A stretch of 64,000 nucleotides of DNA from Shewanella yunxiaonensis (lineage in GTDB: Bacteria > Pseudomonadota > Gammaproteobacteria > Enterobacterales > Shewanellaceae): assembly GCF_018223345.1 (NCBI RefSeq), contig NZ_CP073587.1, forward strand, positions 3,098,001 to 3,162,000. Reading direction: 5' to 3'. Below are positions 1 to 64,000 of the stretch, piece after piece. Made by a program: the position numbers and the translations under genes. The number at the start of each line of letters is the position of its first letter. Positions within the stretch are counted from its first letter, which is position 1. Below the pieces are notes generated by a model. The model made no database searches. It was not told the DNA's origin and worked only from the letters and a program-made list of their open reading frames with translations.

Positions 1-1702
1 GTGCACCGGTCACCATGATATTATCAACTTGCAGTCCGGACTCCATCACCGCTTCGTCAGTCACATAACGAAAACCAATGAGCACCTCACCGGAATAGGC
101 GGACAAATCGGCTGACAAGGTTACCCAAGCACCACCGCTGTTACCGGTAATACCATTACCCAGATTATTGCCATGCGGGTTAGTGTTAGTCGACTCGCTG
201 GTTGCCACATTTTGCCAACTGGCCCCGCCATCAGTAGAAACAACTAAGTATGCATAATCCCAGTCCAGTTCAATGCTGTATTTGACCTGAGCGGATAGAG
301 TCGCTCCGGCCGGCAAATCAAACACCTTAGACATAGCATTGTCGATAAGATTGCCCTGTCCGCTATACCAGAAATAGTCACCCGCATAGGGTGTACCTAC
401 AGCGGTCACCACCGTTTTATCAGGCAAGATGATAAACAGAGCCTGAGCCTGCTTGGTATTCGCGGTAGCTGGACCAAGTTTGTGTTCGGATTTGTCTCCG
501 GATGCGGCCACCTCATAATTGAGCCAACCCAGCTGCAATTTTTCCCAGGCGCCCATATGCATCGGCTCCGTACCGATACCATTTTCCGGCTGGCCGTTAC
601 TCCCGTATGAGCCAGAGGACATCAGGGTCCAGAAGCCAGTCGAGTTTTGACCACCTGCAGTATCGTACAGATCAGGCAAGCCTAAATCGTGGCCGAACTC
701 GTGTGCGAACACTCCGACCGCGCCATTTTCCGGCTCAATGGTGTAATCGCCAATCCAGTATTTTGACTGGCCAATACGCACACCGCCATAAGGTACTTGA
801 CTGCCATCATCCAGTGTTGGTCCATCAGCACCGATCGGTGTTAGCTGCACATACCAGCGATGACTCCAGATAGCATCGGAACCCAATGCACCGCCGCCAG
901 TTTCCTGTCCCTCGCCGGCATGTACCACCTGAAAATGGTCGATATAGCCATCAGGCTCATTAAAGTTTCCATCGCCATCGTGATCATAACGATCCCAAAC
1001 ATCAAACTGACTGAGGTATTCATCTATCTCTTCAACGGTTTTTCCTGCCGCTAACTGGTTGTTATACCAGGCAGTTACGCTATCCCGAACAAACCACCAA
1101 GTGGTGTAACATACCGTACCGCCACACCAGTCTCGACCGTAATGTGCTGCGTTATAAGGCACCTGTACCCAGTTGGTGACATCACCATTCACAGCATAGC
1201 GATTAGCTGATAACTCTTTATAAAAATTGCGCATGGAGATGGCATCAGCAGCATCAGAGAACAATAACTCCTGATAATGCGTCTGACTGAAATCCGGGGC
1301 CCAGATGGTGGAGTTGTTAACACTGCGGTCCGGTTCGGGGATCTGGTTATGCAGTGGACCAGGCTGGCCGCTCTTAAGAATTGTGTATGGCGAATCTGCT
1401 TCGCCGAACTCAGCGATAACCGTCCAGATTGTGTCTTCGCCTTCGCGCATGAGTTCCACAAATTGCCCTTTGGCAACCTGATGGACTTTTTTGGCTTTTT
1501 GTTTGTTAGACAGTTGTTGTTCCAATGCCTGTTGCCGTAATGCACGACGATTCTGCTCTAACGGGTTAGGCAAATCGTCTTTATGGCTACCCTGCTGCAC
1601 GGTCACCTCTTGTGTCGCTGCGATCACTGCTGGTGGAAGTAGCACAAAACAGGTGAACAACATGCTTACAGAACCAATCACTAGATTCTTTTGACTTCGC
1701 AT
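1..1702 (-). CDS. M6-family metalloprotease (immune inhibitor A-like), 3' part cut by window edge
   Basis: Secreted zinc endopeptidase. The frame reads from an ATG at 1702 to the left edge of the window without a stop, so about 567 residues are visible and the C-terminus is missing. It starts with a signal peptide (MRSQKNLVIG, then a hydrophobic stretch ending near PPAVIAA). The zinc motif HEFGHDLGLPD lies at about residues 334-344 (H334, E335, H338, D344), matching the HExxHxxGxxD pattern of M6 peptidases. Downstream is a beta-rich segment with repeated Trp and Asp residues, as in immune inhibitor A family C-terminal domains. It is not co-transcribed with nif as far as can be seen, because a terminator-like hairpin lies between nifM and this gene. 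Family assignment is firm; the substrate is unknown. Confidence 0.85.
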   Translation of the reverse strand, partial: MRSQKNLVIGSVSMLFTCFVLLPPAVIAATQEVTVQQGSHKDDLPNPLEQNRRALRQQALEQQLSNKQKAKKVHQVAKGQFVELMREGEDTIWTVIAEFGEADSPYTILKSGQPGPLHNQIPEPDRSVNNSTIWAPDFSQTHYQELLFSDAADAISMRNFYKELSANRYAVNGDVTNWVQVPYNAAHYGRDWCGGTVCYTTWWFVRDSVTAWYNNQLAAGKTVEEIDEYLSQFDVWDRYDHDGDGNFNEPDGYIDHFQVVHAGEGQETGGGALGSDAIWSHRWYVQLTPIGADGPTLDDGSQVPYGGVRIGQSKYWIGDYTIEPENGAVGVFAHEFGHDLGLPDLYDTAGGQNSTGFWTLMSSGSYGSNGQPENGIGTEPMHMGAWEKLQLGWLNYEVAASGDKSEHKLGPATANTKQAQALFIILPDKTVVTAVGTPYAGDYFWYSGQGNLIDNAMSKVFDLPAGATLSAQVKYSIELDWDYAYLVVSTDGGASWQNVATSESTNTNPHGNNLGNGITGNSGGAWVTLSADLSAYSGEVLIGFRYVTDEAVMESGLQVDNIMVTGA

Positions 1703-1937
1703 AGATAATTCCTTGATAAACACATTCAAGTAAATGTGCTGCCTTCCGTGGCTGGAGCTAAGCCAACAAATCCACAAAGGTGCACTGTATGCCTACAGCT
1801 CAATACAGACTTGATAAGACTAGACGAAGAAATGAAGCACCGCAGAAAGACACATGTAACTTTTTTATAACAATTGTAAGTCAAAAAAATAACGATTTGA
1901 TATGTCGTAAATTTTCGTTGTTAAGGTGAAATATTCA

Positions 1938-1975
1938 ATAAAAAGGAATCGCTACTGGAGATTTATTTGTAGCGA
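1938..1975 (-). terminator. Putative terminator of nifUSVWZM
   Basis: A 7-bp stem TCGCTAC/GTAGCGA (1949-1955 and 1969-1975) is followed, reading the minus strand, by a T-rich tract from the A-run at 1940-1944. It lies about 100 bases after the nifM stop. The 1703-2070 gap otherwise holds only the AT-rich upstream region of the M6 protease gene, and no other gene is seen there. Confidence 0.45.
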
Positions 1976-2070
1976 CTAGCGATATCAAGCGAGACAAATC
2001 ACACCAACGGTAGCATTAGCCAGATTGACAAAAGCCACAGCGGTTATATGAGGTCAGCGCTTGAGTATGC

Positions 2071-2898
2071 CTATGCCATCAGAGTGTTGAGCCACTGCTT
2101 CTGCAGGTACTTTTTGGCGCGTTCATTATGGCGTTGCGCCAGTAGTGGAAACGCTTCATGAAAAGAGGCTACTTTGGCGGGTTTCATCTCGGTATACAGC
2201 ACCAGATGAAACCCCAGTTCCGTCTCAATGGGCGCACTCACTTCGCCGGGTTGTAATGCAGGCAGCGCTGCAGCGATCTCCGGAAACAGTTTGCTTTCCT
2301 CACACCATCCCAGCAGTCCCTGCTCCATCGCACTAGGACATTCGGAATACTGCAGCGCCAGTGCGGCAAAATCTTTACTATCCGCCAGTTCGCGCACATG
2401 TCGGATGCGACTGCGCGCATTATCGGGCTGGTTTTCTGCGTAGTCGTTGTTTATCGTGATCAAAATCTGTTTCAGATACCACAAGCGACCGCGGCTGAAT
2501 TGTTGCTGATGCGTCAGGTAGTATTCATAAGCTTGCTTACGTGATAACGGCGGCACATCGGCGGCAATTTTATCCAGGATCACTTCACACAATAACTCGT
2601 CATATAATGCTGCACGGAATCCCGGCTCAGAGAGTCCCTGCTTTGCCAATGAAACCGCAAACGCTTCTGCGGATTCAAAACGTGCGGCACACTCAGCGAC
2701 TGCGGCATCCAGTTGTTGTGGCGCTAACACCACACCAGCGGCTTCTTTCGCACCAAGAATCGCCTGTTGTAATCGCCCGAGTTGCTTTACCTGCAACTGC
2801 ACTTCTGTCTGCTGAGTGGCTGACAGAAATTCCGGATTAAGGTTGAAACGCTCAGTGGCGACTTTGGCGGTCAGATAGCGCTGCTTTTGCGTCTCCAT
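2071..2898 (-). CDS. nifM: NifM, peptidyl-prolyl cis-trans isomerase for nitrogenase iron protein maturation
   Basis: 275 residues. The C-terminal half (about 130-250) is a parvulin/PpiC domain, with conserved stretches such as WYLKQILITI, ALQYSECPS, LGWCEESKLFPE and GELGFHLVLY-like sequence. The N-terminal half is the helical segment typical of NifM. NifM is needed to fold NifH into its active dimer in Klebsiella and Azotobacter. The ATG start at 2898 has AGAGGA upstream and lies inside the 3' end of nifZ (28-base overlap), so translation is probably coupled. It is the last gene of the nifUSVWZM unit, as in Klebsiella. Confidence 0.93.
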   Translation of the reverse strand: METQKQRYLTAKVATERFNLNPEFLSATQQTEVQLQVKQLGRLQQAILGAKEAAGVVLAPQQLDAAVAECAARFESAEAFAVSLAKQGLSEPGFRAALYDELLCEVILDKIAADVPPLSRKQAYEYYLTHQQQFSRGRLWYLKQILITINNDYAENQPDNARSRIRHVRELADSKDFAALALQYSECPSAMEQGLLGWCEESKLFPEIAAALPALQPGEVSAPIETELGFHLVLYTEMKPAKVASFHEAFPLLAQRHNERAKKYLQKQWLNTLMA

Positions 2899-3398
2899 CG
2901 TAAATCCTCTACGGTTGTATCCGGTTCCAACAACGCCCGGTCTGGCACTGTCACTTCAATGTCGTTAGCCAGCAAAATGTCATAGCTGAGGGTGCCGCTG
3001 TCGAGATCCCGGTGCGGCCATTGCACTTGCACCAACGCCCCTTTGTGCGCTACCACCGCACCTTCAATACTCAGGGATAACGCCAGTTGCGCAATATCCA
3101 GTGAGCGGAAACGACAAGGTTGCCAAGGCAATGCCGCATCGATCACTTCCACATCACGCAGACCAATTTGCCGGCCATTATGAGGAAAGAACACCTCATA
3201 GATGATCTGATCCTGCAAAAACCAGCCAAAGCTGCGCACCATGCCCACGGCGCCTTCTGCTACCAGCAGCTCACCCTTTTCCAATCCATAGAAGCTGCCA
3301 TCGTTACGCACATCGCGAACGACCCTTACTTCACTGCCGTTATCGAAACGACTGTGTTCACTGTCTTCGACGGTATCAAACATTGCCGGAGTTGCCAT
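2871..3398 (-). CDS. nifZ: NifZ, nitrogenase P-cluster assembly protein
   Basis: 175 residues. The family signature is clear in the first 90: GSEVRVVRDVRNDGSFYGLE, then a GELLV/G-x-VG-x-VRSFGWFLQDQIIYEVFF core. NifZ assists formation of the second P-cluster of NifDK. A second repeat-like beta segment (VVAHKGALVQVQWP) follows and the tail is RWRRKSS. This is longer than the shortest NifZ proteins but within the family range. The start at 3398 has AGGA eight bases upstream and follows the nifW stop by 13 bases. The end overlaps nifM. Confidence 0.93.
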   Translation of the reverse strand: MATPAMFDTVEDSEHSRFDNGSEVRVVRDVRNDGSFYGLEKGELLVAEGAVGMVRSFGWFLQDQIIYEVFFPHNGRQIGLRDVEVIDAALPWQPCRFRSLDIAQLALSLSIEGAVVAHKGALVQVQWPHRDLDSGTLSYDILLANDIEVTVPDRALLEPDTTVEDLRWRRKSSAI

Positions 3399-3411
3399 AC
3401 GCTAATTCCTG

Positions 3412-3744
3412 TCAGACACTACAGCCACTGCAATCGCCACAACCCATATCGGCAAATGCCAGCTCTTGCCCCATCGCTAACGAACCGTAAGCAATACGTA
3501 CCGCTTTACGATGGTGTTCCTTGGTCAAGGGCGGATCGTAACGTTCGAGAATGGCGTGATACAGCCGCAAAATCTGCACCCGTTTGGTGGTGACTAATTC
3601 CGGGTCGTACTTAACGTTAAAGTAGTCCAGAAAATCCTCTGCTGTCTGCAAAGTCTCTGGCAATACTGTCGCTGCCGGGCCGCGACGGTTATGCCAGGAG
3701 GCTTCCGGTTCTACGGTGATATTTTCTACCTGAATGGTTTCCAT
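3412..3744 (-). CDS. nifW: NifW, nitrogenase-stabilising/protective protein
   Basis: 110 residues from the ATG at 3744, which is preceded by AAGGAG; an upstream in-frame start would run into nifV. The NifW core is visible: LQTAEDFLDYFNVKYDPELV, then LRLYHAILERYDPPLTKEHHRKAVRIAYGSLAMG. NifW associates with NifDK and protects it from oxygen or aids its late maturation. The C-terminus is Cys-rich (GCGDCSGCSV), a possible metal site. It lies 14 bases after nifV and 13 before nifZ. Confidence 0.92.
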   Translation of the reverse strand: METIQVENITVEPEASWHNRRGPAATVLPETLQTAEDFLDYFNVKYDPELVTTKRVQILRLYHAILERYDPPLTKEHHRKAVRIAYGSLAMGQELAFADMGCGDCSGCSV

Positions 3745-3758
3745 GAAGATCTCCTTCG

Positions 3759-4910
3759 TTAGGCATCTGCATAAAGAGCATGAATAAATGGCTGCGCCAG
3801 CGCCCGTAAGTCGGCTTCGCGCGGTGAGCATTTACGGCTTTCCGACCACTGGCGTAACTGGCTGCGCAACTGTTCGCACTGCTGATCGCTCAGTTCGATT
3901 CCCAGACGGTGATACACCTCTAAAATGGCGCTAATGCCAGAATGCTTACCCAGCACTAAGGTGTGCTCGCGGCCCACTAACGCCGGCGCAAATCCCTGAT
4001 AGTTGTTGACGTCTTTCAGTAGGCCGTCGATATGAATGCCAGACTCGTGGGTAAATACTGCGTCACCGACAATCGCTTTCTGTGGTGACACCAAACGACC
4101 AGAAGCCACCAAAGCGTACTGACATAACGCGGGTAACTGTGGCAGTGCAATCCCGGTATGGCCTTTATTCAACACTTGAAGTGCCACGGCCACCTCCTCC
4201 AGCGGCGCATTTCCCGCCCGCTCCCCGAGACCGTTGACCGTGGTATTGACGGAGGTGGCCCCGGCATCTATCGCTGCCAGTGTGTTAGCGGTCGCTAACC
4301 CCAAATCATTGTGAGCATGCATTTCGATCTGCAAATCGGTGTGTTGTCTGAGGCTAGCGATCATCTCGCGAGTACGAAATGGTTCGAGGATCCCTAATGT
4401 ATCGGCAAAACGTATTCTGCTGGCCCCGGCAGCCTGTGCTACTGCAGCAACCGAGTGCAACATATCGGCATCAGCGCGAGAAGCATCTTCCATACCGACA
4501 CACACCTGAAACCCCAGATCCAGAGCCTGTTTAACGTAACGATCACAACGGGCCAGCACCTGTTCTGGGTTGATATTCAGCTTGTGGCGGATCTGTTGCC
4601 GTGACACCGGGATCGACAAATCAACCCAATCCAGCCCCAGATTCAGTGCCTGACTGATATCCAGTTCGCTCATACGGCACCAGGCCATGGTTTTGGTCTG
4701 GGTCAGTGATGCGGTGATGGCTGCAATTGCTTCCTGTTCCTGCGCGCCCATCGCCGGAATACCCACTTCCAGCTCTGGCACCCCAGCGGCTTCGAGCAAC
4801 CGCGCCAACTGCACCTTCTCATCGGTGGTAAACGCTACCCCAGGTGACTGTTCACCGTCACGCAGGGTGGTATCGTTAACAATTACGTTTGGCGGCTTGA
4901 TACTACTCAT
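3759..4910 (-). CDS. nifV: NifV, homocitrate synthase
   Basis: 383 residues. It condenses acetyl-CoA and 2-oxoglutarate to homocitrate, the organic ligand of the FeMo-cofactor. The alpha-isopropylmalate/homocitrate synthase motif VNDTTLRDGEQSPGVAF is at the N-terminus, and the metal-binding HAHNDLG segment is followed by VNGLGERAGNAPLEEV. The ATG at 4910 (MSSIKPPN) is chosen because of GAGG upstream and because the longer frame would overlap nifS. The gap to nifS is only 7 bases. Presence of nifV argues for a true molybdenum nitrogenase cluster. Confidence 0.95.
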   Translation of the reverse strand: MSSIKPPNVIVNDTTLRDGEQSPGVAFTTDEKVQLARLLEAAGVPELEVGIPAMGAQEQEAIAAITASLTQTKTMAWCRMSELDISQALNLGLDWVDLSIPVSRQQIRHKLNINPEQVLARCDRYVKQALDLGFQVCVGMEDASRADADMLHSVAAVAQAAGASRIRFADTLGILEPFRTREMIASLRQHTDLQIEMHAHNDLGLATANTLAAIDAGATSVNTTVNGLGERAGNAPLEEVAVALQVLNKGHTGIALPQLPALCQYALVASGRLVSPQKAIVGDAVFTHESGIHIDGLLKDVNNYQGFAPALVGREHTLVLGKHSGISAILEVYHRLGIELSDQQCEQLRSQLRQWSESRKCSPREADLRALAQPFIHALYADA

Positions 4911-4917
4911 AGACACC

Positions 4918-6162
4918 TCAGGCATAAGCCGGTGTAAACATCTCGGCGGAGCCGCAGTTATTGGCGTTGTCCCAATAGGGGGATAACATCCGCAGCCGTT
5001 CCACAATTGGCGGCAACTGCGCCAACACATAATCCACATCATCGTCGCTGGAGAAGCGTGACAACGAGAAGCGCAAGGTCCCGTGGGCGGCAGTGAACGG
5101 GATCTGCATCGCTTTCATCACATGCGAAGGTTCCAGCGAACCTGAGGTACAGGCAGAGCCGGAGGAGGCTGCAATACCCACCTGATTCAACATCAGCAGC
5201 AGTGCCTCTCCTTCAATATATTCGATGGCAATATTGCTGGTATTGGGTACTCGTTGCTGCGGATTGCCGGTAACAAAAGTGCTGGGAATACGGGCGAGGA
5301 TCCCCTGCTCCAGACGGTCACGCAGCATCGCCAAACGGGTCATCTCTTGCGGCAATGCTTGATAGGCCAGTTCGGCAGCAACGCCCATGCCGATAATAGA
5401 CGCGGCATTTTCAGTCCCGGCACGACGGCCACGTTCCTGATGCCCCCCCCGCAGCAATGGCCGGAAACGGGTGCCGCGGCGCAGGTATAAAGCGCCGACG
5501 CCCTTCGGCGCATGGAATTTATGACCGGAGATCGACAGCATATCGATGTCGGTATTCTGCACATTGATTGGGTATTTCCCGGCGACCTGCACCGCATCGA
5601 CATGGAACTGCGCCCCGACTTCTTTCGCCAGTTTTGCCAGCATTTCTATTGGGAACAAGGTGCCGGTTTCATTATTGGCCCACATGATCGACACAATCGC
5701 CACTTGCTCACTCAGCGCCCGGCGATAGGCTTCCACATCGAGCCGCCCTTTACGGTCCACCCCAATCCAGTGCACCTTGTAGCCTTTACGCTCCAGATGC
5801 TGACACAACTGTATGGTGGCCGGATGTTCCACTACCGAGGTGATGATTTCCCGCCGTTCCGACATCGCTTCTACTGCCGACAAAATTGCGGTACTGGTGG
5901 CTTCGGTGGCACAGGAAGTAAAGACCACTTCGGTGCTGTATTCTGCACCAATCAACGTCTGCACTTTTTCGCGAGCCGCTTCCAGCGCGTGACCAACTTT
6001 GGCCCCCAACTGGTGGATCGACGACGGGTTACCATAGTAGTCGGCTAAAAACGGCCACATCGCCTCCAGCACTTTGGGGTCCAGTTTGGTGGTGGCGTTA
6101 TTGTCCAGATACACCATCTCAATAGCGGTGTCCGGTTTGCGGATGAATGCTTCAACAGTCAT
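4918..6162 (-). CDS. nifS: NifS, cysteine desulfurase
   Basis: 414 residues. This PLP enzyme supplies sulfur to NifU for Fe-S cluster assembly. Visible landmarks are [12 protein letters not shown] near the N-terminus, HVDAVQ, the PLP lysine in [10 protein letters not shown] (K215) and the persulfide cysteine in [10 protein letters not shown] (C338). The ATG at 6162 is preceded by AAGGA at good distance and overlaps the end of nifU by 11 bases. The family-typical [11 protein letters not shown] start at 6117 is possible but has a poorer ribosome binding site. nifV follows 7 bases downstream. Confidence 0.95.
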
Positions 6163-7078
6163 AAGTGGCGTCCTTTTTCGCAACCGGTGTGGTCTCCTGT
6201 ACCGGAAAAACGGTGTAAGGCTCGCCTAAGGCTTTCGAGATCTTCACTTCCACATTTGCCAGTGTCAGCCCCGACAATCCACAACCGGTGCAAGCGCCAG
6301 ACATGGTGACAAACACCAGATTGTCTTCCACATCCACCAAGCGAATATCGCCACCATCGGCCTGTACTGCCGGCCGCACTTCGGCAATCACCTGTTCAAT
6401 CACGGTGATTTTTTCAGCCAGCGCGGCATCAAATGCCATAGGAATGTCTTCTACTACCGCAGGGGCCTGCACCGCGACCTGCAACGGTTTGGCTGACGCG
6501 TCGCCCGCCATTTCGGCCAGACAGGCATCCAGTACCCACTCAATTTTTTCGTGACAGGAAGTGCATGCGCCGCCAGCCTTGGTGTAGTTGATCACTTCTT
6601 CCACGGTGGTAAGGCCATTGGCTTTCACCACTCGTTTGATCATCAGGTCATCGACCGCGAAGCATTTGCAGATTAGCTCACCTTCTTCATGGTCATCTTC
6701 CAGACTTTCCCCGCGATAATTCGCCGCGGCAGCATGTAAGGCTTCCATACCCATTACCGAGCAGTGCATTTTTTCCGGTGGCAGGCCATCTAGATAGTCC
6801 GCAATATCCTGGTTAGTCACCTTGAGTGCCTGCTCCAAGGTTTTGCCAATAATGATTTCAGTGAGAGCCGAAGATGAGGCAATGGCGCTACCGCAGCCAA
6901 AGGTTTGGAAACCGGCATCTTCAATAACCTCAGTCTCGGGATTGATCTTCAGACTCAGACTCAGCGCATCACCGCAACTGATGGAGCCGACATCGCCTCT
7001 GGCATTGGCATCACTGAGCAGTTTGGCATTTTTCGGATTGAAAAAATGCTGCTTCACTTTTTCGGAATAATCCCACAT
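6152..7078 (-). CDS. nifU: NifU, Fe-S cluster scaffold
   Basis: 308 residues with three modules. The IscU-like N-terminal domain ([19 protein letters not shown]) carries Cys in SISCGDA, FGCGSAI and KMHCSVMG. A central permanent [2Fe-2S] domain has CKCF and CTSCH. A C-terminal Nfu domain has [10 protein letters not shown]. It builds clusters for NifH and NifDK with sulfur from NifS. The ATG at 7078 has AAGGAG directly upstream. It is the first gene of nifUSVWZM, with a sigma-54 promoter about 95 bases upstream. Confidence 0.95.
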
Positions 7079-7170
7079 ATACACTCCTTGCTTTATCTCC
7101 TTCGATGGGGCTGGTGAGTGACACCAAACCCCCAGGAGAAGCTCTGAAACCACGGTTGTGTATTAGGGAT

Positions 7171-7186
7171 TGCAAATGTCACACCA
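7171..7186 (-). promoter_or_regulatory. Sigma-54 (-24/-12) promoter of nifU
   Basis: On the minus strand the sequence is TGGTGT-GACAT-TTGCA. It has the invariant GG and GC dinucleotides at correct spacing compared with the TGGCAC-N5-TTGCA consensus. The predicted transcript start is near 7159, giving a leader of about 80 bases to nifU. Confidence 0.75.
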
Positions 7187-7289
7187 GCAGTGTGCAACAT
7201 TTAACCTGTTGAAAAATTGCGATATTCGTCAACTTTTGCACGCAAGCCAAATGTAAATTGTCTGTTAAAACTGACATTTGTCGGCCGTT

Positions 7290-7340
7290 TGTACCAAAGG
7301 CGACAATTTTGTAGCTTGGCGAATTGTCACACTCGCGACA
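7290..7340 (-). promoter_or_regulatory. Two NifA upstream activating sites for nifU
   Basis: TGT-N10-ACA occurs at 7290-7305 (TGTACCAAAGGCGACA) and at 7325-7340 (TGTCACACTCGCGACA), centred about 140 and 175 bases upstream of the predicted start. Both match the NifA enhancer consensus exactly. The second is nearly the same as the site in the nifE upstream region. The rest of 7187-7613 holds no convincing gene. Confidence 0.7.
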
Positions 7341-7613
7341 AAGTGAATGGCCGCCGGTAAATGACGATGGCCGAAGAGAATCGGAGACAGCTTCGTTGGC
7401 AGGCGTTGGTACGAAGAGATAGGAGTAATGATGCTGAACAGAACTCCGCGAATGCAGAAGCATTTTTCTCAGTCACCACAAGGTTATTATGCACCAGGGC
7501 ATTAACGCAAAAAGCCAATATTGGTCAGGGATAACTCACCGTTAAGGCTGAGCAATAGTGGCTTGATCGTTAAGCGCTGTAGCCGTCAGGCAATGCGGGG
7601 TAAGCGTGAGGAA

Positions 7614-8048
7614 TTAGCCTTTCAGTCCCGGCTTGCTGGGCGTGTCAACTTTAAGCTGATCAAACTTGTAATGCTTATCGATGTGCTGGCCGTTGGCTGT
7701 GGTATCCACAATGGTCAGCTTATCGTCATTGGCCGCAAAGGTGATTTGAGCATCTGAGCTTTGCGTTTTCCAGGGACCTTTTTCAGTCGCCCAGATCGCT
7801 TTCGAGCCTTCAATTTTGCAGCGGTAAATATCGTGCTTCCAGTCATCCTGTTCATGGTATGACACGTAAACCAGTTTGCCGTTAACGTCATCCACGTTGA
7901 AAATGGACGGGTCTTTATTGAGCGCAGTTGCCACTGAGGCTCGGCAAATTTCTGCGTCGGTGAATTTCCCATTGCCCTGATGACAACCCGAGAGTAAGGC
8001 TGCCAGCAATACCGGAGAAAAAGTGAGTAAAGTAGTTCGAGTGGCCAT
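7614..8048 (-). CDS. Putative lipoprotein, paralogue of the next one (8559-8972)
   Basis: 144 residues. A signal peptide with lipobox LLSGC predicts a lipid-anchored periplasmic protein. The mature part has two cysteines (EICRAS and IYRCKI) that could form a disulfide, around GKLVYVSYHEQDDW. I do not recognise a named family. It shares the layout C-x-AS-x-ATAL-N, NGKLVYVSY, IYRCK/RL, W-x-T-KG-W and F-A-N-x2-LTI with the neighbouring gene, so the pair is a tandem duplication. The same GGAGGATAT leader precedes both ATGs. It sits between nif transcription units, but nothing in the sequence ties it to nitrogen fixation. Confidence 0.75.
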   Translation of the reverse strand: MATRTTLLTFSPVLLAALLSGCHQGNGKFTDAEICRASVATALNKDPSIFNVDDVNGKLVYVSYHEQDDWKHDIYRCKIEGSKAIWATEKGPWKTQSSDAQITFAANDDKLTIVDTTANGQHIDKHYKFDQLKVDTPSKPGLKG

Positions 8049-8505
8049 ATATCCTCCATAAGAGACAACAATGAGGCGCTTTGTAGTTGTTGGTGGCCGG
8101 TAGCAACCTCAATGCTAAAACAGAGAATCTTCAGTCTCTGCCTATATGACTAAAAAATAAATTAAAGAAACATGTTTTTTTGTTAATGTTCGGAAGAGTT
8201 ACAGCATAGCCATTACATTTCTAGCAATGGCTATATTCGGCCAGAGTGGTCAGGACTTGCGGATCAGAGTCCCATTCAACACTCCGCGTCGAAAAGATTA
8301 CGCGCTTTGGCAAAGTTAAACGTTTTATAAACCGCCATTGCTGTACCGGCGATAACACAGTGAAAAGGCTGATTTAGCACTCGCAACTGACTGATAGTAA
8401 AAGCCTAATTCCACATCACCAAGCCACAGGTCAATCACACACCATTGGTTATGCTACGCAGCAATGCTGTCATTTAGGTCGGGAAAATAATGCTGACACA
8501 ATGAC

Positions 8506-8535
8506 AAAAAAGAAGGCCTCGCCAACGCGAAGCCT
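8506..8535 (-). terminator. Terminator of the 8559-8972 lipoprotein gene
   Basis: Stem AGGCCTCGC / GCGAAGCCT (8514-8522 and 8527-8535, one G-U pair) with a four-base loop. On the minus strand it is followed by TTCTTTTTTG. The rest of 8049-8505 contains no gene I can support. Confidence 0.7.
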
Positions 8536-8558
8536 CCTAGGAAATGATATCGGTGCGC

Positions 8559-8972
8559 TTATGAGCTTTTTAGCTGGGACAACTTATATTCGTTAGTAAC
8601 TTGTTTGCCGTCCGCGGCAGTTTCGGTAATGGTGAGTTGATTATAGTTTGCGACGAAGGAGATTTTGCCTTCGGTTTGGTTCTGCCACTGCCCTTTAGTC
8701 GGAGCCCAGAGCACATGGTCACCATCAAGCCGACAACGGTAAATATTTTGTGAAGCATTCGCGGGATCAGTGTAAGACACGTACACCAACTTACCGTTTT
8801 TATCCACCAGACTGATGGTGGAAAGATCGTGTTGTAACGCGGTTGCCATCGAGGCTTTACAGATTTCTATTGCTGAAAACTTACTTTGAGTTTGCGCTGT
8901 ATCACCGCAACCGGCCAGAACCAGTGCTGCTGCTAATGGTGAAAGCGAAACCAAAATTTTACTAAGTGTCAT
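8559..8972 (-). CDS. Putative lipoprotein, tandem paralogue
   Basis: 137 residues from the ATG at 8972, which has CTGGAGGATAT directly upstream. The signal peptide has lipobox LVLAGC. The mature protein has EICKASMATALQHD, NGKLVYVSYTD, IYRCRLDGD and FVANYNQLTITET, all matched in the downstream paralogue at 7614-8048. The family is unknown to me. The two copies have separate leaders, and this one has its own terminator, so they appear to be independent transcripts rather than an operon. Confidence 0.75.
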   Translation of the reverse strand: MTLSKILVSLSPLAAALVLAGCGDTAQTQSKFSAIEICKASMATALQHDLSTISLVDKNGKLVYVSYTDPANASQNIYRCRLDGDHVLWAPTKGQWQNQTEGKISFVANYNQLTITETAADGKQVTNEYKLSQLKSS

Positions 8973-9410
8973 ATATCCTCCAGGAATTAGCATGTGAACG
9001 TGCTAATAACATGAGAAATTTGCCATCAAATAAGTACATTTGTACCAAACCGGCTAACTGCCGACGGCAACATTCCCCCCACGGGTTTGTGCCAAAATTC
9101 GTCCGCTTTCACTGCTAGACGAGATAACCGATACAAATGCCCAAACGCATTAATACCTTGAATTACAAACTACCACTTCCACATTTCGTGCAAGCGTAGT
9201 GAACTCATTTATAGACATTCAAACCGCGATGTTCATCACCTATAGACTAAGGGCTAATAGCCTAAGGGGCGATTTATTAAAAATTTGTGAACGAGATGCA
9301 GAATATAAGTAAGTTTTGAAGTTTGTGGTCTGGACAAAGTGAGTAGAAAAGCTTCTGCATTTCCCGAACTATAATAGCGATACGGGCCACCAAGATTGGG
9401 ACACGCAAGC

Positions 9411-9659
9411 ATGTCACTTGAACAGATTACTGCGTTATTCCAATGGATGGCGCTAATTAATATCGGCTTGCTGAGTCTGTCAGCAGTGTTAGCCGCCGCC
9501 TTTAAACCTTTGCTGTTCAAATTACACGGTCAGTTATTCGGTCTGGAGCCACGACAGATTTCGGCGGTGATATATGGCTTTCTGGGATTCTATAAGGTGC
9601 TGATATTGGTATTTAATCTGGTGCCCTACTTGGCCATGCTGATCGTGAGTAATTACTGA
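9411..9659 (+). CDS. Small membrane protein, DUF6868-like
   Basis: 82 residues (MSLEQITALFQWM), with two hydrophobic segments at about 12-32 and 55-78 and a polar loop KLHGQLFGLEPRQ between them. The pattern resembles the short DUF6868 proteins of marine gammaproteobacteria. It is the only plus-strand gene within the nif region. The ATG at 9411 is preferred over the in-frame TTG 15 bases upstream. The 438 bases before it (8973-9410) show no other gene. Function unknown. Confidence 0.6.
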   Translation: MSLEQITALFQWMALINIGLLSLSAVLAAAFKPLLFKLHGQLFGLEPRQISAVIYGFLGFYKVLILVFNLVPYLAMLIVSNY

Positions 9660-9908
9660 CTAATCCGGTATCAATTGATGATGTACTGCGGAACCCAGTT
9701 CCTTTCGTCGTAGATTCACTGGTTGCGTAGTCACTGGCGCCATCGAGGCTCGGGGCAAGATAGCAAGGCGTTGACTGCGTGGCACTCGGACCTCTGTGTA
9801 GAAGCGCGCTGCAACCAACGGATAATCATCAAACTAGCGCGGTAACGCCAGTTGCTGCTAAAAAATCACCGGCGGCAAGCAACTGGCGCGATCAGATGCC
9901 CCAATTGC

Positions 9909-10187
9909 CTATGCGGCAACTGCCGCGAAGCTCTGACAGACTTTCGGACATACCTTGGCGCAGGACTGGCAACCGATGCAATCGCCAGCGTCGGCGATTT
10001 CCATCACCATCATCACCTCTTCGCCGTAATCGTCTTCATCCGGCTCACGTTCCACCAGATCGAACACATTCCGGGAACAGACCTTAAAGCAGCGGCCACA
10101 GCCGATGCAGTTATCCTGATCTACTGCCTGGATAAATTGCGGTTCCCAGGTTTTACCGCCACGGGTAGTCCCCACGATATTGCTCAT
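9909..10187 (-). CDS. fdxB: Nif-specific ferredoxin III (FdxB-like), 2[4Fe-4S]
   Basis: 92 residues. Two cluster motifs are seen: CIGCGRCFKVCSRNVF and CIGCQSCAKVCPKVC, with an acidic EREPDEDDYGEE insert between them. This arrangement and its place right after nifX match the nif-specific ferredoxin III family found with nifENX in many diazotrophs. It probably donates electrons to, or aids, FeMo-cofactor assembly. The ATG at 10187 follows GAGGAAGG. It is the last gene of nifENX-fdxB; the 9660-9908 stretch beyond holds only an inverted repeat (9846-9856 with 9878-9888) of unknown role. Confidence 0.88.
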   Translation of the reverse strand: MSNIVGTTRGGKTWEPQFIQAVDQDNCIGCGRCFKVCSRNVFDLVEREPDEDDYGEEVMMVMEIADAGDCIGCQSCAKVCPKVCQSFAAVAA

Positions 10188-10221
10188 CACGCCTTCCTCT
10201 TATTGTCATTGATTAACACGC

Positions 10222-10719
10222 TTACCACTCTTCATCCATTAATGCTTGCAGTCGATCGCTGCAGTGTTCCTGTGGTTGTTCATCCAGTTGTTTCAGTGAA
10301 CGGGCCAGCCAGCCCATCGGTGTACCGTTGAGTTCCTGACGAATATCGTCCAGTAACTGATGAATCTCACTGCCTTCCATCACCTTGACCGGATGGATCC
10401 CTTTATCCAGCAACTGGCGGATGGCGGAGGCACCGCAGGCGTTGCAGAAAATGGCCGAGCAGTTGCTCAGATCGCGGATCCGTGCTGGGAGCCGGTCATG
10501 GGTGCGACTGTCGTCTTCGGGATATTCGATGGCTTCGAGGATCGCCCACTGTTCGCGACCGATGCCATAAATCAGCACACTGCGAGCACTGCCAAAATGC
10601 TGATCGACGTGGCGGCGATCTAAGGTGGAAAACGCTACTTTGAGCCGAAACTCAGCATCCGGCAGCGGTTCCACATACAGCTTGCGTTCACTGTTGGATT
10701 TTGGGAAATCAGCACTCAT
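10222..10719 (-). CDS. nifX: NifX, NifB-cofactor / FeMo-co carrier
   Basis: 165 residues with the dinitrogenase iron-molybdenum cofactor binding fold (FRLKVAFSTLDRRHVDQHFG, SVLIYGI, CSAIFCNACGASAIRQLLDKGIHPVKV). NifX carries NifB-co and the cofactor precursor to NifEN. The start overlaps the nifN stop as ATGA, so translation is coupled. A longer C-terminal helix (LNGTPMGWLARSLKQLD) is as seen in gammaproteobacterial NifX. fdxB follows after 34 bases. Confidence 0.93.
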   Translation of the reverse strand: MSADFPKSNSERKLYVEPLPDAEFRLKVAFSTLDRRHVDQHFGSARSVLIYGIGREQWAILEAIEYPEDDSRTHDRLPARIRDLSNCSAIFCNACGASAIRQLLDKGIHPVKVMEGSEIHQLLDDIRQELNGTPMGWLARSLKQLDEQPQEHCSDRLQALMDEEW

Positions 10720-12086
10720 GATGCGCGCTCCTTAGGCTGAACCTCGTCAGCGCCGAAGCGATAGGCACTGATATGCGGTGCCACTTCATCGTGATGGTGG
10801 CGCAGTTGCAGATTGGCGAGGGCAAACAGCCGCTCACGACAACCTTCGTAACCGAACTGACGTATGTCCATATTGCCGAACTGGTCGTGGCACGGATAAC
10901 CGGCCCGCAGCACCGGTACTTGTGGTTCAAACATGCCCGCCGCGTGGCTGTTGCTGATAATGGTGGAGACCTGCGCGACCACAGGATTCAATGAGGCCAG
11001 ATCGCCAATCACCACTTCGGCAGCGCTGAGTTCGGCTAACCCCGGCGCGTCTACCGTGGTGACAATACGTGGCACTCGAATGCCCATGCTGGCCAGCAGC
11101 TTGCCATATCCGATGGCGAGGTCCGGTTCCAGTGCCACCGCGATCTGTTCATTACTTAGCACAAAGTGGCAATCAAGCATGGCATCCTGCAACCGGCGAC
11201 GGGCGCGGCCAATCCAGTCTGGCACCGGCTTACCACTCAACTGTGACAATGCCAGCACCAGTGCATCCATCTGGGCGATATCCATGCCCATATCCAGACT
11301 GATCAGCGGGATATCGAAGCGTTGCTTGAGCCAAGTCGCGGTGGGTAACAATGAACGCCCCAACACCAGCGTGGCACAGCTGTCAGCCATCAGTTCGATT
11401 TCCAGAATCGAGGTGCCGCCAGTGGAACAGGCAGAATAGTCGCTGTCATCCAGATGCCCATCGAGCGACAACGACAGATCCGGCACCATGATGGCATCCA
11501 GCGCGAAAGCCTCGAGATAACCTTGTAAGGTTTCGATATCAGCAGCGGTCATGCCGATAGAGCACAGCACATTGACCTGTTTACGTTGTTTCTGTCTGCC
11601 ACTGGGTGGCTGCACCGTCTGCCGCACCACCGCATCGACGCAACTAGCAAAGCCGGTTTGCATCGAGCCGCTGAAGTCCGGCGTGCTCATATTGATGATG
11701 CGCGTCGCGGCATACTGTGGATATTGGCGGCGAAAATCGTGGATCACCCGATACGTATCGGTGCCCTGCATTTCGGTGAGGCCGGTGGTCATCACCGTGA
11801 TTAACTGCGGCGCTTCTTTTTCGCAAAGGGTTTTCAGCGCTTCAAACAGGTTTTCATCACCACCCATCACTGCGGCGACCTGATCGATGGCGGTGTTCTG
11901 CAATGGAATGGGTTCACGCAGATGCTGGATCAGATACACTTTAGCGAAAGCACCACAGCCCTGAGAGCCGTGCAGCAGCGGAATGGTTTTCTTCAGTCCC
12001 ATGCTGGCCAGGGTCGCCCCGGTGGCGGGACTGGTTTTCAGCGGCTGGGTCACCAGCGGCGTGTTCTGTTTAATGATGGTCGCCAT
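10716..12086 (-). CDS. nifN: NifN, FeMo-cofactor scaffold beta subunit
   Basis: 456 residues, homologous to NifK. LASMGLKKTIPLLHGSQGCGAF aligns with the P-cluster region of NifK but keeps only one of its cysteines there, as is usual in NifN. Further landmarks are VMTTGLTEMQGTDT and NMSTPDFSGSMQTGF. With NifE it forms the scaffold on which NifB-co is turned into FeMo-co. It starts 12 bases after nifE and overlaps nifX by four bases. Confidence 0.95.
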   Translation of the reverse strand: MATIIKQNTPLVTQPLKTSPATGATLASMGLKKTIPLLHGSQGCGAFAKVYLIQHLREPIPLQNTAIDQVAAVMGGDENLFEALKTLCEKEAPQLITVMTTGLTEMQGTDTYRVIHDFRRQYPQYAATRIINMSTPDFSGSMQTGFASCVDAVVRQTVQPPSGRQKQRKQVNVLCSIGMTAADIETLQGYLEAFALDAIMVPDLSLSLDGHLDDSDYSACSTGGTSILEIELMADSCATLVLGRSLLPTATWLKQRFDIPLISLDMGMDIAQMDALVLALSQLSGKPVPDWIGRARRRLQDAMLDCHFVLSNEQIAVALEPDLAIGYGKLLASMGIRVPRIVTTVDAPGLAELSAAEVVIGDLASLNPVVAQVSTIISNSHAAGMFEPQVPVLRAGYPCHDQFGNMDIRQFGYEGCRERLFALANLQLRHHHDEVAPHISAYRFGADEVQPKERAS

Positions 12087-12098
12087 GACTGCCTCCGC

Positions 12099-13514
12099 TT
12101 ATTGACCGTAAAGTGCTGCAACAGGCTCAGCACCGGCATTTTGTTCCCAGGGCGCATGACTGCGCACGGCCCCCCAGATTGGGCTATTGAGCGTCCGCAC
12201 CAACTCTGCCGCCAGAGTGATCATCCCCTCGTAGCCTGCATAGGCGTGGTGCCGTTCCTGATTGATGTCGAGAAACGGCAAGCGGCCTTTCAGCGCGGTA
12301 TACATGTTGCGGCCACCGGCAATCATCAAGTCAGCATTATGCTGACGGCAGGTGTTGAGCAATAAGCGGGCACCACCTTCGTCCAACATCAGCGCGTTTT
12401 CGCCCATGATCTCAGTGATGCGCTGCTTATCGGCCTGGGTGGATTTTTTAGTGCCGGTAGCCACCACTTCAATGCCGAGTTCATTGAGTGCGGAAATCAC
12501 AGACCAGGACTTAACGCCGCCGGTGTAGAGCAGCGCCTTTTTGCCTTCGAGTTGCTCACGATATGGCCGTAGCGCGGCGCGCACCCGGTCTTCTTCGCGG
12601 GCAATCACTTGTTCAACATGGGCATTGAGTTTGTCATCATGCAGTAATGCGGCAAAGTGACGCAGCGCAGCCGAGGTGTCGGATATGCCGTAGAAGCTAC
12701 CTTCAAACCACGGGACGCCCCATTGTTCTTGCAGCAGCCGCGCAACGTTGATCTGCGCCCGCGAACACACCACCATCGCGGCATCGGCGCGGTGCATGGT
12801 CTGAATTTGGTGAAACTGGGTATCGCCCGCCATACAGCACAGTACCCGCAACCCCAATTCTTCAAACAATGGCGACACATGCCAGAATTCACCAGCAATG
12901 TTGTATTCACCAATCAAGACAATGTCGTGCACCTGGCGACTGGGGTCGTGTTTCATCAAGGGTTTGGCTGGCGGCTCGGCGGTGCCGACCACATGCTTGA
13001 TCATCACACTGCCCGCGATACGGTTACCGAAGTTTTTGTTGCCATAGAACCCGGCAGCATCTACCGGCACCACCGGAATACCCCAGCGTTGCTGCGCCAG
13101 TTTGCAGATAGCGGCAATATCATTGCCCTCCATCGCTGGCACACAGGTCATATACACAAACACTGCCGGTGGCTGATGTTGTTCAATCAGCTGCTTGATG
13201 GCGTGTAACAGACGTTTTTCGGCGCGCCCCATAATCACGTCTTGTTCATTGAGGTCAGTGGTAAACCCTAAGCGAAACAGGTTGGAGCCGATGGCGCGGG
13301 TACCACGGTTGTTCCAGCTGTTACCAGCGCAGGCGATAGGACCATGAACGATGTGACCGACATCGGCAATCGGCAACAGACTGATTTGCGCGCCGTCGAA
13401 ACAGCAGCCACCAGCTGTAGCACCGGGCTTGGGACGGGAACAGCCACTCTTTTTGCCACTGTTGTGTTCACAGGCTGGCTCATCCTGTAGCAGCCGGATC
13501 TCGGATAGTTTCAT
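12099..13514 (-). CDS. nifE: NifE, FeMo-cofactor scaffold alpha subunit
   Basis: 471 residues from the ATG at 13514, which has GGGAGG upstream; the longer frame lacks a good start. Cluster cysteines fall at the expected places: C37 (TAGGCCFDG), C62 ([11 protein letters not shown]) and C124 ([10 protein letters not shown]). The C-terminal half has the NifD-like [20 protein letters not shown] region. It is the first gene of nifENX-fdxB, and a sigma-54 promoter lies about 70 bases upstream. Confidence 0.96.
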
Positions 13515-13585
13515 GGCGCCTCCCTCAGTGATTACTGCCATTGTCTGAGCCGATTGTCGGACAGACCGGTGTCTGGGAGTGGTAG

Positions 13586-13601
13586 TGCAAATACAGAGCC
13601 A
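13586..13601 (-). promoter_or_regulatory. Sigma-54 (-24/-12) promoter of nifE
   Basis: The minus strand reads TGGCTC-TGTAT-TTGCA, very close to the consensus TGGCAC-N5-TTGCA with exact spacing. The predicted start is near 13574, about 60 bases before the nifE ATG. Confidence 0.85.
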
Positions 13602-13636
13602 ATAGCTAACTCATTGTTTTGTTTTAATTGTCAGCT

Positions 13637-13679
13637 TGTCGTCAAACCAACAAAAAAAGCCTTTGTCACGTTTGCGACA
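13637..13679 (-). promoter_or_regulatory. Two NifA upstream activating sites for nifE
   Basis: TGT-N10-ACA at 13637-13652 (TGTCGTCAAACCAACA) and at 13664-13679 (TGTCACGTTTGCGACA), centred about 70 and 97 bases upstream of the predicted start. The distal one lies inside the stem-loop of the terminator of the preceding operon. Confidence 0.7.
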
Positions 13680-13684
13680 AAGGC
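13652..13684 (-). terminator. Terminator of nifHDKTY-DUF6129
   Basis: Perfect 9-bp stem GCCTTTGTC / GACAAAGGC (13659-13667 and 13676-13684) with an 8-base loop. On the minus strand it is followed by a run of seven T (A-run at 13652-13658). It lies 42 bases after the DUF6129 stop. Confidence 0.88.
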
Positions 13685-13725
13685 TAAAACTTGCAGCCAA
13701 TGCAAGATACTACGTTAAAAACACT

Positions 13726-13995
13726 TCACGACTCATGAAGCGCCACAAGGATGCCAGAACTCTGTTCCGGCCACGGGGTGAGACTGGCACAACCTGTCGC
13801 TGACAGGCGTACCAGATGCAGATCGAAACCATCGAAAGTCAGATAGGGCTCGCGTTCTCCGGTGTCATCTTCACTGCATAAGGTGAAGCGCCACTGGGGG
13901 TAAGCAGCCCGCAACCGGGCCAGCAGCGCCTCGTCAATCGTGGACTCACGCGCAATCCGTGAGCCAATAGTTTCTATTTCGCGATCAAGTGTCAT
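13726..13995 (-). CDS. DUF6129-like nif-associated small protein
   Basis: 89 residues from the ATG at 13995, which has GAGGAGG upstream and follows the nifY stop by one base. The sequence (EIETIGSRIARESTIDEALLARLRAAYPQWRFTLCSEDD, then GFDLHLVRLSATGCASLT) resembles the small DUF6129 proteins found after nifY in nif operons. No catalytic motif is seen. It is the last gene of the nifHDKTY unit. Function unknown; an accessory role in nitrogenase assembly is suggested by position only. Confidence 0.7.
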   Translation of the reverse strand: MTLDREIETIGSRIARESTIDEALLARLRAAYPQWRFTLCSEDDTGEREPYLTFDGFDLHLVRLSATGCASLTPWPEQSSGILVALHES

Positions 13996-13996
13996 C

Positions 13997-14692
13997 TCAA
14001 TCCTCCTCGAACTGCAGCGCATTCTGACTGGAGGTGATCCCCAGCAGTTTGCAGATCCAAGGGGGTGGGTTGTGACTAATCACCTGACTCAGTTCTGTTA
14101 ATGCCTCTGCCGCTGGCACCGGTACCGTGTTCTTGACAGGATGGATATTGGCACGAGTGACTTTTGCCGCCGCCGGCCCACCGATGGACAAGGTAAACAG
14201 CAGCTGACAGCCCTTCAGCTTATTCAGCATATATTCGGCGCGGGCCTCGCCCTGCAGGCCGCCATCAATATTGTGCACATCCAGCAGCTGATGAGCATAG
14301 GCATTCACTTCATACACCAGCACCCGCATACAGGAACCATAATGACCATTGATCATTTCGCCCTGATTGGAGGTAATCGCCACCGTGAGCTTGGGGCCGA
14401 CTAACGGCGGTAACAGGCACAGTTGCGGCGCATCCAGTTCCTCCACCTCATTATTGGTGAGGATTGCCAGTGCCGACGACACATCGCGGCGGGTCGGCGT
14501 CTCGCTGAGCGAAGACACCATCACCCGAAACGATTTAGGTGAAATACCCGCCAGTTTTTCTGCGGACAGGGGTTCGCCCAGATGCTGCAGCAGCAGATCC
14601 AGCAGCGAGCCTAAGCCCACTTCCGGCAAGCTCCGTACCGCCAGGGCAATGCGCAAGGCGGCTTCATCTGAAATCAAAGGTTGTTGCATCAT
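13997..14692 (-). CDS. nifY: NifY, apo-nitrogenase / cofactor-binding chaperone
   Basis: 231 residues. The C-terminal half is the cofactor-binding fold shared with NifX (KLTVAITSNQGEMINGHYGSCMRVLVYEVN, HNIDGGLQGEARAEYMLNKLKGCQLLFTLSIGGPAAAKV, then IHPVK). The N-terminal helical domain (LPEVGLGSLLDLLLQHLGEPLS) is as in Klebsiella NifY and Azotobacter NafY. The start at 14692 (MMQQPLIS) is picked for the GGAGG upstream; the longer frame would run through nifT. It lies 14 bases after nifT. Confidence 0.9.
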   Translation of the reverse strand: MMQQPLISDEAALRIALAVRSLPEVGLGSLLDLLLQHLGEPLSAEKLAGISPKSFRVMVSSLSETPTRRDVSSALAILTNNEVEELDAPQLCLLPPLVGPKLTVAITSNQGEMINGHYGSCMRVLVYEVNAYAHQLLDVHNIDGGLQGEARAEYMLNKLKGCQLLFTLSIGGPAAAKVTRANIHPVKNTVPVPAAEALTELSQVISHNPPPWICKLLGITSSQNALQFEED

Positions 14693-14706
14693 CACCCGCC
14701 CCTCCT

Positions 14707-14928
14707 TTACGCGGCCTGTAGCCGTTTTGCGCGCACGGTAATCGGTAACCTTTCCGGAGCTGGTATCGGATCGATATAGTAAATAGCTCCACCCGCCAAA
14801 TGCACTTCCCCCCCCCACTGCTCGGCAGTGTCAAATTCAAAGTGAGTGATCGCTTCTTCCAAATCCTTTTTCGGCAGGTACAGACACAGCGCGCCCTGCT
14901 CGTTGTACTGAATCATCACGTTCGCCAT
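14707..14928 (-). CDS. nifT: NifT/FixU family protein
   Basis: 73 residues. The family pattern is clear: VMIQYNEQGALCLYLPKKDL, EWGGEV-like QWGGEVHLAGGAIYYIDP, and LPITVRAKRL. It is a conserved small protein between nifK and nifY in most enterobacterial-type clusters, and its molecular role is not established. The start at 14928 is the only in-frame ATG before the conserved region. Confidence 0.92.
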   Translation of the reverse strand: MANVMIQYNEQGALCLYLPKKDLEEAITHFEFDTAEQWGGEVHLAGGAIYYIDPIPAPERLPITVRAKRLQAA

Positions 14929-14960
14929 GGTTTTTCCCTCAAGCAGTCGCCAAAAATATT

Positions 14961-14984
14961 GCCGGTGACATCGCTGTCACCGGC
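14961..14984 (-). other. Intergenic stem-loop between nifK and nifT
   Basis: Perfect 10-bp stem GCCGGTGACA / TGTCACCGGC with a four-base loop, located 7 bases after the nifK stop. On the minus strand AATATTTTTGG follows, so it could act as a partial terminator or as a 3' stabilising structure for the abundant nifHDK message. Confidence 0.65.
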
Positions 14985-14991
14985 GTTTTGC

Positions 14992-16563
14992 TTAACGCAC
15001 CAGGTCAAAGGCAAAATCAGTTTTGCCCAGTTCCATGGTGTCGCGGTCCAGCTTGGCCAGCACTTCGTTCACCAGCGTAGTGAGGATGTACATGGCCCCT
15101 TCGTAGCCCAGTGTGGACTGACGATGCAGGTGGTGACGGTCAAAGATCGGGAAGCCGATACGTACCAACGGTACTTCAAACTCAGCGCCCTTGGCTTTGG
15201 TATCACGCTCGATGAACTTACCGTAAGAGTTGCCGATCATCAGATCTGGCTTCTCGGTAAACATCAGCGAACGGAAGTGCCACAGATCCTTACCGGTAAA
15301 CACCTGAGCGTCTTTGCCGTAAGGGGTTTCAGCCAGCATCGCTTCCAGCTGCTTACGCCAGCGCTTGCTGCCGTTATGACACAGTACGTGTTTCACTTCG
15401 CAGCCCAGCTCGGTGAGGAACTTACACATACCGGTCAGGTAGTCTGGGTCACCAAACAGCGAGATAGTCACGCCGTGCAGCCATGTGTGAGAGTCAGTCA
15501 TCATGTCCACCAGACGGCCACGTTCCTTAGTGATAGACGCAGGAATTGGCTTACCGGTCAGCTCAGACACTTTCATCACAAAGTTGTCAGTCCATTCCAG
15601 ACCCATTGGGATCTGCAAGTCTGGTACCTCCTGCTTCCAGGTATCAGTGACAAACTTTTTGGTTTTTGACAGCTGATCGGGTTGCAGCAACAGCGTGCTG
15701 ATGGCGTTGGGAGCATCTTTCAGGTCAGCAATTGGGGTACCACCGGCATACATGCGATATTCGCCATCGGCTGGAGTATCCAGTACTTCTGAGGGGTCAC
15801 ACAGGAAGGAGTAGTCCACATCCATCTCTTTCAGCATGCGATGGATGACGCGATAGTTGCCAAGGTAGGTTTCAAAGCCCGGCACAATGTTGATTTTGCC
15901 GTTGCTGCCTACAGTCTTGTCAGCCATCTCATTGAGAGTGAAATAGCGTAGAAAACCTTCAAACATCCCATCCCACCCGGTGACATGGCTGCCCACAAAG
16001 CTTGGTGTATGGGCAAACGGCGTTGGCACGCTTTCAGGCAGATGACCTTCTTTCTTGGCGTTACCAATGAACGCATTGAGGTCATCACCGATAACTTCGG
16101 CCATACAGGTGGTGGATACCGCGATCACTTCAGGCTTATAGAGCGCATAAGCGTTTTCGAGACCAGCGAACATGTTTTTCTGGCCACCGAATACCGCAGC
16201 GTCTTCAGTCATAGAGTCGGAGACACAGGCGACCGGCTCTTTAAAGTGACGGTTGAAATAGGTTCTGAAGTAAGCCACACACCCCTGGGACCCATGCACA
16301 TATGGCAGGGTATTTTCAAAACCCAGGGCACACAGTACCGCACCCAATGGCTGACAAGCCTTGGCGGGATCAATGGTGATGTGCTTACGGTTAAAGTTAA
16401 GCTCTTGGTATTCCTTGGTTGTCGTCCAGTCAAACACCTCTTTGACTTTGTCGGCATCCACGCTTTCTTCAAAAGCGCCACGCTTGCCAGCGAGCAGCTC
16501 CTGATATTCCGGTTGCCGGAATAGGGCATAACCGGTTTTGATATCTTCAACTTTTTGCGTCAT
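14992..16563 (-). CDS. nifK: Nitrogenase MoFe protein beta subunit
   Basis: 523 residues. The P-cluster cysteines are at C70 (DPAKACQPLG), C95 (HGSQGCVAYF) and C153 (STTCMAEVIGDD), the same numbers as in Azotobacter. The N-terminal extension (MTQKVEDIKTGYALF) is typical of Mo-nitrogenase NifK. With NifD it forms the alpha2beta2 component that reduces N2. It lies 74 bases downstream of nifD. Confidence 0.98.
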   Translation of the reverse strand: MTQKVEDIKTGYALFRQPEYQELLAGKRGAFEESVDADKVKEVFDWTTTKEYQELNFNRKHITIDPAKACQPLGAVLCALGFENTLPYVHGSQGCVAYFRTYFNRHFKEPVACVSDSMTEDAAVFGGQKNMFAGLENAYALYKPEVIAVSTTCMAEVIGDDLNAFIGNAKKEGHLPESVPTPFAHTPSFVGSHVTGWDGMFEGFLRYFTLNEMADKTVGSNGKINIVPGFETYLGNYRVIHRMLKEMDVDYSFLCDPSEVLDTPADGEYRMYAGGTPIADLKDAPNAISTLLLQPDQLSKTKKFVTDTWKQEVPDLQIPMGLEWTDNFVMKVSELTGKPIPASITKERGRLVDMMTDSHTWLHGVTISLFGDPDYLTGMCKFLTELGCEVKHVLCHNGSKRWRKQLEAMLAETPYGKDAQVFTGKDLWHFRSLMFTEKPDLMIGNSYGKFIERDTKAKGAEFEVPLVRIGFPIFDRHHLHRQSTLGYEGAMYILTTLVNEVLAKLDRDTMELGKTDFAFDLVR

Positions 16564-16637
16564 GACTCTTCTCCTGCCGTGCCACTAATCCGTGAACCCC
16601 GGCTCGGTTATCCGGGCTGAACATTGCTCAGCCTGTC

Positions 16638-18104
16638 TTATGCTGACTTTTTCAAAGTGTCAGCTTCCGCCTTAACCCAAGGGGCTTTCATTTTGTGCCA
16701 GCACGGGTTGTTGATCGTCAGGTCCATATCGCGGGCGAAAATGGCAAAGCCATCGACACCGTGGTAAGGGCCGGAGTAATCCCAGCTGTGCATTTGGCGG
16801 AATGGGAAGCCCATTTTCTGGAATACATACTTTTCTTTGACGCCGGAACCGACTAAATCCGGTTTCAGTTTTTTGACGAAGGCTTCCAGTTCATAGGCAC
16901 TGGCATCGTCAAACAGCAAAGTTGCTTCCTTTACTTCAGGCACGGTTTTGACATAGTCGTCGTTGTGAGCGAATTCATAGCCAGCACCCACAATTTCCAT
17001 CCCCAGATCTTCATAGGCACCGATGATGTGACGTGGGCGCAAACCACCGACGTACAACATGACTGTTTTGCCTTCCAGACGTGGACGGTACTTGGCAATC
17101 ACCTGATCCCATTGAGCTTTGTAGCGCTTGATGACTTCTTCCGTCTGTGCCTTGATCTTGTCGTCAAAGAACGAGGCAATTTTGCGCATAGACTCTTCGA
17201 TTTTGGTGGGGCCAAACAGGTTGTATTCCACCCATGGTATGCCGTTCTTCTCTTCCATGTAGCGCACGATATAGTTCATAGAACGATAGCAATGCACCAG
17301 GTTGAGTTTGACGTGTGGGGTGTTTTCCATTTCAGCCAGCGTGCCGTCACCGGACCACTGTGCGACCACGCGCAGACCCATATCTTCCAGAATGATGCGG
17401 GAAGACCAGGCGTCACCACCGATGTTGTAGTCACCAATAATGGCGACGTCATAAGGCGTGGATTCAAACGCTTTATCAGCGGATTTTTCCAACACGTGAT
17501 CACGGATGGTATCGTTAGCGATATGGTGACCCAGCGATTGAGACACACCGCGGAAACCTTCACAGCGTACCGGCACAATGGTTTTGCCGATTTCAGCGCC
17601 TTTGGTTTTGGCCACCGCTTCAATATCGTCACCGATAAGCCCTACCGGACATTCGGACTGGACCGAGATCCCTTTAGACAGCGGAAACAGTTGTTCCAGC
17701 TCATCAATGGCCGCCGCAAGTTTCTTGTCGCCCCCGAACACAATGTCGCGTTCCTGGAAATCGGTGGTGAAGTTAAGGGTGCCGAAACTGTCTACCCCGG
17801 TAGTACCAGAATAGTAGTTACGACGACCGGCGCGGGAATACTGGCCGCAACCGATAGGACCATGGGAGATATGGATCATATCTTTGACTGGACCCCAAAC
17901 GACCCCTTTGGAACCGGCGTAAGAACAACCACGAATGGTCATTACCCCGGGCAGGGATTTACGGTTAGAGGTCACACACTTACTACCGGCCTGCTCTGGG
18001 TCGTTAACTGCCAAATGCTTGGCACGATCCTTTTTCGCTGCCGCCGGATAAACCTCCAGTACCTCGTCAATCAAGGCCTGGGTTTCTGCTTTGCTCATCG
18101 ACAT
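16638..18104 (-). CDS. nifD: Nitrogenase MoFe protein alpha subunit
   Basis: 488 residues. P-cluster ligands are C60 (IRGCSYAG), C86 ([10 protein letters not shown]) and C152 ([11 protein letters not shown]). FeMo-co ligands are C272 ([10 protein letters not shown]) and H439 ([15 protein letters not shown]). The cofactor pocket residues Q189 and H193/H194 are in VSQSLGHH. The set of ligands is complete, and the sequence is of the Mo type rather than VnfD/AnfD. The ATG at 18104 has GAGG upstream and lies 48 bases from nifH. Confidence 0.98.
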
Positions 18105-18152
18105 CGCTGGTTCCTCATTAACTGATGCAGGAGAGGATGAAAACCACTGACC

Positions 18153-19133
<981 letters not shown>

Positions 19134-19141
19134 TTATTTAT

Positions 19142-19205
19142 TGTTAGTTAACCAACAATGGGATGGGCAGATAACAAAACTCCGAGAATTGTCGTGTTTG
19201 AAACA
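19142..19205 (-). promoter_or_regulatory. Two NifA upstream activating sites for nifH
   Basis: TGT-N10-ACA at 19142-19157 (TGTTAGTTAACCAACA, almost a perfect palindrome) and at 19190-19205 (TGTCGTGTTTGAAACA), centred about 83 and 131 bases upstream of the predicted start. These are standard distances for NifA enhancers. Confidence 0.75.
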
Positions 19206-19333
19206 AGTTTGTTAGTCTGCTGGGTCAGTTGAGTTTGCTTGTGCGGCGGACTTGTCACATTGGTGGGTGGATGACTCAGGTCATCCTGCGCGGAGTTTAT
19301 CACTGCGTGATTGGATTGATATCGTTACGCAAT

Positions 19334-19712
19334 GGCAAACTGCGTTTGCGAAAGTCGTGGAACTGCTCGTTCCACACCAGAGCCAAAGGGCGATGCTCGT
19401 CCCTCGCCCTTTGGAAACCCGACGACGCCCCACGGCGCTGACCACTCCTCGGCTTTATGCTGAAAATGGCTACACTCAGGATTCACGGCTTTCTATCCTT
19501 GAAAGCCATCCCAGCTCGGCTATCCCGGCCTCGCGCTCACAAACTTGAGACGTTGTCTCGTTCGCCCATGCTCAACCTTCGCGCTTCGACATCTGCCGGG
19601 CAGGAGGCCCAAATGCCGTGAAGGACATGGATATCCGAAAGCGGCCATGCCTCAGCTACGCCATTTTTAGCAACATCCTCGGCAGCGCCGAAGGAGAAAT
19701 AGTGTTGCCTGC
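19334..19712 (+). repeat. Dispersed repeat, copy A
   Basis: About 380 bases that recur in inverted orientation at 23530-23910. The best-conserved block runs from ATTCACGGCTTTCTATCC to CGGCCATG and is almost identical between copies, while the outer parts have drifted. Short antisense or sense frames in it (for example around 19229-19548) are not maintained between copies, so I treat it as non-coding. The remaining bases of 19206-19872 show no gene. Confidence 0.8.
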
Positions 19713-19872
19713 TAACACCTAGATATTAGGTTTCAAGGTAGGTGCTTGGGGAAAGATTAATTGCTAAGTGGCATCAATATTCGTTTATAACGGTAGTGAG
19801 TTTTAGTCTTCCATTCCGAGGCAAAGGCGATTGAAGTGGCTAAAAATATTGATGCAACTACATAAACGATAT

Positions 19873-20529
19873 TTATATTGACTCTGAGTACTTTATTAGA
19901 GTTTGTTTCAAATCCTCACATTTTTTTATTGTTTTATGAGCTAAAGGTACATTTATTTTTCTATTCACAGATTCAAAATCTTCACCAGTTGCCAAATCAT
20001 AAATTTCACCAACTAGATTATTTATTATTTCCTTATCGCCACCATTTTCATCTGATATTCTATCCAACATGCTATTAGAGCTATTTTTAATAATATCAAA
20101 CTTCGTCTTTATAATTATTTCCAATTCTGTCTTTCTGTCTCTACTTGAGTTTTTTCTTATTGTATAATTACTTGACCAATACTCAATCACTGCATTTTCA
20201 AAAACTTCTAAATTTTTTAAAGTTAACACTGCAAAATGAGACAATCTATTATATTTTCTTATTTTTTTCCAAAAATAATAATTAAGAAAATATGCAATCA
20301 ATGCAGCACTTACTGAACTAATTAGACCTGATGTAATAGATAGTGGATATGAGCCTGACGGTATTGTATTTGAACTAGCTTGCTCTAATTTTTGAACTCT
20401 ATAGTTCAATAATTCCAAGCTATTTTTGTAACCATCCATAACTTTTACATTCCCTAAATCACAGGAATTACATTTAAAAATGACAGCATGTATATTATGA
20501 TTAAATTTATTAATACTATCATTTTTCAT
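19873..20529 (-). CDS. Unknown one-TM protein, third gene of the GHKL/STAS-like unit
   Basis: 218 residues, very AT-rich. The N-terminus has a CNSCDLG pair of cysteines, then a short coiled-coil-like stretch (LELLNYRVQKLEQ), then one strong membrane segment at about 64-90 (LSITSGLISSVSAALIAYFLNYYF) followed by KKIRK. The remaining 125 residues are a charged, mainly helical cytoplasmic tail. No known family recognised. It starts 7 bases after the stop of the STAS-like gene, so the two are very likely co-transcribed. It could be the membrane partner or output of the module, but this is only inference. Confidence 0.7.
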   Translation of the reverse strand: MKNDSINKFNHNIHAVIFKCNSCDLGNVKVMDGYKNSLELLNYRVQKLEQASSNTIPSGSYPLSITSGLISSVSAALIAYFLNYYFWKKIRKYNRLSHFAVLTLKNLEVFENAVIEYWSSNYTIRKNSSRDRKTELEIIIKTKFDIIKNSSNSMLDRISDENGGDKEIINNLVGEIYDLATGEDFESVNRKINVPLAHKTIKKCEDLKQTLIKYSESI

Positions 20530-20535
20530 CGTTTT

Positions 20536-20958
20536 CTAATCCTTTAGAATATCAGCTACAAATTTTTTATCTATAATTGATTTAAATACACCTTGTTTAA
20601 TAGCAAGATCTTTTGTTGATACATATTTTTCTGAATTATAAAGAGCTTGTTTAATATACTGCTCTATCTTATTTTGGTAAAACTTATAATCATCCGTCTT
20701 ACAAGTTGTAACTATTTTGCTTAAAACCTCATCACTAGTAAAATATCCATGTTTTATTAGTCCACCGAAGGCCTCAACTAAGAATGATGAACCATAACCA
20801 TCAACATTTTTTTCAATATCTATTTCAATTTTATCTTTTTTTTCTAACAATGGTTTAAGCACCTCTTCGCGGAACTCTTCTCCACTACCATCACCATCGG
20901 TATAATACCTACCAGAAGGATCACTTGAAAAATTCATTCCAATCAATATCTTATCCAT
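20536..20958 (-). CDS. STAS-like domain protein (DUF4325 type)
   Basis: 140 residues. The signature is FREEVLKPLLEKKDKIEIDI, then GYGSSFLVEAFGGLIKHGYF, matching the STAS-like DUF4325 pattern (an Asp-rich strand followed by GSSFL-EAFGG). Such proteins resemble anti-sigma-factor antagonists and are often next to GHKL ATPases. It overlaps the upstream ATPase gene by 8 bases and is followed by the one-TM gene after 7 bases, so the three form a unit. Base composition is much more AT-rich than the nif genes, pointing to horizontal origin. Its biological role is not known. Confidence 0.78.
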   Translation of the reverse strand: MDKILIGMNFSSDPSGRYYTDGDGSGEEFREEVLKPLLEKKDKIEIDIEKNVDGYGSSFLVEAFGGLIKHGYFTSDEVLSKIVTTCKTDDYKFYQNKIEQYIKQALYNSEKYVSTKDLAIKQGVFKSIIDKKFVADILKD

Positions 20959-21757
20959 TGCTCGGCTCTTTATTATCTAACGTTACACTCCATATGATAA
21001 GTGTACCACACAATGGAAGATCAAAGCTCGCGGTCTTTACATGCTCCTTATTGTTATCTAATGTAAATTTATACAGGCCCTTGTAACTTAAAATGGAAAT
21101 ATATCCTTGTCCTCTTTGTTTTATAAACTCTATAAGATCTTGTAACCCTTTTCCTCGATCATTTTTTTCTGTACTTGTTCTATCAATACTCATTGCTGCT
21201 TCTAATAGTACTTTATCAGACATTTTTTCGATAACATTAACACCTGTTTTAGTTAAAAAATTAAGCACTCTTTCATATATCTTTGACGCGGGAAGTGATT
21301 TTGGAATTCCCACTCCTTGATCATAAAAAGCAATTTTCATTTCTCTAGAACTATTATTAAACGACCCAGTTAAGTACCATGATTTATCTATAAATACATT
21401 TCCTTCTGGATAAGCATGATGAGTTACATTTGTAACAGCCTCTGAAAGTCCACTATGTAAAAATGTCCATTTCAAAATATCATCACCCACTAATGAAAAT
21501 ATTTCTCTTTTTAGTTCAATTTTTTTCGATTTTGCATCATCAGGATCAGAGCAAAGCCCCCTCATATATCTAACAAAATTGAGATCTGTTGTGTATTTTT
21601 CTATTTTATTTAAATCTAAAGGTTTGTTATCAAACAAATCAAAAAAGCCCAACTGACATAACTGCTTTAAAATTTGATCATTCCATGTTTCTGTAAATGG
21701 TATTAGTCTCCTATTGATTATTGAATCAGGGTAAGAGCATGAATGCTTAAATATCAC
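20951..21757 (-). CDS. C-terminal fragment of the GHKL ATPase, possibly still translated
   Basis: An open frame of 268 codons starts with GTG at 21757 inside the IS end. It contains the full ATP-binding set: N-box HSGLSEAVTNVTHHAYP (E106, N110), G1 box DQGVGIP (146-152) and G2 box RGKGL (201-205). The first 11 residues come from the IS. The GTG overlaps the transposase stop (GGTGATATTTAA) in another frame, so translation could be coupled to the transposase. Whether the fragment is made or works alone cannot be told from sequence. Confidence 0.6.
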   Translation of the reverse strand: MIFKHSCSYPDSIINRRLIPFTETWNDQILKQLCQLGFFDLFDNKPLDLNKIEKYTTDLNFVRYMRGLCSDPDDAKSKKIELKREIFSLVGDDILKWTFLHSGLSEAVTNVTHHAYPEGNVFIDKSWYLTGSFNNSSREMKIAFYDQGVGIPKSLPASKIYERVLNFLTKTGVNVIEKMSDKVLLEAAMSIDRTSTEKNDRGKGLQDLIEFIKQRGQGYISILSYKGLYKFTLDNNKEHVKTASFDLPLCGTLIIWSVTLDNKEPSNG

Positions 21758-22975
21758 CCAACGTCTTTAAACCTGCTGTTAGTACCTGCTCCAGATAATC
21801 AGTGCTACCGTGTGCACGCTTCTGTTTGCGTGGAATACTGATTTTTCGAGTTGTTTCCGCTTGGAGCATATTCAACGCTATCTTCCTTGCTCCGGACAAT
21901 ACCTCCGCCGCATTGCCTCTATATATTTGGCATTGGTCTTCCTTCATCGACGCGTCCAGCACCCAATGCAGGCTATTTTCAACCGCCCAGTGGCTGCGTA
22001 CCGCATTGGCAAAACGGGCCTTGCTCAGTTTGGCTGAACTGATGTAATAACGGTACTCAAGGGATTCATTACCGCTTTTCGTTCGACGATAGCTCAGCGC
22101 AACACCGATACTTTTAAGCCCTTTCCATTCTGGGAAGGCGTCGGCTAAGCTGCCTGCGTCCATAACACAATAGGCTCTGGCTTCGTTACGTCCGTGCTGC
22201 TTCTCTAAGCAAAGCACTTCTTCGTTAATCTCGCTGGAAAGAACTTTACGAACGGCATCGTGCAGCGCTTTTTGATTACCTTTTACGGCAAGCAAATAAT
22301 CACCACCGCGCTCAATAATTTGTTCAGCGATATCTGTCTGACATCCCATAGCATCTATCGATATCAGACAACCTTTAATATCCAACAGCGCCAGTAATGC
22401 GGGAATGGCGGTAATTTCATTGGACTTACTTTCGGTTTTAACTTGCCCAAGCACGACATTATTTTCTGTTGCGAAGGCATTTACCATGTGGATGGCTGAC
22501 AGTCTATTCTGGCGATTATATGAACCACATAGCCGTTTACCATCTATCGCAATAAGCTGACCTTCAGATAACTCCACAACAGACTTCATCCAGTCGATAA
22601 AGCAATGCTGAAACTGATCGCTATCTATTCTCGATACGACTCGAGCAATAGTGTCATGAACAGGTAACCCATTCTTAAACAGGCCTTTTTCGATAAACCA
22701 GTTAAAGTGCAGATCGCCAAAATCTTCGATATCTTCCCAGCCTTGTGCTCCAGCTATTGAGGCACAAACCACGAGGAATAAAATATCAGTGAATAGGTGC
22801 TCGACTTTGGCTGACTGACGAGGGTCTTCTAAGGTACTAAAGAACTGTTGAAATGCACCGGAGTTCATAGGGCTCTCCACAAAAGAGAGTATAAGATCAC
22901 AGCCAGTATGAACCGTCCAGCCCTTTGGGAGAATGTCAGTCTAATAGCTCAAATTATGTTCGTGATCTTGCCCTG
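21727..22975. mobile_element. ISAs1-family insertion sequence, complete
   Basis: 1249 bp. The ends are imperfect inverted repeats beginning CAGGGTAAGAGCATGAA (left) and CAGGGCAAGATCACGAA (right, minus strand). It is flanked by the exact 10-bp direct repeat ATTATTGAAT (21717-21726 and 22976-22985), the expected size for the family. It carries one transposase gene on the minus strand. The intact duplication suggests a fairly recent single insertion. Confidence 0.92.
21747..22868 (-). CDS. ISAs1-family transposase
   Basis: 373 residues from the ATG at 22868 (MNSGAFQQFFSTLEDPRQ), with GGAGAG upstream; a GTG 12 bases earlier is also possible. Family features are DPRQSAKVEHLFTDILFLVV at the N-terminus, the first DDE region IAIDGKRLCGS, then ISIDAMGCQTDIAEQI, and a late RSHWAVENSLHWVLDASMKEDQ segment carrying the catalytic Glu. 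It is full length with no frameshift, so it is probably active. Confidence 0.93.
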   Translation of the reverse strand: MNSGAFQQFFSTLEDPRQSAKVEHLFTDILFLVVCASIAGAQGWEDIEDFGDLHFNWFIEKGLFKNGLPVHDTIARVVSRIDSDQFQHCFIDWMKSVVELSEGQLIAIDGKRLCGSYNRQNRLSAIHMVNAFATENNVVLGQVKTESKSNEITAIPALLALLDIKGCLISIDAMGCQTDIAEQIIERGGDYLLAVKGNQKALHDAVRKVLSSEINEEVLCLEKQHGRNEARAYCVMDAGSLADAFPEWKGLKSIGVALSYRRTKSGNESLEYRYYISSAKLSKARFANAVRSHWAVENSLHWVLDASMKEDQCQIYRGNAAEVLSGARKIALNMLQAETTRKISIPRKQKRAHGSTDYLEQVLTAGLKTLGDI

Positions 22976-23529
22976 ATTATTGAATTCCATTTTGAAATTT
23001 CAGCTGTTAGAACTAAAGCAGCTGATGTAGATATTTTCTTTAAGTTCTCAAATCTTATGTGCCTCAACTTATATGCTGATTTAGGGATCTTTCTATTCTT
23101 AAAATCTTCAAATAACTTAGTACACTCACGAATTGCATTTAAAGTTACAACTGTATTATGGTAATTTCTATTTAAATCCATACTTTCTGGTAGAAATATC
23201 TCAATATCATTCTTCTTATTTCGTTTATTAAGTACTAATCCTTTTTTAATATATGCATCAATCATATTATTATGATTTTTATAGCTCTTTATTTCTTTTT
23301 TAACTACTTTGAATTTTAATGTCTTTTTTATAGTATTTTTTCGATTACGTAATTCCCTAATTACATCTCGTTCTCGTTCTTTTATGGTTATTTTTCTCAT
23401 AAAAAATCCCTTTTTCTTTTACATTAATTATTAAGCTTTCAATTTTCAATATTTTTTATCGATAATTGTAAAAAAGTAAGATAGGGTTCAGCCACCAATT
23501 TAATTCCAGCTAACACATTGAATTTTCAG

Positions 23530-23910
23530 GTAACACCAATTCCCCTTTGGTGCTGCCGCAAGCGTTGCTGAAAATGGCGTAGCCGAGACATGGCCGCTTT
23601 CGGACATCCATGTCCTTCACGGCATTTGGGCCTCCTGCCCAGCAGATGTCGAGGCGCGAAGGTTGAGCATGGGCGAACGAGACAACGTCTCAAGTTTGTG
23701 AGCGCGAGGCCGGGATAGCCGAGCTGGGATGGCTTTCAAGGATAGAAAGCCGTGAATCCTGAGCATAGCCAGATTTTCAGCATAAGCTGGCGGAGTTGTC
23801 AGCGCCGTGGGGCGTCCTCGGGGTTCCAAGGGGCGGGGGACGAGCATCGCCCCTTGGCTCAGGTATGGAGTGAGCAACTCCACGACTTTTCGCAAACGCA
23901 GTTTGCACAT
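23530..23910 (-). repeat. Dispersed repeat, copy B (inverted relative to copy A)
   Basis: It matches 19334-19712 on the opposite strand over about 380 bases. Just outside it, 23511-23545 (ACACATTGAATTTTCAGG) also recurs at about 24460, and 23920-23990 (GCCTATTTAGTCGTAGTG) recurs near 27057. Copies A and B bracket the GHKL/STAS-like unit and its IS. The 23401-23529 stretch before it is AT-rich upstream sequence of the ATPase gene. Confidence 0.8.
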
Positions 23911-23999
23911 AGGCGCAGCCTATTTAGTCGTAGTGTGAGCACGAAAGCTCACGACTTTGGCAACCGCAGGTTGCATAGGCTGCGCAAGCCTATCCATTA

Positions 24000-24308
24000 T
24001 CAGTCATCTGGCCCTAAAAGGGTAAACATCAAATTTTTCCGCATATCCTTAAGCACTACCCCTTTTTTCAGCATCGCTGTGCTTAACCGCTTTTGCCACT
24101 TCAATAGATCTGGCGCTGCCGCCGCTAACACTGGTTCATTCTCAAACTGAAAATACAACAGCAACGAACCGGGAAATAACTGGTACTCAACGGTAAACCA
24201 ACATTGCACCATGCCGGGGATTTCCGCACGCGCTTGTGCTTCAAGGGCATCCGCAACGGTCTGCACAATCGTTTGTTGTTTTTGTTGTACGTTAGAGAGC
24301 TTTTTCAT
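24000..24308 (-). CDS. Hypothetical protein, 102 residues
   Basis: MKKLSNVQQKQQTIVQ, then a compact mixed alpha/beta sequence (GMVQCWFTVEYQLFPGSLLLYFQFEN, then APDLLKWQKRLSTAMLKKGVVLKDMRKNL). No signal peptide or membrane segment. Composition is close to that of the core genome, unlike the AT-rich neighbours, so it may be an original resident gene around which repeats accumulated. The repeat family runs right up to its stop codon. I do not recognise the family and no operon partner is seen. Confidence 0.65.
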   Translation of the reverse strand: MKKLSNVQQKQQTIVQTVADALEAQARAEIPGMVQCWFTVEYQLFPGSLLLYFQFENEPVLAAAAPDLLKWQKRLSTAMLKKGVVLKDMRKNLMFTLLGPDD

Positions 24309-24439
24309 GGTTAAAGCCTAGTTGTTGAAGCCCAAGTCAGGGGCAAAAGTTCCACGCCACGCCGTATAAGTTGGGCATTTTACATGTTTTTAAAAGTGAC
24401 CACAGCCATCGAGCAGTCTTGGCATGTACAGTTAACAAT

Positions 24440-24650
24440 GAGGACAGCGAATCTCGGATAACACACTGAATTTTCAGGCAGTACCAATTCCCTCGCCGCT
24501 GCGTAGGCGCATCGAGTAATCGATTCATTCGCCGTTCACACACCTCCATGTTCTCCACGGCATTAGTACATCCTGTACGTCGATACCTCAAAGCTATGCT
24601 AAGAAATGAACTTCAAATCAGTGCGATTTGTGAAGATGGCAAACCAGGAA
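24440..24650. repeat. Degenerate copy of the dispersed repeat family
   Basis: CACTGAATTTTCAGG near 24460-24480 matches the segment near 23516. The end, AATCAGTGCGATTTG at 24616-24646, matches 26821-26851 at 28 of 31 positions in the same orientation. The 84-codon frame in this stretch is not conserved in the other copies and is not called. 24650-24807 is AT-rich and holds only the upstream region of the next gene. Confidence 0.55.
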
Positions 24651-24807
24651 AAGCCCCCTAGATTATCTATAAAATATCAATTAAATCATAATATTAAATG
24701 AATTTAGAAATTATATGTAACATCATATAGATTGCAAAAGACATTCAAAAATACAACATTAATTCAACATAAAAGGAATTAGGAAGCATAAATACAAAGG
24801 AGCTACT

Positions 24808-25020
24808 ATGGGTTCAAAAATAGTTACATTGTCATTTCTTTTTGTTGCTGCTTTCGCTGGGTATTCATATGCAGAAAGCACGGTTACCACCATAAAAGGT
24901 ACATTTCGTTGTGAGACCGCCTGCGTTGTAACTGCAGACGGCTCAGTGACAGATGCTGCTGGCGGAACAGTTTGGAAAAAAGTTGCACCACAAGCACCTA
25001 AAGAAACTAAAACGAAGTAA
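24808..25020 (+). CDS. Small exported protein
   Basis: 70 residues with a clear signal peptide (MGSKIVTLSFLFVAAFAGYSYA, cut after AYA-like YSYA). The mature part is about 48 residues with two cysteines (FRCETACVV) that could form a disulfide, and a lysine-rich tail (APKETKTK). AAGGAG lies just before the ATG. The next gene starts 19 bases downstream with GAGGAG, so the two form a likely operon. No family recognised. Confidence 0.7.
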   Translation: MGSKIVTLSFLFVAAFAGYSYAESTVTTIKGTFRCETACVVTADGSVTDAAGGTVWKKVAPQAPKETKTK

Positions 25021-25039
25021 CTGATTTTGAGGAGTAGCT

Positions 25040-25723
25040 ATGAAGAAATTTTTTATTTCTGTATTAGTCATTTTAATTTTCTCTTTCACGTATTATTTTT
25101 ATACAAAAAACAATACAGAAGGAGTAACATCAGTAACATATAGTCAAGAATCATCTACAGCCAATGAACAGCCTTCAGATAATACGCCTTTTATAAAAAA
25201 CGCTTCATTAAGCAATGAAGTAGATAATACTGATAAAAAAAATATCTATAATAAAAACAACTTAAGTAGTGAGCATCAAAACCAAAGTAAGCTAGTAAAG
25301 ATAGATTCATTAGATGAAATTGTGTCAAGTAATGATAACCAAGAAAATTTTAACTCCACCATAATAGAAGATTTAAGTATCAATCAGTTAAGTATATTAG
25401 TAAGCAATTTAGGACAAAATTTAACTAGTAATAGCGCAGCAGAAAAGCAAGACTCTATTCAAGACGATCTCAATATTTTATCTAATACAAATAAAAGCTT
25501 ACTAATAAACGATTTTCAATGCTCTGATAGTGTATGTGGATTGATAATTAATTCCTCTAATAATAACATTAAAGAAATAGAAGATTATTTAGATCAAATT
25601 ACCAAAACAAATAGTTTTAAAAAATACTCAAAAGGTGGAACATTAATGATAAAGAAAAATAATGATGAGTATTACGGGATAATAGTCACATCATTATCAA
25701 ACAACAGTATTTCAATTAAATAG
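25040..25723 (+). CDS. Membrane-anchored protein rich in Asn and Ser
   Basis: 227 residues. An N-terminal hydrophobic helix (FFISVLVILIFSFTYYFYT) acts as an anchor or uncleaved signal. A long low-complexity linker with many N, S, K and D runs to about residue 110. A more structured C-terminal domain has two cysteines (FQCSDSVCGLIIN) and NNIKEIEDYLDQITKTNSFKKYSKGG. Very AT-rich. It follows the small exported protein in a probable operon. The Cys pair and periplasmic layout suggest an exported domain that folds with a disulfide; function unknown. Confidence 0.68.
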   Translation: MKKFFISVLVILIFSFTYYFYTKNNTEGVTSVTYSQESSTANEQPSDNTPFIKNASLSNEVDNTDKKNIYNKNNLSSEHQNQSKLVKIDSLDEIVSSNDNQENFNSTIIEDLSINQLSILVSNLGQNLTSNSAAEKQDSIQDDLNILSNTNKSLLINDFQCSDSVCGLIINSSNNNIKEIEDYLDQITKTNSFKKYSKGGTLMIKKNNDEYYGIIVTSLSNNSISIK

Positions 25724-25748
25724 CTATTTCAACATTGTTGATACTCAT

Positions 25749-26807
25749 GGCTTTGTTTCCTAAATCGATCCAGCGAAAAAAACTCCCTATGATTGTTTAA
25801 TTGTTAAACTACATAGTGAGTTTTGGGCATGCCTAGCCCTGTGAGTTTGTTCAACGCCTTTATCATCGCGTAAGTTTCTCCTACCTGAGCGTTATAATTT
25901 CGCAGGCTTAATCTGCCACCAAGTAGTTGCTTAATCCTGTACATGGCAGTTTCTGAGATTGACCGACGATGGTAACCATACCGTTTTTTCCACTGTTTAT
26001 TTGAACCATGAAGCTGTTGCCAACTGACCGCTAAGTTACGCGGATGACCTTGTTCCCAGAGCGCGGCACCTTCCCTCGGTGGAATGAGTACCAAAGCCCG
26101 TTTTCTACGAACGGCATCGTGACAGGCTCTTGTGTCGTAAGCACCATCACCTGAGATATTGCGGATTTTGCGATGGGTTTGCTTGAGCAAATTCGGCATA
26201 ACTTCAGCGTCAGTGACACCGGATAAACTCAGTTCCGCAGCAATAATTTCATGGCTATGTGTATCGACGGCAATATGCAGTTTACGCCATACACGGCGCT
26301 TGCCATCTGTGCCATGTTTCTTCACTTTCCACTCACCTTCGCCATAAACCTTCAAGCCTGTCGAGTCGATAGCCAAGTGCTCAATCGTGCCACGCGTCTT
26401 GGTTTTAAAAGCAATCTTGACGGTTTTCGCGCGTTTGCTGATGCAAGTGTAGTGTGGGCATGAAAGCGGAATATCTGCTAGTTTAAAAACAGAGTTGATA
26501 AAGCCTTGTAACGCTCGCAGTGGCATAGAGAAAACACGTTTAACCATCAGCGCGGTGGTAATAGCTAAGTCGCTAAATACGTGTGGGCGACCTTTCCTTG
26601 GTTGCTCGGCCTTAGCTTTCCACTGGGCGATAGCGTCCTCATCAATCCAGGAGGTAAGTGAGCCACGATTGATCAGGGCTTGATTGTATTGCTTCCAGTT
26701 GGTTGTTTTATATCGAGGTTTTGGCACGATTGATGGGGGAGTTGATAGGCTATGCCGATCAGATCAGCCTCTATCGTTTTAGTTCAACCGATTTAGGAAA
26801 CAAAGCC
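25749..26807. mobile_element. IS5-family insertion sequence, complete
   Basis: 1059 bp bounded by a perfect 19-bp inverted repeat GGCTTTGTTTCCTAAATCG (25749-25767 and 26789-26807). TCAT flanks both sides (25745-25748 and 26808-26811), consistent with a 4-bp target duplication. It carries one intact transposase gene on the minus strand. Confidence 0.93.
25804..26727 (-). CDS. IS5-family transposase (DDE type)
   Basis: 307 residues. Landmarks are NRGSLTSWIDEDAIAQW near the N-terminus, LAIDSTGLKVYGEGEWK (first catalytic Asp), ISGDGAYDTRACHDAV (second Asp), and YHRRSISETAMYRIKQLLGGRL with the catalytic Glu. This is full length for the IS903-like group, with no frameshift. Confidence 0.94.
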   Translation of the reverse strand: MPKPRYKTTNWKQYNQALINRGSLTSWIDEDAIAQWKAKAEQPRKGRPHVFSDLAITTALMVKRVFSMPLRALQGFINSVFKLADIPLSCPHYTCISKRAKTVKIAFKTKTRGTIEHLAIDSTGLKVYGEGEWKVKKHGTDGKRRVWRKLHIAVDTHSHEIIAAELSLSGVTDAEVMPNLLKQTHRKIRNISGDGAYDTRACHDAVRRKRALVLIPPREGAALWEQGHPRNLAVSWQQLHGSNKQWKKRYGYHRRSISETAMYRIKQLLGGRLSLRNYNAQVGETYAMIKALNKLTGLGMPKTHYVV

Positions 26808-26814
26808 TCATGGA

Positions 26815-27098
26815 TGACGAATCAGTGCGATTTGCGAAAATGACAAACCATAAGCCCGTAGCGTTTCGCGACGTGGGGCGTCGTCGGGGTTATAAGGGCG
26901 AATACTCATCTACGATGAGTGCGCTTATGAGCGCGAGCCATGGATGGCGAGCTGGCCGTTAAACATGGATGTTGTTGCGGGACGAGCATCGCCCTTTGGC
27001 TCTGGTGTGGAACGAGTAGTTCCACGACTTTCCGCTAACGCAGTTTGACATAGGCGCAGCCTATTTAGCCGTAGTGTGAGCACGCAAGCTCACAACAC
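26815..27098. repeat. Dispersed repeat, copy C (partial)
   Basis: It contains GGGACGAGCATCGCCC, then GTTCCACGACTTTC, then CATAGGCGCAGCCTATTTAG and GTAGTGTGAGCACG. The same elements occur in order in copy B and its outer flank (23840-23950). The start at 26821-26851 matches the block at 24616-24646. The middle of the unit is replaced by unrelated sequence. No gene is seen in it. Confidence 0.65.
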
Positions 27099-27102
27099 TC
27101 AA

Positions 27103-27687
27103 TCACTTTTGTGCTAACAGCTGCAACACTGCACCAGTGCCTGTGTGTTTAACACCTTCAATCACCTGCCGATCTAACGCTTGCAGATGCAAGATATTCA
27201 GCGCCGCTAACTCGCTAGCAACTTCATCTTTATCCAACAGCATTTCTACGGCCTTGGGGCCGCCAGTGCCGAACTGTAACTGTCTTGGGGTATAACCTTC
27301 TAGCAGGAATACGCCGCCCGGTTTCAATCCATCAATCACTTGTTGATGCACGCGTTTACGCAGCGGTGCTGGCAGGTGACAAAAAATAGAGACGATAGCG
27401 TCCCACTGATTTTCACCAAAGCTGAACTGCGCCAGATCGGCCTGAATATAGTCAACGCTGACCCCATATCGCGCCGCCAGTTTCTTCGCTTTGGCAATGC
27501 CGACGGCGGACAGATCGACGGCGGTTACCTGATAGCCCTGTCGTGCCAGATAGACTGAGTTACGGCCTTCGCCATCACCGATACATAACACCCGCCCCTG
27601 AGGCAGATCACTGCTGTGTGCCAGCAAAAATTCGTTGGGTTCACTGCCGTACACATACTGCTCGGCACTGTAGACATCATCCCACAT
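27103..27687 (-). CDS. Class I SAM-dependent methyltransferase (TehB-like)
   Basis: 194 residues. Motif I is VLCIGDGEGRNSVYLA, followed by VTAVDLSAVGIAKAKKLA, YIQADL and WDAIVSIFCHL. This is the layout of small TehB/Tam-like methyltransferases, which often act on small molecules or metalloid oxyanions. The substrate is not predictable here. The ATG at 27687 has GGAAGC upstream. Convergent and divergent signals are not seen; it seems to be a single gene. Confidence 0.8.
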   Translation of the reverse strand: MWDDVYSAEQYVYGSEPNEFLLAHSSDLPQGRVLCIGDGEGRNSVYLARQGYQVTAVDLSAVGIAKAKKLAARYGVSVDYIQADLAQFSFGENQWDAIVSIFCHLPAPLRKRVHQQVIDGLKPGGVFLLEGYTPRQLQFGTGGPKAVEMLLDKDEVASELAALNILHLQALDRQVIEGVKHTGTGAVLQLLAQK

Positions 27688-27794
27688 ACTGCTTCCTTGG
27701 TTTTTGTAACAGTCACTGCAACCATAGCGGCGACCATGGTCGCCTTCTATAAATTTTTTCTAATGTATCATAAATGACAAACAACCGCACACGC

Positions 27795-28778
27795 TTAACG
27801 ATTGACGTCCACCAGCACCCGCCCCTGAACTTTTCCGGCCAACAAATCACTGGCGGTGGCAATGGCTTCGCGCAGGCCGATTTCACGGGTGTTGTGATCG
27901 AGCATGGTTCTCGGCAGCCATTGGGCTAACTGCTGCCAGGCGGCAATGCGTTCGGCCTTAGGGCGGGTAACGCTGTTAATGCCCAGCAGACTGACACCGC
28001 GCAAAATAAACGGCGCGACCGTTGCCGGAAAATCCATGCCCTGAGCCAGACCACAGGCAGCCACGGCACCATCTGCTTTGGTGGCGGCGCAGGCATTGGC
28101 CAGCGTATGACTCCCGACCGAGTCCACCACCGCCGCCCAGCGCTCCTTGGCTAAAGGTTTCCCCGGTTGGCTCAGTTCGCTGCGATCAATGATGGCGCTG
28201 GCACCTAAGGCTTGCAGCGCATCCGCCAGTTCAGGACGCCCGGTAGCTGCGACCACCAGATAACCTTTGGCAGCGAGCAAGGCAATGGCAAAAGTACCGA
28301 CACCACCGTTAGCACCAGTCACCAGCACTTCGCCTTTTTCGGGGGTCAACCCGTGTTTTTCCAATGCCATGATGCACAGCATGGCAGTGTATCCGGCAGT
28401 ACCAATCGCCATGGCATCTCGTGCCGAGAAAGCATCCGGCAGCGGGATCAGCCAGTCGCCATTAAGGCGGGCAAACTGTGCCAGGCCTCCCCAGTAATTT
28501 TCACCGACGCCCCAGCCGTTCAGCAGCACTTTGTCACCGGCCTGATAATCTGGATGAGCGCTTTCAATCACGGTGCCCGCGAGATCGATCCCCGGCACTA
28601 ACGGGAATTTACGCACCACCGGCCCTTTGCCGGTGATCGCCAGTCCGTCCTTGTAATTGAGCGTACTGTAAGCCACTTGAACCAACACGTTTTCGGGTGG
28701 CAATTGCTCGGCTGACAACTGCTGTAATTCACAGCGGTAACCTTGTTCATCTTTATTGATTATCAATGCGTTGAACAT
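27795..28778 (-). CDS. acuI: Acryloyl-CoA reductase / YhdH-type quinone oxidoreductase
   Basis: 327 residues of the medium-chain dehydrogenase family without the structural zinc site. The N-terminus is MFNALIINKDEQGY, followed by STLNYKDGLAITGKGPVVRKFPLVPGIDLAGTV and the NADPH loop VTGANGGVGTFAIALLA. AcuI reduces acryloyl-CoA to propionyl-CoA with NADPH and detoxifies acrylate. It lies just outside the accessory region, next to the IS481 element, and is intact. Confidence 0.88.
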   Translation of the reverse strand: MFNALIINKDEQGYRCELQQLSAEQLPPENVLVQVAYSTLNYKDGLAITGKGPVVRKFPLVPGIDLAGTVIESAHPDYQAGDKVLLNGWGVGENYWGGLAQFARLNGDWLIPLPDAFSARDAMAIGTAGYTAMLCIMALEKHGLTPEKGEVLVTGANGGVGTFAIALLAAKGYLVVAATGRPELADALQALGASAIIDRSELSQPGKPLAKERWAAVVDSVGSHTLANACAATKADGAVAACGLAQGMDFPATVAPFILRGVSLLGINSVTRPKAERIAAWQQLAQWLPRTMLDHNTREIGLREAIATASDLLAGKVQGRVLVDVNR

Positions 28779-28895
28779 CTAGAACTCCCTGATCCAGGCG
28801 GTAAATGTGTGCAGCAGTGTAACCAGATTTGCATGCAGAAATGAAGTTAGCGATTAGTCCCATCAATTGAAGCCATTGGGTACTAAGCGTTAAGG

Positions 28896-30094
28896 TGTAC
28901 TAGCTCAGACCTGATCTGACAGTTACCCATTTTTCTGGTGCCTCCGTCAGATTAGATTTGAGCTAAATTCTTTTCAGCCCAAATCGCTTTCCCATCAACG
29001 AGTGTCGCCATTGGTGTTCGGCCACAACACATTTTTCCCTGATGAGTCCGTTCATTGTTGTAATACGCCAGCCATTCGTCCAGATCTTTTTGCAGTTCCT
29101 CCATATTTCCGTAAAGCTTTTTACGAAACGTTACCTGATAAAACTCATTCAAAATCGTTTTATGGAAGCGTTCACAGATACCATTGGTTTGCGGATGACG
29201 CGCCTTAGTTTTGGTGTGCTCTATGTCGTTAATCGCTAGGTACAACTGATAGTCGTGTTGCTCTACTTTGCCACAGTATTCTGTTCCTCGGTCAGTCAAA
29301 ATACGCAGCATGGGTAATGCTTGAGCCTCAAAGAACGGCAGCACTCGGTCATTGAGCAAATCAGCCGAAGTGATAGGCGTTTTCGTTGTGTACAGCTTGG
29401 CAAATGCTACCTTGCTATAGGTATCAACGAAGGTCTGCTGATAGATGCGACCAACACCTTTAAGATTGCCGACATAGAACGTATCTTGCGAGCCCAAATA
29501 GCCTGGATGGAAGGTTTCAATTTCACCACAAGCTTCATCATCCTGTTGCTTGCGTTCCAGCGCTGCGACCTGCGCATCTGACAAGATAATACCTTCTTGC
29601 TCGACCTTGGCTTCCAAAGCCTTTAAGCGCTTTTTGAAGTTCTCTAAATCGTGCCGCAGCCAGATAGAACGAACACCACTCGCCGACACAAATACGCCTG
29701 TTTTGCGCAGTTCATTACTGGTGCGTGATTGGCCGTGGGCAGGAAATGCTATCGCATGTGCGATGACGGCTTGTTCGGTTGCATCATCGACACGGTTCTT
29801 AAGGTTAGGCGCTCTTCTGGACTGATTGATAAGCGATTCAACACCACCACTTTCAACCAATTCCTGGTAGCGATAGAAGGTGTCTCGAGATACGCCCATC
29901 ACCTTACAGGCCTTAGAAACGTTTCCCAGTTCTGCTGCGAGATTGAGTAAACCCGCTTTGTGTTTGATAATCGGATTGTTAGTATGAAGCATGAGAGTTG
30001 CCTTATGTTTTGATTTAAGATTCGACACCTTTATCAAAACGGGTAACTCTCATCTTTTCAAGATGATGTGTCAGATCTAGTCTGGACTAATACA
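28896..30094. mobile_element. IS481-family insertion sequence, complete
   Basis: 1199 bp. The imperfect inverted ends begin TGTACTAGCTCAGACCTGAT and TGTATTAGTCCAGACTAGAT (right end on the minus strand), with about 21 of 28 matches. It is flanked by the exact 7-bp direct repeat GTTAAGG (28889-28895 and 30095-30101). It carries one transposase on the minus strand. Confidence 0.92.
28952..29992 (-). CDS. IS481-family transposase
   Basis: 346 residues from the ATG at 29992 (MLHTNNPIIKHKAGLLNL). An N-terminal helix-turn-helix (NVSKACKVMGVSRDTFYRY) is followed by an integrase-type catalytic domain with QTFVDTYSKVAFAKLY, ILTDRGTEYCG and HPQTNGICERFHKTILNEFY. All three acidic residues are present and the frame is intact. 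Confidence 0.93.
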   Translation of the reverse strand: MLHTNNPIIKHKAGLLNLAAELGNVSKACKVMGVSRDTFYRYQELVESGGVESLINQSRRAPNLKNRVDDATEQAVIAHAIAFPAHGQSRTSNELRKTGVFVSASGVRSIWLRHDLENFKKRLKALEAKVEQEGIILSDAQVAALERKQQDDEACGEIETFHPGYLGSQDTFYVGNLKGVGRIYQQTFVDTYSKVAFAKLYTTKTPITSADLLNDRVLPFFEAQALPMLRILTDRGTEYCGKVEQHDYQLYLAINDIEHTKTKARHPQTNGICERFHKTILNEFYQVTFRKKLYGNMEELQKDLDEWLAYYNNERTHQGKMCCGRTPMATLVDGKAIWAEKNLAQI

Positions 30095-30215
30095 GTTAAG
30101 GACTATCACCACAGCAAGCACCGGTGACTAGGAGTGCAAGGGGGCTCAATGAGCTGCGATGATTGGATAGAGGCATTAGGCCAAGCATGCCAGCAGAATT
30201 GAGCAATCGCGAACC

Positions 30216-30246
30216 CAAAAATAATCCGGTGAGGTCACCGGATTAT
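30216..30246 (-). terminator. Terminator of poxB
   Basis: Perfect 12-bp inverted repeat ATAATCCGGTGA / TCACCGGATTAT (30221-30232 and 30235-30246). On the minus strand it is followed by TTTTT, 40 bases after the poxB stop. The space back to the IS at 30094 has no gene. Confidence 0.85.
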
Positions 30247-30285
30247 CTACGTTGTCGTTAACTGAGTGGGACAGGCAATAAGCGC

Positions 30286-32010
30286 CTAACGGAACCAGTT
30301 GGTCTTACTCAATTCGACAATTTCATCGCCACGGCCGTTGATGATGGCTTTCATCATATACAGGCTAAAGCCCTTGGCGTGTTCAAACTTGATTTGTGGT
30401 GGCATTGCCAGTTCCTGCTTGGCGGTATCTACTTCGACCACTACCGGGCCTTCATCATCAAACGCATCCCGCAGCGCCTGTGGCAAGGCTTGCGGATCGG
30501 TCACATGAATGCCGCGCACACCACACGCTTCCGCAATGGCTGCAAAACTTGGGTTTTGCAGATCGGTATCGTGTGACAGATAACCACCAGCCTTCATTTC
30601 CATCGCCACAAAGCCCAGAGAACGGTTATTGAACACCACCACTTTGATCGGCAGTTTAAGCTGGCGCAGAGATAACAGGTCGCCCATCAGCATTGAGAAA
30701 CCACCGTCACCACACATGGCGATCACTTGCCGCTGGCGATTTTCCGCCTGAGCCCCCATCGCCTGTGATAAAGCATTCGCCATAGAGCCGTGGTTAAACG
30801 AACCAATCAGGCGCCGTTTACCATTCATCTGCAAATACCGCGCAGCCCAGACTGTCGGGGTACCAACATCGGCGGTAAACACCGCATCTTCGGCAGCGGT
30901 TTCACTGATCAACCGTGCCAGATATTGTGGGTGGATCAGGTTGTGAGAAGTTTTCCCATTGGCCAGATCATCCAGATCTTTACGCGCGTCATGGTAGTTT
31001 TTCAGGCACTGATCCAGATGGCTACGTGAGCGGCCTTCGTCAATCAATGGCACCAATTCTTTCAATGTGTTTTTGACATCTCCCAGGACGCCAAAATCAA
31101 TCTGGCAATGACGACCGAGTGACGCAGGATTGTTGTCCACCTGCAGAATGGTGGCTTTTTCCGGATAGAACGCCCGATAGGGGAAACTGGTGCCTAACAA
31201 CAGCACCGTATCCGCCTGCCGCATCGCGTGATAACCGGAGGCAAAACCAATCAGACCGGTCATGCCGACATCGTAAGGATTGTCATATTCCAGATATTCT
31301 TTGCCGCGCAGCGCGTGAACAATAGGTGCCTGCAGTTTGGCTGCCAGCGCCACCACTTCATCGTGCGCTTCGGCACAACCGGCACCGCACAGCAGTGTGA
31401 TGTTATTGCTGCTATTCAGCTTCTGCGCCAGCGTTTCAATGTCTGCTACGGCAGGTGTATAGGTGGCCGGCTTTGGCAGACTCCATTTAGGATTGACACC
31501 TTCCGGCATCGGCTTCAAAGCGACATCGCCCGGCAGCACGATCACCGCCACATCACGATGCAATATGGCCTGGCGCATAGCAGTCTCAAGAATGTATGGC
31601 ATCTGCTCTGGATTGGAGACTAATTCACAGAACACACTACATTCTTTAAATAATTCCTGAGGATGGGTTTCCTGAAAATAGTTAGTGCCGATTTCAGCCG
31701 ATGGAATATGAGCAGCTATCGCCAATACCGGCACGCGGTTGCGGTGACAGTCAAACAAGCCGTTGATCAAGTGCATATTGCCGGGACCACAGGAGCCCGC
31801 ACACACTGACAATTCCCCGGAGATACTGGCCTCGGCGCCCGCAGCAAATGCCGCGGTTTCTTCATGCCGAGTCCCCAGCCACTCGATAGTACCGATTTTT
31901 CGTAGACTGTCGCTGATACCATTCAGAGAGTCACCGGTGACGCCCCACATCCGTTTAACACCCGCTTTGCTAAGAGTATCTGCAATGAAATACGCAATGC
32001 TTTGCCCCAT
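30286..32010 (-). CDS. poxB: Pyruvate dehydrogenase (quinone) / pyruvate oxidase
   Basis: 574 residues from the ATG at 32010 ([28 protein letters not shown]). This ThDP and FAD enzyme decarboxylates pyruvate to acetate and CO2 and passes electrons to ubiquinone. Landmarks are the ThDP glutamate in [13 protein letters not shown], the ThDP-Mg motif [31 protein letters not shown], and the C-terminal region [18 protein letters not shown], which resembles the membrane-binding tail of E. coli PoxB. An upstream GTG start five codons earlier is less likely. Confidence 0.92.
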
Positions 32011-32205
32011 AACGATATACTCCACTATTTAATATCACTAAAAACAGATTTTTAATTCAGTGATTCATTGTTTAATAGATGAATAGATTAAAATTCTCTT
32101 ACCACACACATCATCCTCTCGTTAAAAAGTGTGCGCAAGATCAAATTTATGGGTTCGTTAGGGTAAGTTTTTATATCGATATAGCGTTGAATTCTATTCA
32201 GGCAT

Positions 32206-32231
32206 AAAAAAGGCCCTTCAAATGAAGGGCC
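32206..32231 (-). terminator. Terminator of the YitT-family gene
   Basis: 8-bp stem GGCCCTTC / GAAGGGCC (32212-32219 and 32224-32231) with a four-base loop, followed on the minus strand by six T. It separates this gene from poxB downstream; 32011-32205 otherwise holds only the poxB upstream region. Confidence 0.88.
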
Positions 32232-32266
32232 GGAATGAACTTCTCAAAGATTGAGAAACTCAGGGT

Positions 32267-32881
32267 TCAGAGTCCGCTGTAACGACCAGGTTTATGGTTA
32301 ACAGCGAGAACAAAATTTGTCACAACGGCACCGAATACCGACAGTGCCAGCAGCCATGGGCTGATGATAAAGAACGAGGCAATCACGATTGAAGAATCCA
32401 ATACCATCTGAAATTTGCCCGCGCGGATATTGAATTTATCCTGCAAATACAAGGCTAAGATATTGAAACCACCAAGGCTCGATTTATGTCTGAACATAAT
32501 CAACATGCCTGCGCCCAACAACAATCCACCAATAACTGATGAATAGAACACGTTCACTTTGGAGAAGCCAAGTACCATCTCCATGTGATCACTCATGACC
32601 GACACAACGACGATGGAGACAAAAGTCTTGATGGTAAAAGCTTTACCCATCCGGCTCCATGCCAACCAGAAAAACGGCACGTTGAGTAACACAAACCACT
32701 GTCCAAATGTCAGTGGTGACAGGTGGGTTAATAATAGGGATAACCCCGCAGTACCACCTGTAAGTAAACCGGCCTGACGTAGAAAAAACACGCCCAGCGA
32801 TACAAAACAGCTGCCGATAAAAATGGCAGAAATATCCTCGAGCAAGGAATGTCCCTGCTTGGGAGTTTGTATAGTTTCCAT
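32267..32881 (-). CDS. YitT-family membrane protein
   Basis: 204 residues with five to six hydrophobic segments (about 15-35, 40-60, 66-80, 86-100, 112-130, 160-195). The family pattern GLLTGGTAGLSLLL appears near the N-terminus and HKSSLGGFNILALYLQDKFNIRAGKFQMVLD in the middle. The YitT family (DUF161) is of unknown transport function. Single gene with its own terminator. Confidence 0.85.
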   Translation of the reverse strand: METIQTPKQGHSLLEDISAIFIGSCFVSLGVFFLRQAGLLTGGTAGLSLLLTHLSPLTFGQWFVLLNVPFFWLAWSRMGKAFTIKTFVSIVVVSVMSDHMEMVLGFSKVNVFYSSVIGGLLLGAGMLIMFRHKSSLGGFNILALYLQDKFNIRAGKFQMVLDSSIVIASFFIISPWLLALSVFGAVVTNFVLAVNHKPGRYSGL

Positions 32882-33372
32882 GAAAACACCGTTATTATAA
32901 TGATTAAAATTGCACTAGAAGTGCCATTTTAGTCACCACTTTGCATAAAAAGATAGCGTCAGAATAAATCTGGCATCCGCGGTAGTGGCAAAATTATTGA
33001 ACACGTTTGTAACATTCTGGTGCAATCAAAGAAAGTACGTTTTTGAGAACAATGAATTCTAAAATGTAGCAAATATCGTCTACAGCCATTGATTTAACTT
33101 ATATTTACAGATAAACAATATAGTAAATTTATGGTTGATTGCAGCAAATTTCTGCAGCTAACAACGTTAACACAGTGGTGATTTCTACCAATTTTACACA
33201 TTCGCTAAAGTTCACCCTGCCTTTTTCATCTATCTGCATAAGTGCCAGGTATCATCCCACCAAAATATTTAACAGTTAAGAAACATTAGTGTCATCTAAA
33301 TCTTCCAAAATCGGTGCTGACCGGACAGATTGCCGGCACAAAATCACTACAGGAAATCACGCGAGGATAGCA
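32882..33372. other. Intergenic region, AT-rich, divergent promoters
   Basis: 491 bases between the minus-strand YitT gene and the plus-strand phosphatase gene. No gene is supported. Frames starting upstream of 33373 only extend the phosphatase without a ribosome binding site. Promoters for both genes should lie here, but no strong operator could be picked out. Confidence 0.6.
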
Positions 33373-34896
33373 ATGAAAACCCGACCACAGGTTCTGACCG
33401 TGTTGGCTGCAGCGATGGCAAGTGCGTTTGTTTGCCACACCGCAAATGCCACCGTTTTGCCGACTTCTCAGACACAAAGCAGTTGGTTCACCGCAGGCGC
33501 TGACGCAGTAGCCGCCAAGGTTGCCGAAGTTCGTAACACAGGCACCGCCAAAAACATTATTTTCTTTGTCGGTGACGGTATGGGAGTTTCCACGCTGACT
33601 GCTGCCCGCATCTATCAAGGGCAAATGGCAGGGCATACCGGTGAAGAAAATCGCCTGAGCTTTGAGAGCTTTCCATACAGTGCACTCTCAAAAACTTATT
33701 CCGTGAATCAGCAAACGCCGGATTCAGCGCCGACCATGACTGCGATGATCACCGGCGTAAAAACCGAAGATGGCATGCTGTCGGTTTCATCAGACTCTAT
33801 TCGCGGTAACTGCCTTTCCAGCAAAGGTAATGAACTGAAAACGGCACTGGAATTAGCAGAAGATCTGGGGAAATCCACCGGCGTTATCTCCACCGCCCGT
33901 ATCACTCACGCCACCCCGGCCGCTACTTATGCGCATACACCAGAGCGTGACTGGGAGGCCGATACCAATCTGACCAAAGAAGCTGTCGCCAATGGCTGTC
34001 ACGACATCGCTTACCAACTGGTGATGGATGCACCGGGAGACGGTCTGGAAGTCGCACTGGGTGGCGGCCGCAGTTATTTTCTGCCTAATACAGTGACCGA
34101 TGGCGAAGGCGCCAAAGGTCGCCGCGCCGATGGTAACGATCTGACTGCCGCCTGGAGTGAAAAATTCTCTAATGCGGTCTATGTCTGGAATAAAGAAGCG
34201 TTTGATGCGGTTGATACCAGTACCACGGACCATCTGCTTGGATTGTTTGAAGCTTCTCATATGCAGTATGAAGCGGATCGTGCCGACGATGTGGCTGGCG
34301 AACCGTCATTGGCCGAAATGACCAGCAAAGCCATCGATATTTTGGCGAAAAACGACAAGGGCTATTTCCTGATGGTAGAAGGTGGCCGTATTGACCACGC
34401 CCACCACGCTGGCAATGCTGCTCGCGCCCTGGAAGATACGGTTGCGTTGTCTGATGCTGTGCAGGCGGCAATGGATAAAGTCGATTTACAGAACACCCTG
34501 ATTATTGTCTCGGCTGACCACAGCCACACCTTTACCATTGCCGGTTATCCGGCCCGCGGCAATCCTATTCTCGGACTGGTGCATGAGCCGAATGATGAAA
34601 CCATCAGCACTGCGCCTTCGCTGGCGGCTGACGGTCTGCCTTATACCACACTCGGTTATGCCAATGGTCCGGGGGCCAAACAAGGCGCGCGTGAAGACCT
34701 CACCGCCGTAGATACCACGGATGTGGAATTTATGCAGCAAGCACAAGTGCCGCTGAGCAGCGAAACCCACGCCGCGGAAGATGTGGCCATTTACGCCACC
34801 GGTCCGGGGGCCTGGCTATTCCAGGGCAACGTTGAACAGAACGTCATTTTCCATGTCATGAACCAGGCGGGCGCTCTGGGTGGCAGCAAGTACTGA
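33373..34896 (+). CDS. Alkaline phosphatase, exported
   Basis: 507 residues from the ATG at 33373, with GAGG upstream; the longer frame is not used. The signal peptide ends in ANA. Catalytic landmarks are a metal-binding Asp in FFVGDGMGVSTLTAARIY, the nucleophile Ser in QTPDSAPTMTAMITGVKT, VEGGRIDHAHHAGNAA, SADHSHTF, and the late metal His in SSETHAAEDVAIYA. It hydrolyses phosphate monoesters in the periplasm. A closely similar paralogue starts 17 bases downstream, so the pair is a tandem duplication and operon. Confidence 0.93.
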   Translation: MKTRPQVLTVLAAAMASAFVCHTANATVLPTSQTQSSWFTAGADAVAAKVAEVRNTGTAKNIIFFVGDGMGVSTLTAARIYQGQMAGHTGEENRLSFESFPYSALSKTYSVNQQTPDSAPTMTAMITGVKTEDGMLSVSSDSIRGNCLSSKGNELKTALELAEDLGKSTGVISTARITHATPAATYAHTPERDWEADTNLTKEAVANGCHDIAYQLVMDAPGDGLEVALGGGRSYFLPNTVTDGEGAKGRRADGNDLTAAWSEKFSNAVYVWNKEAFDAVDTSTTDHLLGLFEASHMQYEADRADDVAGEPSLAEMTSKAIDILAKNDKGYFLMVEGGRIDHAHHAGNAARALEDTVALSDAVQAAMDKVDLQNTLIIVSADHSHTFTIAGYPARGNPILGLVHEPNDETISTAPSLAADGLPYTTLGYANGPGAKQGAREDLTAVDTTDVEFMQQAQVPLSSETHAAEDVAIYATGPGAWLFQGNVEQNVIFHVMNQAGALGGSKY

Positions 34897-34912
34897 TTTG
34901 AGGGATGCAAAA

Positions 34913-36544
34913 ATGAAATTGAAAGCAATTGTACTGGCCATGATGACCCTGTCTGCACTGACATTAGCGGGTTGTGGCAGCGATGGTGAAAAAGGGGCAA
35001 CTGGAGCAACAGGTGCTACCGGCGCCGATGGCAGTAATGGACAAGATGGTACTGATGGTCGTGATTATACCGCCGCCAACGAGTGGTTTATGGCGGGGCA
35101 GGATGCAGTCACTAAAGCCAGCGGCAACAGCATCAGTGACTCGGCTGGCAAAGCTAAAAACATCATCCTATTTGTGGGCGATGGTATGGGAATTTCTACG
35201 CTCACCGCCGCCCGTATCTATCAGGGCCAGCAGCAAGGCAAAAGCGGTGAAGAAAACCGCCTCAGCTTTGAAACCTTTCCCTATTCCGGACTGGTGAAAA
35301 CCTACTCTGCCAACCAGCAGACACCGGATTCCGCGCCAACCATGACGGCGATTGTCACCGGTGTCAAAACCAAAGATGGCATTATTTCAGTATCGGATGC
35401 CGCAGTGCGTGATCAGTGCAGTACCAGCACTGGCCATGAGGTGATGACCGCCCTGGAGCTAGCAGAAATTGCCGGCATGAGTACCGGGATCATTTCTACC
35501 GCACGCCTGACCCATGCGACACCGGCAGCGACCTACGCCCATTCAGTCGAGCGTAACTGGGAAGCTGACAGCGATATGCCGCAAGCGGCGTTGGATGCCG
35601 GCTGTAAGGATATCGCCTCACAACTGATTGATTTCCCTTATGGTGATGGTCCGGAAGTCGCGATGGGGGGCGGCCGTACCTACTTTATGCCGAATACCGA
35701 AACTGATCCTGAATATGGTCGGGCCGGTCGTCGCAATGATGGTCGGGATCTCACCACAGAGTGGACCAGCAAATACAGTGACGGCGCTTATGTGTGGAAT
35801 CGTGCCCAGTTTATGAGTGTCGATACCAACAGTGTTAAACATCTGCTCGGTCTGTTTGAAAACAGCCATATGCAGTATGAAGCAGACCGGGTCAACGGTG
35901 ATGGTGCCGGGGAGCCATCGCTGGCCGAAATGACCAGCCGCGCACTGGATATGCTGAAGCAAAACGACAGCGGCTATTTTCTGATGGTGGAAGGCGGCCG
36001 TATCGACCATGCGCACCATGCGGGTAACGCTGCGCGGGCGCTGGAAGACACGGTGGCATTGTCTGACGCGGTGCGCGTTGCCATCGAAAAAGCCGACAAA
36101 GACACGCTGATCCTGGTGACTGCAGACCACAGCCATGTGTTCACCATTGCCGGATATCCCGTGCGTGGTAATCCGATTCTCGGTCTGGTACGCGGTGTCG
36201 ATGCGAGTGGTGCTGCCGCGACAACCTACAGTACCGACAGCAACGGCATGCCATACACCACCTTAGGTTACGCCAATGGTCCTGGCTTTGGCTTCGGTAG
36301 CGCCGCGGTCAATACTGACAGCAACCGCCCCGATCTGAACCTGTATGCAGTGACCGACGTTGATTACCGTCAGGAAGCCACGGTGCCACTGGGCAGTGAA
36401 ACTCATGCGGGTGAAGATGTCGCCGTCTATGCCAAAGGGCCAGGCGCGCAACTGGTCACCGGTTCAGTGGAACAGAACATGTTATTCCATGTGATGAACT
36501 ATGCCGCCAATCTGGTGGGTCGTGCAGAAGCGGCACAAAACTAA
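34913..36544 (+). CDS. Alkaline phosphatase lipoprotein with collagen-like linker
   Basis: 543 residues. The signal has lipobox LTLAGC (lipidated C21). Residues about 25-49 are eight Gly-X-Y triplets (GEKGATGATG and on), a collagen-like spacer. The full phosphatase domain follows, with FVGDGMGISTLTAARIY, QTPDSAPTMTAIVTGVKT, VEGGRIDHAHHAGNAA, TADHSHVF and GSETHAGEDVAVYA. It is very similar to the upstream gene apart from the anchor and spacer, so the copies probably differ in location: free periplasmic against membrane-tethered. The ATG at 34913 follows GAGGG. Confidence 0.93.
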   Translation: MKLKAIVLAMMTLSALTLAGCGSDGEKGATGATGATGADGSNGQDGTDGRDYTAANEWFMAGQDAVTKASGNSISDSAGKAKNIILFVGDGMGISTLTAARIYQGQQQGKSGEENRLSFETFPYSGLVKTYSANQQTPDSAPTMTAIVTGVKTKDGIISVSDAAVRDQCSTSTGHEVMTALELAEIAGMSTGIISTARLTHATPAATYAHSVERNWEADSDMPQAALDAGCKDIASQLIDFPYGDGPEVAMGGGRTYFMPNTETDPEYGRAGRRNDGRDLTTEWTSKYSDGAYVWNRAQFMSVDTNSVKHLLGLFENSHMQYEADRVNGDGAGEPSLAEMTSRALDMLKQNDSGYFLMVEGGRIDHAHHAGNAARALEDTVALSDAVRVAIEKADKDTLILVTADHSHVFTIAGYPVRGNPILGLVRGVDASGAAATTYSTDSNGMPYTTLGYANGPGFGFGSAAVNTDSNRPDLNLYAVTDVDYRQEATVPLGSETHAGEDVAVYAKGPGAQLVTGSVEQNMLFHVMNYAANLVGRAEAAQN

Positions 36545-36559
36545 TGCCCTGCCCTTGCA

Positions 36560-36590
36560 GGAACAGCTACCTCACGTAGCTGTTCCTTTT
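36560..36590 (+). terminator. Terminator or attenuator after the phosphatase pair
   Basis: 11-bp stem GGAACAGCTAC / GTAGCTGTTCC (36560-36570 and 36576-36586) with a five-base loop followed by TTTT. It lies 16 bases after the stop and 20 bases before the next gene on the same strand. Confidence 0.85.
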
Positions 36591-36606
36591 CGATTGGAGT
36601 TATTCG

Positions 36607-37308
36607 ATGAAAATTCTACCAATGCTGCTGCTCCTGTGTCCCGCTCTCGTCAGTGCGACTGAGTTCTGTCCCGATGCCCGCCCAACGGACGCCTGGGGCG
36701 TCAGTTACCAACTCAGTGGCGACAAGCAGGGAACCTTGCTGTTATTGCGTCAGCAAGCGCAAACGGCTTTTTACAATCCACAAAACCAAATCGCCGAATG
36801 GTGGCGCTTTGATAATCCGAAACATCCGCAATTCAGCCGGGTATTTGGTGAAGCTAAGCGCCGCATCGATTACTACGCTGGCGATTTACGCACTCTGGGC
36901 GTACGGGTGTCTCAGGCCGAAATCGAGAGCTTTACTTCAGAACATCTGCGACAGGTGCTGACCAAGGTGCCCCAATCGAGCTGTACCACTGCCGAAGCCT
37001 ACGAAGGTGAATATCAGCAGGTACATTATCAGCTGTTATGGAGTACCACTTTAGGTCTGCCTTTAGTGCTGGAAACCGAGGTCGGGGGCAAAGTCAGCCG
37101 CTGGCAAGCACAGCAACTGCTCACCAATGACACCGTGAAACAACAACTGCAGCAATGGCAGCGCTATCAACGCACTGATTTCGCAGACGTGGGTGACAAC
37201 GACCAAGACCCATTTCTGGCAAAAATGATCAATCAGGGGTTTGTTGAACACAGTGAACATGCGGCATATGACAGTCATGGCCATCCACTGGGCAATCATG
37301 GCCATTAA
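36607..37308 (+). CDS. Exported protein with His-rich tail, hypothetical
   Basis: 233 residues. Signal peptide MKILPMLLLLCPALVSA. The mature part has one Cys near the start (EFCPD) and one at about 124 (SSCTTAEAY), and reads AWGVSYQLSGDKQGTLLLLR, then WWRFDNPKHPQFSRVF. The last 20 residues are rich in His (EHSEHAAYDSHGHPLGNHGH), a possible Zn or Cu site that would suit the metal need of the neighbouring phosphatases. No named family recognised. GGAG lies 9 bases before the ATG. Confidence 0.75.
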   Translation: MKILPMLLLLCPALVSATEFCPDARPTDAWGVSYQLSGDKQGTLLLLRQQAQTAFYNPQNQIAEWWRFDNPKHPQFSRVFGEAKRRIDYYAGDLRTLGVRVSQAEIESFTSEHLRQVLTKVPQSSCTTAEAYEGEYQQVHYQLLWSTTLGLPLVLETEVGGKVSRWQAQQLLTNDTVKQQLQQWQRYQRTDFADVGDNDQDPFLAKMINQGFVEHSEHAAYDSHGHPLGNHGH

Positions 37309-37320
37309 GCGCCAACAGGT

Positions 37321-37344
37321 AAAAGCCGATGTCTACACATCGGC
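37321..37344 (-). terminator. Terminator between the His-tailed gene and the TonB receptor
   Basis: 8-bp stem GCCGATGT / ACATCGGC (37325-37332 and 37337-37344). On the minus strand it is followed by TTTT, 18 bases beyond the receptor stop; on the plus strand only a weak T tract follows. Confidence 0.7.
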
Positions 37345-37361
37345 GTTTACTCTATGCAGAC

Positions 37362-39461
37362 TTAGAAATGGTAGGTAACAGAGGCATAGACCCGGCGGTG
37401 TTCACCGGGGAACAGACCGGTCCGGTTAATCAAACCACTTACCGCGTAGGCTTTATCAAACAGGTTTTTGATGTTGAGCTGGAATTGCCATTGCCGCCAA
37501 TGCGTTTGCCAGGAAGCGTCAAATACCGTGTAGGGTTTAATCCGCCCACCTTCCTGATCAAACTGTTCACTGACGTAATCAGCCCCAAACGCAATTGCTG
37601 AATCAATCGCGGCAATATCATAACGTGTCCATAAGCCCAATTGATGTCTGGGGGCATTGGCAAAGCGGTTGCCATAGGTACGGCTGATACCATTAGTGGC
37701 ATCCTTTACCACGGTATCGTTGTAGGCATAGTTCAGATTCAATACCCAGTGTTCGGTGAGATCGCCCATCAGATCCAGCTCTACCCCTTGGCTGCGGACT
37801 TTACCCAATGCCAGCAGCTTGTCAGTATCGTCCGGGTCTGTCTGCAGAATGTTTTCCCGCACTATGTGATAGGTCGCCAAGTTGAGGTTTACCGCGTTAT
37901 CAAACCAGAAGCTACGGATGCCGGCTTCTGCCAGCTGGCTTTCCTCTGGATCAAACGGCCCGCCCTTGCTACTGAGTTGGCTGCCAGCATCCTGAGGCAC
38001 AAACCCTGTTGCCCAGGTAACATACGGGTGTAAGTGGTCATTGATCTTATAGGTACTACCGATGCGGTAACTCAACCCGGTATCATCGTAGTTGTCGCGA
38101 GTTTCTTGAATATTATCAACAATTTTGTCATCAAAACCATCGAGGCGTAATCCTGCCAGAACATCCCAAGCGTCAGTGATCCGCCACTGATCCTGCAGAT
38201 ATAAACCGTATCGCACTGCGGTCGTATCTGAATCCGTATTCAGCTTTAACTGGTAACTGTCGACGTCAGTCACGCCGTATTGAGGGTCGGTATAACTCAG
38301 ACCTAACACGCCACCAGAAGCCGTGGCCCGCAGATAATAGAAGCCCTCTTTTTGCCGAAAAATGTCACCGCCAAAGAGCAAGGTATGTTGGCCTAACTCT
38401 GCAATCAAATTGCCGGTAACTGAACCCGCTTGGGTGTCGCGGGTTTGATCGCGATATTGACGTTCGGTCCAGTCAGCAACACCATCACCATCGGTATCGT
38501 CCATACTCACGGGTTCGTGATATTTCTGTACCTCCGTGTTTTCAAAGTAACGGACCGTGAGATTACCACTGAGCCAACTGTTCATGTCGTGGTCGAGTCG
38601 CGCCTGATAAACCGTGGCATCTAACTGTTGATAGTCAGACTGTTCATTGCTATTCCACTGCATGCTGGCGAGAAAATTGCCATCTTTATCTGCGGGGATC
38701 CCTCGTAGACGTGCACCGCCATAGTTTTGATGCACATCAGTGAGTTGCAGCATCAGCGTGGTGCTATCGCCCATATCGAAGGCATATCCGGCATCAATAA
38801 TCCGGTTACCTTGATCGGTATTGTAGCGGTAAGGATTCTCGTGATCCTGATAAACGCCCAGGCGATAACGCTGGTCGCCACTGTCGGTGACGGGGCCGGT
38901 TAACTCCATGCTACCACTGACAAAATCGTCGTTACCGACTCCCAGTTTGATGCTGTTGTTACGCTGATAAGCCGGCTTTTTCGTGACATAGTTGATCAGT
39001 CCGCCGGGGGAACCGGCACCATAAATCGCGCCGCTGGGACCTTTTAGCACCTGTACTTGCTGGATATTAAACAGTTGCGGAATGGCAAAACCGTTAAACG
39101 GATCGCCGCGAACACCGTCATAGAGAATTTCGTCCTGATGAAAACCGCGGAAAGTGACAGCCGAGTAGGCATACTGACTGACGCCACTGATGGAACGATA
39201 CAGATCTGTCACTTCCAGCGCCGCCTGATCTTCTATCAGACTTTCCGGCAGGATCTGAATTGACTGAGGTGTACGTTCAATCGGGGTGTTGGTGCGGGTT
39301 GCTAAGGAACCATCGTCCTTACGATAAAGCGACTGAGCACGACCGGTCACCGTAAGACGCTCCATACTGGCATCCTGACGGGTAGCACTGTCGTCAGCTA
39401 GTCCCGGCAATGAATACAACACACTAATAATCGCGAGATAAATGGGAGAGATAGGCTTCAT
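37362..39461 (-). CDS. TonB-dependent siderophore receptor
   Basis: 699 residues from the ATG at 39461 (MKPISPIYLAII) with a signal peptide ending near PGLA. The plug domain has the TonB-box-like MERLTVTGRA, RTPQSIQILPESLI, LKGPSGAIYGAGSPGGLINYVTKKP, which are the marks of ferrichrome/hydroxamate-type receptors. The beta-barrel ends in the usual aromatic residue (RRVYASVTYHF). A Fur-box-like palindrome lies about 45 bases upstream. The ligand is not certain. Confidence 0.92.
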   Translation of the reverse strand: MKPISPIYLAIISVLYSLPGLADDSATRQDASMERLTVTGRAQSLYRKDDGSLATRTNTPIERTPQSIQILPESLIEDQAALEVTDLYRSISGVSQYAYSAVTFRGFHQDEILYDGVRGDPFNGFAIPQLFNIQQVQVLKGPSGAIYGAGSPGGLINYVTKKPAYQRNNSIKLGVGNDDFVSGSMELTGPVTDSGDQRYRLGVYQDHENPYRYNTDQGNRIIDAGYAFDMGDSTTLMLQLTDVHQNYGGARLRGIPADKDGNFLASMQWNSNEQSDYQQLDATVYQARLDHDMNSWLSGNLTVRYFENTEVQKYHEPVSMDDTDGDGVADWTERQYRDQTRDTQAGSVTGNLIAELGQHTLLFGGDIFRQKEGFYYLRATASGGVLGLSYTDPQYGVTDVDSYQLKLNTDSDTTAVRYGLYLQDQWRITDAWDVLAGLRLDGFDDKIVDNIQETRDNYDDTGLSYRIGSTYKINDHLHPYVTWATGFVPQDAGSQLSSKGGPFDPEESQLAEAGIRSFWFDNAVNLNLATYHIVRENILQTDPDDTDKLLALGKVRSQGVELDLMGDLTEHWVLNLNYAYNDTVVKDATNGISRTYGNRFANAPRHQLGLWTRYDIAAIDSAIAFGADYVSEQFDQEGGRIKPYTVFDASWQTHWRQWQFQLNIKNLFDKAYAVSGLINRTGLFPGEHRRVYASVTYHF

Positions 39462-39506
39462 TTCGTATCCTGAATATAAGCACCTCATAAATTTTGATGC
39501 GATCGT

Positions 39507-39527
39507 AAATGATAGTAGTTATCATTT
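39507..39527 (-). promoter_or_regulatory. Fur box of the siderophore receptor gene
   Basis: AAATGATA and TATCATTT halves around GTAGT make a near-perfect palindrome resembling the Fur consensus GATAATGAT-ATCATTATC type. It is placed 46-66 bases before the ATG, as expected for an operator over the promoter. It predicts iron repression. Confidence 0.75.
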
Positions 39528-39604
39528 CAATTAATATATTCAGATAAAGCGACGCCCAATCTCAAACGGTGAGATCACTAACCGTGGCAGCAGAAAGCGA
39601 GGCT

Positions 39605-42600
39605 TTAGTGTGGCTGAGAACTGAAATAGCGCTGTTGGAATTGAGCCGCTGTCACCGGCTTAGAAAACAGGTAGCCCTGGAAATAGTCACAGTGCAGATT
39701 ACGCAGATAAGCCTTCTCTTCGATGGTTTCCACCCCTTCCGCGACCGTATGTAAGCCCATCGTGATGCTGAGTGAAATAATGGCGCTAACAATCCCTTGT
39801 TTCTTCGGATTATGATGAATATCGGTCACAAACGCTTTATCGATTTTCAATGTATCGATAGGAAAATCATACAGATAGGCAAGACTAGAATAGCCGGTAC
39901 CAAAATCATCAATCGAAATACTGACGCCGATGTGCTTTAACGCTCTTAAAGTATTGACGGTATAGTCCAGATCGCCCATCGCCACTCGTTCCGTCACCTC
40001 CAGTTCTAACCATTGCGCAGGCACCTGATAACGATCCAGCAGGTAGATAATCTCATCAACAAATTGTGGACGCTGAAACATCGGCAGAGACAGGTTGATG
40101 GCAATCGGGCATGGCGTAAAGCCTTGCTGCCGCCAATCACTGAGCTGACGGATGGCCGCCTCGAGCACCCAACGGTCGATCATGACAATCTGCCCGGATT
40201 CTTCGGCCAGAGGAATAAAATGCCCAGGTGCCAATTCACCCCGCTGCGGATGATACCAACGAACCAAGGCTTCAGCACCAATCAGGGTGTCGTCCTGAAT
40301 ATTCACCTTTGGCTGGAAATGCAGACATAACTCATTGTTATTAATCGCTAATGCGAGATCATGCTTGAGATTGAGTTTTTCCAGCGCATTAGTTTGCATA
40401 TCGGCGGAGAAAAATACATAGGTGCCACGCCCGGCACTTTTAGCACGGTACATCGCCGCATCGGCACTGCCTACCAGATGATCAATGGTGATGCCATCGG
40501 AAGGGGAAATGGCAATCCCGATACTGCAACCAATGTTGATCACTTTATCGCCCACTTTCACCGTTTTGCTCACTGTGGCTATCAGCGCTTGCGCCAACTC
40601 AATCGTGGCGACACTGTCGTAAGGCGTCAGTAACAGGAATTCATCGCCACTGAAACGAAACAGGGCATCATCGACATCAACCTGCTCTTGCAGACGTAGG
40701 GCAACGGCTTTGAGCACCTCATCACCAAACTGGTGCCCCATCGCGTCGTTCACATGTTTGAAATCATCCAAGTCGATGAACATCACCGCCAGTGAACGTC
40801 TGGTTTTTTCAGCCTGATTACTCATTTTAAAGAACACATCACTGAGCCTGTTGCGATTGGGCAGGCCGGTCAGGGTGTCAAAGTTAGTCAGTCGGCGGGC
40901 ATATTCTTCGGCCTGATGCTGACGCGTCACGTCTTCCATCACGCCAATAAGATGCTTAATTTCACCACGTTGATCCGTCACAGTAGAGATGGTGCCGCGC
41001 TGCAAATACAGTTCGCCATTTTTACGTTTGTTCCAGAACTCGCCGGACCAACTGCCTTTATCCAGTATGGATTGCCACATGTCACGATAGAACTCATCGG
41101 ACTGCTTTGAAGATTTCAGCAACCGCGGATTTTTGCCCATCACTTCATCCACAGTGAAGCCGGTGATCCGACAAAATGACGGGTTAACGTTAATGATGTT
41201 ACCTTCAGGATCGGTGATCACTATCGCTTCCTGGCTATATTCAAACGCTTCGTAGCCAAGTTGTAGCTTGATATGGTCATCTAAGGAGGTCAGCGCGAAG
41301 CTGATGTCTTTTACCAGGTCTTCAAACAACCGGTGGATATCATCATCAAAAATGGCTCCGCGACTGTCGAAAACCGTGAGCACACCGTGGATGTAACCAG
41401 AGCGATAGATAGGAAATGACACTACGGTGTTGTAATGGCAGTTCCAGTCGCAACCGCTGCAGCAACCGGTGTATTGCAAAGCACTGTAGCCGCTGCTGTC
41501 TAACACCCGATCCAGTTCTAGCGGAAATGCAGTGCCGCCATGAGTGCAATCATGTTCGGGATAGACATATCGCCAGTCAACGGCATAGGTATGTGGTTTC
41601 TCAGGTTGCCCGGTATAAGGTTGAAAGACGGTAATGCAGGTCTGCTCCAGCCCGATATCTTCGGTGATAATGCGACAGACTTTACTGAAAATTTCCTGCT
41701 CGGAGCTGTCAAAACCAATAAGATTCTGATTAACCGTGCTTAATGCTTCAAACATCTGGCGGCTACGACGACTGCGATTAAACGCCGCGACTTTTTCATT
41801 GATCAGCACGCACACGGCCAGTTTGACGCTAAACACGACAAAGATAAAAAATGCCAACAAGACAAAATCGTTTAAGCGGGATTCCAGCCCTTCATCTATC
41901 GCCGTCGTCTGCATTGACCACAATGCCACCAGCCCCACACTGCATAACACTAGGCTATTAAATCTGATAGAAAAGCTGACGGCATACAGAGCTAATATAA
42001 ACACCAGCAACAAGATTTGTAGCGGAAGTTTATGAGCAACAACAGGATAATGGCTAAATGTCCAGACAGAAATCACCAAAGCCAACGCCCAATAAAACCC
42101 GGCCTGAAGAGAATTGTCCTGCTTTGCATACCGGTCCGTCGGCATAAAAACACCGTAAACAAACAGCGGTGTAAATAATAAGGCCGATAAGCCAAGGTTG
42201 CAGATCCACCTCGACCATTTCAGTACATAGGCATCAACCCCGGCGACCGGCAACAATGCCGGGAGATGACTGACAATAAACGCTGGCAGGATCGCGCCAA
42301 CAAATAGCAGTTTCACCATGCCCTCAAAGGTGGAAAATCCTTGAAAGCTTTGGCTAAACATTTGTAGTAGCCAAGCCCCCAGCAATCCTTGGGCGACCAC
42401 AGTGATTGCCAGTATGACAGCCGCAGATAGGGGTTCATGATAAAAAGTGATGCTGGCGACGATGCTCAGCAAAGACACGCCAACAATGGGCCAGAAATCG
42501 TTAGGGACCGGTTTGGGTTTGACCACGCGCAACGCCAGAACCAACGCCCCTGCTGCATCAAAATGTACTAAGAAATGGGATTGTTGGAACAATAATCCCA

Positions 42601-42703
42601 ACGCTACGGTAAGCACGCCATAAGCAACAACAATAAGTAAACTGGTAAGCTGCGCCGAGCCGTCGCTTATTACTTTTAGTTGTGCCACTAATTGGCGAAT
42701 CAT
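39605..42703 (-). CDS. MASE1-GAF-PAS-GGDEF-EAL signalling protein
   Basis: 1032 residues. The MASE1-like membrane sensor (about eight segments) covers 20-300. A GAF domain (about 320-475) carries clustered cysteines (C386, C414, C415, C418, C422). The PAS domain is at about 488-595 (EAIVITDPEGNIINVNPSFCRITGF). The GGDEF domain (605-765) has FRFSGDEF in place of GGDEF, a variant found in active cyclases. The EAL domain is intact (GAEALVRWYHP, then DDFGTGYSSLAYL, IDKAFV). It probably makes or degrades cyclic di-GMP in response to an intracellular cue. AAGGATG lies just before the ATG. Single gene. Confidence 0.93.
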   Translation of the reverse strand: MIRQLVAQLKVISDGSAQLTSLLIVVAYGVLTVALGLLFQQSHFLVHFDAAGALVLALRVVKPKPVPNDFWPIVGVSLLSIVASITFYHEPLSAAVILAITVVAQGLLGAWLLQMFSQSFQGFSTFEGMVKLLFVGAILPAFIVSHLPALLPVAGVDAYVLKWSRWICNLGLSALLFTPLFVYGVFMPTDRYAKQDNSLQAGFYWALALVISVWTFSHYPVVAHKLPLQILLLVFILALYAVSFSIRFNSLVLCSVGLVALWSMQTTAIDEGLESRLNDFVLLAFFIFVVFSVKLAVCVLINEKVAAFNRSRRSRQMFEALSTVNQNLIGFDSSEQEIFSKVCRIITEDIGLEQTCITVFQPYTGQPEKPHTYAVDWRYVYPEHDCTHGGTAFPLELDRVLDSSGYSALQYTGCCSGCDWNCHYNTVVSFPIYRSGYIHGVLTVFDSRGAIFDDDIHRLFEDLVKDISFALTSLDDHIKLQLGYEAFEYSQEAIVITDPEGNIINVNPSFCRITGFTVDEVMGKNPRLLKSSKQSDEFYRDMWQSILDKGSWSGEFWNKRKNGELYLQRGTISTVTDQRGEIKHLIGVMEDVTRQHQAEEYARRLTNFDTLTGLPNRNRLSDVFFKMSNQAEKTRRSLAVMFIDLDDFKHVNDAMGHQFGDEVLKAVALRLQEQVDVDDALFRFSGDEFLLLTPYDSVATIELAQALIATVSKTVKVGDKVINIGCSIGIAISPSDGITIDHLVGSADAAMYRAKSAGRGTYVFFSADMQTNALEKLNLKHDLALAINNNELCLHFQPKVNIQDDTLIGAEALVRWYHPQRGELAPGHFIPLAEESGQIVMIDRWVLEAAIRQLSDWRQQGFTPCPIAINLSLPMFQRPQFVDEIIYLLDRYQVPAQWLELEVTERVAMGDLDYTVNTLRALKHIGVSISIDDFGTGYSSLAYLYDFPIDTLKIDKAFVTDIHHNPKKQGIVSAIISLSITMGLHTVAEGVETIEEKAYLRNLHCDYFQGYLFSKPVTAAQFQQRYFSSQPH

Positions 42704-43092
42704 AACGTCATCCTTAATCCTGCCAACAAATGCTTTGGCTACAACCCATTGTGATATGAACCGCTTAAACCCGACGCGCTAACTGCGAAGGTTGTTAATT
42801 CTATACCCGTAACAAATCCAGGGCATTAAATGAGTAGGTTAACATCTTGATTGAATATTAACCACGGATAATATTTAACCAAGATCAAACATTTACGTTT
42901 CTTTATAAACGCTACCGATGTTTGACCGCAACCACACAGGTAACGCAACCGACGAATACCCAACATGATGCAACACCTCTATCGTATAAGTATTCCGAGG
43001 TAAGCACTGACCTCAGTCAAGCCATAAGCTCAGATCTGCAAGCAAGCTCACACTCAGTTACCTTGACAGCATCGCTGATTTCCATAGCATAT

Positions 43093-43116
43093 CGTTATAT
43101 ATTTTTTTATATATCG
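43093..43116 (+). promoter_or_regulatory. ModE box upstream of the binding-protein operon
   Basis: CGTTATATA-TTTTTT-TATATATCG, preceded by AT and followed by AAT. This fits the molybdenum-box pattern ATCGNTATATA-N6-TATATANCGAT, with only the position after CG differing between arms. It ends 21 bases before the ATG at 43138, so bound ModE would block transcription. The other bases of 42704-43137 contain no supported gene. Confidence 0.82.
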
Positions 43117-43137
43117 AATTTTCCAGGATTTTAAGAT

Positions 43138-44166
43138 ATGGATATGCAGCGCCGCATGTTGCTACAGGGACTGATGGCCAGTGGCACCCTCGCAGCATGG
43201 CCGCAATTAGCGATGGCAGATACCCCTTTGGTATTGCCCTTCGGTAAAATCCCCGCCCCGACTGACGTACGCAAGGTGCTGAGTGCTGGCGCACCAGCAG
43301 ATATGCTATTGCTGGCCCTGGCACCGCAACACCTGCAAGGGTTCTCCAGTTTCAGCCTACAGCAGGATTTTCCCTGGTTTAGCCAGTCAGTGCGTGGATT
43401 ACCCAAGCTCGGTCGACTTGCAGGGCGAGCCAGTACACTGTCGCTGGAACAACTATTGGCGCTAAAACCGGATATCATTGTCGACTGTGGTGACGTTACC
43501 AATACATTTCGTTCAGTGGCCCAAAGAACCGTCGCTCAGACCGGCATTCCTTACGTGTTAGTCAGTGGTCAATTGACCGACTCACCAGCGCAACTGACAC
43601 AAACCGGAGCCCTGCTGGGGGTTGAAGCCACCGCGGCACAATTGGCAAGTATGGCTAAGCAGATCCTGAGTGATGCCAAAAATTTTGCCGCCAATACGGG
43701 TAAAAATATTCGCTTTTATGCCGCTCGCGGTGCCCGAGGTTTAGAAACCGGCCTTGCTGGCTCCTTACACACCGAAGCGATTGAGCTACTGGGATTACGC
43801 AATGTCGCCGAAGTCAGTGGCCGTAACGGGCTTGCCCAAGTATCGATGGAACAACTGCTACTGTGGCAACCCGATCTGATCATCACGCAGGACATCACGA
43901 CGTGGCAGCACATTACACAGTCGCCGCAGTGGCAAGGCGTTCGAGCCGTCAAACAGCAACAAGTGTTGTGTTATCAGCGCTTCCCTTTTGGCTGGTTGGA
44001 TGCACCGCCAGGTGTCAATCGTTTACTGGGACTTAGAAGACTCCAGGCGCATTTGGATAGCCGCTTGAGGCCTACTTTTAAGACTGACATGCAGCAGTTT
44101 TTTCAGACGTTTTTTCACAGCAGTCTGAGCGATGATGACTATCGCATACTGGTACCGGCAATATGA
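43138..44166 (+). CDS. Periplasmic metal/oxyanion-binding protein of a FecCD-type ABC transporter
   Basis: 342 residues. A twin-arginine-like signal (QRRMLLQGLMASGTLAAW) ends at AMA. The mature protein has the helical-backbone type III binding protein fold, with LAPQHLQGFS, LEQLLALKPDIIVDCGD and LLLWQPDLIITQDITTW. Such proteins bind siderophores, B12 or, in the MolA group, molybdate and tungstate. The ModE box directly upstream favours molybdenum. The stop overlaps the permease start by four bases (ATGA). Confidence 0.88.
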   Translation: MDMQRRMLLQGLMASGTLAAWPQLAMADTPLVLPFGKIPAPTDVRKVLSAGAPADMLLLALAPQHLQGFSSFSLQQDFPWFSQSVRGLPKLGRLAGRASTLSLEQLLALKPDIIVDCGDVTNTFRSVAQRTVAQTGIPYVLVSGQLTDSPAQLTQTGALLGVEATAAQLASMAKQILSDAKNFAANTGKNIRFYAARGARGLETGLAGSLHTEAIELLGLRNVAEVSGRNGLAQVSMEQLLLWQPDLIITQDITTWQHITQSPQWQGVRAVKQQQVLCYQRFPFGWLDAPPGVNRLLGLRRLQAHLDSRLRPTFKTDMQQFFQTFFHSSLSDDDYRILVPAI

Positions 44167-45146
44167 AGTATTGGTCTGCAGCCGTTGTCTGCACATTACT
44201 GCTAATAGCGATGGTGTTCGCGCTGACGTCTGGGAAATATCCGTTAAATCTTGCTGACATTGGTCACTTGTTGATTGACAACAAGACCGCCGATCCCCAG
44301 TTATCCATTGTATTCTGGCAGATCCGGATGCCAAGAATGCTGGCAGCGGTAATGATTGGCGCCGGGTTAGCCGCGGCCGGGACCGCCTATCAGGGAATGT
44401 TCCGTAATCCGTTAGTATCACCGGATATTTTGGGAGTCGCGGCTGGCGCGGGAATGGGCGCCAGTGTGGCAATTTTGCTCGGATTATCAATGTTATTGAT
44501 TCAATCATTGGCATTTGCTGGCGGATTACTGGTGGTCGGACTGGTCTGCGTTATCGCGCGCTTTACCCGGCGCCAAGACCCAGTGTTATCACTGGTGTTA
44601 ATCGGCATTGCGGTTGGCACCGTGTGCAGCGCCATGATCTCCCTGATCAAAGTGCTGGCTGACCCTTATACCGAATTACCGTCAATCACCTTTTGGCTGC
44701 TCGGGGGATTAAACAGCATTACCTTGAGCGATTTAAAAATCGCCGCACCGCTGACGTTACTTGGCATACTCCCGCTATGGTTGCTGCGCTGGCGCATGAA
44801 CTTGCTGAGTCTGCCAGATGAAGAAGCCAGCGCCTTGGGCGTTAACGTTGTACGTCTGCGAGCAGTTTTCATTATCAGTGCCACGCTTATCACCGCCAGT
44901 GCGGTTGCTATTGCTGGCATCATCGGCTGGGTCGGGTTAGTCATACCGCATATTTGCCGCATGCTCACCGGGGCCAATAATCAACGATTACTGCCGATGG
45001 CGATGGCAACCGGCGCAATTTTGCTTTTGGTAACAGACACGCTGGCACGTACTGTCAGTGCGGTAGAATTGCCGCTTGGCATATTGACGGCGCTGATCGG
45101 TGCACCGTTCTTTCTGTTATTGCTGATGCGGAGAGAACGGCTGTGA
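44163..45146 (+). CDS. FecCD-type ABC permease
   Basis: 327 residues with about ten membrane helices. Family landmarks are FWQIRMPRMLAAVMIGAGLAAAGTAYQGMFRNPLVSPDILG and IAGIIGWVGLVIPHICRMLTG near the coupling helix, then ELPLGILTALIGAPFFLLLL. The fold is shared by iron-siderophore, B12 and MolB molybdate transporters. It is flanked by four-base overlaps with the binding protein and the ATPase genes, so the three are strictly co-expressed. Confidence 0.93.
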   Translation: MKYWSAAVVCTLLLIAMVFALTSGKYPLNLADIGHLLIDNKTADPQLSIVFWQIRMPRMLAAVMIGAGLAAAGTAYQGMFRNPLVSPDILGVAAGAGMGASVAILLGLSMLLIQSLAFAGGLLVVGLVCVIARFTRRQDPVLSLVLIGIAVGTVCSAMISLIKVLADPYTELPSITFWLLGGLNSITLSDLKIAAPLTLLGILPLWLLRWRMNLLSLPDEEASALGVNVVRLRAVFIISATLITASAVAIAGIIGWVGLVIPHICRMLTGANNQRLLPMAMATGAILLLVTDTLARTVSAVELPLGILTALIGAPFFLLLLMRRERL

Positions 45147-45898
45147 CACTGGTGCAATTTGAAAACACTGCGGTGGGTTACCCACAACATCCGGTACTGC
45201 AACAGCTCTCTTTTACGATTGCACAAGGTGAAGTTTGCTGTCTGCTCGGCGCCAATGGTTGTGGCAAAACCACATTAATTCGCAGTTTGTTGGGCCGATT
45301 ACCCTTGCGTGGCGGCAATATTTTGTTGCAGCAACGCGCGATAAAAGCATGGCGTAGTGAAGATCTGGCGAAATGGATGGCCTATGTGCCACAGGCGCAT
45401 GATGGTCCATTTACCTTTAGTGTTTTGGACATGGTATTGATGGGACGCAGTATACATCTGCCGTTGTTTTCCTCACCATCGGCAAAAGATCGACGATTGG
45501 CGCTGGAGTTATTGGACAATCTGGGGATCTATCACCTCGCGGCACGATTATATCCGTCACTTAGCGGTGGCGAGCGGCAGTTAGTGCTGATTGCCAGAGC
45601 ACTGTTACAACAGCCGAAATTACTGGTGATGGATGAACCAGCGGCCAGTCTCGACTTCGGCCACCAGATCAAGTTACTGGAAAAAATCCGCCAGCTGAAA
45701 AGTACTGGAATGACCTTGTTGATGTCGACCCATCATCCGTTACACGCCAGAGCAATTGCTGACCGGGTTGTGCTACTGTCAAAGCACGAGGGCGCACGAC
45801 AAGGCAGTGCTGCGGCCATGCTCACAGGACAAAAACTGGCAGCACTCTATGATGTACAGGAAGCGGATATCAGACATCACCTGGGAATCGAAATTTAA
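45143..45898 (+). CDS. ABC transporter ATPase
   Basis: 251 residues. Walker A GANGCGKTT, Q-loop YVPQAHDGPF, signature LSGGERQ, Walker B LLVMDEPAASLD and switch His in MSTHHP are all intact. It belongs to the FepC/BtuD/MolC group. It starts inside the permease stop (four-base overlap), and the methyltransferase gene starts 20 bases after its stop. Confidence 0.93.
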   Translation: MTLVQFENTAVGYPQHPVLQQLSFTIAQGEVCCLLGANGCGKTTLIRSLLGRLPLRGGNILLQQRAIKAWRSEDLAKWMAYVPQAHDGPFTFSVLDMVLMGRSIHLPLFSSPSAKDRRLALELLDNLGIYHLAARLYPSLSGGERQLVLIARALLQQPKLLVMDEPAASLDFGHQIKLLEKIRQLKSTGMTLLMSTHHPLHARAIADRVVLLSKHEGARQGSAAAMLTGQKLAALYDVQEADIRHHLGIEI

Positions 45899-45917
45899 GC
45901 CTATAAGGAATCAGTCA

Positions 45918-46727
45918 ATGATACTGGACGAGTTAAACTTTGCCGAACTTTACCGGCAACAGATGCAGCAGGCAGGCCGCACCACTAAAGCGCCGGAACA
46001 CTGGGATGCCCGAGCTGAAAAAATGGCAGAAGTGTGTGCTAATCCGCAGGATCCTTATCTGGTACAACTACAAAGCAAAATTGATCTGCGAAATGCCAGC
46101 ACCCTGTTGGATATGGGTTGTGGCCCCGGCTCAGTCTGTCTCAATTTAGCGGGCTCACTCACCCGGGTTTGGGGCGTCGATTACAGCCGAGGGATGTTGG
46201 AAGTAGCCGGAAGACGAGCCGCAGCCATGGGCTTACAAAACGTTACCCTGCTCAATAAATCCTGGGAAGATGACTGGACAGAGATCCCCGAATGCGACAT
46301 TGCAGTTGCATCGCGCTCAACGCTGGTTGCCGATCTGCAGCAAGCGCTGATCAAACTCAATAATAAAGCCCGATTGCGCGTTTATACCACTCATACGGTA
46401 GCCACATCGTTTGTCGATGTGGCGGTGCAACGTGCAGTGGGTCGCCCGGTCGTTGAACTACCTAACTATATTTTCGCTGTTAACATTTTATATCAACTGG
46501 GGATCCATCCTAAGGTTGATTATATCCGTGGCCCCAACTGCCAAAATAAAACAGAAAGCTTTGAACAGTTTTCAGAATCCGTCAGTTGGTCATTGGGAAC
46601 TCTCGACGACACAGAATTACAACGCCTGTTTGATTTTTACCAACAGAAAAAACGTATGGGGCAAGTGATTGTTCCGCCATCCCGTGACTGGGCATTGGTT
46701 TACTGGGACAAAACCCAAACACTGTAA
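45918..46727 (+). CDS. Class I SAM-dependent methyltransferase linked to the transporter
   Basis: 269 residues from the ATG at 45918 (MILDELNFAELYRQQM), with ATAAGGAAT upstream; the longer frame would overlap the ATPase gene. Motif I LLDMGCGPGSVCLNLA, motif II-like VWGVDYSRGML, and NVTLLNKSWEDDW. The sequence suggests a small-molecule substrate. In this setting it could modify a metallophore or a cofactor, but nothing in the sequence identifies the target. It shares the ModE-controlled operon with the transporter. Confidence 0.85.
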   Translation: MILDELNFAELYRQQMQQAGRTTKAPEHWDARAEKMAEVCANPQDPYLVQLQSKIDLRNASTLLDMGCGPGSVCLNLAGSLTRVWGVDYSRGMLEVAGRRAAAMGLQNVTLLNKSWEDDWTEIPECDIAVASRSTLVADLQQALIKLNNKARLRVYTTHTVATSFVDVAVQRAVGRPVVELPNYIFAVNILYQLGIHPKVDYIRGPNCQNKTESFEQFSESVSWSLGTLDDTELQRLFDFYQQKKRMGQVIVPPSRDWALVYWDKTQTL

Positions 46728-46740
46728 CTTAGCGAATATC

Positions 46741-46762
46741 AGGCTTACCTGACGGTAAGCCT
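46741..46762 (+). terminator. Stem-loop after the methyltransferase gene
   Basis: 9-bp stem AGGCTTACC / GGTAAGCCT with a four-base loop, 14 bases after the stop, followed by TTCTG. It is a weak terminator or attenuator between the transporter operon and the receptor gene. Confidence 0.6.
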
Positions 46763-46859
46763 TTCTGACGGTGCAATGATCCCCAATTGCTACCGATAAC
46801 CACCGCCTTTCAGCCATTCTGACAGGCAGCGAATTACTGCCAAATTTTGGCATAGTCAT

Positions 46860-46883
46860 CGATATATACTAATTTATATATCG
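46860..46883 (+). promoter_or_regulatory. ModE box upstream of the TonB receptor gene
   Basis: CGATATATA-CTAATT-TATATATCG is a perfect 9+9 palindrome with a six-base spacer. It matches the molybdenum-box core on both arms and is preceded by AT. It ends 15 bases before the ATG at 46899. Its spacing, flank (CGAATTT) and position copy the site before the binding-protein gene. Confidence 0.85.
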
Positions 46884-46898
46884 AATTTGAGGTTCAAC

Positions 46899-48872
46899 AT
46901 GATATTGAAAAAACTCTCACTGCTCATGATCATCGCAATATCAGGGCAACATTATGCTCAGGCAGATGAGCCATCAGACACCGAACGTCTCACTATCTGG
47001 GGTAGTCAGGTTGCCGATAGCAGCGACGCTATTGATCAACAAACATTGGAACAGTTAGGAAAGACCAATGTTGCGCAGGCACTCAGTGTTATCCCCGGTG
47101 TATCGTTGCAAAAATCCGGTAGCCGGAATGAACTCCAAGTCAGAGTACGTGGTTTTGATAGTCGCCAGGTGCCGGTATTTTACGATGGGATCCCGATTTA
47201 TGTGCCTTATGATGGCAACCTTGATCTGGGACGTTTTCTGTCATCCAATCTTGATTCCATTGAGGTTTCCAAAGGTTATACCTCACTGCTCCAGGGGCCC
47301 AACCAGATGGGTGGGGCGATTAATTTAACGACCCATAAACCACAGGCGCCATTTGAAGCCAGTGCGGCGTATCGCCAAGGGTTTACCCGCAATAGCAGCA
47401 ATGCCTATGACGCAGATTTATCCCTCGGTATGCGAAGCGATCTGGGTTACTTGCAGTTTACCGGCAGTCAGCTGAAACAGGACTATCTTGGATTGCCATA
47501 CGGCACCAATAATGATGTCGCCGGTACCGATGGCAAACTTATCAACTCTGCGGCAAACGATAAACGCGGCGTCATCAAATTAGGTATTACCCCGAATGCT
47601 AACGATGAATACACCTTTACCTATATAAAGCAGGATGGCCAAAAAAATAACCCACCCTATGCCGGGACCTCAGATCAGTCGTCTCGCTACTGGCAGTGGC
47701 CGGACTATGATAAAGACAGTTATTACTATCAGGGGCTTACACAGATAGGTGACATCTTCACCCTCAAAAGCCGGCTATACCATGATGTTTTTGCCAATAC
47801 GCTGATGATGTACAACTCACTTTCAGCACTGGAAAAGAAAAGCGGCTATTACAGTCGTTATGATGATTTCAGCAATGGCGCAGCCCTGCAACTAAGCGCT
47901 GATATGCGCCAGCGTGATCAACTATCGTTTGCGGCGCACTGGAAAGAAGATGTCCATCGTGAAAAAGACGCCCCGGATGCACTATATGATCGTTATAAGG
48001 ATCGTACGATCTCGCTAGCCGCTGAATACCAATGGGCAATATCAACGCAGTTTGATGCGGTTGCGGGCATCAGCTATGACAAACGCCAAAGCCTTGAAGG
48101 GATGCAGCATGAAAATGACGGCAGTATCACCCAGTATGATGACAACGATCAGCATGCATTTAACTGGCAAGGGCTGCTCAAATACCATGTGAATGACAGC
48201 GATGCGCTGACAGTGTCCTTATCAGATCGTAGCCGTTTCCCCACACTTAAAGAACGGTACACCACATCAAAACCTGCAACTGGACAAGTGGCACTGGTAA
48301 ATCCGCAGCTAAAACCAGAACGTGCACGGGCATTGGATATCACTTACAACGGCTTGTTTAATTCGCAATGGAGCTATGAGGCAAGTGCTTATTACAACCG
48401 CGTCGATGATGCCATTCTTGCCATCAATATTGACGCAGACACGGTACAAAATCGCAACAGTGGCCGCGTAGATTACCGCGGCGTAGATTTAGGCATCTCA
48501 GGACATGTAAGCACATATGCTCAAATGGGACTGAGCTATAGCTATACCCATGCCGATGTTAAACGCCAAGAGCTTGGTGAAATCACCGGATTACCCGAAC
48601 AGATGGGAAATGCCTGGGTCAAACTGACGCCTTGGGATCCCTTGAGCCTGACCGTATCCGAAGAGATCCGCTCATCAAGCTATAGTGATAGTGACGGCTC
48701 ACAAATTGCTGCGGGATTTGCAGTGACCAATCTGCGCGCTGACTATCAGTTGCTGCCACGACTCAGTCTGAATACTTCAGTAAATAACCTGTTTGACCGT
48801 AGTTATGAATATGCCGAAGGTTTTATCGAGCAAGGTCGTAACTTTTGGCTAGGCGTGGAATACCACTTGTAA
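46899..48872 (+). CDS. TonB-dependent receptor, predicted molybdenum-regulated
   Basis: 657 residues from the ATG at 46899. Signal peptide (MILKKLSLLMIIAISGQHYAQA). The plug domain has the TonB-box-like ERLTIWGSQ, VAQALSVIPGVSLQKSGSRNELQVRVRGFDSRQVPVFYDGIPIY and LQGPNQMGGAINLTTHKP. The barrel ends NFWLGVEYHL. By similarity alone one would call it a siderophore receptor. The ModE box and the neighbouring ABC system argue for import of a molybdenum compound. It has its own promoter region and a strong terminator behind it. Confidence 0.9.
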   Translation: MILKKLSLLMIIAISGQHYAQADEPSDTERLTIWGSQVADSSDAIDQQTLEQLGKTNVAQALSVIPGVSLQKSGSRNELQVRVRGFDSRQVPVFYDGIPIYVPYDGNLDLGRFLSSNLDSIEVSKGYTSLLQGPNQMGGAINLTTHKPQAPFEASAAYRQGFTRNSSNAYDADLSLGMRSDLGYLQFTGSQLKQDYLGLPYGTNNDVAGTDGKLINSAANDKRGVIKLGITPNANDEYTFTYIKQDGQKNNPPYAGTSDQSSRYWQWPDYDKDSYYYQGLTQIGDIFTLKSRLYHDVFANTLMMYNSLSALEKKSGYYSRYDDFSNGAALQLSADMRQRDQLSFAAHWKEDVHREKDAPDALYDRYKDRTISLAAEYQWAISTQFDAVAGISYDKRQSLEGMQHENDGSITQYDDNDQHAFNWQGLLKYHVNDSDALTVSLSDRSRFPTLKERYTTSKPATGQVALVNPQLKPERARALDITYNGLFNSQWSYEASAYYNRVDDAILAINIDADTVQNRNSGRVDYRGVDLGISGHVSTYAQMGLSYSYTHADVKRQELGEITGLPEQMGNAWVKLTPWDPLSLTVSEEIRSSSYSDSDGSQIAAGFAVTNLRADYQLLPRLSLNTSVNNLFDRSYEYAEGFIEQGRNFWLGVEYHL

Positions 48873-48931
48873 AGCATATGGGTTGTAGCACAGCAGCCTG
48901 TTACCTCGTCTGATCCTCTGTGCAAGCAAAA

Positions 48932-48965
48932 GCCGGTGATTACTGGTCATAATCACCGGCTTTTT
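48932..48965. terminator. Bidirectional terminator between the receptor and S9 peptidase genes
   Basis: Perfect 11-bp stem GCCGGTGATTA / TAATCACCGGC (48932-48942 and 48950-48960) with TTTTT on the plus side and AAAA on the other. It serves the plus-strand receptor gene and the minus-strand peptidase gene, which converge here. Confidence 0.92.
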
Positions 48966-48986
48966 ATCATTTAGTCGGCGCTAGGC

Positions 48987-50897
48987 TTATTGTGCGAAAC
49001 CGCACTTATTATCCAGCCATCCCAACAACTCTCGATACAAGGTCTGCTTATGATCATAGAACAGGGTATCAGAGAAATGATCGGCATCTTTCAGTTCAAC
49101 ATAGCGATAATCTTTATGGTACTGCTTCAGTTTATCGACAAAATCATGGCTGTGTTTGATGGGGACCCGGCTATCGATATCGCCGTGGATCACTAAGATA
49201 GGTACATTGACTTTATCGACCTGCTCTACCGGAGAAACCCCTTTCACCGTGGGCTGCTGCAACATACTCAGAAAACGATTGTCATTCAGTACCGCATTCA
49301 AACGGTTTAAGTCGCTGACACCAGCCCCAGCAATGGAACATTGGTAAATATTATTTTCCCGCATAGCGCTGACAAATGCCGCATAACCACCATAACTCCA
49401 GCCAAACATCGCGAGTTTTGACTTGTCAGCCAGCCCTTTATTGATCAAATACTGGGCAGCGTCATCAAGATCATCCTGCATCTTTAGACCCCAGTTTTTA
49501 TCACCGGCTTTCCAGTAATCTAAACCGTATCCCGTTGACCCGCGGTAATTTGGCTGGATCACCAGATAGCCGTGATGGGCTAACAGTTGTGACCACTCAT
49601 CAAACACCACTACATCGCGCACCCAAGGCCCACCATGTGGCAACACAACCGTTGGATATGGCGCTTTGCCAGTTTTAGGTATCGTCACGTAAGCGTATAT
49701 TTTGCGGCCATCTCTGGCGCTATAAGAAATATATTTTACATCAGACAGTTCTGAGGGTTGCAGCGAAGGCCGGGTCGGCCCGATTTTTTGCAGCGATTTT
49801 TTATCAAGCAGCAGATAATATTCACCAGGATTTGTCGCTGATTGTGCGAATAGCACCAGCACGCCATCATCATCGCTGCGACTGACAATACGCACTACCT
49901 GTTCTGGGAACAACTGAGTCAACGCATCGTTTACGCCTTGGTCATAATCAGTGAGAAAATAACTTTCCGGATATTTATTGGTGTAGGTAAATGCCACCAG
50001 CTGGTGTTGCCGATTGAAACGCGCGCCATCCACATCCACATTCTGCAAACCAAACTGTCGTTCTGAATACTTTCCGGTAATTAGGTCATAACTATAGATC
50101 CCTGACTTGTCTTCACCGTGGTTCATATTGATGTACAGCAAATTAGGATTTTTATTATCAAACCCCAACACCTCAAACGTTTCACGATCGGTAGGCAGGT
50201 TTTTTTTCAATAACATCCAGTCTTCACTACCTTTTTTTCTGGCGTAAATATCGATGCTACTGTCTGCCAAATCAAATCCTTGGCCGATCCTGACGTCACC
50301 GTCATTATCCGTCATGAAGCCACCGTTAATTTTATCAGAACCGCGCACAACAATTGAGGTTCTGCCGTTGGTGACATCTAGCTTGATCACATCCGGGATT
50401 CGATTGTTATTGGCATCACCATAAATCAGGATGTTATCTTTATCCTGTGGCAACAGGTCGAGAATTTGGAAACCGCCCCGGCTACTGTTGGAAAAAGGCA
50501 CAAGCCAGTCACCGTGACCATCGGCATCCGTAAACGCATATTTACTGACCCAAGATTTATGGGCACCATCTTCGAGTAGTTGTCGAAAAGCAACGGCGAT
50601 TTTTTTGTTATTTACCCAAATTACGCCGGAGACCAACATCTTGCTGGCACCCAGTACAACCGGCTTTTTGGCAAGATCATGGGCATCGTATATCTCAATG
50701 ACATAGTCACCATTTTTGGAAGTTGCGCGGACTACCGCAACTTTGCTGCCATCCGCAGCAACGCTAACTGAGCGAATAAATGGCAACGACGCAAAACTGT
50801 CTATTTCATTGTTAACGTCCGTGTGTTCCGCAGAAAAAACGTTTGTACCGAAGCATAATCCCAAACATGCTACGACCAATACATTCATCAATTTCAT
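48987..50897 (-). CDS. S9-family (prolyl oligopeptidase-like) peptidase
   Basis: 636 residues with a signal peptide (MKLMNVLVVACLGLCFGTNVFSA). The N-terminal beta-propeller covers about 30-370. The C-terminal alpha/beta hydrolase has the nucleophile in GWSYGGYAAF, the Asp in HGDIDSRVPI and the His in DADHFSD. It cleaves oligopeptides in the periplasm. It lies 65 bases downstream of a large TonB receptor gene in the same direction, so the two may form a peptide uptake-and-digestion unit. Confidence 0.92.
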   Translation of the reverse strand: MKLMNVLVVACLGLCFGTNVFSAEHTDVNNEIDSFASLPFIRSVSVAADGSKVAVVRATSKNGDYVIEIYDAHDLAKKPVVLGASKMLVSGVIWVNNKKIAVAFRQLLEDGAHKSWVSKYAFTDADGHGDWLVPFSNSSRGGFQILDLLPQDKDNILIYGDANNNRIPDVIKLDVTNGRTSIVVRGSDKINGGFMTDNDGDVRIGQGFDLADSSIDIYARKKGSEDWMLLKKNLPTDRETFEVLGFDNKNPNLLYINMNHGEDKSGIYSYDLITGKYSERQFGLQNVDVDGARFNRQHQLVAFTYTNKYPESYFLTDYDQGVNDALTQLFPEQVVRIVSRSDDDGVLVLFAQSATNPGEYYLLLDKKSLQKIGPTRPSLQPSELSDVKYISYSARDGRKIYAYVTIPKTGKAPYPTVVLPHGGPWVRDVVVFDEWSQLLAHHGYLVIQPNYRGSTGYGLDYWKAGDKNWGLKMQDDLDDAAQYLINKGLADKSKLAMFGWSYGGYAAFVSAMRENNIYQCSIAGAGVSDLNRLNAVLNDNRFLSMLQQPTVKGVSPVEQVDKVNVPILVIHGDIDSRVPIKHSHDFVDKLKQYHKDYRYVELKDADHFSDTLFYDHKQTLYRELLGWLDNKCGFAQ

Positions 50898-50922
50898 GTG
50901 GTGATTTCCTTTAAGAAGATGA

Positions 50923-50943
50923 ATGGCCCCAAATAGGGGCCAT
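50923..50943 (-). other. Intergenic stem-loop between receptor and peptidase genes
   Basis: 8-bp stem ATGGCCCC / GGGGCCAT with a five-base loop. No T-run follows in the direction of transcription, so it may stabilise the receptor message or lower read-through rather than terminate fully. Confidence 0.6.
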
Positions 50944-50962
50944 TTTGATACTTCACGCCAAG

Positions 50963-53900
50963 TTAGAATTTAGCGCTTACGTTCAGGAACATCGTACGTG
51001 GTTCAGCATAACCGACACCTAAAGGAATGTTGGTATTGGCCGAAGTGACATAACCATCAACTTTCGGTGGACGTTTGTTAAATACGTTACGAACCCCCAA
51101 GTTAACTGAGTAGTTATCCCACTCGTAACCAACTGACATGCTGTGTACCCAGTAGTTGGTGGTATAACCTAATGGACGGCACAACAGTGGTGAACCATCA
51201 TCGTTGTACATACCGGTACAACCAACGGTATTAGCCTCAAAGTCGTATTGATACTCATCGTCTTCACGTCCTTTACCGATAAAGCGTGTTTGCCAGTTCA
51301 GGAAGAAGTCGTTGTACTTAATGCTCAATAACGCATTACCACGCCATTCTGGATAAGCTGGCTCACCGACATAGTCGTTAACAGTACCCAGAACGTCATA
51401 AGTGGCATCGGTCATCTTGGTGGCGGTCATGTCCAAGGTGACTTCCATACTGTTCTGGAACAGCACCAAGTCCTGCTTATAGAAGAGGTTGAAGTCAAAA
51501 CCTTTAGACGTAATCAGACCAATATTGATGAAGCTGGTGTCAATCAATGACAAGGTACCATCATCGCCACGAGTCAAACGATCACAAAATGCGGCATTAC
51601 CATTAGAGGAATAACATTGGCCAATACTGTAACTGGCAGAAGGCTCTGCAATACTGCTAGTCACTTCAATATCAAAGCGAGTTGCAGACAATGTCAGCTC
51701 AAAAGCATCGGTAAATGGCTGTTCAAACACAATCCCGTAAGTTTTGGCCACAGAAGTTTCTGGATCCAACTCTTCACTACCACCACTGGCGGCTTCTACG
51801 CTATAGGAGCTACTGAAGGAGTTTTCGCCGTTTTGGCCTAAGCCTAAGGTTGTTGGGTCAACACCAGCGGCATAACAACGCTCTAATACGGCTGGATCAC
51901 GCTCATCAAGTGATGCGTCGTAAGTAGCTGGAGTATTAGGATTTAATGGATCGGCCACCCGAGCATCAGCAGGTACCACACAGGGGTCGGTCACAGTGTT
52001 GAAACCAGACTGTCCATTAAGGAAGTGCTCACGTAAGTTAGGCGCTCGGTAAGATGTACCTTTGGTTCCTCGAATAGTCAACCATTCAACAGGACGGTAT
52101 ACCGCTTTTAAGCTGTAGGTTTTGGCCGCACTGTAATAAGTTTCCTTAGAGATACGCCCTGATGCGGTAAAGGTCAGTTCCTCTACGCCAGGAACACCTT
52201 TCACCAAAGGGAACTCCAGTTCGGTGAACGCTTCACGCAGGATACGTGAACCGTCAGCACCAGCATCTGAATAGAAGCCCCACAACAGGCCATCCGCTGC
52301 GACATCATTGGGATTGGAAGTAATTTCATCACGACGCCATTCCACACCAAAAATAGAGGCAACACCTTCGTTATTCCAAGGCAACTGGAATAAATCACCG
52401 CCAATGTAACCGTTAACAACGGTCTGGTTAACCTTAGTTTCCATGCGACGGTCAACCATCAGGTAATTATATTCCGCATCGGTCAGCGTACCTCCACCCG
52501 CCTGATAAATGTTATCTGCAAACAGATTTACTGGCACACATCCATCAGATCCATCGCCACAAGTGATTGAACCATCATCATTCAACACACTGGTATACAA
52601 TGAATTCAGCAAGCGTTCTTCACTGATCCCGGTCATATTGTTAGTACCTTTAGAGGCACTGTAAGAAACATAAGCATCGTAATACCAGTTTTCTAAACCG
52701 ATATTATCCAGTAGTTTCAGGTCACCAGTGGCGCCCAATACGGTGCGATACTGCGAGACTTCAACATCTGAGCGGTCACGATCGCCCCGGATATTAATGA
52801 TGGGTCGCGCCCACACTGGGCCCCAATCCACCCCAACCGCATTCATACAGTTAATACCATTGGTACCACAAGGGTTGTATGGGTTAGTGTCTGGCACCCA
52901 TTCAAAAATCTGCGCACCTGGGCCGAACTGTGGCGATTTACGCTTGGCATACAAGCCTTCGTAGTAAATCGTGGTATTGCTATCATCCTGGAGGTTATAT
53001 TCGCCATTCAGCATGATTGAAAAACGCTTATTACGACTCTTATAATCACCTGATTTATAGTAATCAGACTGCTGATAAGCATATAACGGATCTTCGAAGT
53101 CAACGTCGGTATAGCCATCGCCATTGCCATCTACAATTGCCCGATCTGGAATACCATCGCCATTTGAGTCAGCCATTATCCAAGTAGGCAGATAGCCTGC
53201 ATAAGCGGTAGGGACGTTACTCTCTGAGAAATTTGGAACCCCCACGTTGGTATACCCTGGGGTGTAATACAGACTGCCAAAGAAGTTATCAAACTGTACC
53301 CGGTTAGTCAGAGGATAAATTTCACAAGTATCCACGTCGCCACGCGCCGTTGGCCCATAACCACTGGCACGGGTAATTCTGCGACCGTCTTGAGTTTCCC
53401 AAATACGCTCTTCGCAACCATTAGTAAAATCATTGCCAGCATATGACATAGCTTTCTGGTCATGGTATTCAGCACCGACAGTGACAAAACCATTATCAAA
53501 GGTTTTACCCCACATACCAGACAAAACATACTCTTCACCGCCATCACCTTTTGGTTGGGCATAACCCGCAGTGAAATCAAAACCTTCAACGTCTTTCTTC
53601 AGAATAACGTTGGCAACACCGGCAACAGCATCTGAACCATAGATAGTCGATGCACCATCAAAGAGGTTTTCAATACGCTGGATCATCACCCCAGGGATCA
53701 AATTAAGATCGGGAGCAGTAGGCGCCCCACCGACCCCAGCGGGAGCCATACGGCGACCATTGATCATCACCAGTGTACGTTCGGCACCAAGACCTCGGAA
53801 ACCGATAGTTGACGACCCAGGACCATTATCTGTGACATATCCACCAAAGGTATTGTCTATCTGTACCCCAGAAGCCTGACTGGTAGTCTGCAACATTGAG

Positions 53901-54196
53901 GTCGCATCAAACATCCCCAAATCTCGCGAAATATCCCCGTCGATCACCTGAACTGGTGATGCTTGGGAAAATTCTGCTTTACGAATTCGAGTACCAGTGA
54001 CGATGAGCTTTTCAATATTCTCTTCATCTTCCAGTGTCGCTGTTTTGGCCTGAACATCTTCCTTTAAAACAGGTCGTTCGATCTTTTTAGATGTTTCTGC
54101 ATCACCCTGATCGGCGGCAACTGCATACACTGAGGTTACGTATCCCAACATCAATGCATATCGAATTGTCGTCGCAATTATGTTTTTCCTAAACAT
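50963..54196 (-). CDS. Large TonB-dependent receptor
   Basis: 1077 residues. Signal peptide at the N-terminus, a TonB-box-like IEKLIVTGTRIRKAEF, a plug with RGLGAERTLVMINGRRMAPAGVGG and FDGASTIYGSDAVAGVANVILKKD, then a long barrel ending RTMFLNVSAKF. The NGRRMAP and DLNLIP pattern is that of the large receptors of Shewanella and Alteromonas that take up peptides or glycans. The downstream S9 peptidase favours peptides. No regulator gene is adjacent. Confidence 0.92.
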   Translation of the reverse strand: MFRKNIIATTIRYALMLGYVTSVYAVAADQGDAETSKKIERPVLKEDVQAKTATLEDEENIEKLIVTGTRIRKAEFSQASPVQVIDGDISRDLGMFDATSMLQTTSQASGVQIDNTFGGYVTDNGPGSSTIGFRGLGAERTLVMINGRRMAPAGVGGAPTAPDLNLIPGVMIQRIENLFDGASTIYGSDAVAGVANVILKKDVEGFDFTAGYAQPKGDGGEEYVLSGMWGKTFDNGFVTVGAEYHDQKAMSYAGNDFTNGCEERIWETQDGRRITRASGYGPTARGDVDTCEIYPLTNRVQFDNFFGSLYYTPGYTNVGVPNFSESNVPTAYAGYLPTWIMADSNGDGIPDRAIVDGNGDGYTDVDFEDPLYAYQQSDYYKSGDYKSRNKRFSIMLNGEYNLQDDSNTTIYYEGLYAKRKSPQFGPGAQIFEWVPDTNPYNPCGTNGINCMNAVGVDWGPVWARPIINIRGDRDRSDVEVSQYRTVLGATGDLKLLDNIGLENWYYDAYVSYSASKGTNNMTGISEERLLNSLYTSVLNDDGSITCGDGSDGCVPVNLFADNIYQAGGGTLTDAEYNYLMVDRRMETKVNQTVVNGYIGGDLFQLPWNNEGVASIFGVEWRRDEITSNPNDVAADGLLWGFYSDAGADGSRILREAFTELEFPLVKGVPGVEELTFTASGRISKETYYSAAKTYSLKAVYRPVEWLTIRGTKGTSYRAPNLREHFLNGQSGFNTVTDPCVVPADARVADPLNPNTPATYDASLDERDPAVLERCYAAGVDPTTLGLGQNGENSFSSSYSVEAASGGSEELDPETSVAKTYGIVFEQPFTDAFELTLSATRFDIEVTSSIAEPSASYSIGQCYSSNGNAAFCDRLTRGDDGTLSLIDTSFINIGLITSKGFDFNLFYKQDLVLFQNSMEVTLDMTATKMTDATYDVLGTVNDYVGEPAYPEWRGNALLSIKYNDFFLNWQTRFIGKGREDDEYQYDFEANTVGCTGMYNDDGSPLLCRPLGYTTNYWVHSMSVGYEWDNYSVNLGVRNVFNKRPPKVDGYVTSANTNIPLGVGYAEPRTMFLNVSAKF

Positions 54197-54769
54197 AAAT
54201 GTTCTCCATTCTCCGAATCAATATATTCAACACAATGTATTGATTTATATTGTTTTTATAATGTTTTAAGAGCATCTGTCTGATGACAGTACGGCGGCTC
54301 GATAGAGGCGTTAGGCAAGCTAACAGAACGAACGTAACATTAATTAAATTGATTGTTAACTTTTAGTTATTGATCAATTACATATTCTTACAATATTGAC
54401 ACTTATATTTTGGAGAATTTTTAGAAAATCTAGTTAGATATTTCCTAAATCAGAAAAAAATTATAAATAGTCATTGTTAATCATGATGTTGTGTTATTCA
54501 TCAAGAGTTTTTCAACTATTAAAATAGTATTAAAAATAAACATAATTTAATAGATTAAATATTTTTATGAGTAAACATTTGTAAATGAAACAACATATTT
54601 ATATATTTTTTAATAATACTTGCGATTAGTTGATATAAATCTTTCTGACACGCAGATTGTGACCAATGGTCAGCGATAAACCAGAGAGACTTGATACCGT
54701 TAATAAATTATTAATAATTGGCAGTCACTATCAGTCGCTTAGAATCAATAGGTATAAGTTTTTAACGGT
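54197..54769. other. Long AT-rich intergenic region
   Basis: 573 bases between the divergent large receptor and glycosyltransferase genes, strongly AT-rich from 54340 to 54640. No gene or RNA structure is supported. It must hold promoters for both neighbours. Confidence 0.6.
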
Positions 54770-56395
54770 ATGAATAACCGCCTCACTCCTGCACCTACTT
54801 CAGTGGGTCATATCTCTTCGACCGCTTTTCTTTGGTGCACCTTACTCGCGGCATTAGGTTTAATTGCGGCACATCTGTGGTTACGACCGCTGATGCCAGT
54901 CGATGAAACTCGCTATGTCTCTGTCGCCTGGGAAATGTGGCGAGATCATAACTGGCTAGTACCACACCAAAACGGCGAAACCTATGCCCATAAACCACCG
55001 CTGTTGTTTTGGCTAATTAATCTTGCGTGGGCGCTGTTTGGCGTTAGCGAATGGCCTGCCCGGTTATCGGTCCCCTTAGCGGCTTGCATTAATTTCTGGC
55101 TGCTGCATTTGCTGGCCAAAAAGTATTATCCATCCTCCGAGACCGCGGCGCGCTTTGCCCCGGTGATCTTGTTGGCTTTGGGAGGCTGGTGTTTTTATCT
55201 GCCGACCATCATGTTTGATCTGCTGTTAAGTATCTTTGTGTTGCTGTGGATACTGAGCTGCTTGGAATTCAGTGAAAGTGGCAGCAAAAAGGCGCTGGCA
55301 TTAGCGGGTTTTGCTATCGGTATGGGATTACTGGCAAAGGGACCGGTAATGCTGCTCTATGCGGTTCCTTTCATGTTGCTCAGACGATGGTGGCAAGCGG
55401 AAAACAGTATTGAATCCAAGCGTTTTGCTAAAGGCTGTGGACTGGCAATCTTAATCGGCTTGTTGCTGTTAGCGTGTTGGGTGATCCCCGCCGTTATTGC
55501 GGGTGGTGGCGCTTATGAAAATGAATTGATCTGGAAACAGACCACTGGCCGGATGGTATCGGCCTTTGCCCATGCACGTCCAATATATTGGTATTTATAT
55601 TTGTTACCCATACTGTTGCTGCCATTACCGCTGTTGGGGGGGGTCTGGAAAAGTAGTCTGTTTAAAGTGACCGTCGCCAAAGACAAAGCGCTGCTGATTT
55701 ACATTGCACTGATCATTGGGTGTTTCAGCCTGATCAGCGGTAAACAGATCCACTATCTTTGTCCACTGATGCCAATTATTGCGTTATATGTGGCTGGAAA
55801 GGTGCAACCAAACAAGTTTGGTCGCAGCTACCTGTTAGCTGCTGCCAGCGCCCTAATTGCCGCGGCGATTATTTCATTACCTTACTGGGCATCGCACATT
55901 TTCAAAAATATTCAGCAACCTCACGTGTATACCTGGGTGGCTATTGCACCACTGTTGATGGTAGCAGTGTCGCTAGTTAAATTCCGGCAGGAACAACTGA
56001 CGTTATACGTGCGTTTTCTGGTGTTTCCGGTATTAATTACCAGTTTACTGATGACGGTCAAACTCCCGTTGCACCAGTCCTATGACATAACTCAAGCGGC
56101 AAAGGAAGTTAAAATACTTCAGGATCAAGGCAATACGCTGGTATTTTGGGATAAATATGACAATCAATTTCAGTTTGCTGGCAAGCTGTATCAGCCCATT
56201 ATTGATTTGCAGGGCGATTATCCAGAACGACTGAGCTGGCTAGAAGCACATCCTCAGACAATTGTGATATGCCCTATCAATCACCCTTCTGATGCATTGC
56301 TTAAAGGCGCTATCTACTCGCAAACCTATCGTGGCCGATATTTGTTGATAGTGAAAGCTACTGACTTTATCAGCTTTATGCGCACCCAAGGTTAG
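54770..56395 (+). CDS. ArnT-like glycosyltransferase (GT39/GT83 type)
   Basis: 541 residues with about 11-12 membrane segments. The catalytic acidic loop is at the N-terminus (RPLMPVDETRYVSVAWEMWRDHNWLVPHQNG), followed by YAHKPPLLFWLINLAW, as in lipid-A aminoarabinose transferases and other polyprenyl-phosphate-sugar transferases. It likely moves a sugar from undecaprenyl phosphate to an envelope acceptor. No arn genes adjoin it, so the exact donor is unknown. Single gene ending at a bidirectional terminator. Confidence 0.85.
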   Translation: MNNRLTPAPTSVGHISSTAFLWCTLLAALGLIAAHLWLRPLMPVDETRYVSVAWEMWRDHNWLVPHQNGETYAHKPPLLFWLINLAWALFGVSEWPARLSVPLAACINFWLLHLLAKKYYPSSETAARFAPVILLALGGWCFYLPTIMFDLLLSIFVLLWILSCLEFSESGSKKALALAGFAIGMGLLAKGPVMLLYAVPFMLLRRWWQAENSIESKRFAKGCGLAILIGLLLLACWVIPAVIAGGGAYENELIWKQTTGRMVSAFAHARPIYWYLYLLPILLLPLPLLGGVWKSSLFKVTVAKDKALLIYIALIIGCFSLISGKQIHYLCPLMPIIALYVAGKVQPNKFGRSYLLAAASALIAAAIISLPYWASHIFKNIQQPHVYTWVAIAPLLMVAVSLVKFRQEQLTLYVRFLVFPVLITSLLMTVKLPLHQSYDITQAAKEVKILQDQGNTLVFWDKYDNQFQFAGKLYQPIIDLQGDYPERLSWLEAHPQTIVICPINHPSDALLKGAIYSQTYRGRYLLIVKATDFISFMRTQG

Positions 56396-56401
56396 CGGCA
56401 T

Positions 56402-56429
56402 AAAAAAGAGCGGCTTGACCGCTCTTTTT
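56402..56429. terminator. Bidirectional terminator
   Basis: Stem GAGCGG / CCGCTC (56408-56413 and 56419-56424) extended by A/T pairs on both sides, flanked by six A and five T. It ends the plus-strand glycosyltransferase and the minus-strand CoA-disulfide reductase transcripts. Confidence 0.9.
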
Positions 56430-56439
56430 CATTGTCCAC

Positions 56440-58149
56440 TTAGAATTTTGCCATAGTCATCTGAAAGGTTTTATAACCGCCGCTGAGGTTACGGACATTA
56501 AAACCATTTTGCTGCAACATGCGATAAGCCACATGTCCACGCAAACCGACCTGACAAGCCACTAATATTTCTTTATCTTTCGGCAATTCATTCATTCGTT
56601 GACGCAACTGGTCAACCGGAATATTCACCGCCGCAGGAAATGCTCCGACGTTCACCAGCTCTGGTGGATTACGCACATCCAGCACTAGTTGATCAGCCGT
56701 TGGTTGCGCCACGTCTTCAGAATGGCAAACATGTTCATCACCATCGAGCACATTGGTTGCTACCATGCCGGCTTGATTCACTACATCGCGCGCTGAGCCA
56801 AAAGGTGGAGCATAAGTCAGCTCCAGATCCTGCAAATCTCGGACAGTCATCCCGGCTCGCTGAGCTACAGCCAACACATCAATACGCTTATCTATGCCAT
56901 CCATGCCCGCAGCCTGTGCCCCAAGAATCTTGCCATTGTCAGGATCGAACAATAATTTCAATGTTACCGGATGCGCCCCAGGGTAATAGCCGGCATGGCT
57001 GGCAGTATGGACGTAGACTTTCTGATACGGCAATTGCAAGCGTTTCAGTGTTTTCTCATTCAACCCCGTGCTGGCAATGGCTAAATCAAACAACTTACAG
57101 ATAGCGGTTCCTTGAGTACGATGGTACTGCTTATCCAGTCCCAACATATTGTCTGCTGCAATGCGACCCTGACGATTTGCGGGGCCAGCCAGTGGCACTA
57201 ATGTCGGGTTACCGGTAACGAAATCAGGAGTCTCCACCGCATCGCCAACAGTATATATGTCTGGATCAGAGGTACACATACCGCTATCGACTTTGATACC
57301 CCCACGTTCGCCCAAGGCGATACCTGCGCCATTGGCAAGGGCAACATCAGGCTTAACACCTACGGCCATAATGACCATATCCGTTGCCAACGGTTGTGCC
57401 GATGACAGAGACAGGCTCAACAACGCGTGATGGGGTGTCGGTTGATCATAAGCATCAACTGCTTCTGGTTCTGCGGGCAAACTGTCGAGACTTTCCACGG
57501 CAGTCAGTCCAGTGTTCAGACGCAGATCGACCCCTTTGTTAAGCAATTCTCGGTGAAGCAGGTTAGCCATTTCAGGGTCAACCGGTGCCATCACCTGCGG
57601 AGCAAGCTCCAACAACGTTGTGCGAACACCTCGTTGATGCAGCGCCTCAACCATTTCTAAACCGATAAAACCACCACCGACCACAGTGGCATGTTGTGGT
57701 TTATGTGCCACAAGCGCCGCAATAATTGCGTCCATATCGGCGATATTACGTAGCGTAAAAACATGGGGATTATTGATACCAGGAATGGGAGGCTTGATTG
57801 GGGACGCCCCCGGACTCAATAACAACTTGTCATAGCTTTCTTCGTACGTTTGCCCTGTGAGTACATTTTTAACCTGCAGTTTTTTAGTTACGGCATCAAC
57901 GGAAAGCACTTCATTGAAAATTCTGACGTCAACATTGAAACGTTTTTTAAAACTTTCAGGGGTTTGCAATAGCAAAGCATCCCTGGACGCAATATCGCCA
58001 CCAATGTGATACGGTAAGCCACAATTCGCAAACGAGACAAATTCCCCCCGTTCAAGCATGATAATCTGAGCGGTTTCCGACATCCGCCGGGCTCGCGCCG
58101 CTGCAGAAGCCCCACCGGCCACTCCACCGACAATGACGATCTTGGTCAT
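56440..58149 (-). CDS. CoA-disulfide reductase with C-terminal rhodanese domain
   Basis: 569 residues from the ATG at 58149 with GGAG upstream. The FAD fold is IVIVGGVAGGASAAARARR, with the single redox Cys in SFANCGLPYH (C43). NAD(P)H binding is at TVVGGGFIGLEMVEAL, then VGDAVETPD. The C-terminal rhodanese domain (about 480-569) has the active Cys in ILVACQVGLRGHVAYRML. This fusion (CoADR-RHD) reduces CoA persulfide or polysulfide and is common in Shewanella. Probably involved in sulfur handling. Single gene. Confidence 0.92.
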   Translation of the reverse strand: MTKIVIVGGVAGGASAAARARRMSETAQIIMLERGEFVSFANCGLPYHIGGDIASRDALLLQTPESFKKRFNVDVRIFNEVLSVDAVTKKLQVKNVLTGQTYEESYDKLLLSPGASPIKPPIPGINNPHVFTLRNIADMDAIIAALVAHKPQHATVVGGGFIGLEMVEALHQRGVRTTLLELAPQVMAPVDPEMANLLHRELLNKGVDLRLNTGLTAVESLDSLPAEPEAVDAYDQPTPHHALLSLSLSSAQPLATDMVIMAVGVKPDVALANGAGIALGERGGIKVDSGMCTSDPDIYTVGDAVETPDFVTGNPTLVPLAGPANRQGRIAADNMLGLDKQYHRTQGTAICKLFDLAIASTGLNEKTLKRLQLPYQKVYVHTASHAGYYPGAHPVTLKLLFDPDNGKILGAQAAGMDGIDKRIDVLAVAQRAGMTVRDLQDLELTYAPPFGSARDVVNQAGMVATNVLDGDEHVCHSEDVAQPTADQLVLDVRNPPELVNVGAFPAAVNIPVDQLRQRMNELPKDKEILVACQVGLRGHVAYRMLQQNGFNVRNLSGGYKTFQMTMAKF

Positions 58150-58562
58150 ACTCACTCCTGTTATTACTATCCAGTAAGTTAATTTCGATATATTGGGTTC
58201 GATAGCAAATAAAACGCCTAAGTATCCATGCCAATAGAAACGATTCAGGTTGCAACACTCGCTTTGACTTCATTGAAAAAACCAACCAGAGCCGTTCAGG
58301 GAAGTCGTCATCGGCAGCGTTAAACTAGCTTCTATAAGAATAAACTTATGGACTGAATGCAACCCTTTTCATCAAAAACCGCGATAAATGTCGTGGAGAA
58401 GCAAGCTGCACGCGAAAGGAGAAGAGTACCGTTTTTACCCGTTAAACTGAGCAGCTTAATTACATTGCGCTTTAAGGTAGAGCTGGAGACATTCTTATAG
58501 ACATGCGGCATGTATCATTATTGGCATAAGCCAATAATAAGCTCTTCTGTGGGAATGTACAG
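58150..58562. other. Intergenic region
   Basis: 413 bases between the CoA-disulfide reductase start and the DUF134 gene end, both on the minus strand. It holds the reductase promoter region; no gene, repeat or clear operator was found. Confidence 0.55.
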
Positions 58563-58862
58563 TTAATCGGTAGATTTATCCGAGGAGTCTGACGCCATCA
58601 TGAGCGCCTTACCATGCATAAGACAATCGGCCATTTTAAATCGGGCGGACTTAACCAGATTCGCCAGTGTCTGTCGTGAAACGCCCATTTCCTGGGCGGC
58701 TTCCTGTTGTTGCATCCCTTGAAAGTCCACGAGTCGTAACGCCTCAAATTCATCCGACCCCAGATAAACCTTGGCTAACTCAGTCATAGGAATTCCATTA
58801 GGTTTAAAGCATGAATCTGCTGGTCTTCCACATATTCTGCGGGGAATTTTTGGACGCCCCAT
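58563..58862 (-). CDS. DUF134-family DNA-binding protein
   Basis: 99 residues. The family pattern is PRIC-like RRICGRPADSCFKPNGIP, then DEFEALRLVDFQGMQQQEAAQEMGVSRQTLANLVKSAR, which is a sigma-70 region-4-like helix-turn-helix. It is a small predicted regulator of unknown target. It is upstream, in the same direction, of the CoA-disulfide reductase gene but separated by about 410 bases. Confidence 0.88.
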   Translation of the reverse strand: MGRPKIPRRICGRPADSCFKPNGIPMTELAKVYLGSDEFEALRLVDFQGMQQQEAAQEMGVSRQTLANLVKSARFKMADCLMHGKALMMASDSSDKSTD

Positions 58863-58984
58863 TACGGCTCCTGCATCAAATTTAAGTTAATTTTAATAGA
58901 GTATGCTTTCCAACTGATGAGTAAAGTATTATTGGTCAGGAGTATGACCCTTGTAACGCTCATCAGCAGGCATCAATGCTCATT

Positions 58985-59014
58985 AAAAAGCCAGTCACTA
59001 AGACTGGCCTTTTC
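58985..59014. terminator. Terminator of the petABC-sspAB side
   Basis: 7-bp stem GCCAGTC / GACTGGC (58990-58996 and 59002-59008), with AAAAA on one side and CTTTTC on the other. It lies 15-20 bases after the sspB stop on the minus strand. Confidence 0.85.
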
Positions 59015-59028
59015 TTATATCTACCTGC

Positions 59029-59490
59029 TTATTTGACCAAGGTCAAATGCGGTTTACTCTTTGGCTTATCACTGATGGATGTTGAGGTGGCAGTATCCTT
59101 CTCATCAGTTTCAGACGGAGAATCATCGACCACATTCAGGAATGACTCTTCGCCATCTTCCAAGAGATAGGCATCTTCCATATCAAATACAGTACCGGCA
59201 CCATTTTCTCGAGCATAAATTGCGACAATTGATGCCATGGGTAAGACAACTTGCTGTGGCACGCCACCAAAACGGGCGTGAAATTCCACAACATCGTTAG
59301 TCATCTGCAAATTTCCCACCGCTGACGCAGCTATATTCAGTACGATCTGACCATCTTTGACATACTGTAAAGGAACTTCAGTTCCCGGAATATTGGCGTC
59401 CACTACCACATGAGGCGTCAGATGGTTGTCCATCAACCATTCATAATACGCCCGCAACAGATAGGGGCGACTGGGAGTTAACTCTTTCAT
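59029..59490 (-). CDS. sspB: SspB, ClpXP adaptor for ssrA-tagged proteins
   Basis: 153 residues. The core is SRPYLLRAYYEWLMDNHLTPHVVVDA, QIVLNIAASAVGNLQM and ARFGGVPQQVVLPMASIVAIYARENGAG. The acidic linker is followed by the conserved ClpX-binding tail KPHLTLVK. It delivers ssrA-tagged substrates to ClpXP. The start overlaps the sspA stop by one base (TAATG). Confidence 0.96.
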   Translation of the reverse strand: MKELTPSRPYLLRAYYEWLMDNHLTPHVVVDANIPGTEVPLQYVKDGQIVLNIAASAVGNLQMTNDVVEFHARFGGVPQQVVLPMASIVAIYARENGAGTVFDMEDAYLLEDGEESFLNVVDDSPSETDEKDTATSTSISDKPKSKPHLTLVK

Positions 59491-60119
59491 TACAGGCCCA
59501 TACGCATTTCGCGTTCGGCTTCAGTTAATGATGCCTTAAACGAATCCCGTTCAAACACACGAGTCATATATGCTTTGATATCTTTTGCAGTCTTGCCTTC
59601 CAGCTCGATTCCCAATGCTGGCAAGCGCCACAGTAAAGGACCAAGGTAACAATCTGCCAAGCCAAATTCTTCACTCATAAAGAAAGGCATTTCAGCAAAT
59701 ACCGGCGCAATCGACAGGATGCTTTCCAGCAGCTCTTTACGGGCATCTTCTGCACGCTCACCCTTACGGATGCGATCTACCAGACTATACCAGTCACGCT
59801 CAATACGGTGCATCATCAGACGAGTTTGTCCACGAGATACCGGATATACCGGCATCAATGGTGGATGCGGAAAGCGCTCATCCAGATATTCCATGATGAT
59901 ACGGCTTTCATACAGCACCAACTCACGGTCTACCAAGGTAGGCACAGAATTATAGGGATTGAGTTCGAGTAAATCTTCAGGCAGATCATTAGGGTCAACC
60001 TGCAAAACATCCACTGTCACCCCTTTTTCAGCCAATACAATGCGAACTTGATGGCTATAGAGATCGTCAGCCCCAGAAAACAGGGTCATAATAGAGCGTT
60101 TATTGGCAGCGACAGCCAT
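59490..60119 (-). CDS. sspA: SspA, stringent starvation protein A
   Basis: 209 residues with a glutathione-transferase fold: MTLFSGADDLYSHQVRIVLAEKGV, then LNPYNSVPTLVDRELVLYESRIIMEYLDERFPHPPLMP with the conserved PHP. It binds RNA polymerase and affects stationary-phase and acid-stress genes. It forms an operon with sspB, as in most gammaproteobacteria. Confidence 0.96.
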   Translation of the reverse strand: MAVAANKRSIMTLFSGADDLYSHQVRIVLAEKGVTVDVLQVDPNDLPEDLLELNPYNSVPTLVDRELVLYESRIIMEYLDERFPHPPLMPVYPVSRGQTRLMMHRIERDWYSLVDRIRKGERAEDARKELLESILSIAPVFAEMPFFMSEEFGLADCYLGPLLWRLPALGIELEGKTAKDIKAYMTRVFERDSFKASLTEAEREMRMGL

Positions 60120-60147
60120 TGATACCCTCCAGATTCAGAAAAAACAA

Positions 60148-60180
60148 ATGTAAACGAGGGGCTAAGCCCCCCGTTTACAT
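60148..60180 (-). terminator. Strong stem-loop between petC and sspA
   Basis: Outer stem ATGTAAACG / CGTTTACAT and inner stem GGGGC / GCCCC, with a T-rich tract on the minus strand from the A-run at 60138-60144. It lies between the petC stop and the sspA start, and probably terminates petABC or reduces read-through. Confidence 0.8.
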
Positions 60181-60214
60181 TATGCGGATGATATATTCTA
60201 CCTTGTAACTGCCG

Positions 60215-60943
60215 TTAGTGTACATCTTTCCAATACTCTTTCTTAAGTAACCACGCCAGAAATAGAAAGATAACCAAAAAGCCCAATACCCAAATGCCAA
60301 TCTGCTGACGTTGGGTTTTCATCGGTTCCGCGGAATAAGCTAAATAGTTTATCAGGTCGGTCACCAAGCGATCATACTCTGTCGCTGACAACTGTCCCCC
60401 TGTGGGCGATGACACCCCCACCACTTGTTGTCTTGCTTTGCCATTGATGGTTTCCGTTTCCAATATCGGCTCAGCCAATCCTTGAAGATCCTGCAACACA
60501 TGGGGCATTGCCACGTACGGGTACTGTAGATTATTAACCCCAAAAGGCCGCTGCGGATCCCGATAGAAACCCTGCAGAAAACGGTAGACCCAGGCTTCGC
60601 CTCTGACTCTTACCACTAAGGTTAAATCGGGTGGCGCAACACCAAACCAACGCGCGGCATCCTTTTTCGACATCGCATTTTCCATTAACTCGAAAGACTT
60701 GGCATCGGTGAGGATAGCATCCGACATCTGTGCGTCTGATAACTGCAGATCGTTCGCCACCTGGTTATAGCGTTGATAATGGGTACTGTGGCAGCCAGAA
60801 CAATATTGTTGGAATGCCTTAAAGCCACGCTGAAGCGAGGAAACATCTCGACTGCCTAAATCTATCGGCAATGGCGGAATGCCATCAGTTGCCCAAACAC
60901 ATGTTGGCAACAGTATCAAAAACGCGAGTAATATGGCTCTCAT
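60215..60943 (-). CDS. petC: Cytochrome c1 subunit of the bc1 complex
   Basis: 242 residues. Signal peptide (RAILLAFLILLPTCVWA). The heme c motif CSGCH is in FQQYCSGCHSTHYQRYN. The probable Met ligand is near VAMPHVLQDL, and a C-terminal membrane helix (GIWVLGFLVIFLFLAWLL) anchors it. It passes electrons from the Rieske protein to cytochrome c. The start overlaps the petB stop by four bases. Confidence 0.96.
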   Translation of the reverse strand: MRAILLAFLILLPTCVWATDGIPPLPIDLGSRDVSSLQRGFKAFQQYCSGCHSTHYQRYNQVANDLQLSDAQMSDAILTDAKSFELMENAMSKKDAARWFGVAPPDLTLVVRVRGEAWVYRFLQGFYRDPQRPFGVNNLQYPYVAMPHVLQDLQGLAEPILETETINGKARQQVVGVSSPTGGQLSATEYDRLVTDLINYLAYSAEPMKTQRQQIGIWVLGFLVIFLFLAWLLKKEYWKDVH

Positions 60944-62154
60944 TTGAAGGTCACCCTATCTGGCACAGGCTTGGTTTTCTCGCGTTTACTATAAAACCAC
61001 AGCGCAATGAAAAAGCCAAAATAGCCCACTGTTAATATCCGGGCCAGCAGTTTCAAAAATAGCGTTTCCGGTTGTAAGCCGATGATGCCTAATGCCACAA
61101 AACAGCAAGCAAATTGCAGCAAATTGATTTTGTGCCAACGGCTACGGTAACGCACAGATTTAACCTTACACCGATCGAGCCAAGGCATAATGAATAGCAT
61201 GACCACCGCCATCGCCATTACCACCATCCCGCCTAACTTGTCGGGGATTGCCCGCAACATCGCGTAAAACGGCGTAAAATACCAAACGGGAGTAATATGA
61301 TCGGGCGTTTTTAACGGATCAGCCGCTTCAAAATTGGGCCCTTCTAGCAATAAGCCTCCACCTTGCGGCATGAAAAAAATCAGGTAACAAAAGACCAGTA
61401 GAAAGCCAGCAACGCCCACCAGGTCTTTAACGGTATAATAGGGATGAAACGGAATGCCATCTAACGGCCAGCCATTCTCATCTTTGAATTTCTTAATCTC
61501 CACACCATCGGGATTGTTCGAACCGACTTCGTGCAGCGCAATTAAATGCAGAAAGACTAATACCACCATAATCAGCGGTAACGCAATCGCGTGTAACGCG
61601 AAAAAGCGATTAAGTGTGGCACCGGACACGACATAGTCTCCCCGCACCCACAGTGCTAAATCATCGCCGATAACGGGAATTGCACCGAACAGCGAAATAA
61701 TGACTTGAGCCCCCCAATATGACATCTGTCCCCAGGGCAACAGGTAGCCCATAAAGGCTTCCATCATTAGTACCAGAAAGATCACCATACCAAAAAACCA
61801 CAGCAATTCTCTCGGCTTTTGATAAGAGCCGTACATCAGGCTACGGAACATGTGCAGGTAAACCACAAAAAAGAATGCGGATGCACCGGTAGAATGCATA
61901 TAACGCAGCAACCATCCATATTGCACATCGCGCATAATATATTCAATGGAGGCAAACGCACCTTCTACGGTCGGCACGTAACTCATGGTCAGCCAGATAC
62001 CGGTAAGCAATTGGTTAAACAACACCAACAATGACAACGCGCCAAACAGATACCAGAAATTGAAATTCTTCGGTGCCGGATATTGCCCAATATGCCGTTT
62101 ATAAGTGGCGCTAACGGGTAATCTTTCATCAATCCATTGTAATAATCTGCTCAT
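60940..62154 (-). CDS. petB: Cytochrome b subunit of the bc1 complex
   Basis: 404 residues with eight membrane helices. Paired heme ligands are His in YMHSTGASAFFFVVYLHMF and FFALHAIALPLIMVVLVFLHL. The quinol-site PEW motif is replaced by PVWYF (DHITPVWYFTPFY), as known in related gammaproteobacteria. One-base overlap (TGATG) with petA and four-base overlap with petC. Confidence 0.95.
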   Translation of the reverse strand: MSRLLQWIDERLPVSATYKRHIGQYPAPKNFNFWYLFGALSLLVLFNQLLTGIWLTMSYVPTVEGAFASIEYIMRDVQYGWLLRYMHSTGASAFFFVVYLHMFRSLMYGSYQKPRELLWFFGMVIFLVLMMEAFMGYLLPWGQMSYWGAQVIISLFGAIPVIGDDLALWVRGDYVVSGATLNRFFALHAIALPLIMVVLVFLHLIALHEVGSNNPDGVEIKKFKDENGWPLDGIPFHPYYTVKDLVGVAGFLLVFCYLIFFMPQGGGLLLEGPNFEAADPLKTPDHITPVWYFTPFYAMLRAIPDKLGGMVVMAMAVVMLFIMPWLDRCKVKSVRYRSRWHKINLLQFACCFVALGIIGLQPETLFLKLLARILTVGYFGFFIALWFYSKREKTKPVPDRVTFK

Positions 62155-62741
62155 CAGCTTGCTTCCTGATCAACACCGATAAGCACTCGCTCATCATCCA
62201 GATAACGATGAGGGGGGATCACCAGATTCAATGGTGCGGGCTGTCCCTGAAAAACACGTCCTGCCATATCGAATCCTGAGCCGTGACAGGGGCATAAAAA
62301 GCCAGAATCCACACCTTCTATTTCCCGGGAAAAGTCGTCACGGACATATGTTGGCGAGCAACCTAGGTGGGTACAGATCCCGACTGCAATAAAAATATCC
62401 GGCTTGATTGAACGGGTGGCATTTGTTGCGTAATCAGGTTGTTGCGGTTCTAGCGAATGAGGATCGCGTAACTTGTCATTATGGCTGTTTAAATTCTGCG
62501 ACATCGCTGTTGTGCGGCGCACGACCCAGATCGGCTTGCCTCGCCATTCCACTCGAATCATCTGTCCCGGCTCCAACTTGCTGATATTGACTTCTACCGG
62601 CAACCCTGCGGCTTTCACCCTTAATGTTGGATTCCAGGATTTGATAAACGGTATCGACGCGGCAACAACACCGGCACCACCGACGGCAGCAGTTGTGATT
62701 GCCAGAAATCTACGCCGACTATTATCTGCTGCGTCACTCAT
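62154..62741 (-). CDS. petA: Rieske iron-sulfur subunit of the bc1 complex
   Basis: 195 residues. The Tat-type signal-anchor is NSRRRFLAITTAAVGGAGVVAA. [2Fe-2S] ligands are in CTHLGCSPTY and CPCHGSGFD. The first gene of petABC. Confidence 0.96.
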   Translation of the reverse strand: MSDAADNSRRRFLAITTAAVGGAGVVAASIPFIKSWNPTLRVKAAGLPVEVNISKLEPGQMIRVEWRGKPIWVVRRTTAMSQNLNSHNDKLRDPHSLEPQQPDYATNATRSIKPDIFIAVGICTHLGCSPTYVRDDFSREIEGVDSGFLCPCHGSGFDMAGRVFQGQPAPLNLVIPPHRYLDDERVLIGVDQEAS

Positions 62742-62950
62742 CCTTTATCTCCAGAACTGCTTGGCATGGGATTATTGTTGTGGGTTGCCAATGCTGACTA
62801 CCATACAGGGACAAAACCTGCGCCGCATTATAAAAAAAAAAAAGAAGCAGATCATGGAAAATACTTCATTGTCGACAGCTTAAGCAATCGAACATCTGCA
62901 CCACTTTATTATCTTACGGTACATGTCATAACGGATGCGCCAGTTAAGGC

Positions 62951-62980
62951 AATAAAAAACCCGGCATTAGCCGGGCTTTT
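62951..62980 (-). terminator. Terminator of hflKC
   Basis: Stem CCCGGC / GCCGGG (62960-62965 and 62970-62975) with a four-base loop, with AAAAAA on the left (T-run on the minus strand) and CTTTT on the right. It is 14 bases after the hflC stop. The rest of 62742-62950 holds the petABC promoter region and a 12-base A tract at about 62831; no gene. Confidence 0.9.
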
Positions 62981-62993
62981 TATACGTTATCGC

Positions 62994-63917
62994 TTAGTTG
63001 CTCTCTTTCTTCATATATTTGAAGAAATCGCTATCGGGCGCTAACACCATAATGTCAGACTTGTTATTGAAACTGGCTCGATAAGCATCAAGGCTACGCA
63101 GGAAGCGGTAGAATTCCGGATCTTTCTGATAAGCATCCGCATAGATTTTAGCGGCGACGGCATCACCTTCCCCGCGAACGACTTGCGCCTGACGCCGTGC
63201 ATTTGACAAAGTCACAACAACGTTAGCATCGGTACGAGCGCGGATTTTTTCGGCTTCTTCCTTACCACGAGCACGATGTTCTTTGGCTACCGCCTGACGT
63301 TCAGCACGCATACGCTGGTAGATGCTGTTACTGACGTTAGCTGGCAAATTGATCTGTTTTACCCTGACGTCAACAACTTCGATACCAAGATCTTCTGCAC
63401 TCTTCGCGGCATTTTCCAATGCCTGACGCTGCAATTCATCACGGGTACTTCCTTCACCCTGACGGCTGGCATCTTCACTCACACCCGATACGATCTCTTT
63501 GATGGTGCGTTTACCGAATTCAGTACGCAAATCACTGTTGATCTTGCGTTGTAACAGTGCTTCAGCGTTGGATTTAATACCACCGTTTGTTGCCAGATAG
63601 TATTTTTCGAAATCCTTAATACGCCACTTCACATACGAATCGACCATCAAATCTTTCTTCTCGGAAGTGACAAAACGGTCTGCAGCACCATCCAGTGTCT
63701 GAATGCGGGCATCCAGATAACGGATCTTGTCAATCATCGGGATCTTGATATGCAAGCCAGGACCATAGACGCGGGTCACCATCTTGCCATCAACGTTATC
63801 TTTCAACACTTCACCGAAACGCGCCACAATAGCGCGTTCGCCTTCATTCACCACCATCAGTGAGGACAAAGCAATCCCGATACAGAAAGCTGCTACTACG
63901 ATTAAAATTCTGCCCAT
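62994..63917 (-). CDS. hflC: HflC, FtsH protease modulator
   Basis: 307 residues. An N-terminal membrane helix (ILIVVAAFCIGIALSSLMVV) is followed by a band-7/SPFH domain: VVNEGERAIVARFGEV, GLHIKIPMIDKIRYLDARIQT, VSEDASRQGEGSTRDELQ, GIEVVDVRVKQINLP. The alanine-rich helix follows. It forms a complex with HflK around FtsH. Start 3 bases after the hflK stop. Confidence 0.96.
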   Translation of the reverse strand: MGRILIVVAAFCIGIALSSLMVVNEGERAIVARFGEVLKDNVDGKMVTRVYGPGLHIKIPMIDKIRYLDARIQTLDGAADRFVTSEKKDLMVDSYVKWRIKDFEKYYLATNGGIKSNAEALLQRKINSDLRTEFGKRTIKEIVSGVSEDASRQGEGSTRDELQRQALENAAKSAEDLGIEVVDVRVKQINLPANVSNSIYQRMRAERQAVAKEHRARGKEEAEKIRARTDANVVVTLSNARRQAQVVRGEGDAVAAKIYADAYQKDPEFYRFLRSLDAYRASFNNKSDIMVLAPDSDFFKYMKKESN

Positions 63918-63920
63918 GGA

Positions 63921-64000
63921 TTATTCCCTCCCCTGACGAGTACGATCTTCACGGGTAGGCCGCCCGGTAATACTGGTATCGCTACCACTGACGTTACGGG
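63921..64000 (-). CDS. hflK: HflK, C-terminal end only
   Basis: Only the last 25 codons are in the window. They read RNVSGSDTSITGRPTREDRT and then RQGRE before TAA at 63921-63923. This basic, Arg-rich tail and the position just ahead of hflC match HflK of gammaproteobacteria. The rest lies beyond the right edge. Confidence 0.8.
   Translation of the reverse strand, partial: RNVSGSDTSITGRPTREDRTRQGRE

What the first reader, a model, noticed from the sequence alone, without database searches (positions are those of the whole stretch)
20951..23400. GHKL ATPase gene cleanly split by an ISAs1-family element; excision restores a 396-residue frame
Seen: the IS occupies 21727-22975 with CAGGG ends and an exact 10-bp duplication ATTATTGAAT on both sides. 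Joining 22976-23400 to 20951-21726 gives ...AEISKWNSII-NRRLIPF... in one frame. The two parts would otherwise be annotated as two unrelated hypothetical proteins. Inference: the accessory unit was intact until a recent insertion, and may have been inactivated.
Basis: seen in the sequence. Interest (0 to 1): 0.72.

Follow-up and report, generated by a model that had tools for sequence, protein, structure and literature searches.

The report
Jumping gene broke a defence-like kinase
A recently inserted jumping gene has cut in two the kinase gene of a foreign three-gene cassette that looks like a membrane version of a newly published bacterial anti-phage switch.

Summary
A 1,249-bp ISAs1-family element (21727-22975) with an exact 10-bp target duplication splits one gene; dropping one duplicate gives an open 396-codon frame. 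Uninterrupted relatives run straight across the junction: Shewanella decolorationis (52%), Alteromonas (53%) and a viral contig (53%). The element is recent: four genomic copies differ by 0 or 1 base, each with a 10-bp duplication.

The split gene is more than a generic ATPase. It has a STAS-like N-domain and a GHKL domain whose closest solved folds are the STAS-protein kinases SpoIIAB and RsbW. It heads a conserved, AT-rich three-gene unit: kinase, small STAS-like DUF4325 protein with an invariant serine, and a one-helix membrane protein. Of 69 viral-contig loci found with the kinase, 66 have DUF4325 next and 64 a third gene. The unit lies in a variable spot beside nifH where relatives carry a divergent version of the same unit, or HipA/FRG genes.

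The plan matches VapKSC (EMBO J 2026), an anti-phage kinase/STAS-antitoxin/PIN-toxin operon, but a membrane protein replaces the PIN toxin. Inferred: the kinase frees or activates the membrane effector, and the insertion locks the unit off. Function is untested.

The parts
22986..23400 (-). 5' part of the split kinase gene (codons 1-138 plus one base): N-terminal region and STAS-like domain up to the end of its second helix
20951..21726 (-). 3' part of the split kinase gene: rest of the STAS-like domain and the whole GHKL kinase domain
21727..22975 (-). ISAs1-family insertion sequence, 1,249 bp, same orientation as the gene it splits
21747..22880 (-). ISAs1 transposase, 377 aa
21717..21726 (.). 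target duplication ATTATTGAAT, one copy
22976..22985 (.). target duplication ATTATTGAAT, other copy
20951..21757 (-). residual 268-aa ORF for the GHKL part, GTG start inside the IS, overlapping the transposase stop by 11 nt
22954..23400 (-). residual 148-aa ORF for the N-terminal part, running a few codons into the IS
20536..20958 (-). DUF4325 STAS-like protein, 140 aa, intact; invariant Ser58 is the candidate phosphorylation site
19873..20529 (-). third gene, 218 aa, intact: one membrane helix and a helical bundle; candidate effector
19335..19711 (+). flanking repeat arm (90% to the other arm), of a repeat family found elsewhere in the genome
23527..23906 (-). flanking repeat arm, inverted with respect to the first

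Best explanation
A horizontally acquired three-gene unit (STAS-GHKL kinase, DUF4325 STAS-like substrate, one-helix membrane protein) settled in a cargo spot beside nifH. An ISAs1-family element then transposed into the kinase gene, at the end of helix 2 of the STAS-like domain, recently and without decay of the other two genes. Shown: the insertion, the single ancestral frame, the conserved unit, and homology of the kinase and of DUF4325 to the first two parts of a kinase/DUF4325/PIN operon. Inferred: the intact kinase senses a signal of infection or DNA damage (CapK does so with ssDNA in its STAS-GHKL groove), phosphorylates the invariant serine of DUF4325, and so frees or activates the membrane protein, which stops growth of the infected cell. 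The insertion breaks the sensing domain away from the kinase domain and leaves substrate and effector bound, so the unit is locked off.
For: Insertion and frame. Continuity in relatives. Unit: of 69 viral loci found by the kinase profile, 66 have DUF4325 and 64 a third ORF directly downstream, 56 of these with a predicted membrane helix; of 16 genome loci, 15 have both, and 14 of the 15 third ORFs have a membrane helix. Kinase lineage: best solved folds of the GHKL domain model are SpoIIAB (Z 13.1, 133 aligned, rmsd 2.5) and RsbW (Z 10.2); the profile's best PDB hit is SpoIIAB, E 6e-4. Substrate: Ser invariant in 22 of 22 aligned DUF4325 proteins. Bridge: L146 holds HATPase protein / DUF4325 (6.8e-14) / PIN (7.1e-9) in that order; its kinase aligns with ours over 234 columns at E 2.7e-7. 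Published VapKSC: conserved phosphosite serine in VapS, PIN toxin freed by a phosphomimic, about 2-log protection against phage Bas42 (PMC13373217 section 13). Location: nearest genes in viral loci are often repressors and integrases; in phage AS1 one gene lies between the unit and a Cro/CI gene.
Against: No function has been tested. No PADLOC model matches any member tried, apart from one weak hit at E 0.021. The STAS assignment of the kinase N-domain is weak: STAS or STAS_2 matches in at most 5 of 24 members, no PDB hit, and its profile does not align with DUF4325. The third protein has no close solved fold (no match at E 0.001 or better), so 'effector' is inferred from its position. The GHKL part keeps an open frame, so a partly active kinase is possible.
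Confidence: 0.6

Rival explanations
1. The unit is not silenced: the transposase and the GHKL part are transcribed in one direction, and ribosomes ending at the transposase stop restart at the overlapping GTG, making an unregulated kinase fragment without its N-terminal domain.
For: Same orientation and an 11-nt overlap of transposase stop and GTG; the whole GHKL domain is retained with its ATP-binding motifs; the DUF4325 and third genes are intact.
Against: No evident ribosome-binding site before that GTG (read by eye); by the same model an unregulated kinase would release the effector and harm the cell.
Confidence: 0.15
2. The unit is a regulator of prophage or host physiology rather than a defence system: the kinase/DUF4325 pair controls the membrane protein in lysogeny control, stress or envelope signalling, without growth arrest.
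For: Neighbours in viral loci include repressors and integrases and, in phage AS1, a Cro/CI gene; no PADLOC model matches; SpoIIAB and RsbW, the nearest solved folds, are regulators.
Against: The cargo spot beside nifH holds FRG and HipA-type genes in a close relative and a divergent copy of the unit in another; the related kinase/DUF4325/PIN plan is anti-phage in print.
Confidence: 0.25
3. The third protein is only a membrane anchor for the kinase/DUF4325 complex, and the output is elsewhere in the genome.
For: One membrane helix, no enzyme fold recognised, low conservation.
Against: It sits at the same place in the operon as the PIN toxin of VapKSC-like operons.
Confidence: 0.2

Closest known systems
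VapKSC (Chambers et al., EMBO J 2026, PMC13373217; abstract and sections 7, 12, 13, 14 and 18 read)
   Same: Three-gene order: STAS-GHKL kinase, small STAS protein with a conserved Ser/Thr, then a third protein. A kinase/DUF4325/PIN operon found here (L146) ties DUF4325 to this plan.
   Different: The third gene is a one-helix membrane protein with a helical bundle, not a PIN nuclease; the kinase has an extra N-terminal region of about 60 residues; here the kinase gene is broken by an IS.
CapK + CapS (same paper)
   Same: STAS-GHKL kinase next to a STAS substrate with a conserved serine.
   Different: CapS carries a winged HTH and represses transcription; the DUF4325 protein here shows no HTH in Pfam, and the pair is followed by one membrane protein gene, not by an immune operon.
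SpoIIAB/SpoIIAA and RsbW/RsbV (anti-sigma factor kinases and antagonists)
   Same: GHKL fold and a STAS-like partner with an invariant serine at the corresponding place (correspondence recalled).
   Different: No sigma factor is involved as far as the sequence shows; the kinase has an extra N-terminal domain, and a membrane protein follows.
PHROGs phrog_3364 and phrog_5816 (unknown function)
   Same: Kinase and DUF4325 proteins of the unit match them.
   Different: Those families carry no function or operon description; phrog_5816 is longer (441 positions) and matched only at its end.
ISAs1-family insertion sequences
   Same: Transposase family, terminal repeats and 10-bp duplications.
   Different: Nothing unusual seen.

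Membership tests
ISAs1 family | transposase matches the ISAs1 model | tested here: met
   NF033564 406.5 bits against a cut-off of 70
ISAs1 family | short inverted ends and a target duplication of constant length | tested here: met
   14 of 17 end positions match; exact 10-bp duplication at 4 of 4 copies
VapKSC | kinase with STAS and GHKL domains | tested here: met
   GHKL: SpoIIAB/RsbW fold. STAS part only weakly supported: at most 5 of 24 members. Kinase of a kinase/DUF4325/PIN operon aligns at E 2.7e-7
VapKSC | small STAS protein with an invariant Ser/Thr | tested here: met
   DUF4325, Ser in 22 of 22
VapKSC | third gene encodes a VapC-like PIN nuclease | tested here: not met
   no PIN match in Pfam at E up to 1; model is all helical with a membrane helix
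VapKSC | ssDNA activation, phosphorylation, phage protection | not testable with these tools
   needs experiments
CapKS | winged HTH on the STAS substrate | tested here: not met
   only DUF4325 found in the 140-aa protein in Pfam at E up to 1
PADLOC-listed defence systems | match to a system model | tested here: not met
   no match for 4 window ORFs or for 3 proteins of the G253 unit; of 10 proteins of other members, one weak hit at E 0.021

The most novel reading that the evidence does not exclude
The STAS-GHKL kinase plus DUF4325 pair is a modular alarm that plugs into different killers: where VapKSC frees a PIN nuclease, this prophage-borne branch frees a membrane-anchored effector, a second, membrane-acting class of kinase-triggered anti-phage system.
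Probability: 0.45. Interest if true: 0.72.

Novelty: new variant of a known kind. Interest (0 to 1): 0.52.

Why it matters
The insertion itself is ordinary. What it disrupts is not: a conserved three-gene unit on many prophages with no named function, whose first two parts can now be tied by homology to a published anti-phage kinase/antitoxin plan. If the membrane protein is the effector, a known alarm has a second kind of killer, and the prediction is directly testable with one serine mutation.

Tried and rejected
Two-gene reading: rejected, since relatives cross the junction. PADLOC membership: no useful match. A viral-contig scan with the window protein alone found no relative; the 10-sequence alignment did. 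Profile link between the kinase N-domain and DUF4325: none. No PDB sequence hit for the N-domain, and for DUF4325 none better than E 0.28. Third protein against PDB: best E 0.023, to a designed helical bundle, not informative. In one search no STAS fold was listed for the N-domain, which those rows hardly cover. Whether precise excision occurs could not be tested: no reads, and one genome per species. Literature: no paper describing this membrane variant turned up in searches for DUF4325, STAS-like with GHKL and ATPase, anti-phage with GHKL, STAS-like domain with phage, VapKSC, GHKL kinase with STAS domain and CapK/CapS/STAS/ssDNA; I went by the listings, and the library is open-access only. 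The Francisella phage KIRK paper (PMC7924643) lists in a row, after a CI repressor, a hypothetical protein, a DUF4325 protein and a TM protein; I saw one table passage. Papers PMC13092281, PMC9519451 and PMC12137116 were searched for terms only.

Full report
WHAT IS THERE. The IS occupies 21727-22975 and is flanked by ATTATTGAAT on both sides. Its ends match at 14 of 17 positions, and its 377-aa transposase is an ISAs1-family member (NF033564, E 7.1e-122). Dropping one copy of the duplication joins 23400-22986 to 21726-20951 on the minus strand into 1,191 nt, 396 codons and a stop. The genome (one contig, 3.81 Mb) has four copies of the element at 0 or 1 difference in 1,249, each with an exact 10-bp duplication, so transposition is recent. 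The label 'same genus' for G314, and the equal contig length of G314:C76 and Shewanella decolorationis S12 NZ_AXZL01000076.1, place the window in the genus Shewanella; I did not identify the species.

ONE GENE, NOT TWO. In S. decolorationis S12 a match covers residues 2-389 of 396 at 53% with no stop inside. Pairwise, the joined protein is 52% identical to the S12 frame, 53% to Alteromonas L116, 53% to viral contig L048, 51% to L117 and 41% to Shewanella corallii L130, all continuous at the junction. All 9 other sequences of A1 are continuous there too. The junction falls at L116 residue 147, in the helix 133-149 of the predicted model, that is, inside the N-terminal domain; the GHKL domain (about 196-397 of L116) is left whole. 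The ATP-binding motifs (E..TN..HAYP, DxGxGIP, RGKGL) are intact in the split gene (that these are the GHKL boxes is general knowledge).

WHAT THE PROTEIN IS. Pfam sees only weak HATPase matches below cut-off. The profile's best PDB match is the anti-sigma factor kinase SpoIIAB (E 6.4e-4). The model of the Alteromonas relative (pLDDT 84.6, pTM 0.83) has as its best solved folds SpoIIAB (Z 13.1, 133 aligned, rmsd 2.5) and RsbW (Z 10.2, 115 aligned, rmsd 2.3); a Leptospira response regulator also scores 10.2, and topoisomerase and Hsp90 ATPases come at about 9 and below. The N-domain looks STAS-like by its order of strands and helices; in Pfam, STAS_2 matches 3 and STAS 2 of 24 members, a weak result, but the kinase-like neighbour of another DUF4325 gene (L140) matches STAS_2 at 1.8e-6.

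THE UNIT. Downstream lie a 140-aa DUF4325 protein (E 1e-13) and a 218-aa protein with a predicted membrane helix and a helical bundle (model pLDDT 83.7). Their frames are open and they align along their length with relatives. Of 69 viral loci fetched by the kinase profile, 69 have a kinase ORF, 66 DUF4325 and 64 a third ORF of 90 aa or more, 56 of these with a membrane segment by a simple hydropathy threshold; some of the misses (L055, L065, L112) end with the locus. The 69 fall into 48 clusters at 80% kinase identity. Of 16 genome loci, 15 have both partners and L129 has neither. In the genus, DUF4325 occurs in 14 of 129 genomes, at 15 places; 10 of the 15 hold the three-gene unit by my scan, L034 and L039 are single fused ORFs, and L032, L042 and L043 did not pass the scan. 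In the phylum, DUF4325 occurs in 29 of 398 sampled genomes; at least 7 of the 29 loci scanned hold a kinase/DUF4325/membrane-protein unit, others have different architectures (printout cut).

LOCATION. The unit has 28.5% G+C against 51.5% for nifHDK and 48.3% for the window. It is bounded by inverted repeats of about 377 nt (90%) of a family with 14 matches, most of them partial, in the genome. Of 129 genus genomes 5 match nifH DNA, one of these only over 29 bases. In the three others besides the window, the stretch between nifH and a conserved 102-aa ORF (or, in G316, the methyltransferase ORF beyond it) holds different cargo: G253 a divergent kinase/DUF4325/membrane unit (its kinase is 19% identical to the reference protein of A1); G316, 89.9% identical in the nif flank, an FRG protein (PADLOC PDC-S15, E 7e-54) and HipA-type genes with copies of the same repeats at the borders; G304 a transposase with the same two Pfam domains as ISAs1 and a coiled-coil protein. 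So the same kind of unit is found in two divergent forms at one cargo spot. In viral loci, among 150 neighbour ORFs scanned, 12 match phrog_4 repressors and 11 phrog_1 integrases; no background set was scanned.

HOW IT PROBABLY WORKS. CapK, a HTH-STAS-GHKL kinase, is activated by ssDNA and phosphorylates a serine of CapS; VapK, VapS and the PIN toxin VapC form an anti-phage operon in which a phosphomimic of VapS S48 releases VapC (PMC13373217, sections 12-14 read). Locus L146 has a HATPase protein, a DUF4325 protein (6.8e-14) and a PIN protein (7.1e-9) in that order; its kinase aligns with our family over 234 columns (E 2.7e-7), its DUF4325 with ours (E 2.9e-4). Thus a VapKSC-like operon and our unit share kinase and substrate and differ in the third gene. 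I did not have the published Vap sequences, so calling L146 VapKSC-like rests on architecture. The inferred model: the kinase phosphorylates the invariant DUF4325 serine (22 of 22) and so releases the membrane protein. Losing the kinase would leave the pair locked, which would explain why the insertion is tolerated. The S. decolorationis draft has an in-frame stop in its third gene and a suspected missing base at the kinase start (sequencing error not excluded).

LIMITS. No experiment supports activity; the effector role of the third protein, sensing of ssDNA and the anti-phage role are inferred. Expression of a kinase fragment from the GTG in the IS (11-nt overlap with the transposase stop) cannot be excluded.

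Noticed in passing
L004 948-1553 (G000:C1 near 2406783): Another copy of the same IS also splits an ORF: joining the flanks gives a 201-aa frame, so this element has broken more than one gene in this genome.
   Followed up: partly
L115 7612-8097: The third gene of the unit in S. decolorationis S12 has an in-frame stop with recognisable sequence continuing in the same frame; possible independent inactivation of a different gene of the unit.
   Followed up: partly
window 19335-24308; L136, L137, L138: A variable cargo spot beside nifH, bounded in two genomes by one repeat family, holds toxin-antitoxin-like or defence-like genes in related nif-bearing genomes.
   Followed up: partly
L034 415-1725, L039 415-1728: Single ORFs of about 437 aa that carry a DUF4325 match, perhaps the fused architecture of phrog_5816.
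   Followed up: no
L168 4567-6493 (Marinobacter phage AS1): Three hypothetical genes AS1_41 to AS1_39 look like the same unit (kinase and DUF4325 matched), one gene away from a Cro/CI regulator.
   Followed up: partly
window 25804-26727: A second, different transposase-like ORF close to the cargo spot (IS5-like by eye, not searched).
   Followed up: no

Follow-up and report, generated by a model that had tools for sequence, protein, structure and literature searches.

Two transcription units of Shewanella yunxiaonensis, found within a 64-kb stretch of its chromosome (hereafter the window), probably encode a ModE-repressed system for the acquisition of molybdenum, or tungsten, that extends from the outer to the inner membrane. 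Because ModE control sites precede genes that are labeled as iron uptake, the cluster is most likely a molybdenum importer. An earlier note on this DNA had proposed ModE-repressed molybdenum uptake. The ModE half of that proposal stands, on the strength of the boxes, a modE gene, and conservation across species, and molybdenum as the cargo is the best inference. ModE control reveals the signal that the cell uses; it is not proof of what the receptor carries.

The five genes of the cluster lie on the plus strand. A MolA-like substrate-binding protein of the Peripla_BP_2 family (molA, 43138-44166; assigned by Pfam, profile, and fold model) is followed by a FecCD-family permease (molB, 44163-45146; assigned by Pfam, with Haemophilus HI1471, or MolB, as its nearest solved relative), a MolC/FepC-like ABC ATPase (molC, 45143-45898; Pfam ABC_tran), and a class I SAM-dependent methyltransferase (45918-46727; Pfam and fold model). 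The gene for a TonB-dependent outer-membrane receptor, an ortholog of E. coli PrrA with a plug (PF07715) and a barrel (PF00593), occupies 46899-48872. In the gap between the methyltransferase and receptor genes sits a strong plus-strand hairpin (46741-46762; z -4.7 for 46728-46800), which has no T run and is a possible attenuator or terminator. A second plus-strand hairpin (48928-48964), which resembles an intrinsic terminator, would close the transcription unit. Among the NCBIfam families shown, none reaches its cut-off for any of the five proteins, and an Rfam scan of the 64-kb window gave no match. As for Ton energizers, the genome holds two ExbD genes. A true modD is absent from it; the single match is under the cut-off and is probably NadC.

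Several other genes of the window deserve mention. Divergent from the cluster and upstream of it, 39605-42703 encodes a 1032-aa protein whose translation suggests PAS, GGDEF, and EAL-like domains and a membrane region. Translations likewise point to a second, unrelated large TonB-dependent-receptor-like gene (50963-54196, 1077 aa) and, adjoining it, a prolyl-oligopeptidase-like gene (48987-50897). Two neighboring genes at 33289-36544 are weakly similar to alkaline phosphatase, under the cut-off.

The starting point of the earlier note was a pair of 24-base palindromes, and their positions, their distances of 15-21 bases from start codons, and their shared CGAATTT flank were all confirmed. Mo-box 1 (43093-43116; CGTTATATATTTTTTTATATATCG, that is, CGTTATATA-TTTTTT-TATATATCG) lies 21 bases before the ATG at 43138, and Mo-box 2 (46860-46883; CGATATATACTAATTTATATATCG, that is, CGATATATA-CTAATT-TATATATCG) lies 15 bases before the ATG at 46899. 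Neither box is assigned a strand, both match the full motif perfectly, and their arms pair at 8/9 and 9/9 positions, respectively. The corresponding consensus of the E. coli ModE regulon has been published as ATCGNTATATA-N6-TATATANCGAT (PMC545781). Just upstream of Mo-box 1, ending 2 bases before it, is a putative sigma-70-like promoter on the plus strand (TTGACA-N16-TAGCAT, 43063-43090; 10/12 consensus positions). The number of sigma-70-like promoters in this region is not above that in shuffles, and the call is only suggestive; if it is right, a repressor bound at Mo-box 1 would cover the transcription start.

We searched the whole genome, a single contig of 3,812,587 bases (3.81 Mb), for the full motif CGNTATATA-N6-TATATANCG, which has 16 positions, allowing up to 3 mismatches. 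Three sites are perfect: the two in the window and a third at 73413-73436, in the intergenic region between the divergent modE and modABC. Under a first-order Markov model of the window, 7e-6 perfect sites would be expected per 64 kb and 0.0004 per genome. We rejected a chance origin of the window palindromes because three perfect sites far exceed this expectation and because the boxes at related loci all precede cluster genes. No site in the genome differs from the full motif at one or two positions. Nine sites have three mismatches, compared to 26 for a reversed-pattern control, and we therefore do not count them as further ModE targets. Used alone, the bare 12-base core is unexceptional genome-wide (5 sites at ≤1 mismatch, compared to 15 for the reversed pattern); unlike this short core, the full 16-position motif stands out from chance.

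ModE control also presupposes a modE gene, and the search of the genome found one above the cut-off, together with a modABC operon bearing the same box. The modE gene, at 72.5-73.3 kb, scores 104.8 bits against TIGR00637, and its ORF also carries a TOBE domain (49 bits). Across the genomes that host related clusters, modE is above the cut-off in 48/52. Of the other four, two come near the cut-off, and two, both draft assemblies, gave no modE.

To collect these relatives, we searched with an alignment of three receptors, which yielded more than 50 named genomes; a search of genome contigs with the binding protein alone yielded no loci. Mo-boxes proved to be conserved before the orthologous operons, a point that the earlier note had set as a test; the species number more than 50 and belong to several families. 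A box with ≤3 mismatches occurs within 200 bp before molA in 55/56 clusters (shuffles, 0.34%), the one box-less exception being locus L041, and a box with ≤2 mismatches occurs there in 47/56 (shuffles, 0). Within 1.15 Mb of sequence, 75 boxes have ≤2 mismatches, and every one of them is upstream of molA, the receptor gene, or the methyltransferase gene, at a distance of ≤250 bp. No box lies upstream of molB or molC in the clusters examined, and the methyltransferase gene is preceded by one in a single cluster (L058), where it has become the intact gene nearest to the box. A second box stands before the receptor gene in 29/57 clusters; the median gap before the receptor is 161 bp with this box and 36 bp without it. 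Fur boxes are not enriched upstream, with a median of 8 mismatches for the best 19-mer matches in 56-57 clusters and likewise for shuffles, and iron control of the cluster was rejected on these grounds. Judged from this sequence evidence, we consider it nearly certain that ModE controls the cluster.

The cluster is spread across the order Enterobacterales, being found in Shewanella, Serratia, Enterobacter, Citrobacter, Klebsiella, Raoultella, Escherichia, Yokenella, Pectobacterium, Erwinia, Pantoea, Morganella, Providencia, and Proteus, with the gene order molA-molB-molC-methyltransferase-(modD)-receptor. The Shewanella receptor is 62-66% identical to the enteric members, and the binding protein is rare, being found in 5/296 genomes of the order. 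Every cluster with a close receptor has the methyltransferase (57/57), and 46/57 have modD, whose product is a relative of quinolinate-phosphoribosyltransferase. A MOSC-domain gene, found in 9/57 clusters, stands at the cluster end in several species.

Two unusual arrangements show that the parts of the cluster are separable. In Intestinirhabdus (L058:2785-6564), most or all of molABC has been lost, and the Mo-box lies directly before methyltransferase-modD-receptor. At L034, the methyltransferase gene adjoins molABC, and a receptor ortholog is absent beside the cluster. The first of these is a natural deletion, useful for separating the roles of the components; it may hint that the methyltransferase and ModD make the ligand or that ModABC takes over. 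The second hints at a processing role for the methyltransferase.

More distant receptor homologs, at 28-38% identity, adjoin modE (L105-L107), modABC (L105), and molABC (L107, L109, L110). A homolog on a Pseudomonas plasmid (47% identity) has a Mo-box, and its neighbors encode a molybdopterin-domain protein, MoaA, and NarGHJI. Another neighbor on this plasmid was considered as a ModA-like protein and rejected, as Pfam identifies it as an amino-acid-type binding protein. Alphaproteobacterial homologs (~31% identity) are mixed, some lying by MolABC-like genes and others not.

We made several further observations at such loci. DUF2478 genes adjoin distant receptor homologs (L109:11809-12357, L115:15486-15998), once with glp (moeA-like) nearby, and DUF2478 may be a molybdenum-related family. 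At L108:4307-10989, a distant receptor gene with a Mo-box is followed by genes for an extracellular binding protein, a di-haem oxidoreductase, and a member of the sulfate-permease family; the Azospirillum locus L117 has a similar gene set. In a Pasteurellaceae-like genome (L033:1860-10547), Mo-box-like sites accompany two FecCD-type clusters, and molC is followed by a gene for an 801-aa TonB receptor that is not orthologous and that has a box-like site too. The same regulon may here have taken on a different receptor.

The E. coli counterpart is the prrA-modD-yc73-fepC cluster (ECs1693-ECs1699, O-island 55), for which iron uptake has been proposed or called possible (PMC1890555; PMC12928451). 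It is present in 2,102/5,426 complete E. coli genomes (~39%), including Nissle 1917 and ATCC 25922. As read in ATCC 25922, it lies between treA and ymgE, where E. coli K-12 has ycgY and not the cluster, and a perfect Mo-box stands a short distance upstream of the gene for the binding protein. At ≥90% identity, 2,098 E. coli genomes carry the 121-base promoter stretch, and the E. coli ModD scores 504 bits to TIGR01334.

The earlier note had further tied the cluster to the nitrogenase encoded in the same window, a link that we reject. The Mo-nitrogenase genes (nifDK, 14992-18104; nifEN, 10716-13541) lie ~25 kb from the cluster, and ISAs1 (21747-22880) and IS5 (25804-26727) transposase genes intervene. 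Proteus, Providencia, Citrobacter, and E. coli are mostly or wholly non-diazotrophic. Since the cluster is kept in non-diazotrophs and transposases separate it from nif, a dedicated tie is unsupported. Imported molybdenum would serve molybdoenzymes generally, which in S. yunxiaonensis would include nitrogenase.

The resemblance to Haemophilus MolABC was upheld. Among solved permeases, HI1471/MolB is the best match (230 bits, compared to 174 for the next), and MolA is one of the solved proteins nearest to the binding protein, nearer than BtuF and heme binders. By fold, the binding-protein model (pLDDT 88.7) is clearly nearest to 4PAG (Z 30.1, rmsd 2.9, 305 residues); MolA (Z 23.4, rmsd 3.2, 288 residues) ranks fourth, tied with 4HN9 and 4OVK. 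By profile, MolA ranks third with 74.7 bits, and BtuF scores ~40. The fold resemblance does not reveal the cargo. The fold modeled for the methyltransferase (pLDDT 89.7) is the common class I type, with many ties, and indicates no substrate. The binding protein of Shewanella begins with a twin-arginine-type signal (MDMQRRMLLQ, 43138-43230), and a twin-arginine motif is present in 19/21 of the orthologs with an N terminus (L032-L110). Twin-arginine signals are unusual for ABC binding proteins, and the protein may be exported folded.

From the known behavior of ModE, we would expect ModE-oxyanion dimers to cover both promoters at high cytoplasmic levels of molybdate or tungstate and this block to be lifted when molybdenum is scarce. 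Going by the protein families, the receptor would then use TonB-ExbBD energy to bring a molybdenum ligand across the outer membrane, more likely complexed or polymeric molybdenum than free MoO4, and the Tat-type exported binding protein would pass this ligand to a FecCD-type MolB2C2 importer. More speculatively, the methyltransferase, and ModD with it in most species, might act on the organic part of the ligand in the cytoplasm, in the service of either metal release or chelator synthesis. We rate the chance that a dedicated molybdophore is involved as even.

Four other explanations were weighed against molybdenum uptake as we propose it. The first, which overlaps with our explanation and is a sub-case of molybdenum uptake, is a dual-use catecholate system, in which catechol siderophores carry both molybdenum and iron and ModE tunes the molybdenum role. 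The receptor family resembles siderophore receptors, Azotobacter catechols bind molybdate, and the methyltransferase model resembles UbiG, a catechol-type O-methyltransferase, in a tie with many others. However, the cluster has neither catechol biosynthesis genes nor a Fur box, and it occurs in Proteus and Providencia, which to our knowledge do not have typical catechol siderophores. We regard this explanation as possible but rather unlikely.

The cargo could instead be an organic Moco-related compound (a pterin, molybdopterin, or a breakdown product), with the methyltransferase and ModD acting in its salvage. Most clusters have no pterin-handling gene, and the MOSC-domain gene, which ends the cluster in several species and would fit such a role, is limited to 9/57. 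We consider this very unlikely, even though a large organic ligand would be in keeping with the BtuCD-like fold of the importer and the methyltransferase and ModD outlast the loss of molABC in L058.

Iron-siderophore or heme uptake, as annotated in E. coli, would make the AT-rich palindromes incidental. By Pfam and NCBIfam family, the parts do belong with iron systems, and the named NCBIfam families that score highest for the receptor are those of heme and siderophore receptors, none of them passing its cut-off. The literature on the E. coli cluster also proposes iron uptake (PMC1890555; PMC12928451). Against this, Fur-box matches are no better than those of shuffles, whereas Mo-boxes are near-universal and all precede cluster genes, and the neighbors include modD, modE, and modABC, leaving iron uptake highly improbable. 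Finally, tungsten as the physiological cargo is scarcely credible, for although ModE responds to tungstate too, the hosts (aerobic or facultative enterics and Shewanella) use molybdenum enzymes, and the window encodes a Mo-nitrogenase.

Returning to ModE-repressed molybdenum uptake, our search of the open-licence literature brought up no previous description of a TonB receptor that is controlled by ModE or specific for molybdenum; the 2003 paper on Mo-boxes by Studholme and Pau may contain a relevant prediction. In its fullest form, our proposal is that this is the first TonB-dependent outer-membrane transporter for molybdenum, that a molybdophore is made or degraded by the methyltransferase and ModD, and that the E. 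coli "iron" cluster is a molybdenum scavenger, a combination that we think has an equal chance of being right or wrong. If true, molybdenum would join iron, cobalamin, copper, and lanthanides as TonB-driven cargo, and molybdate entry could no longer be assumed to occur solely by porin diffusion. The cluster, filed under iron in pathogenic and probiotic E. coli, is carried by ~39% of complete E. coli genomes; studies of virulence and colonization in which it is counted toward iron uptake would have to be revised, and in the gut the cells could plausibly benefit from molybdenum provided to nitrate enzymes and other enzymes of respiration. The puzzling ModD family would gain a set of conserved partners and a system in which to test its role.

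The cluster can be compared with several known systems. E. coli prrA-modD-yc73-fepC consists of orthologous genes in the same order, but has modD and one box, whereas the Shewanella cluster has two boxes and no modD. The E. coli ModE-modABC regulon shares the Mo-box consensus, and the same box stands at modABC of S. yunxiaonensis; the difference is that the Shewanella sites precede an outer-membrane receptor operon. MolABC of H. influenzae (HI1470-1472), which handles free molybdate, likewise combines a FecCD-type permease with a Peripla_BP_2 binding protein. It differs in having no known TonB receptor or methyltransferase, in that the Shewanella signal is Tat-like, and in that MolA is not the nearest solved binding protein, 4PAG being nearer. 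The catechol molybdophores of Azotobacter, azotochelin and protochelin, are similar in being organic molybdenum complexes imported under molybdenum need, but the Shewanella cluster lacks chelator biosynthesis genes, and we know of no dedicated ModE-controlled receptor in the Azotobacter system. TonB-dependent uptake of non-iron cargo is established for cobalamin (BtuB), copper (OprC), and lanthanides. Although the metal and the regulator differ, and the Shewanella receptor scores under the BtuB and copper-receptor NCBIfam cut-offs, these systems share with the Shewanella cluster the logic of a receptor combined with a periplasmic component and an inner-membrane importer.
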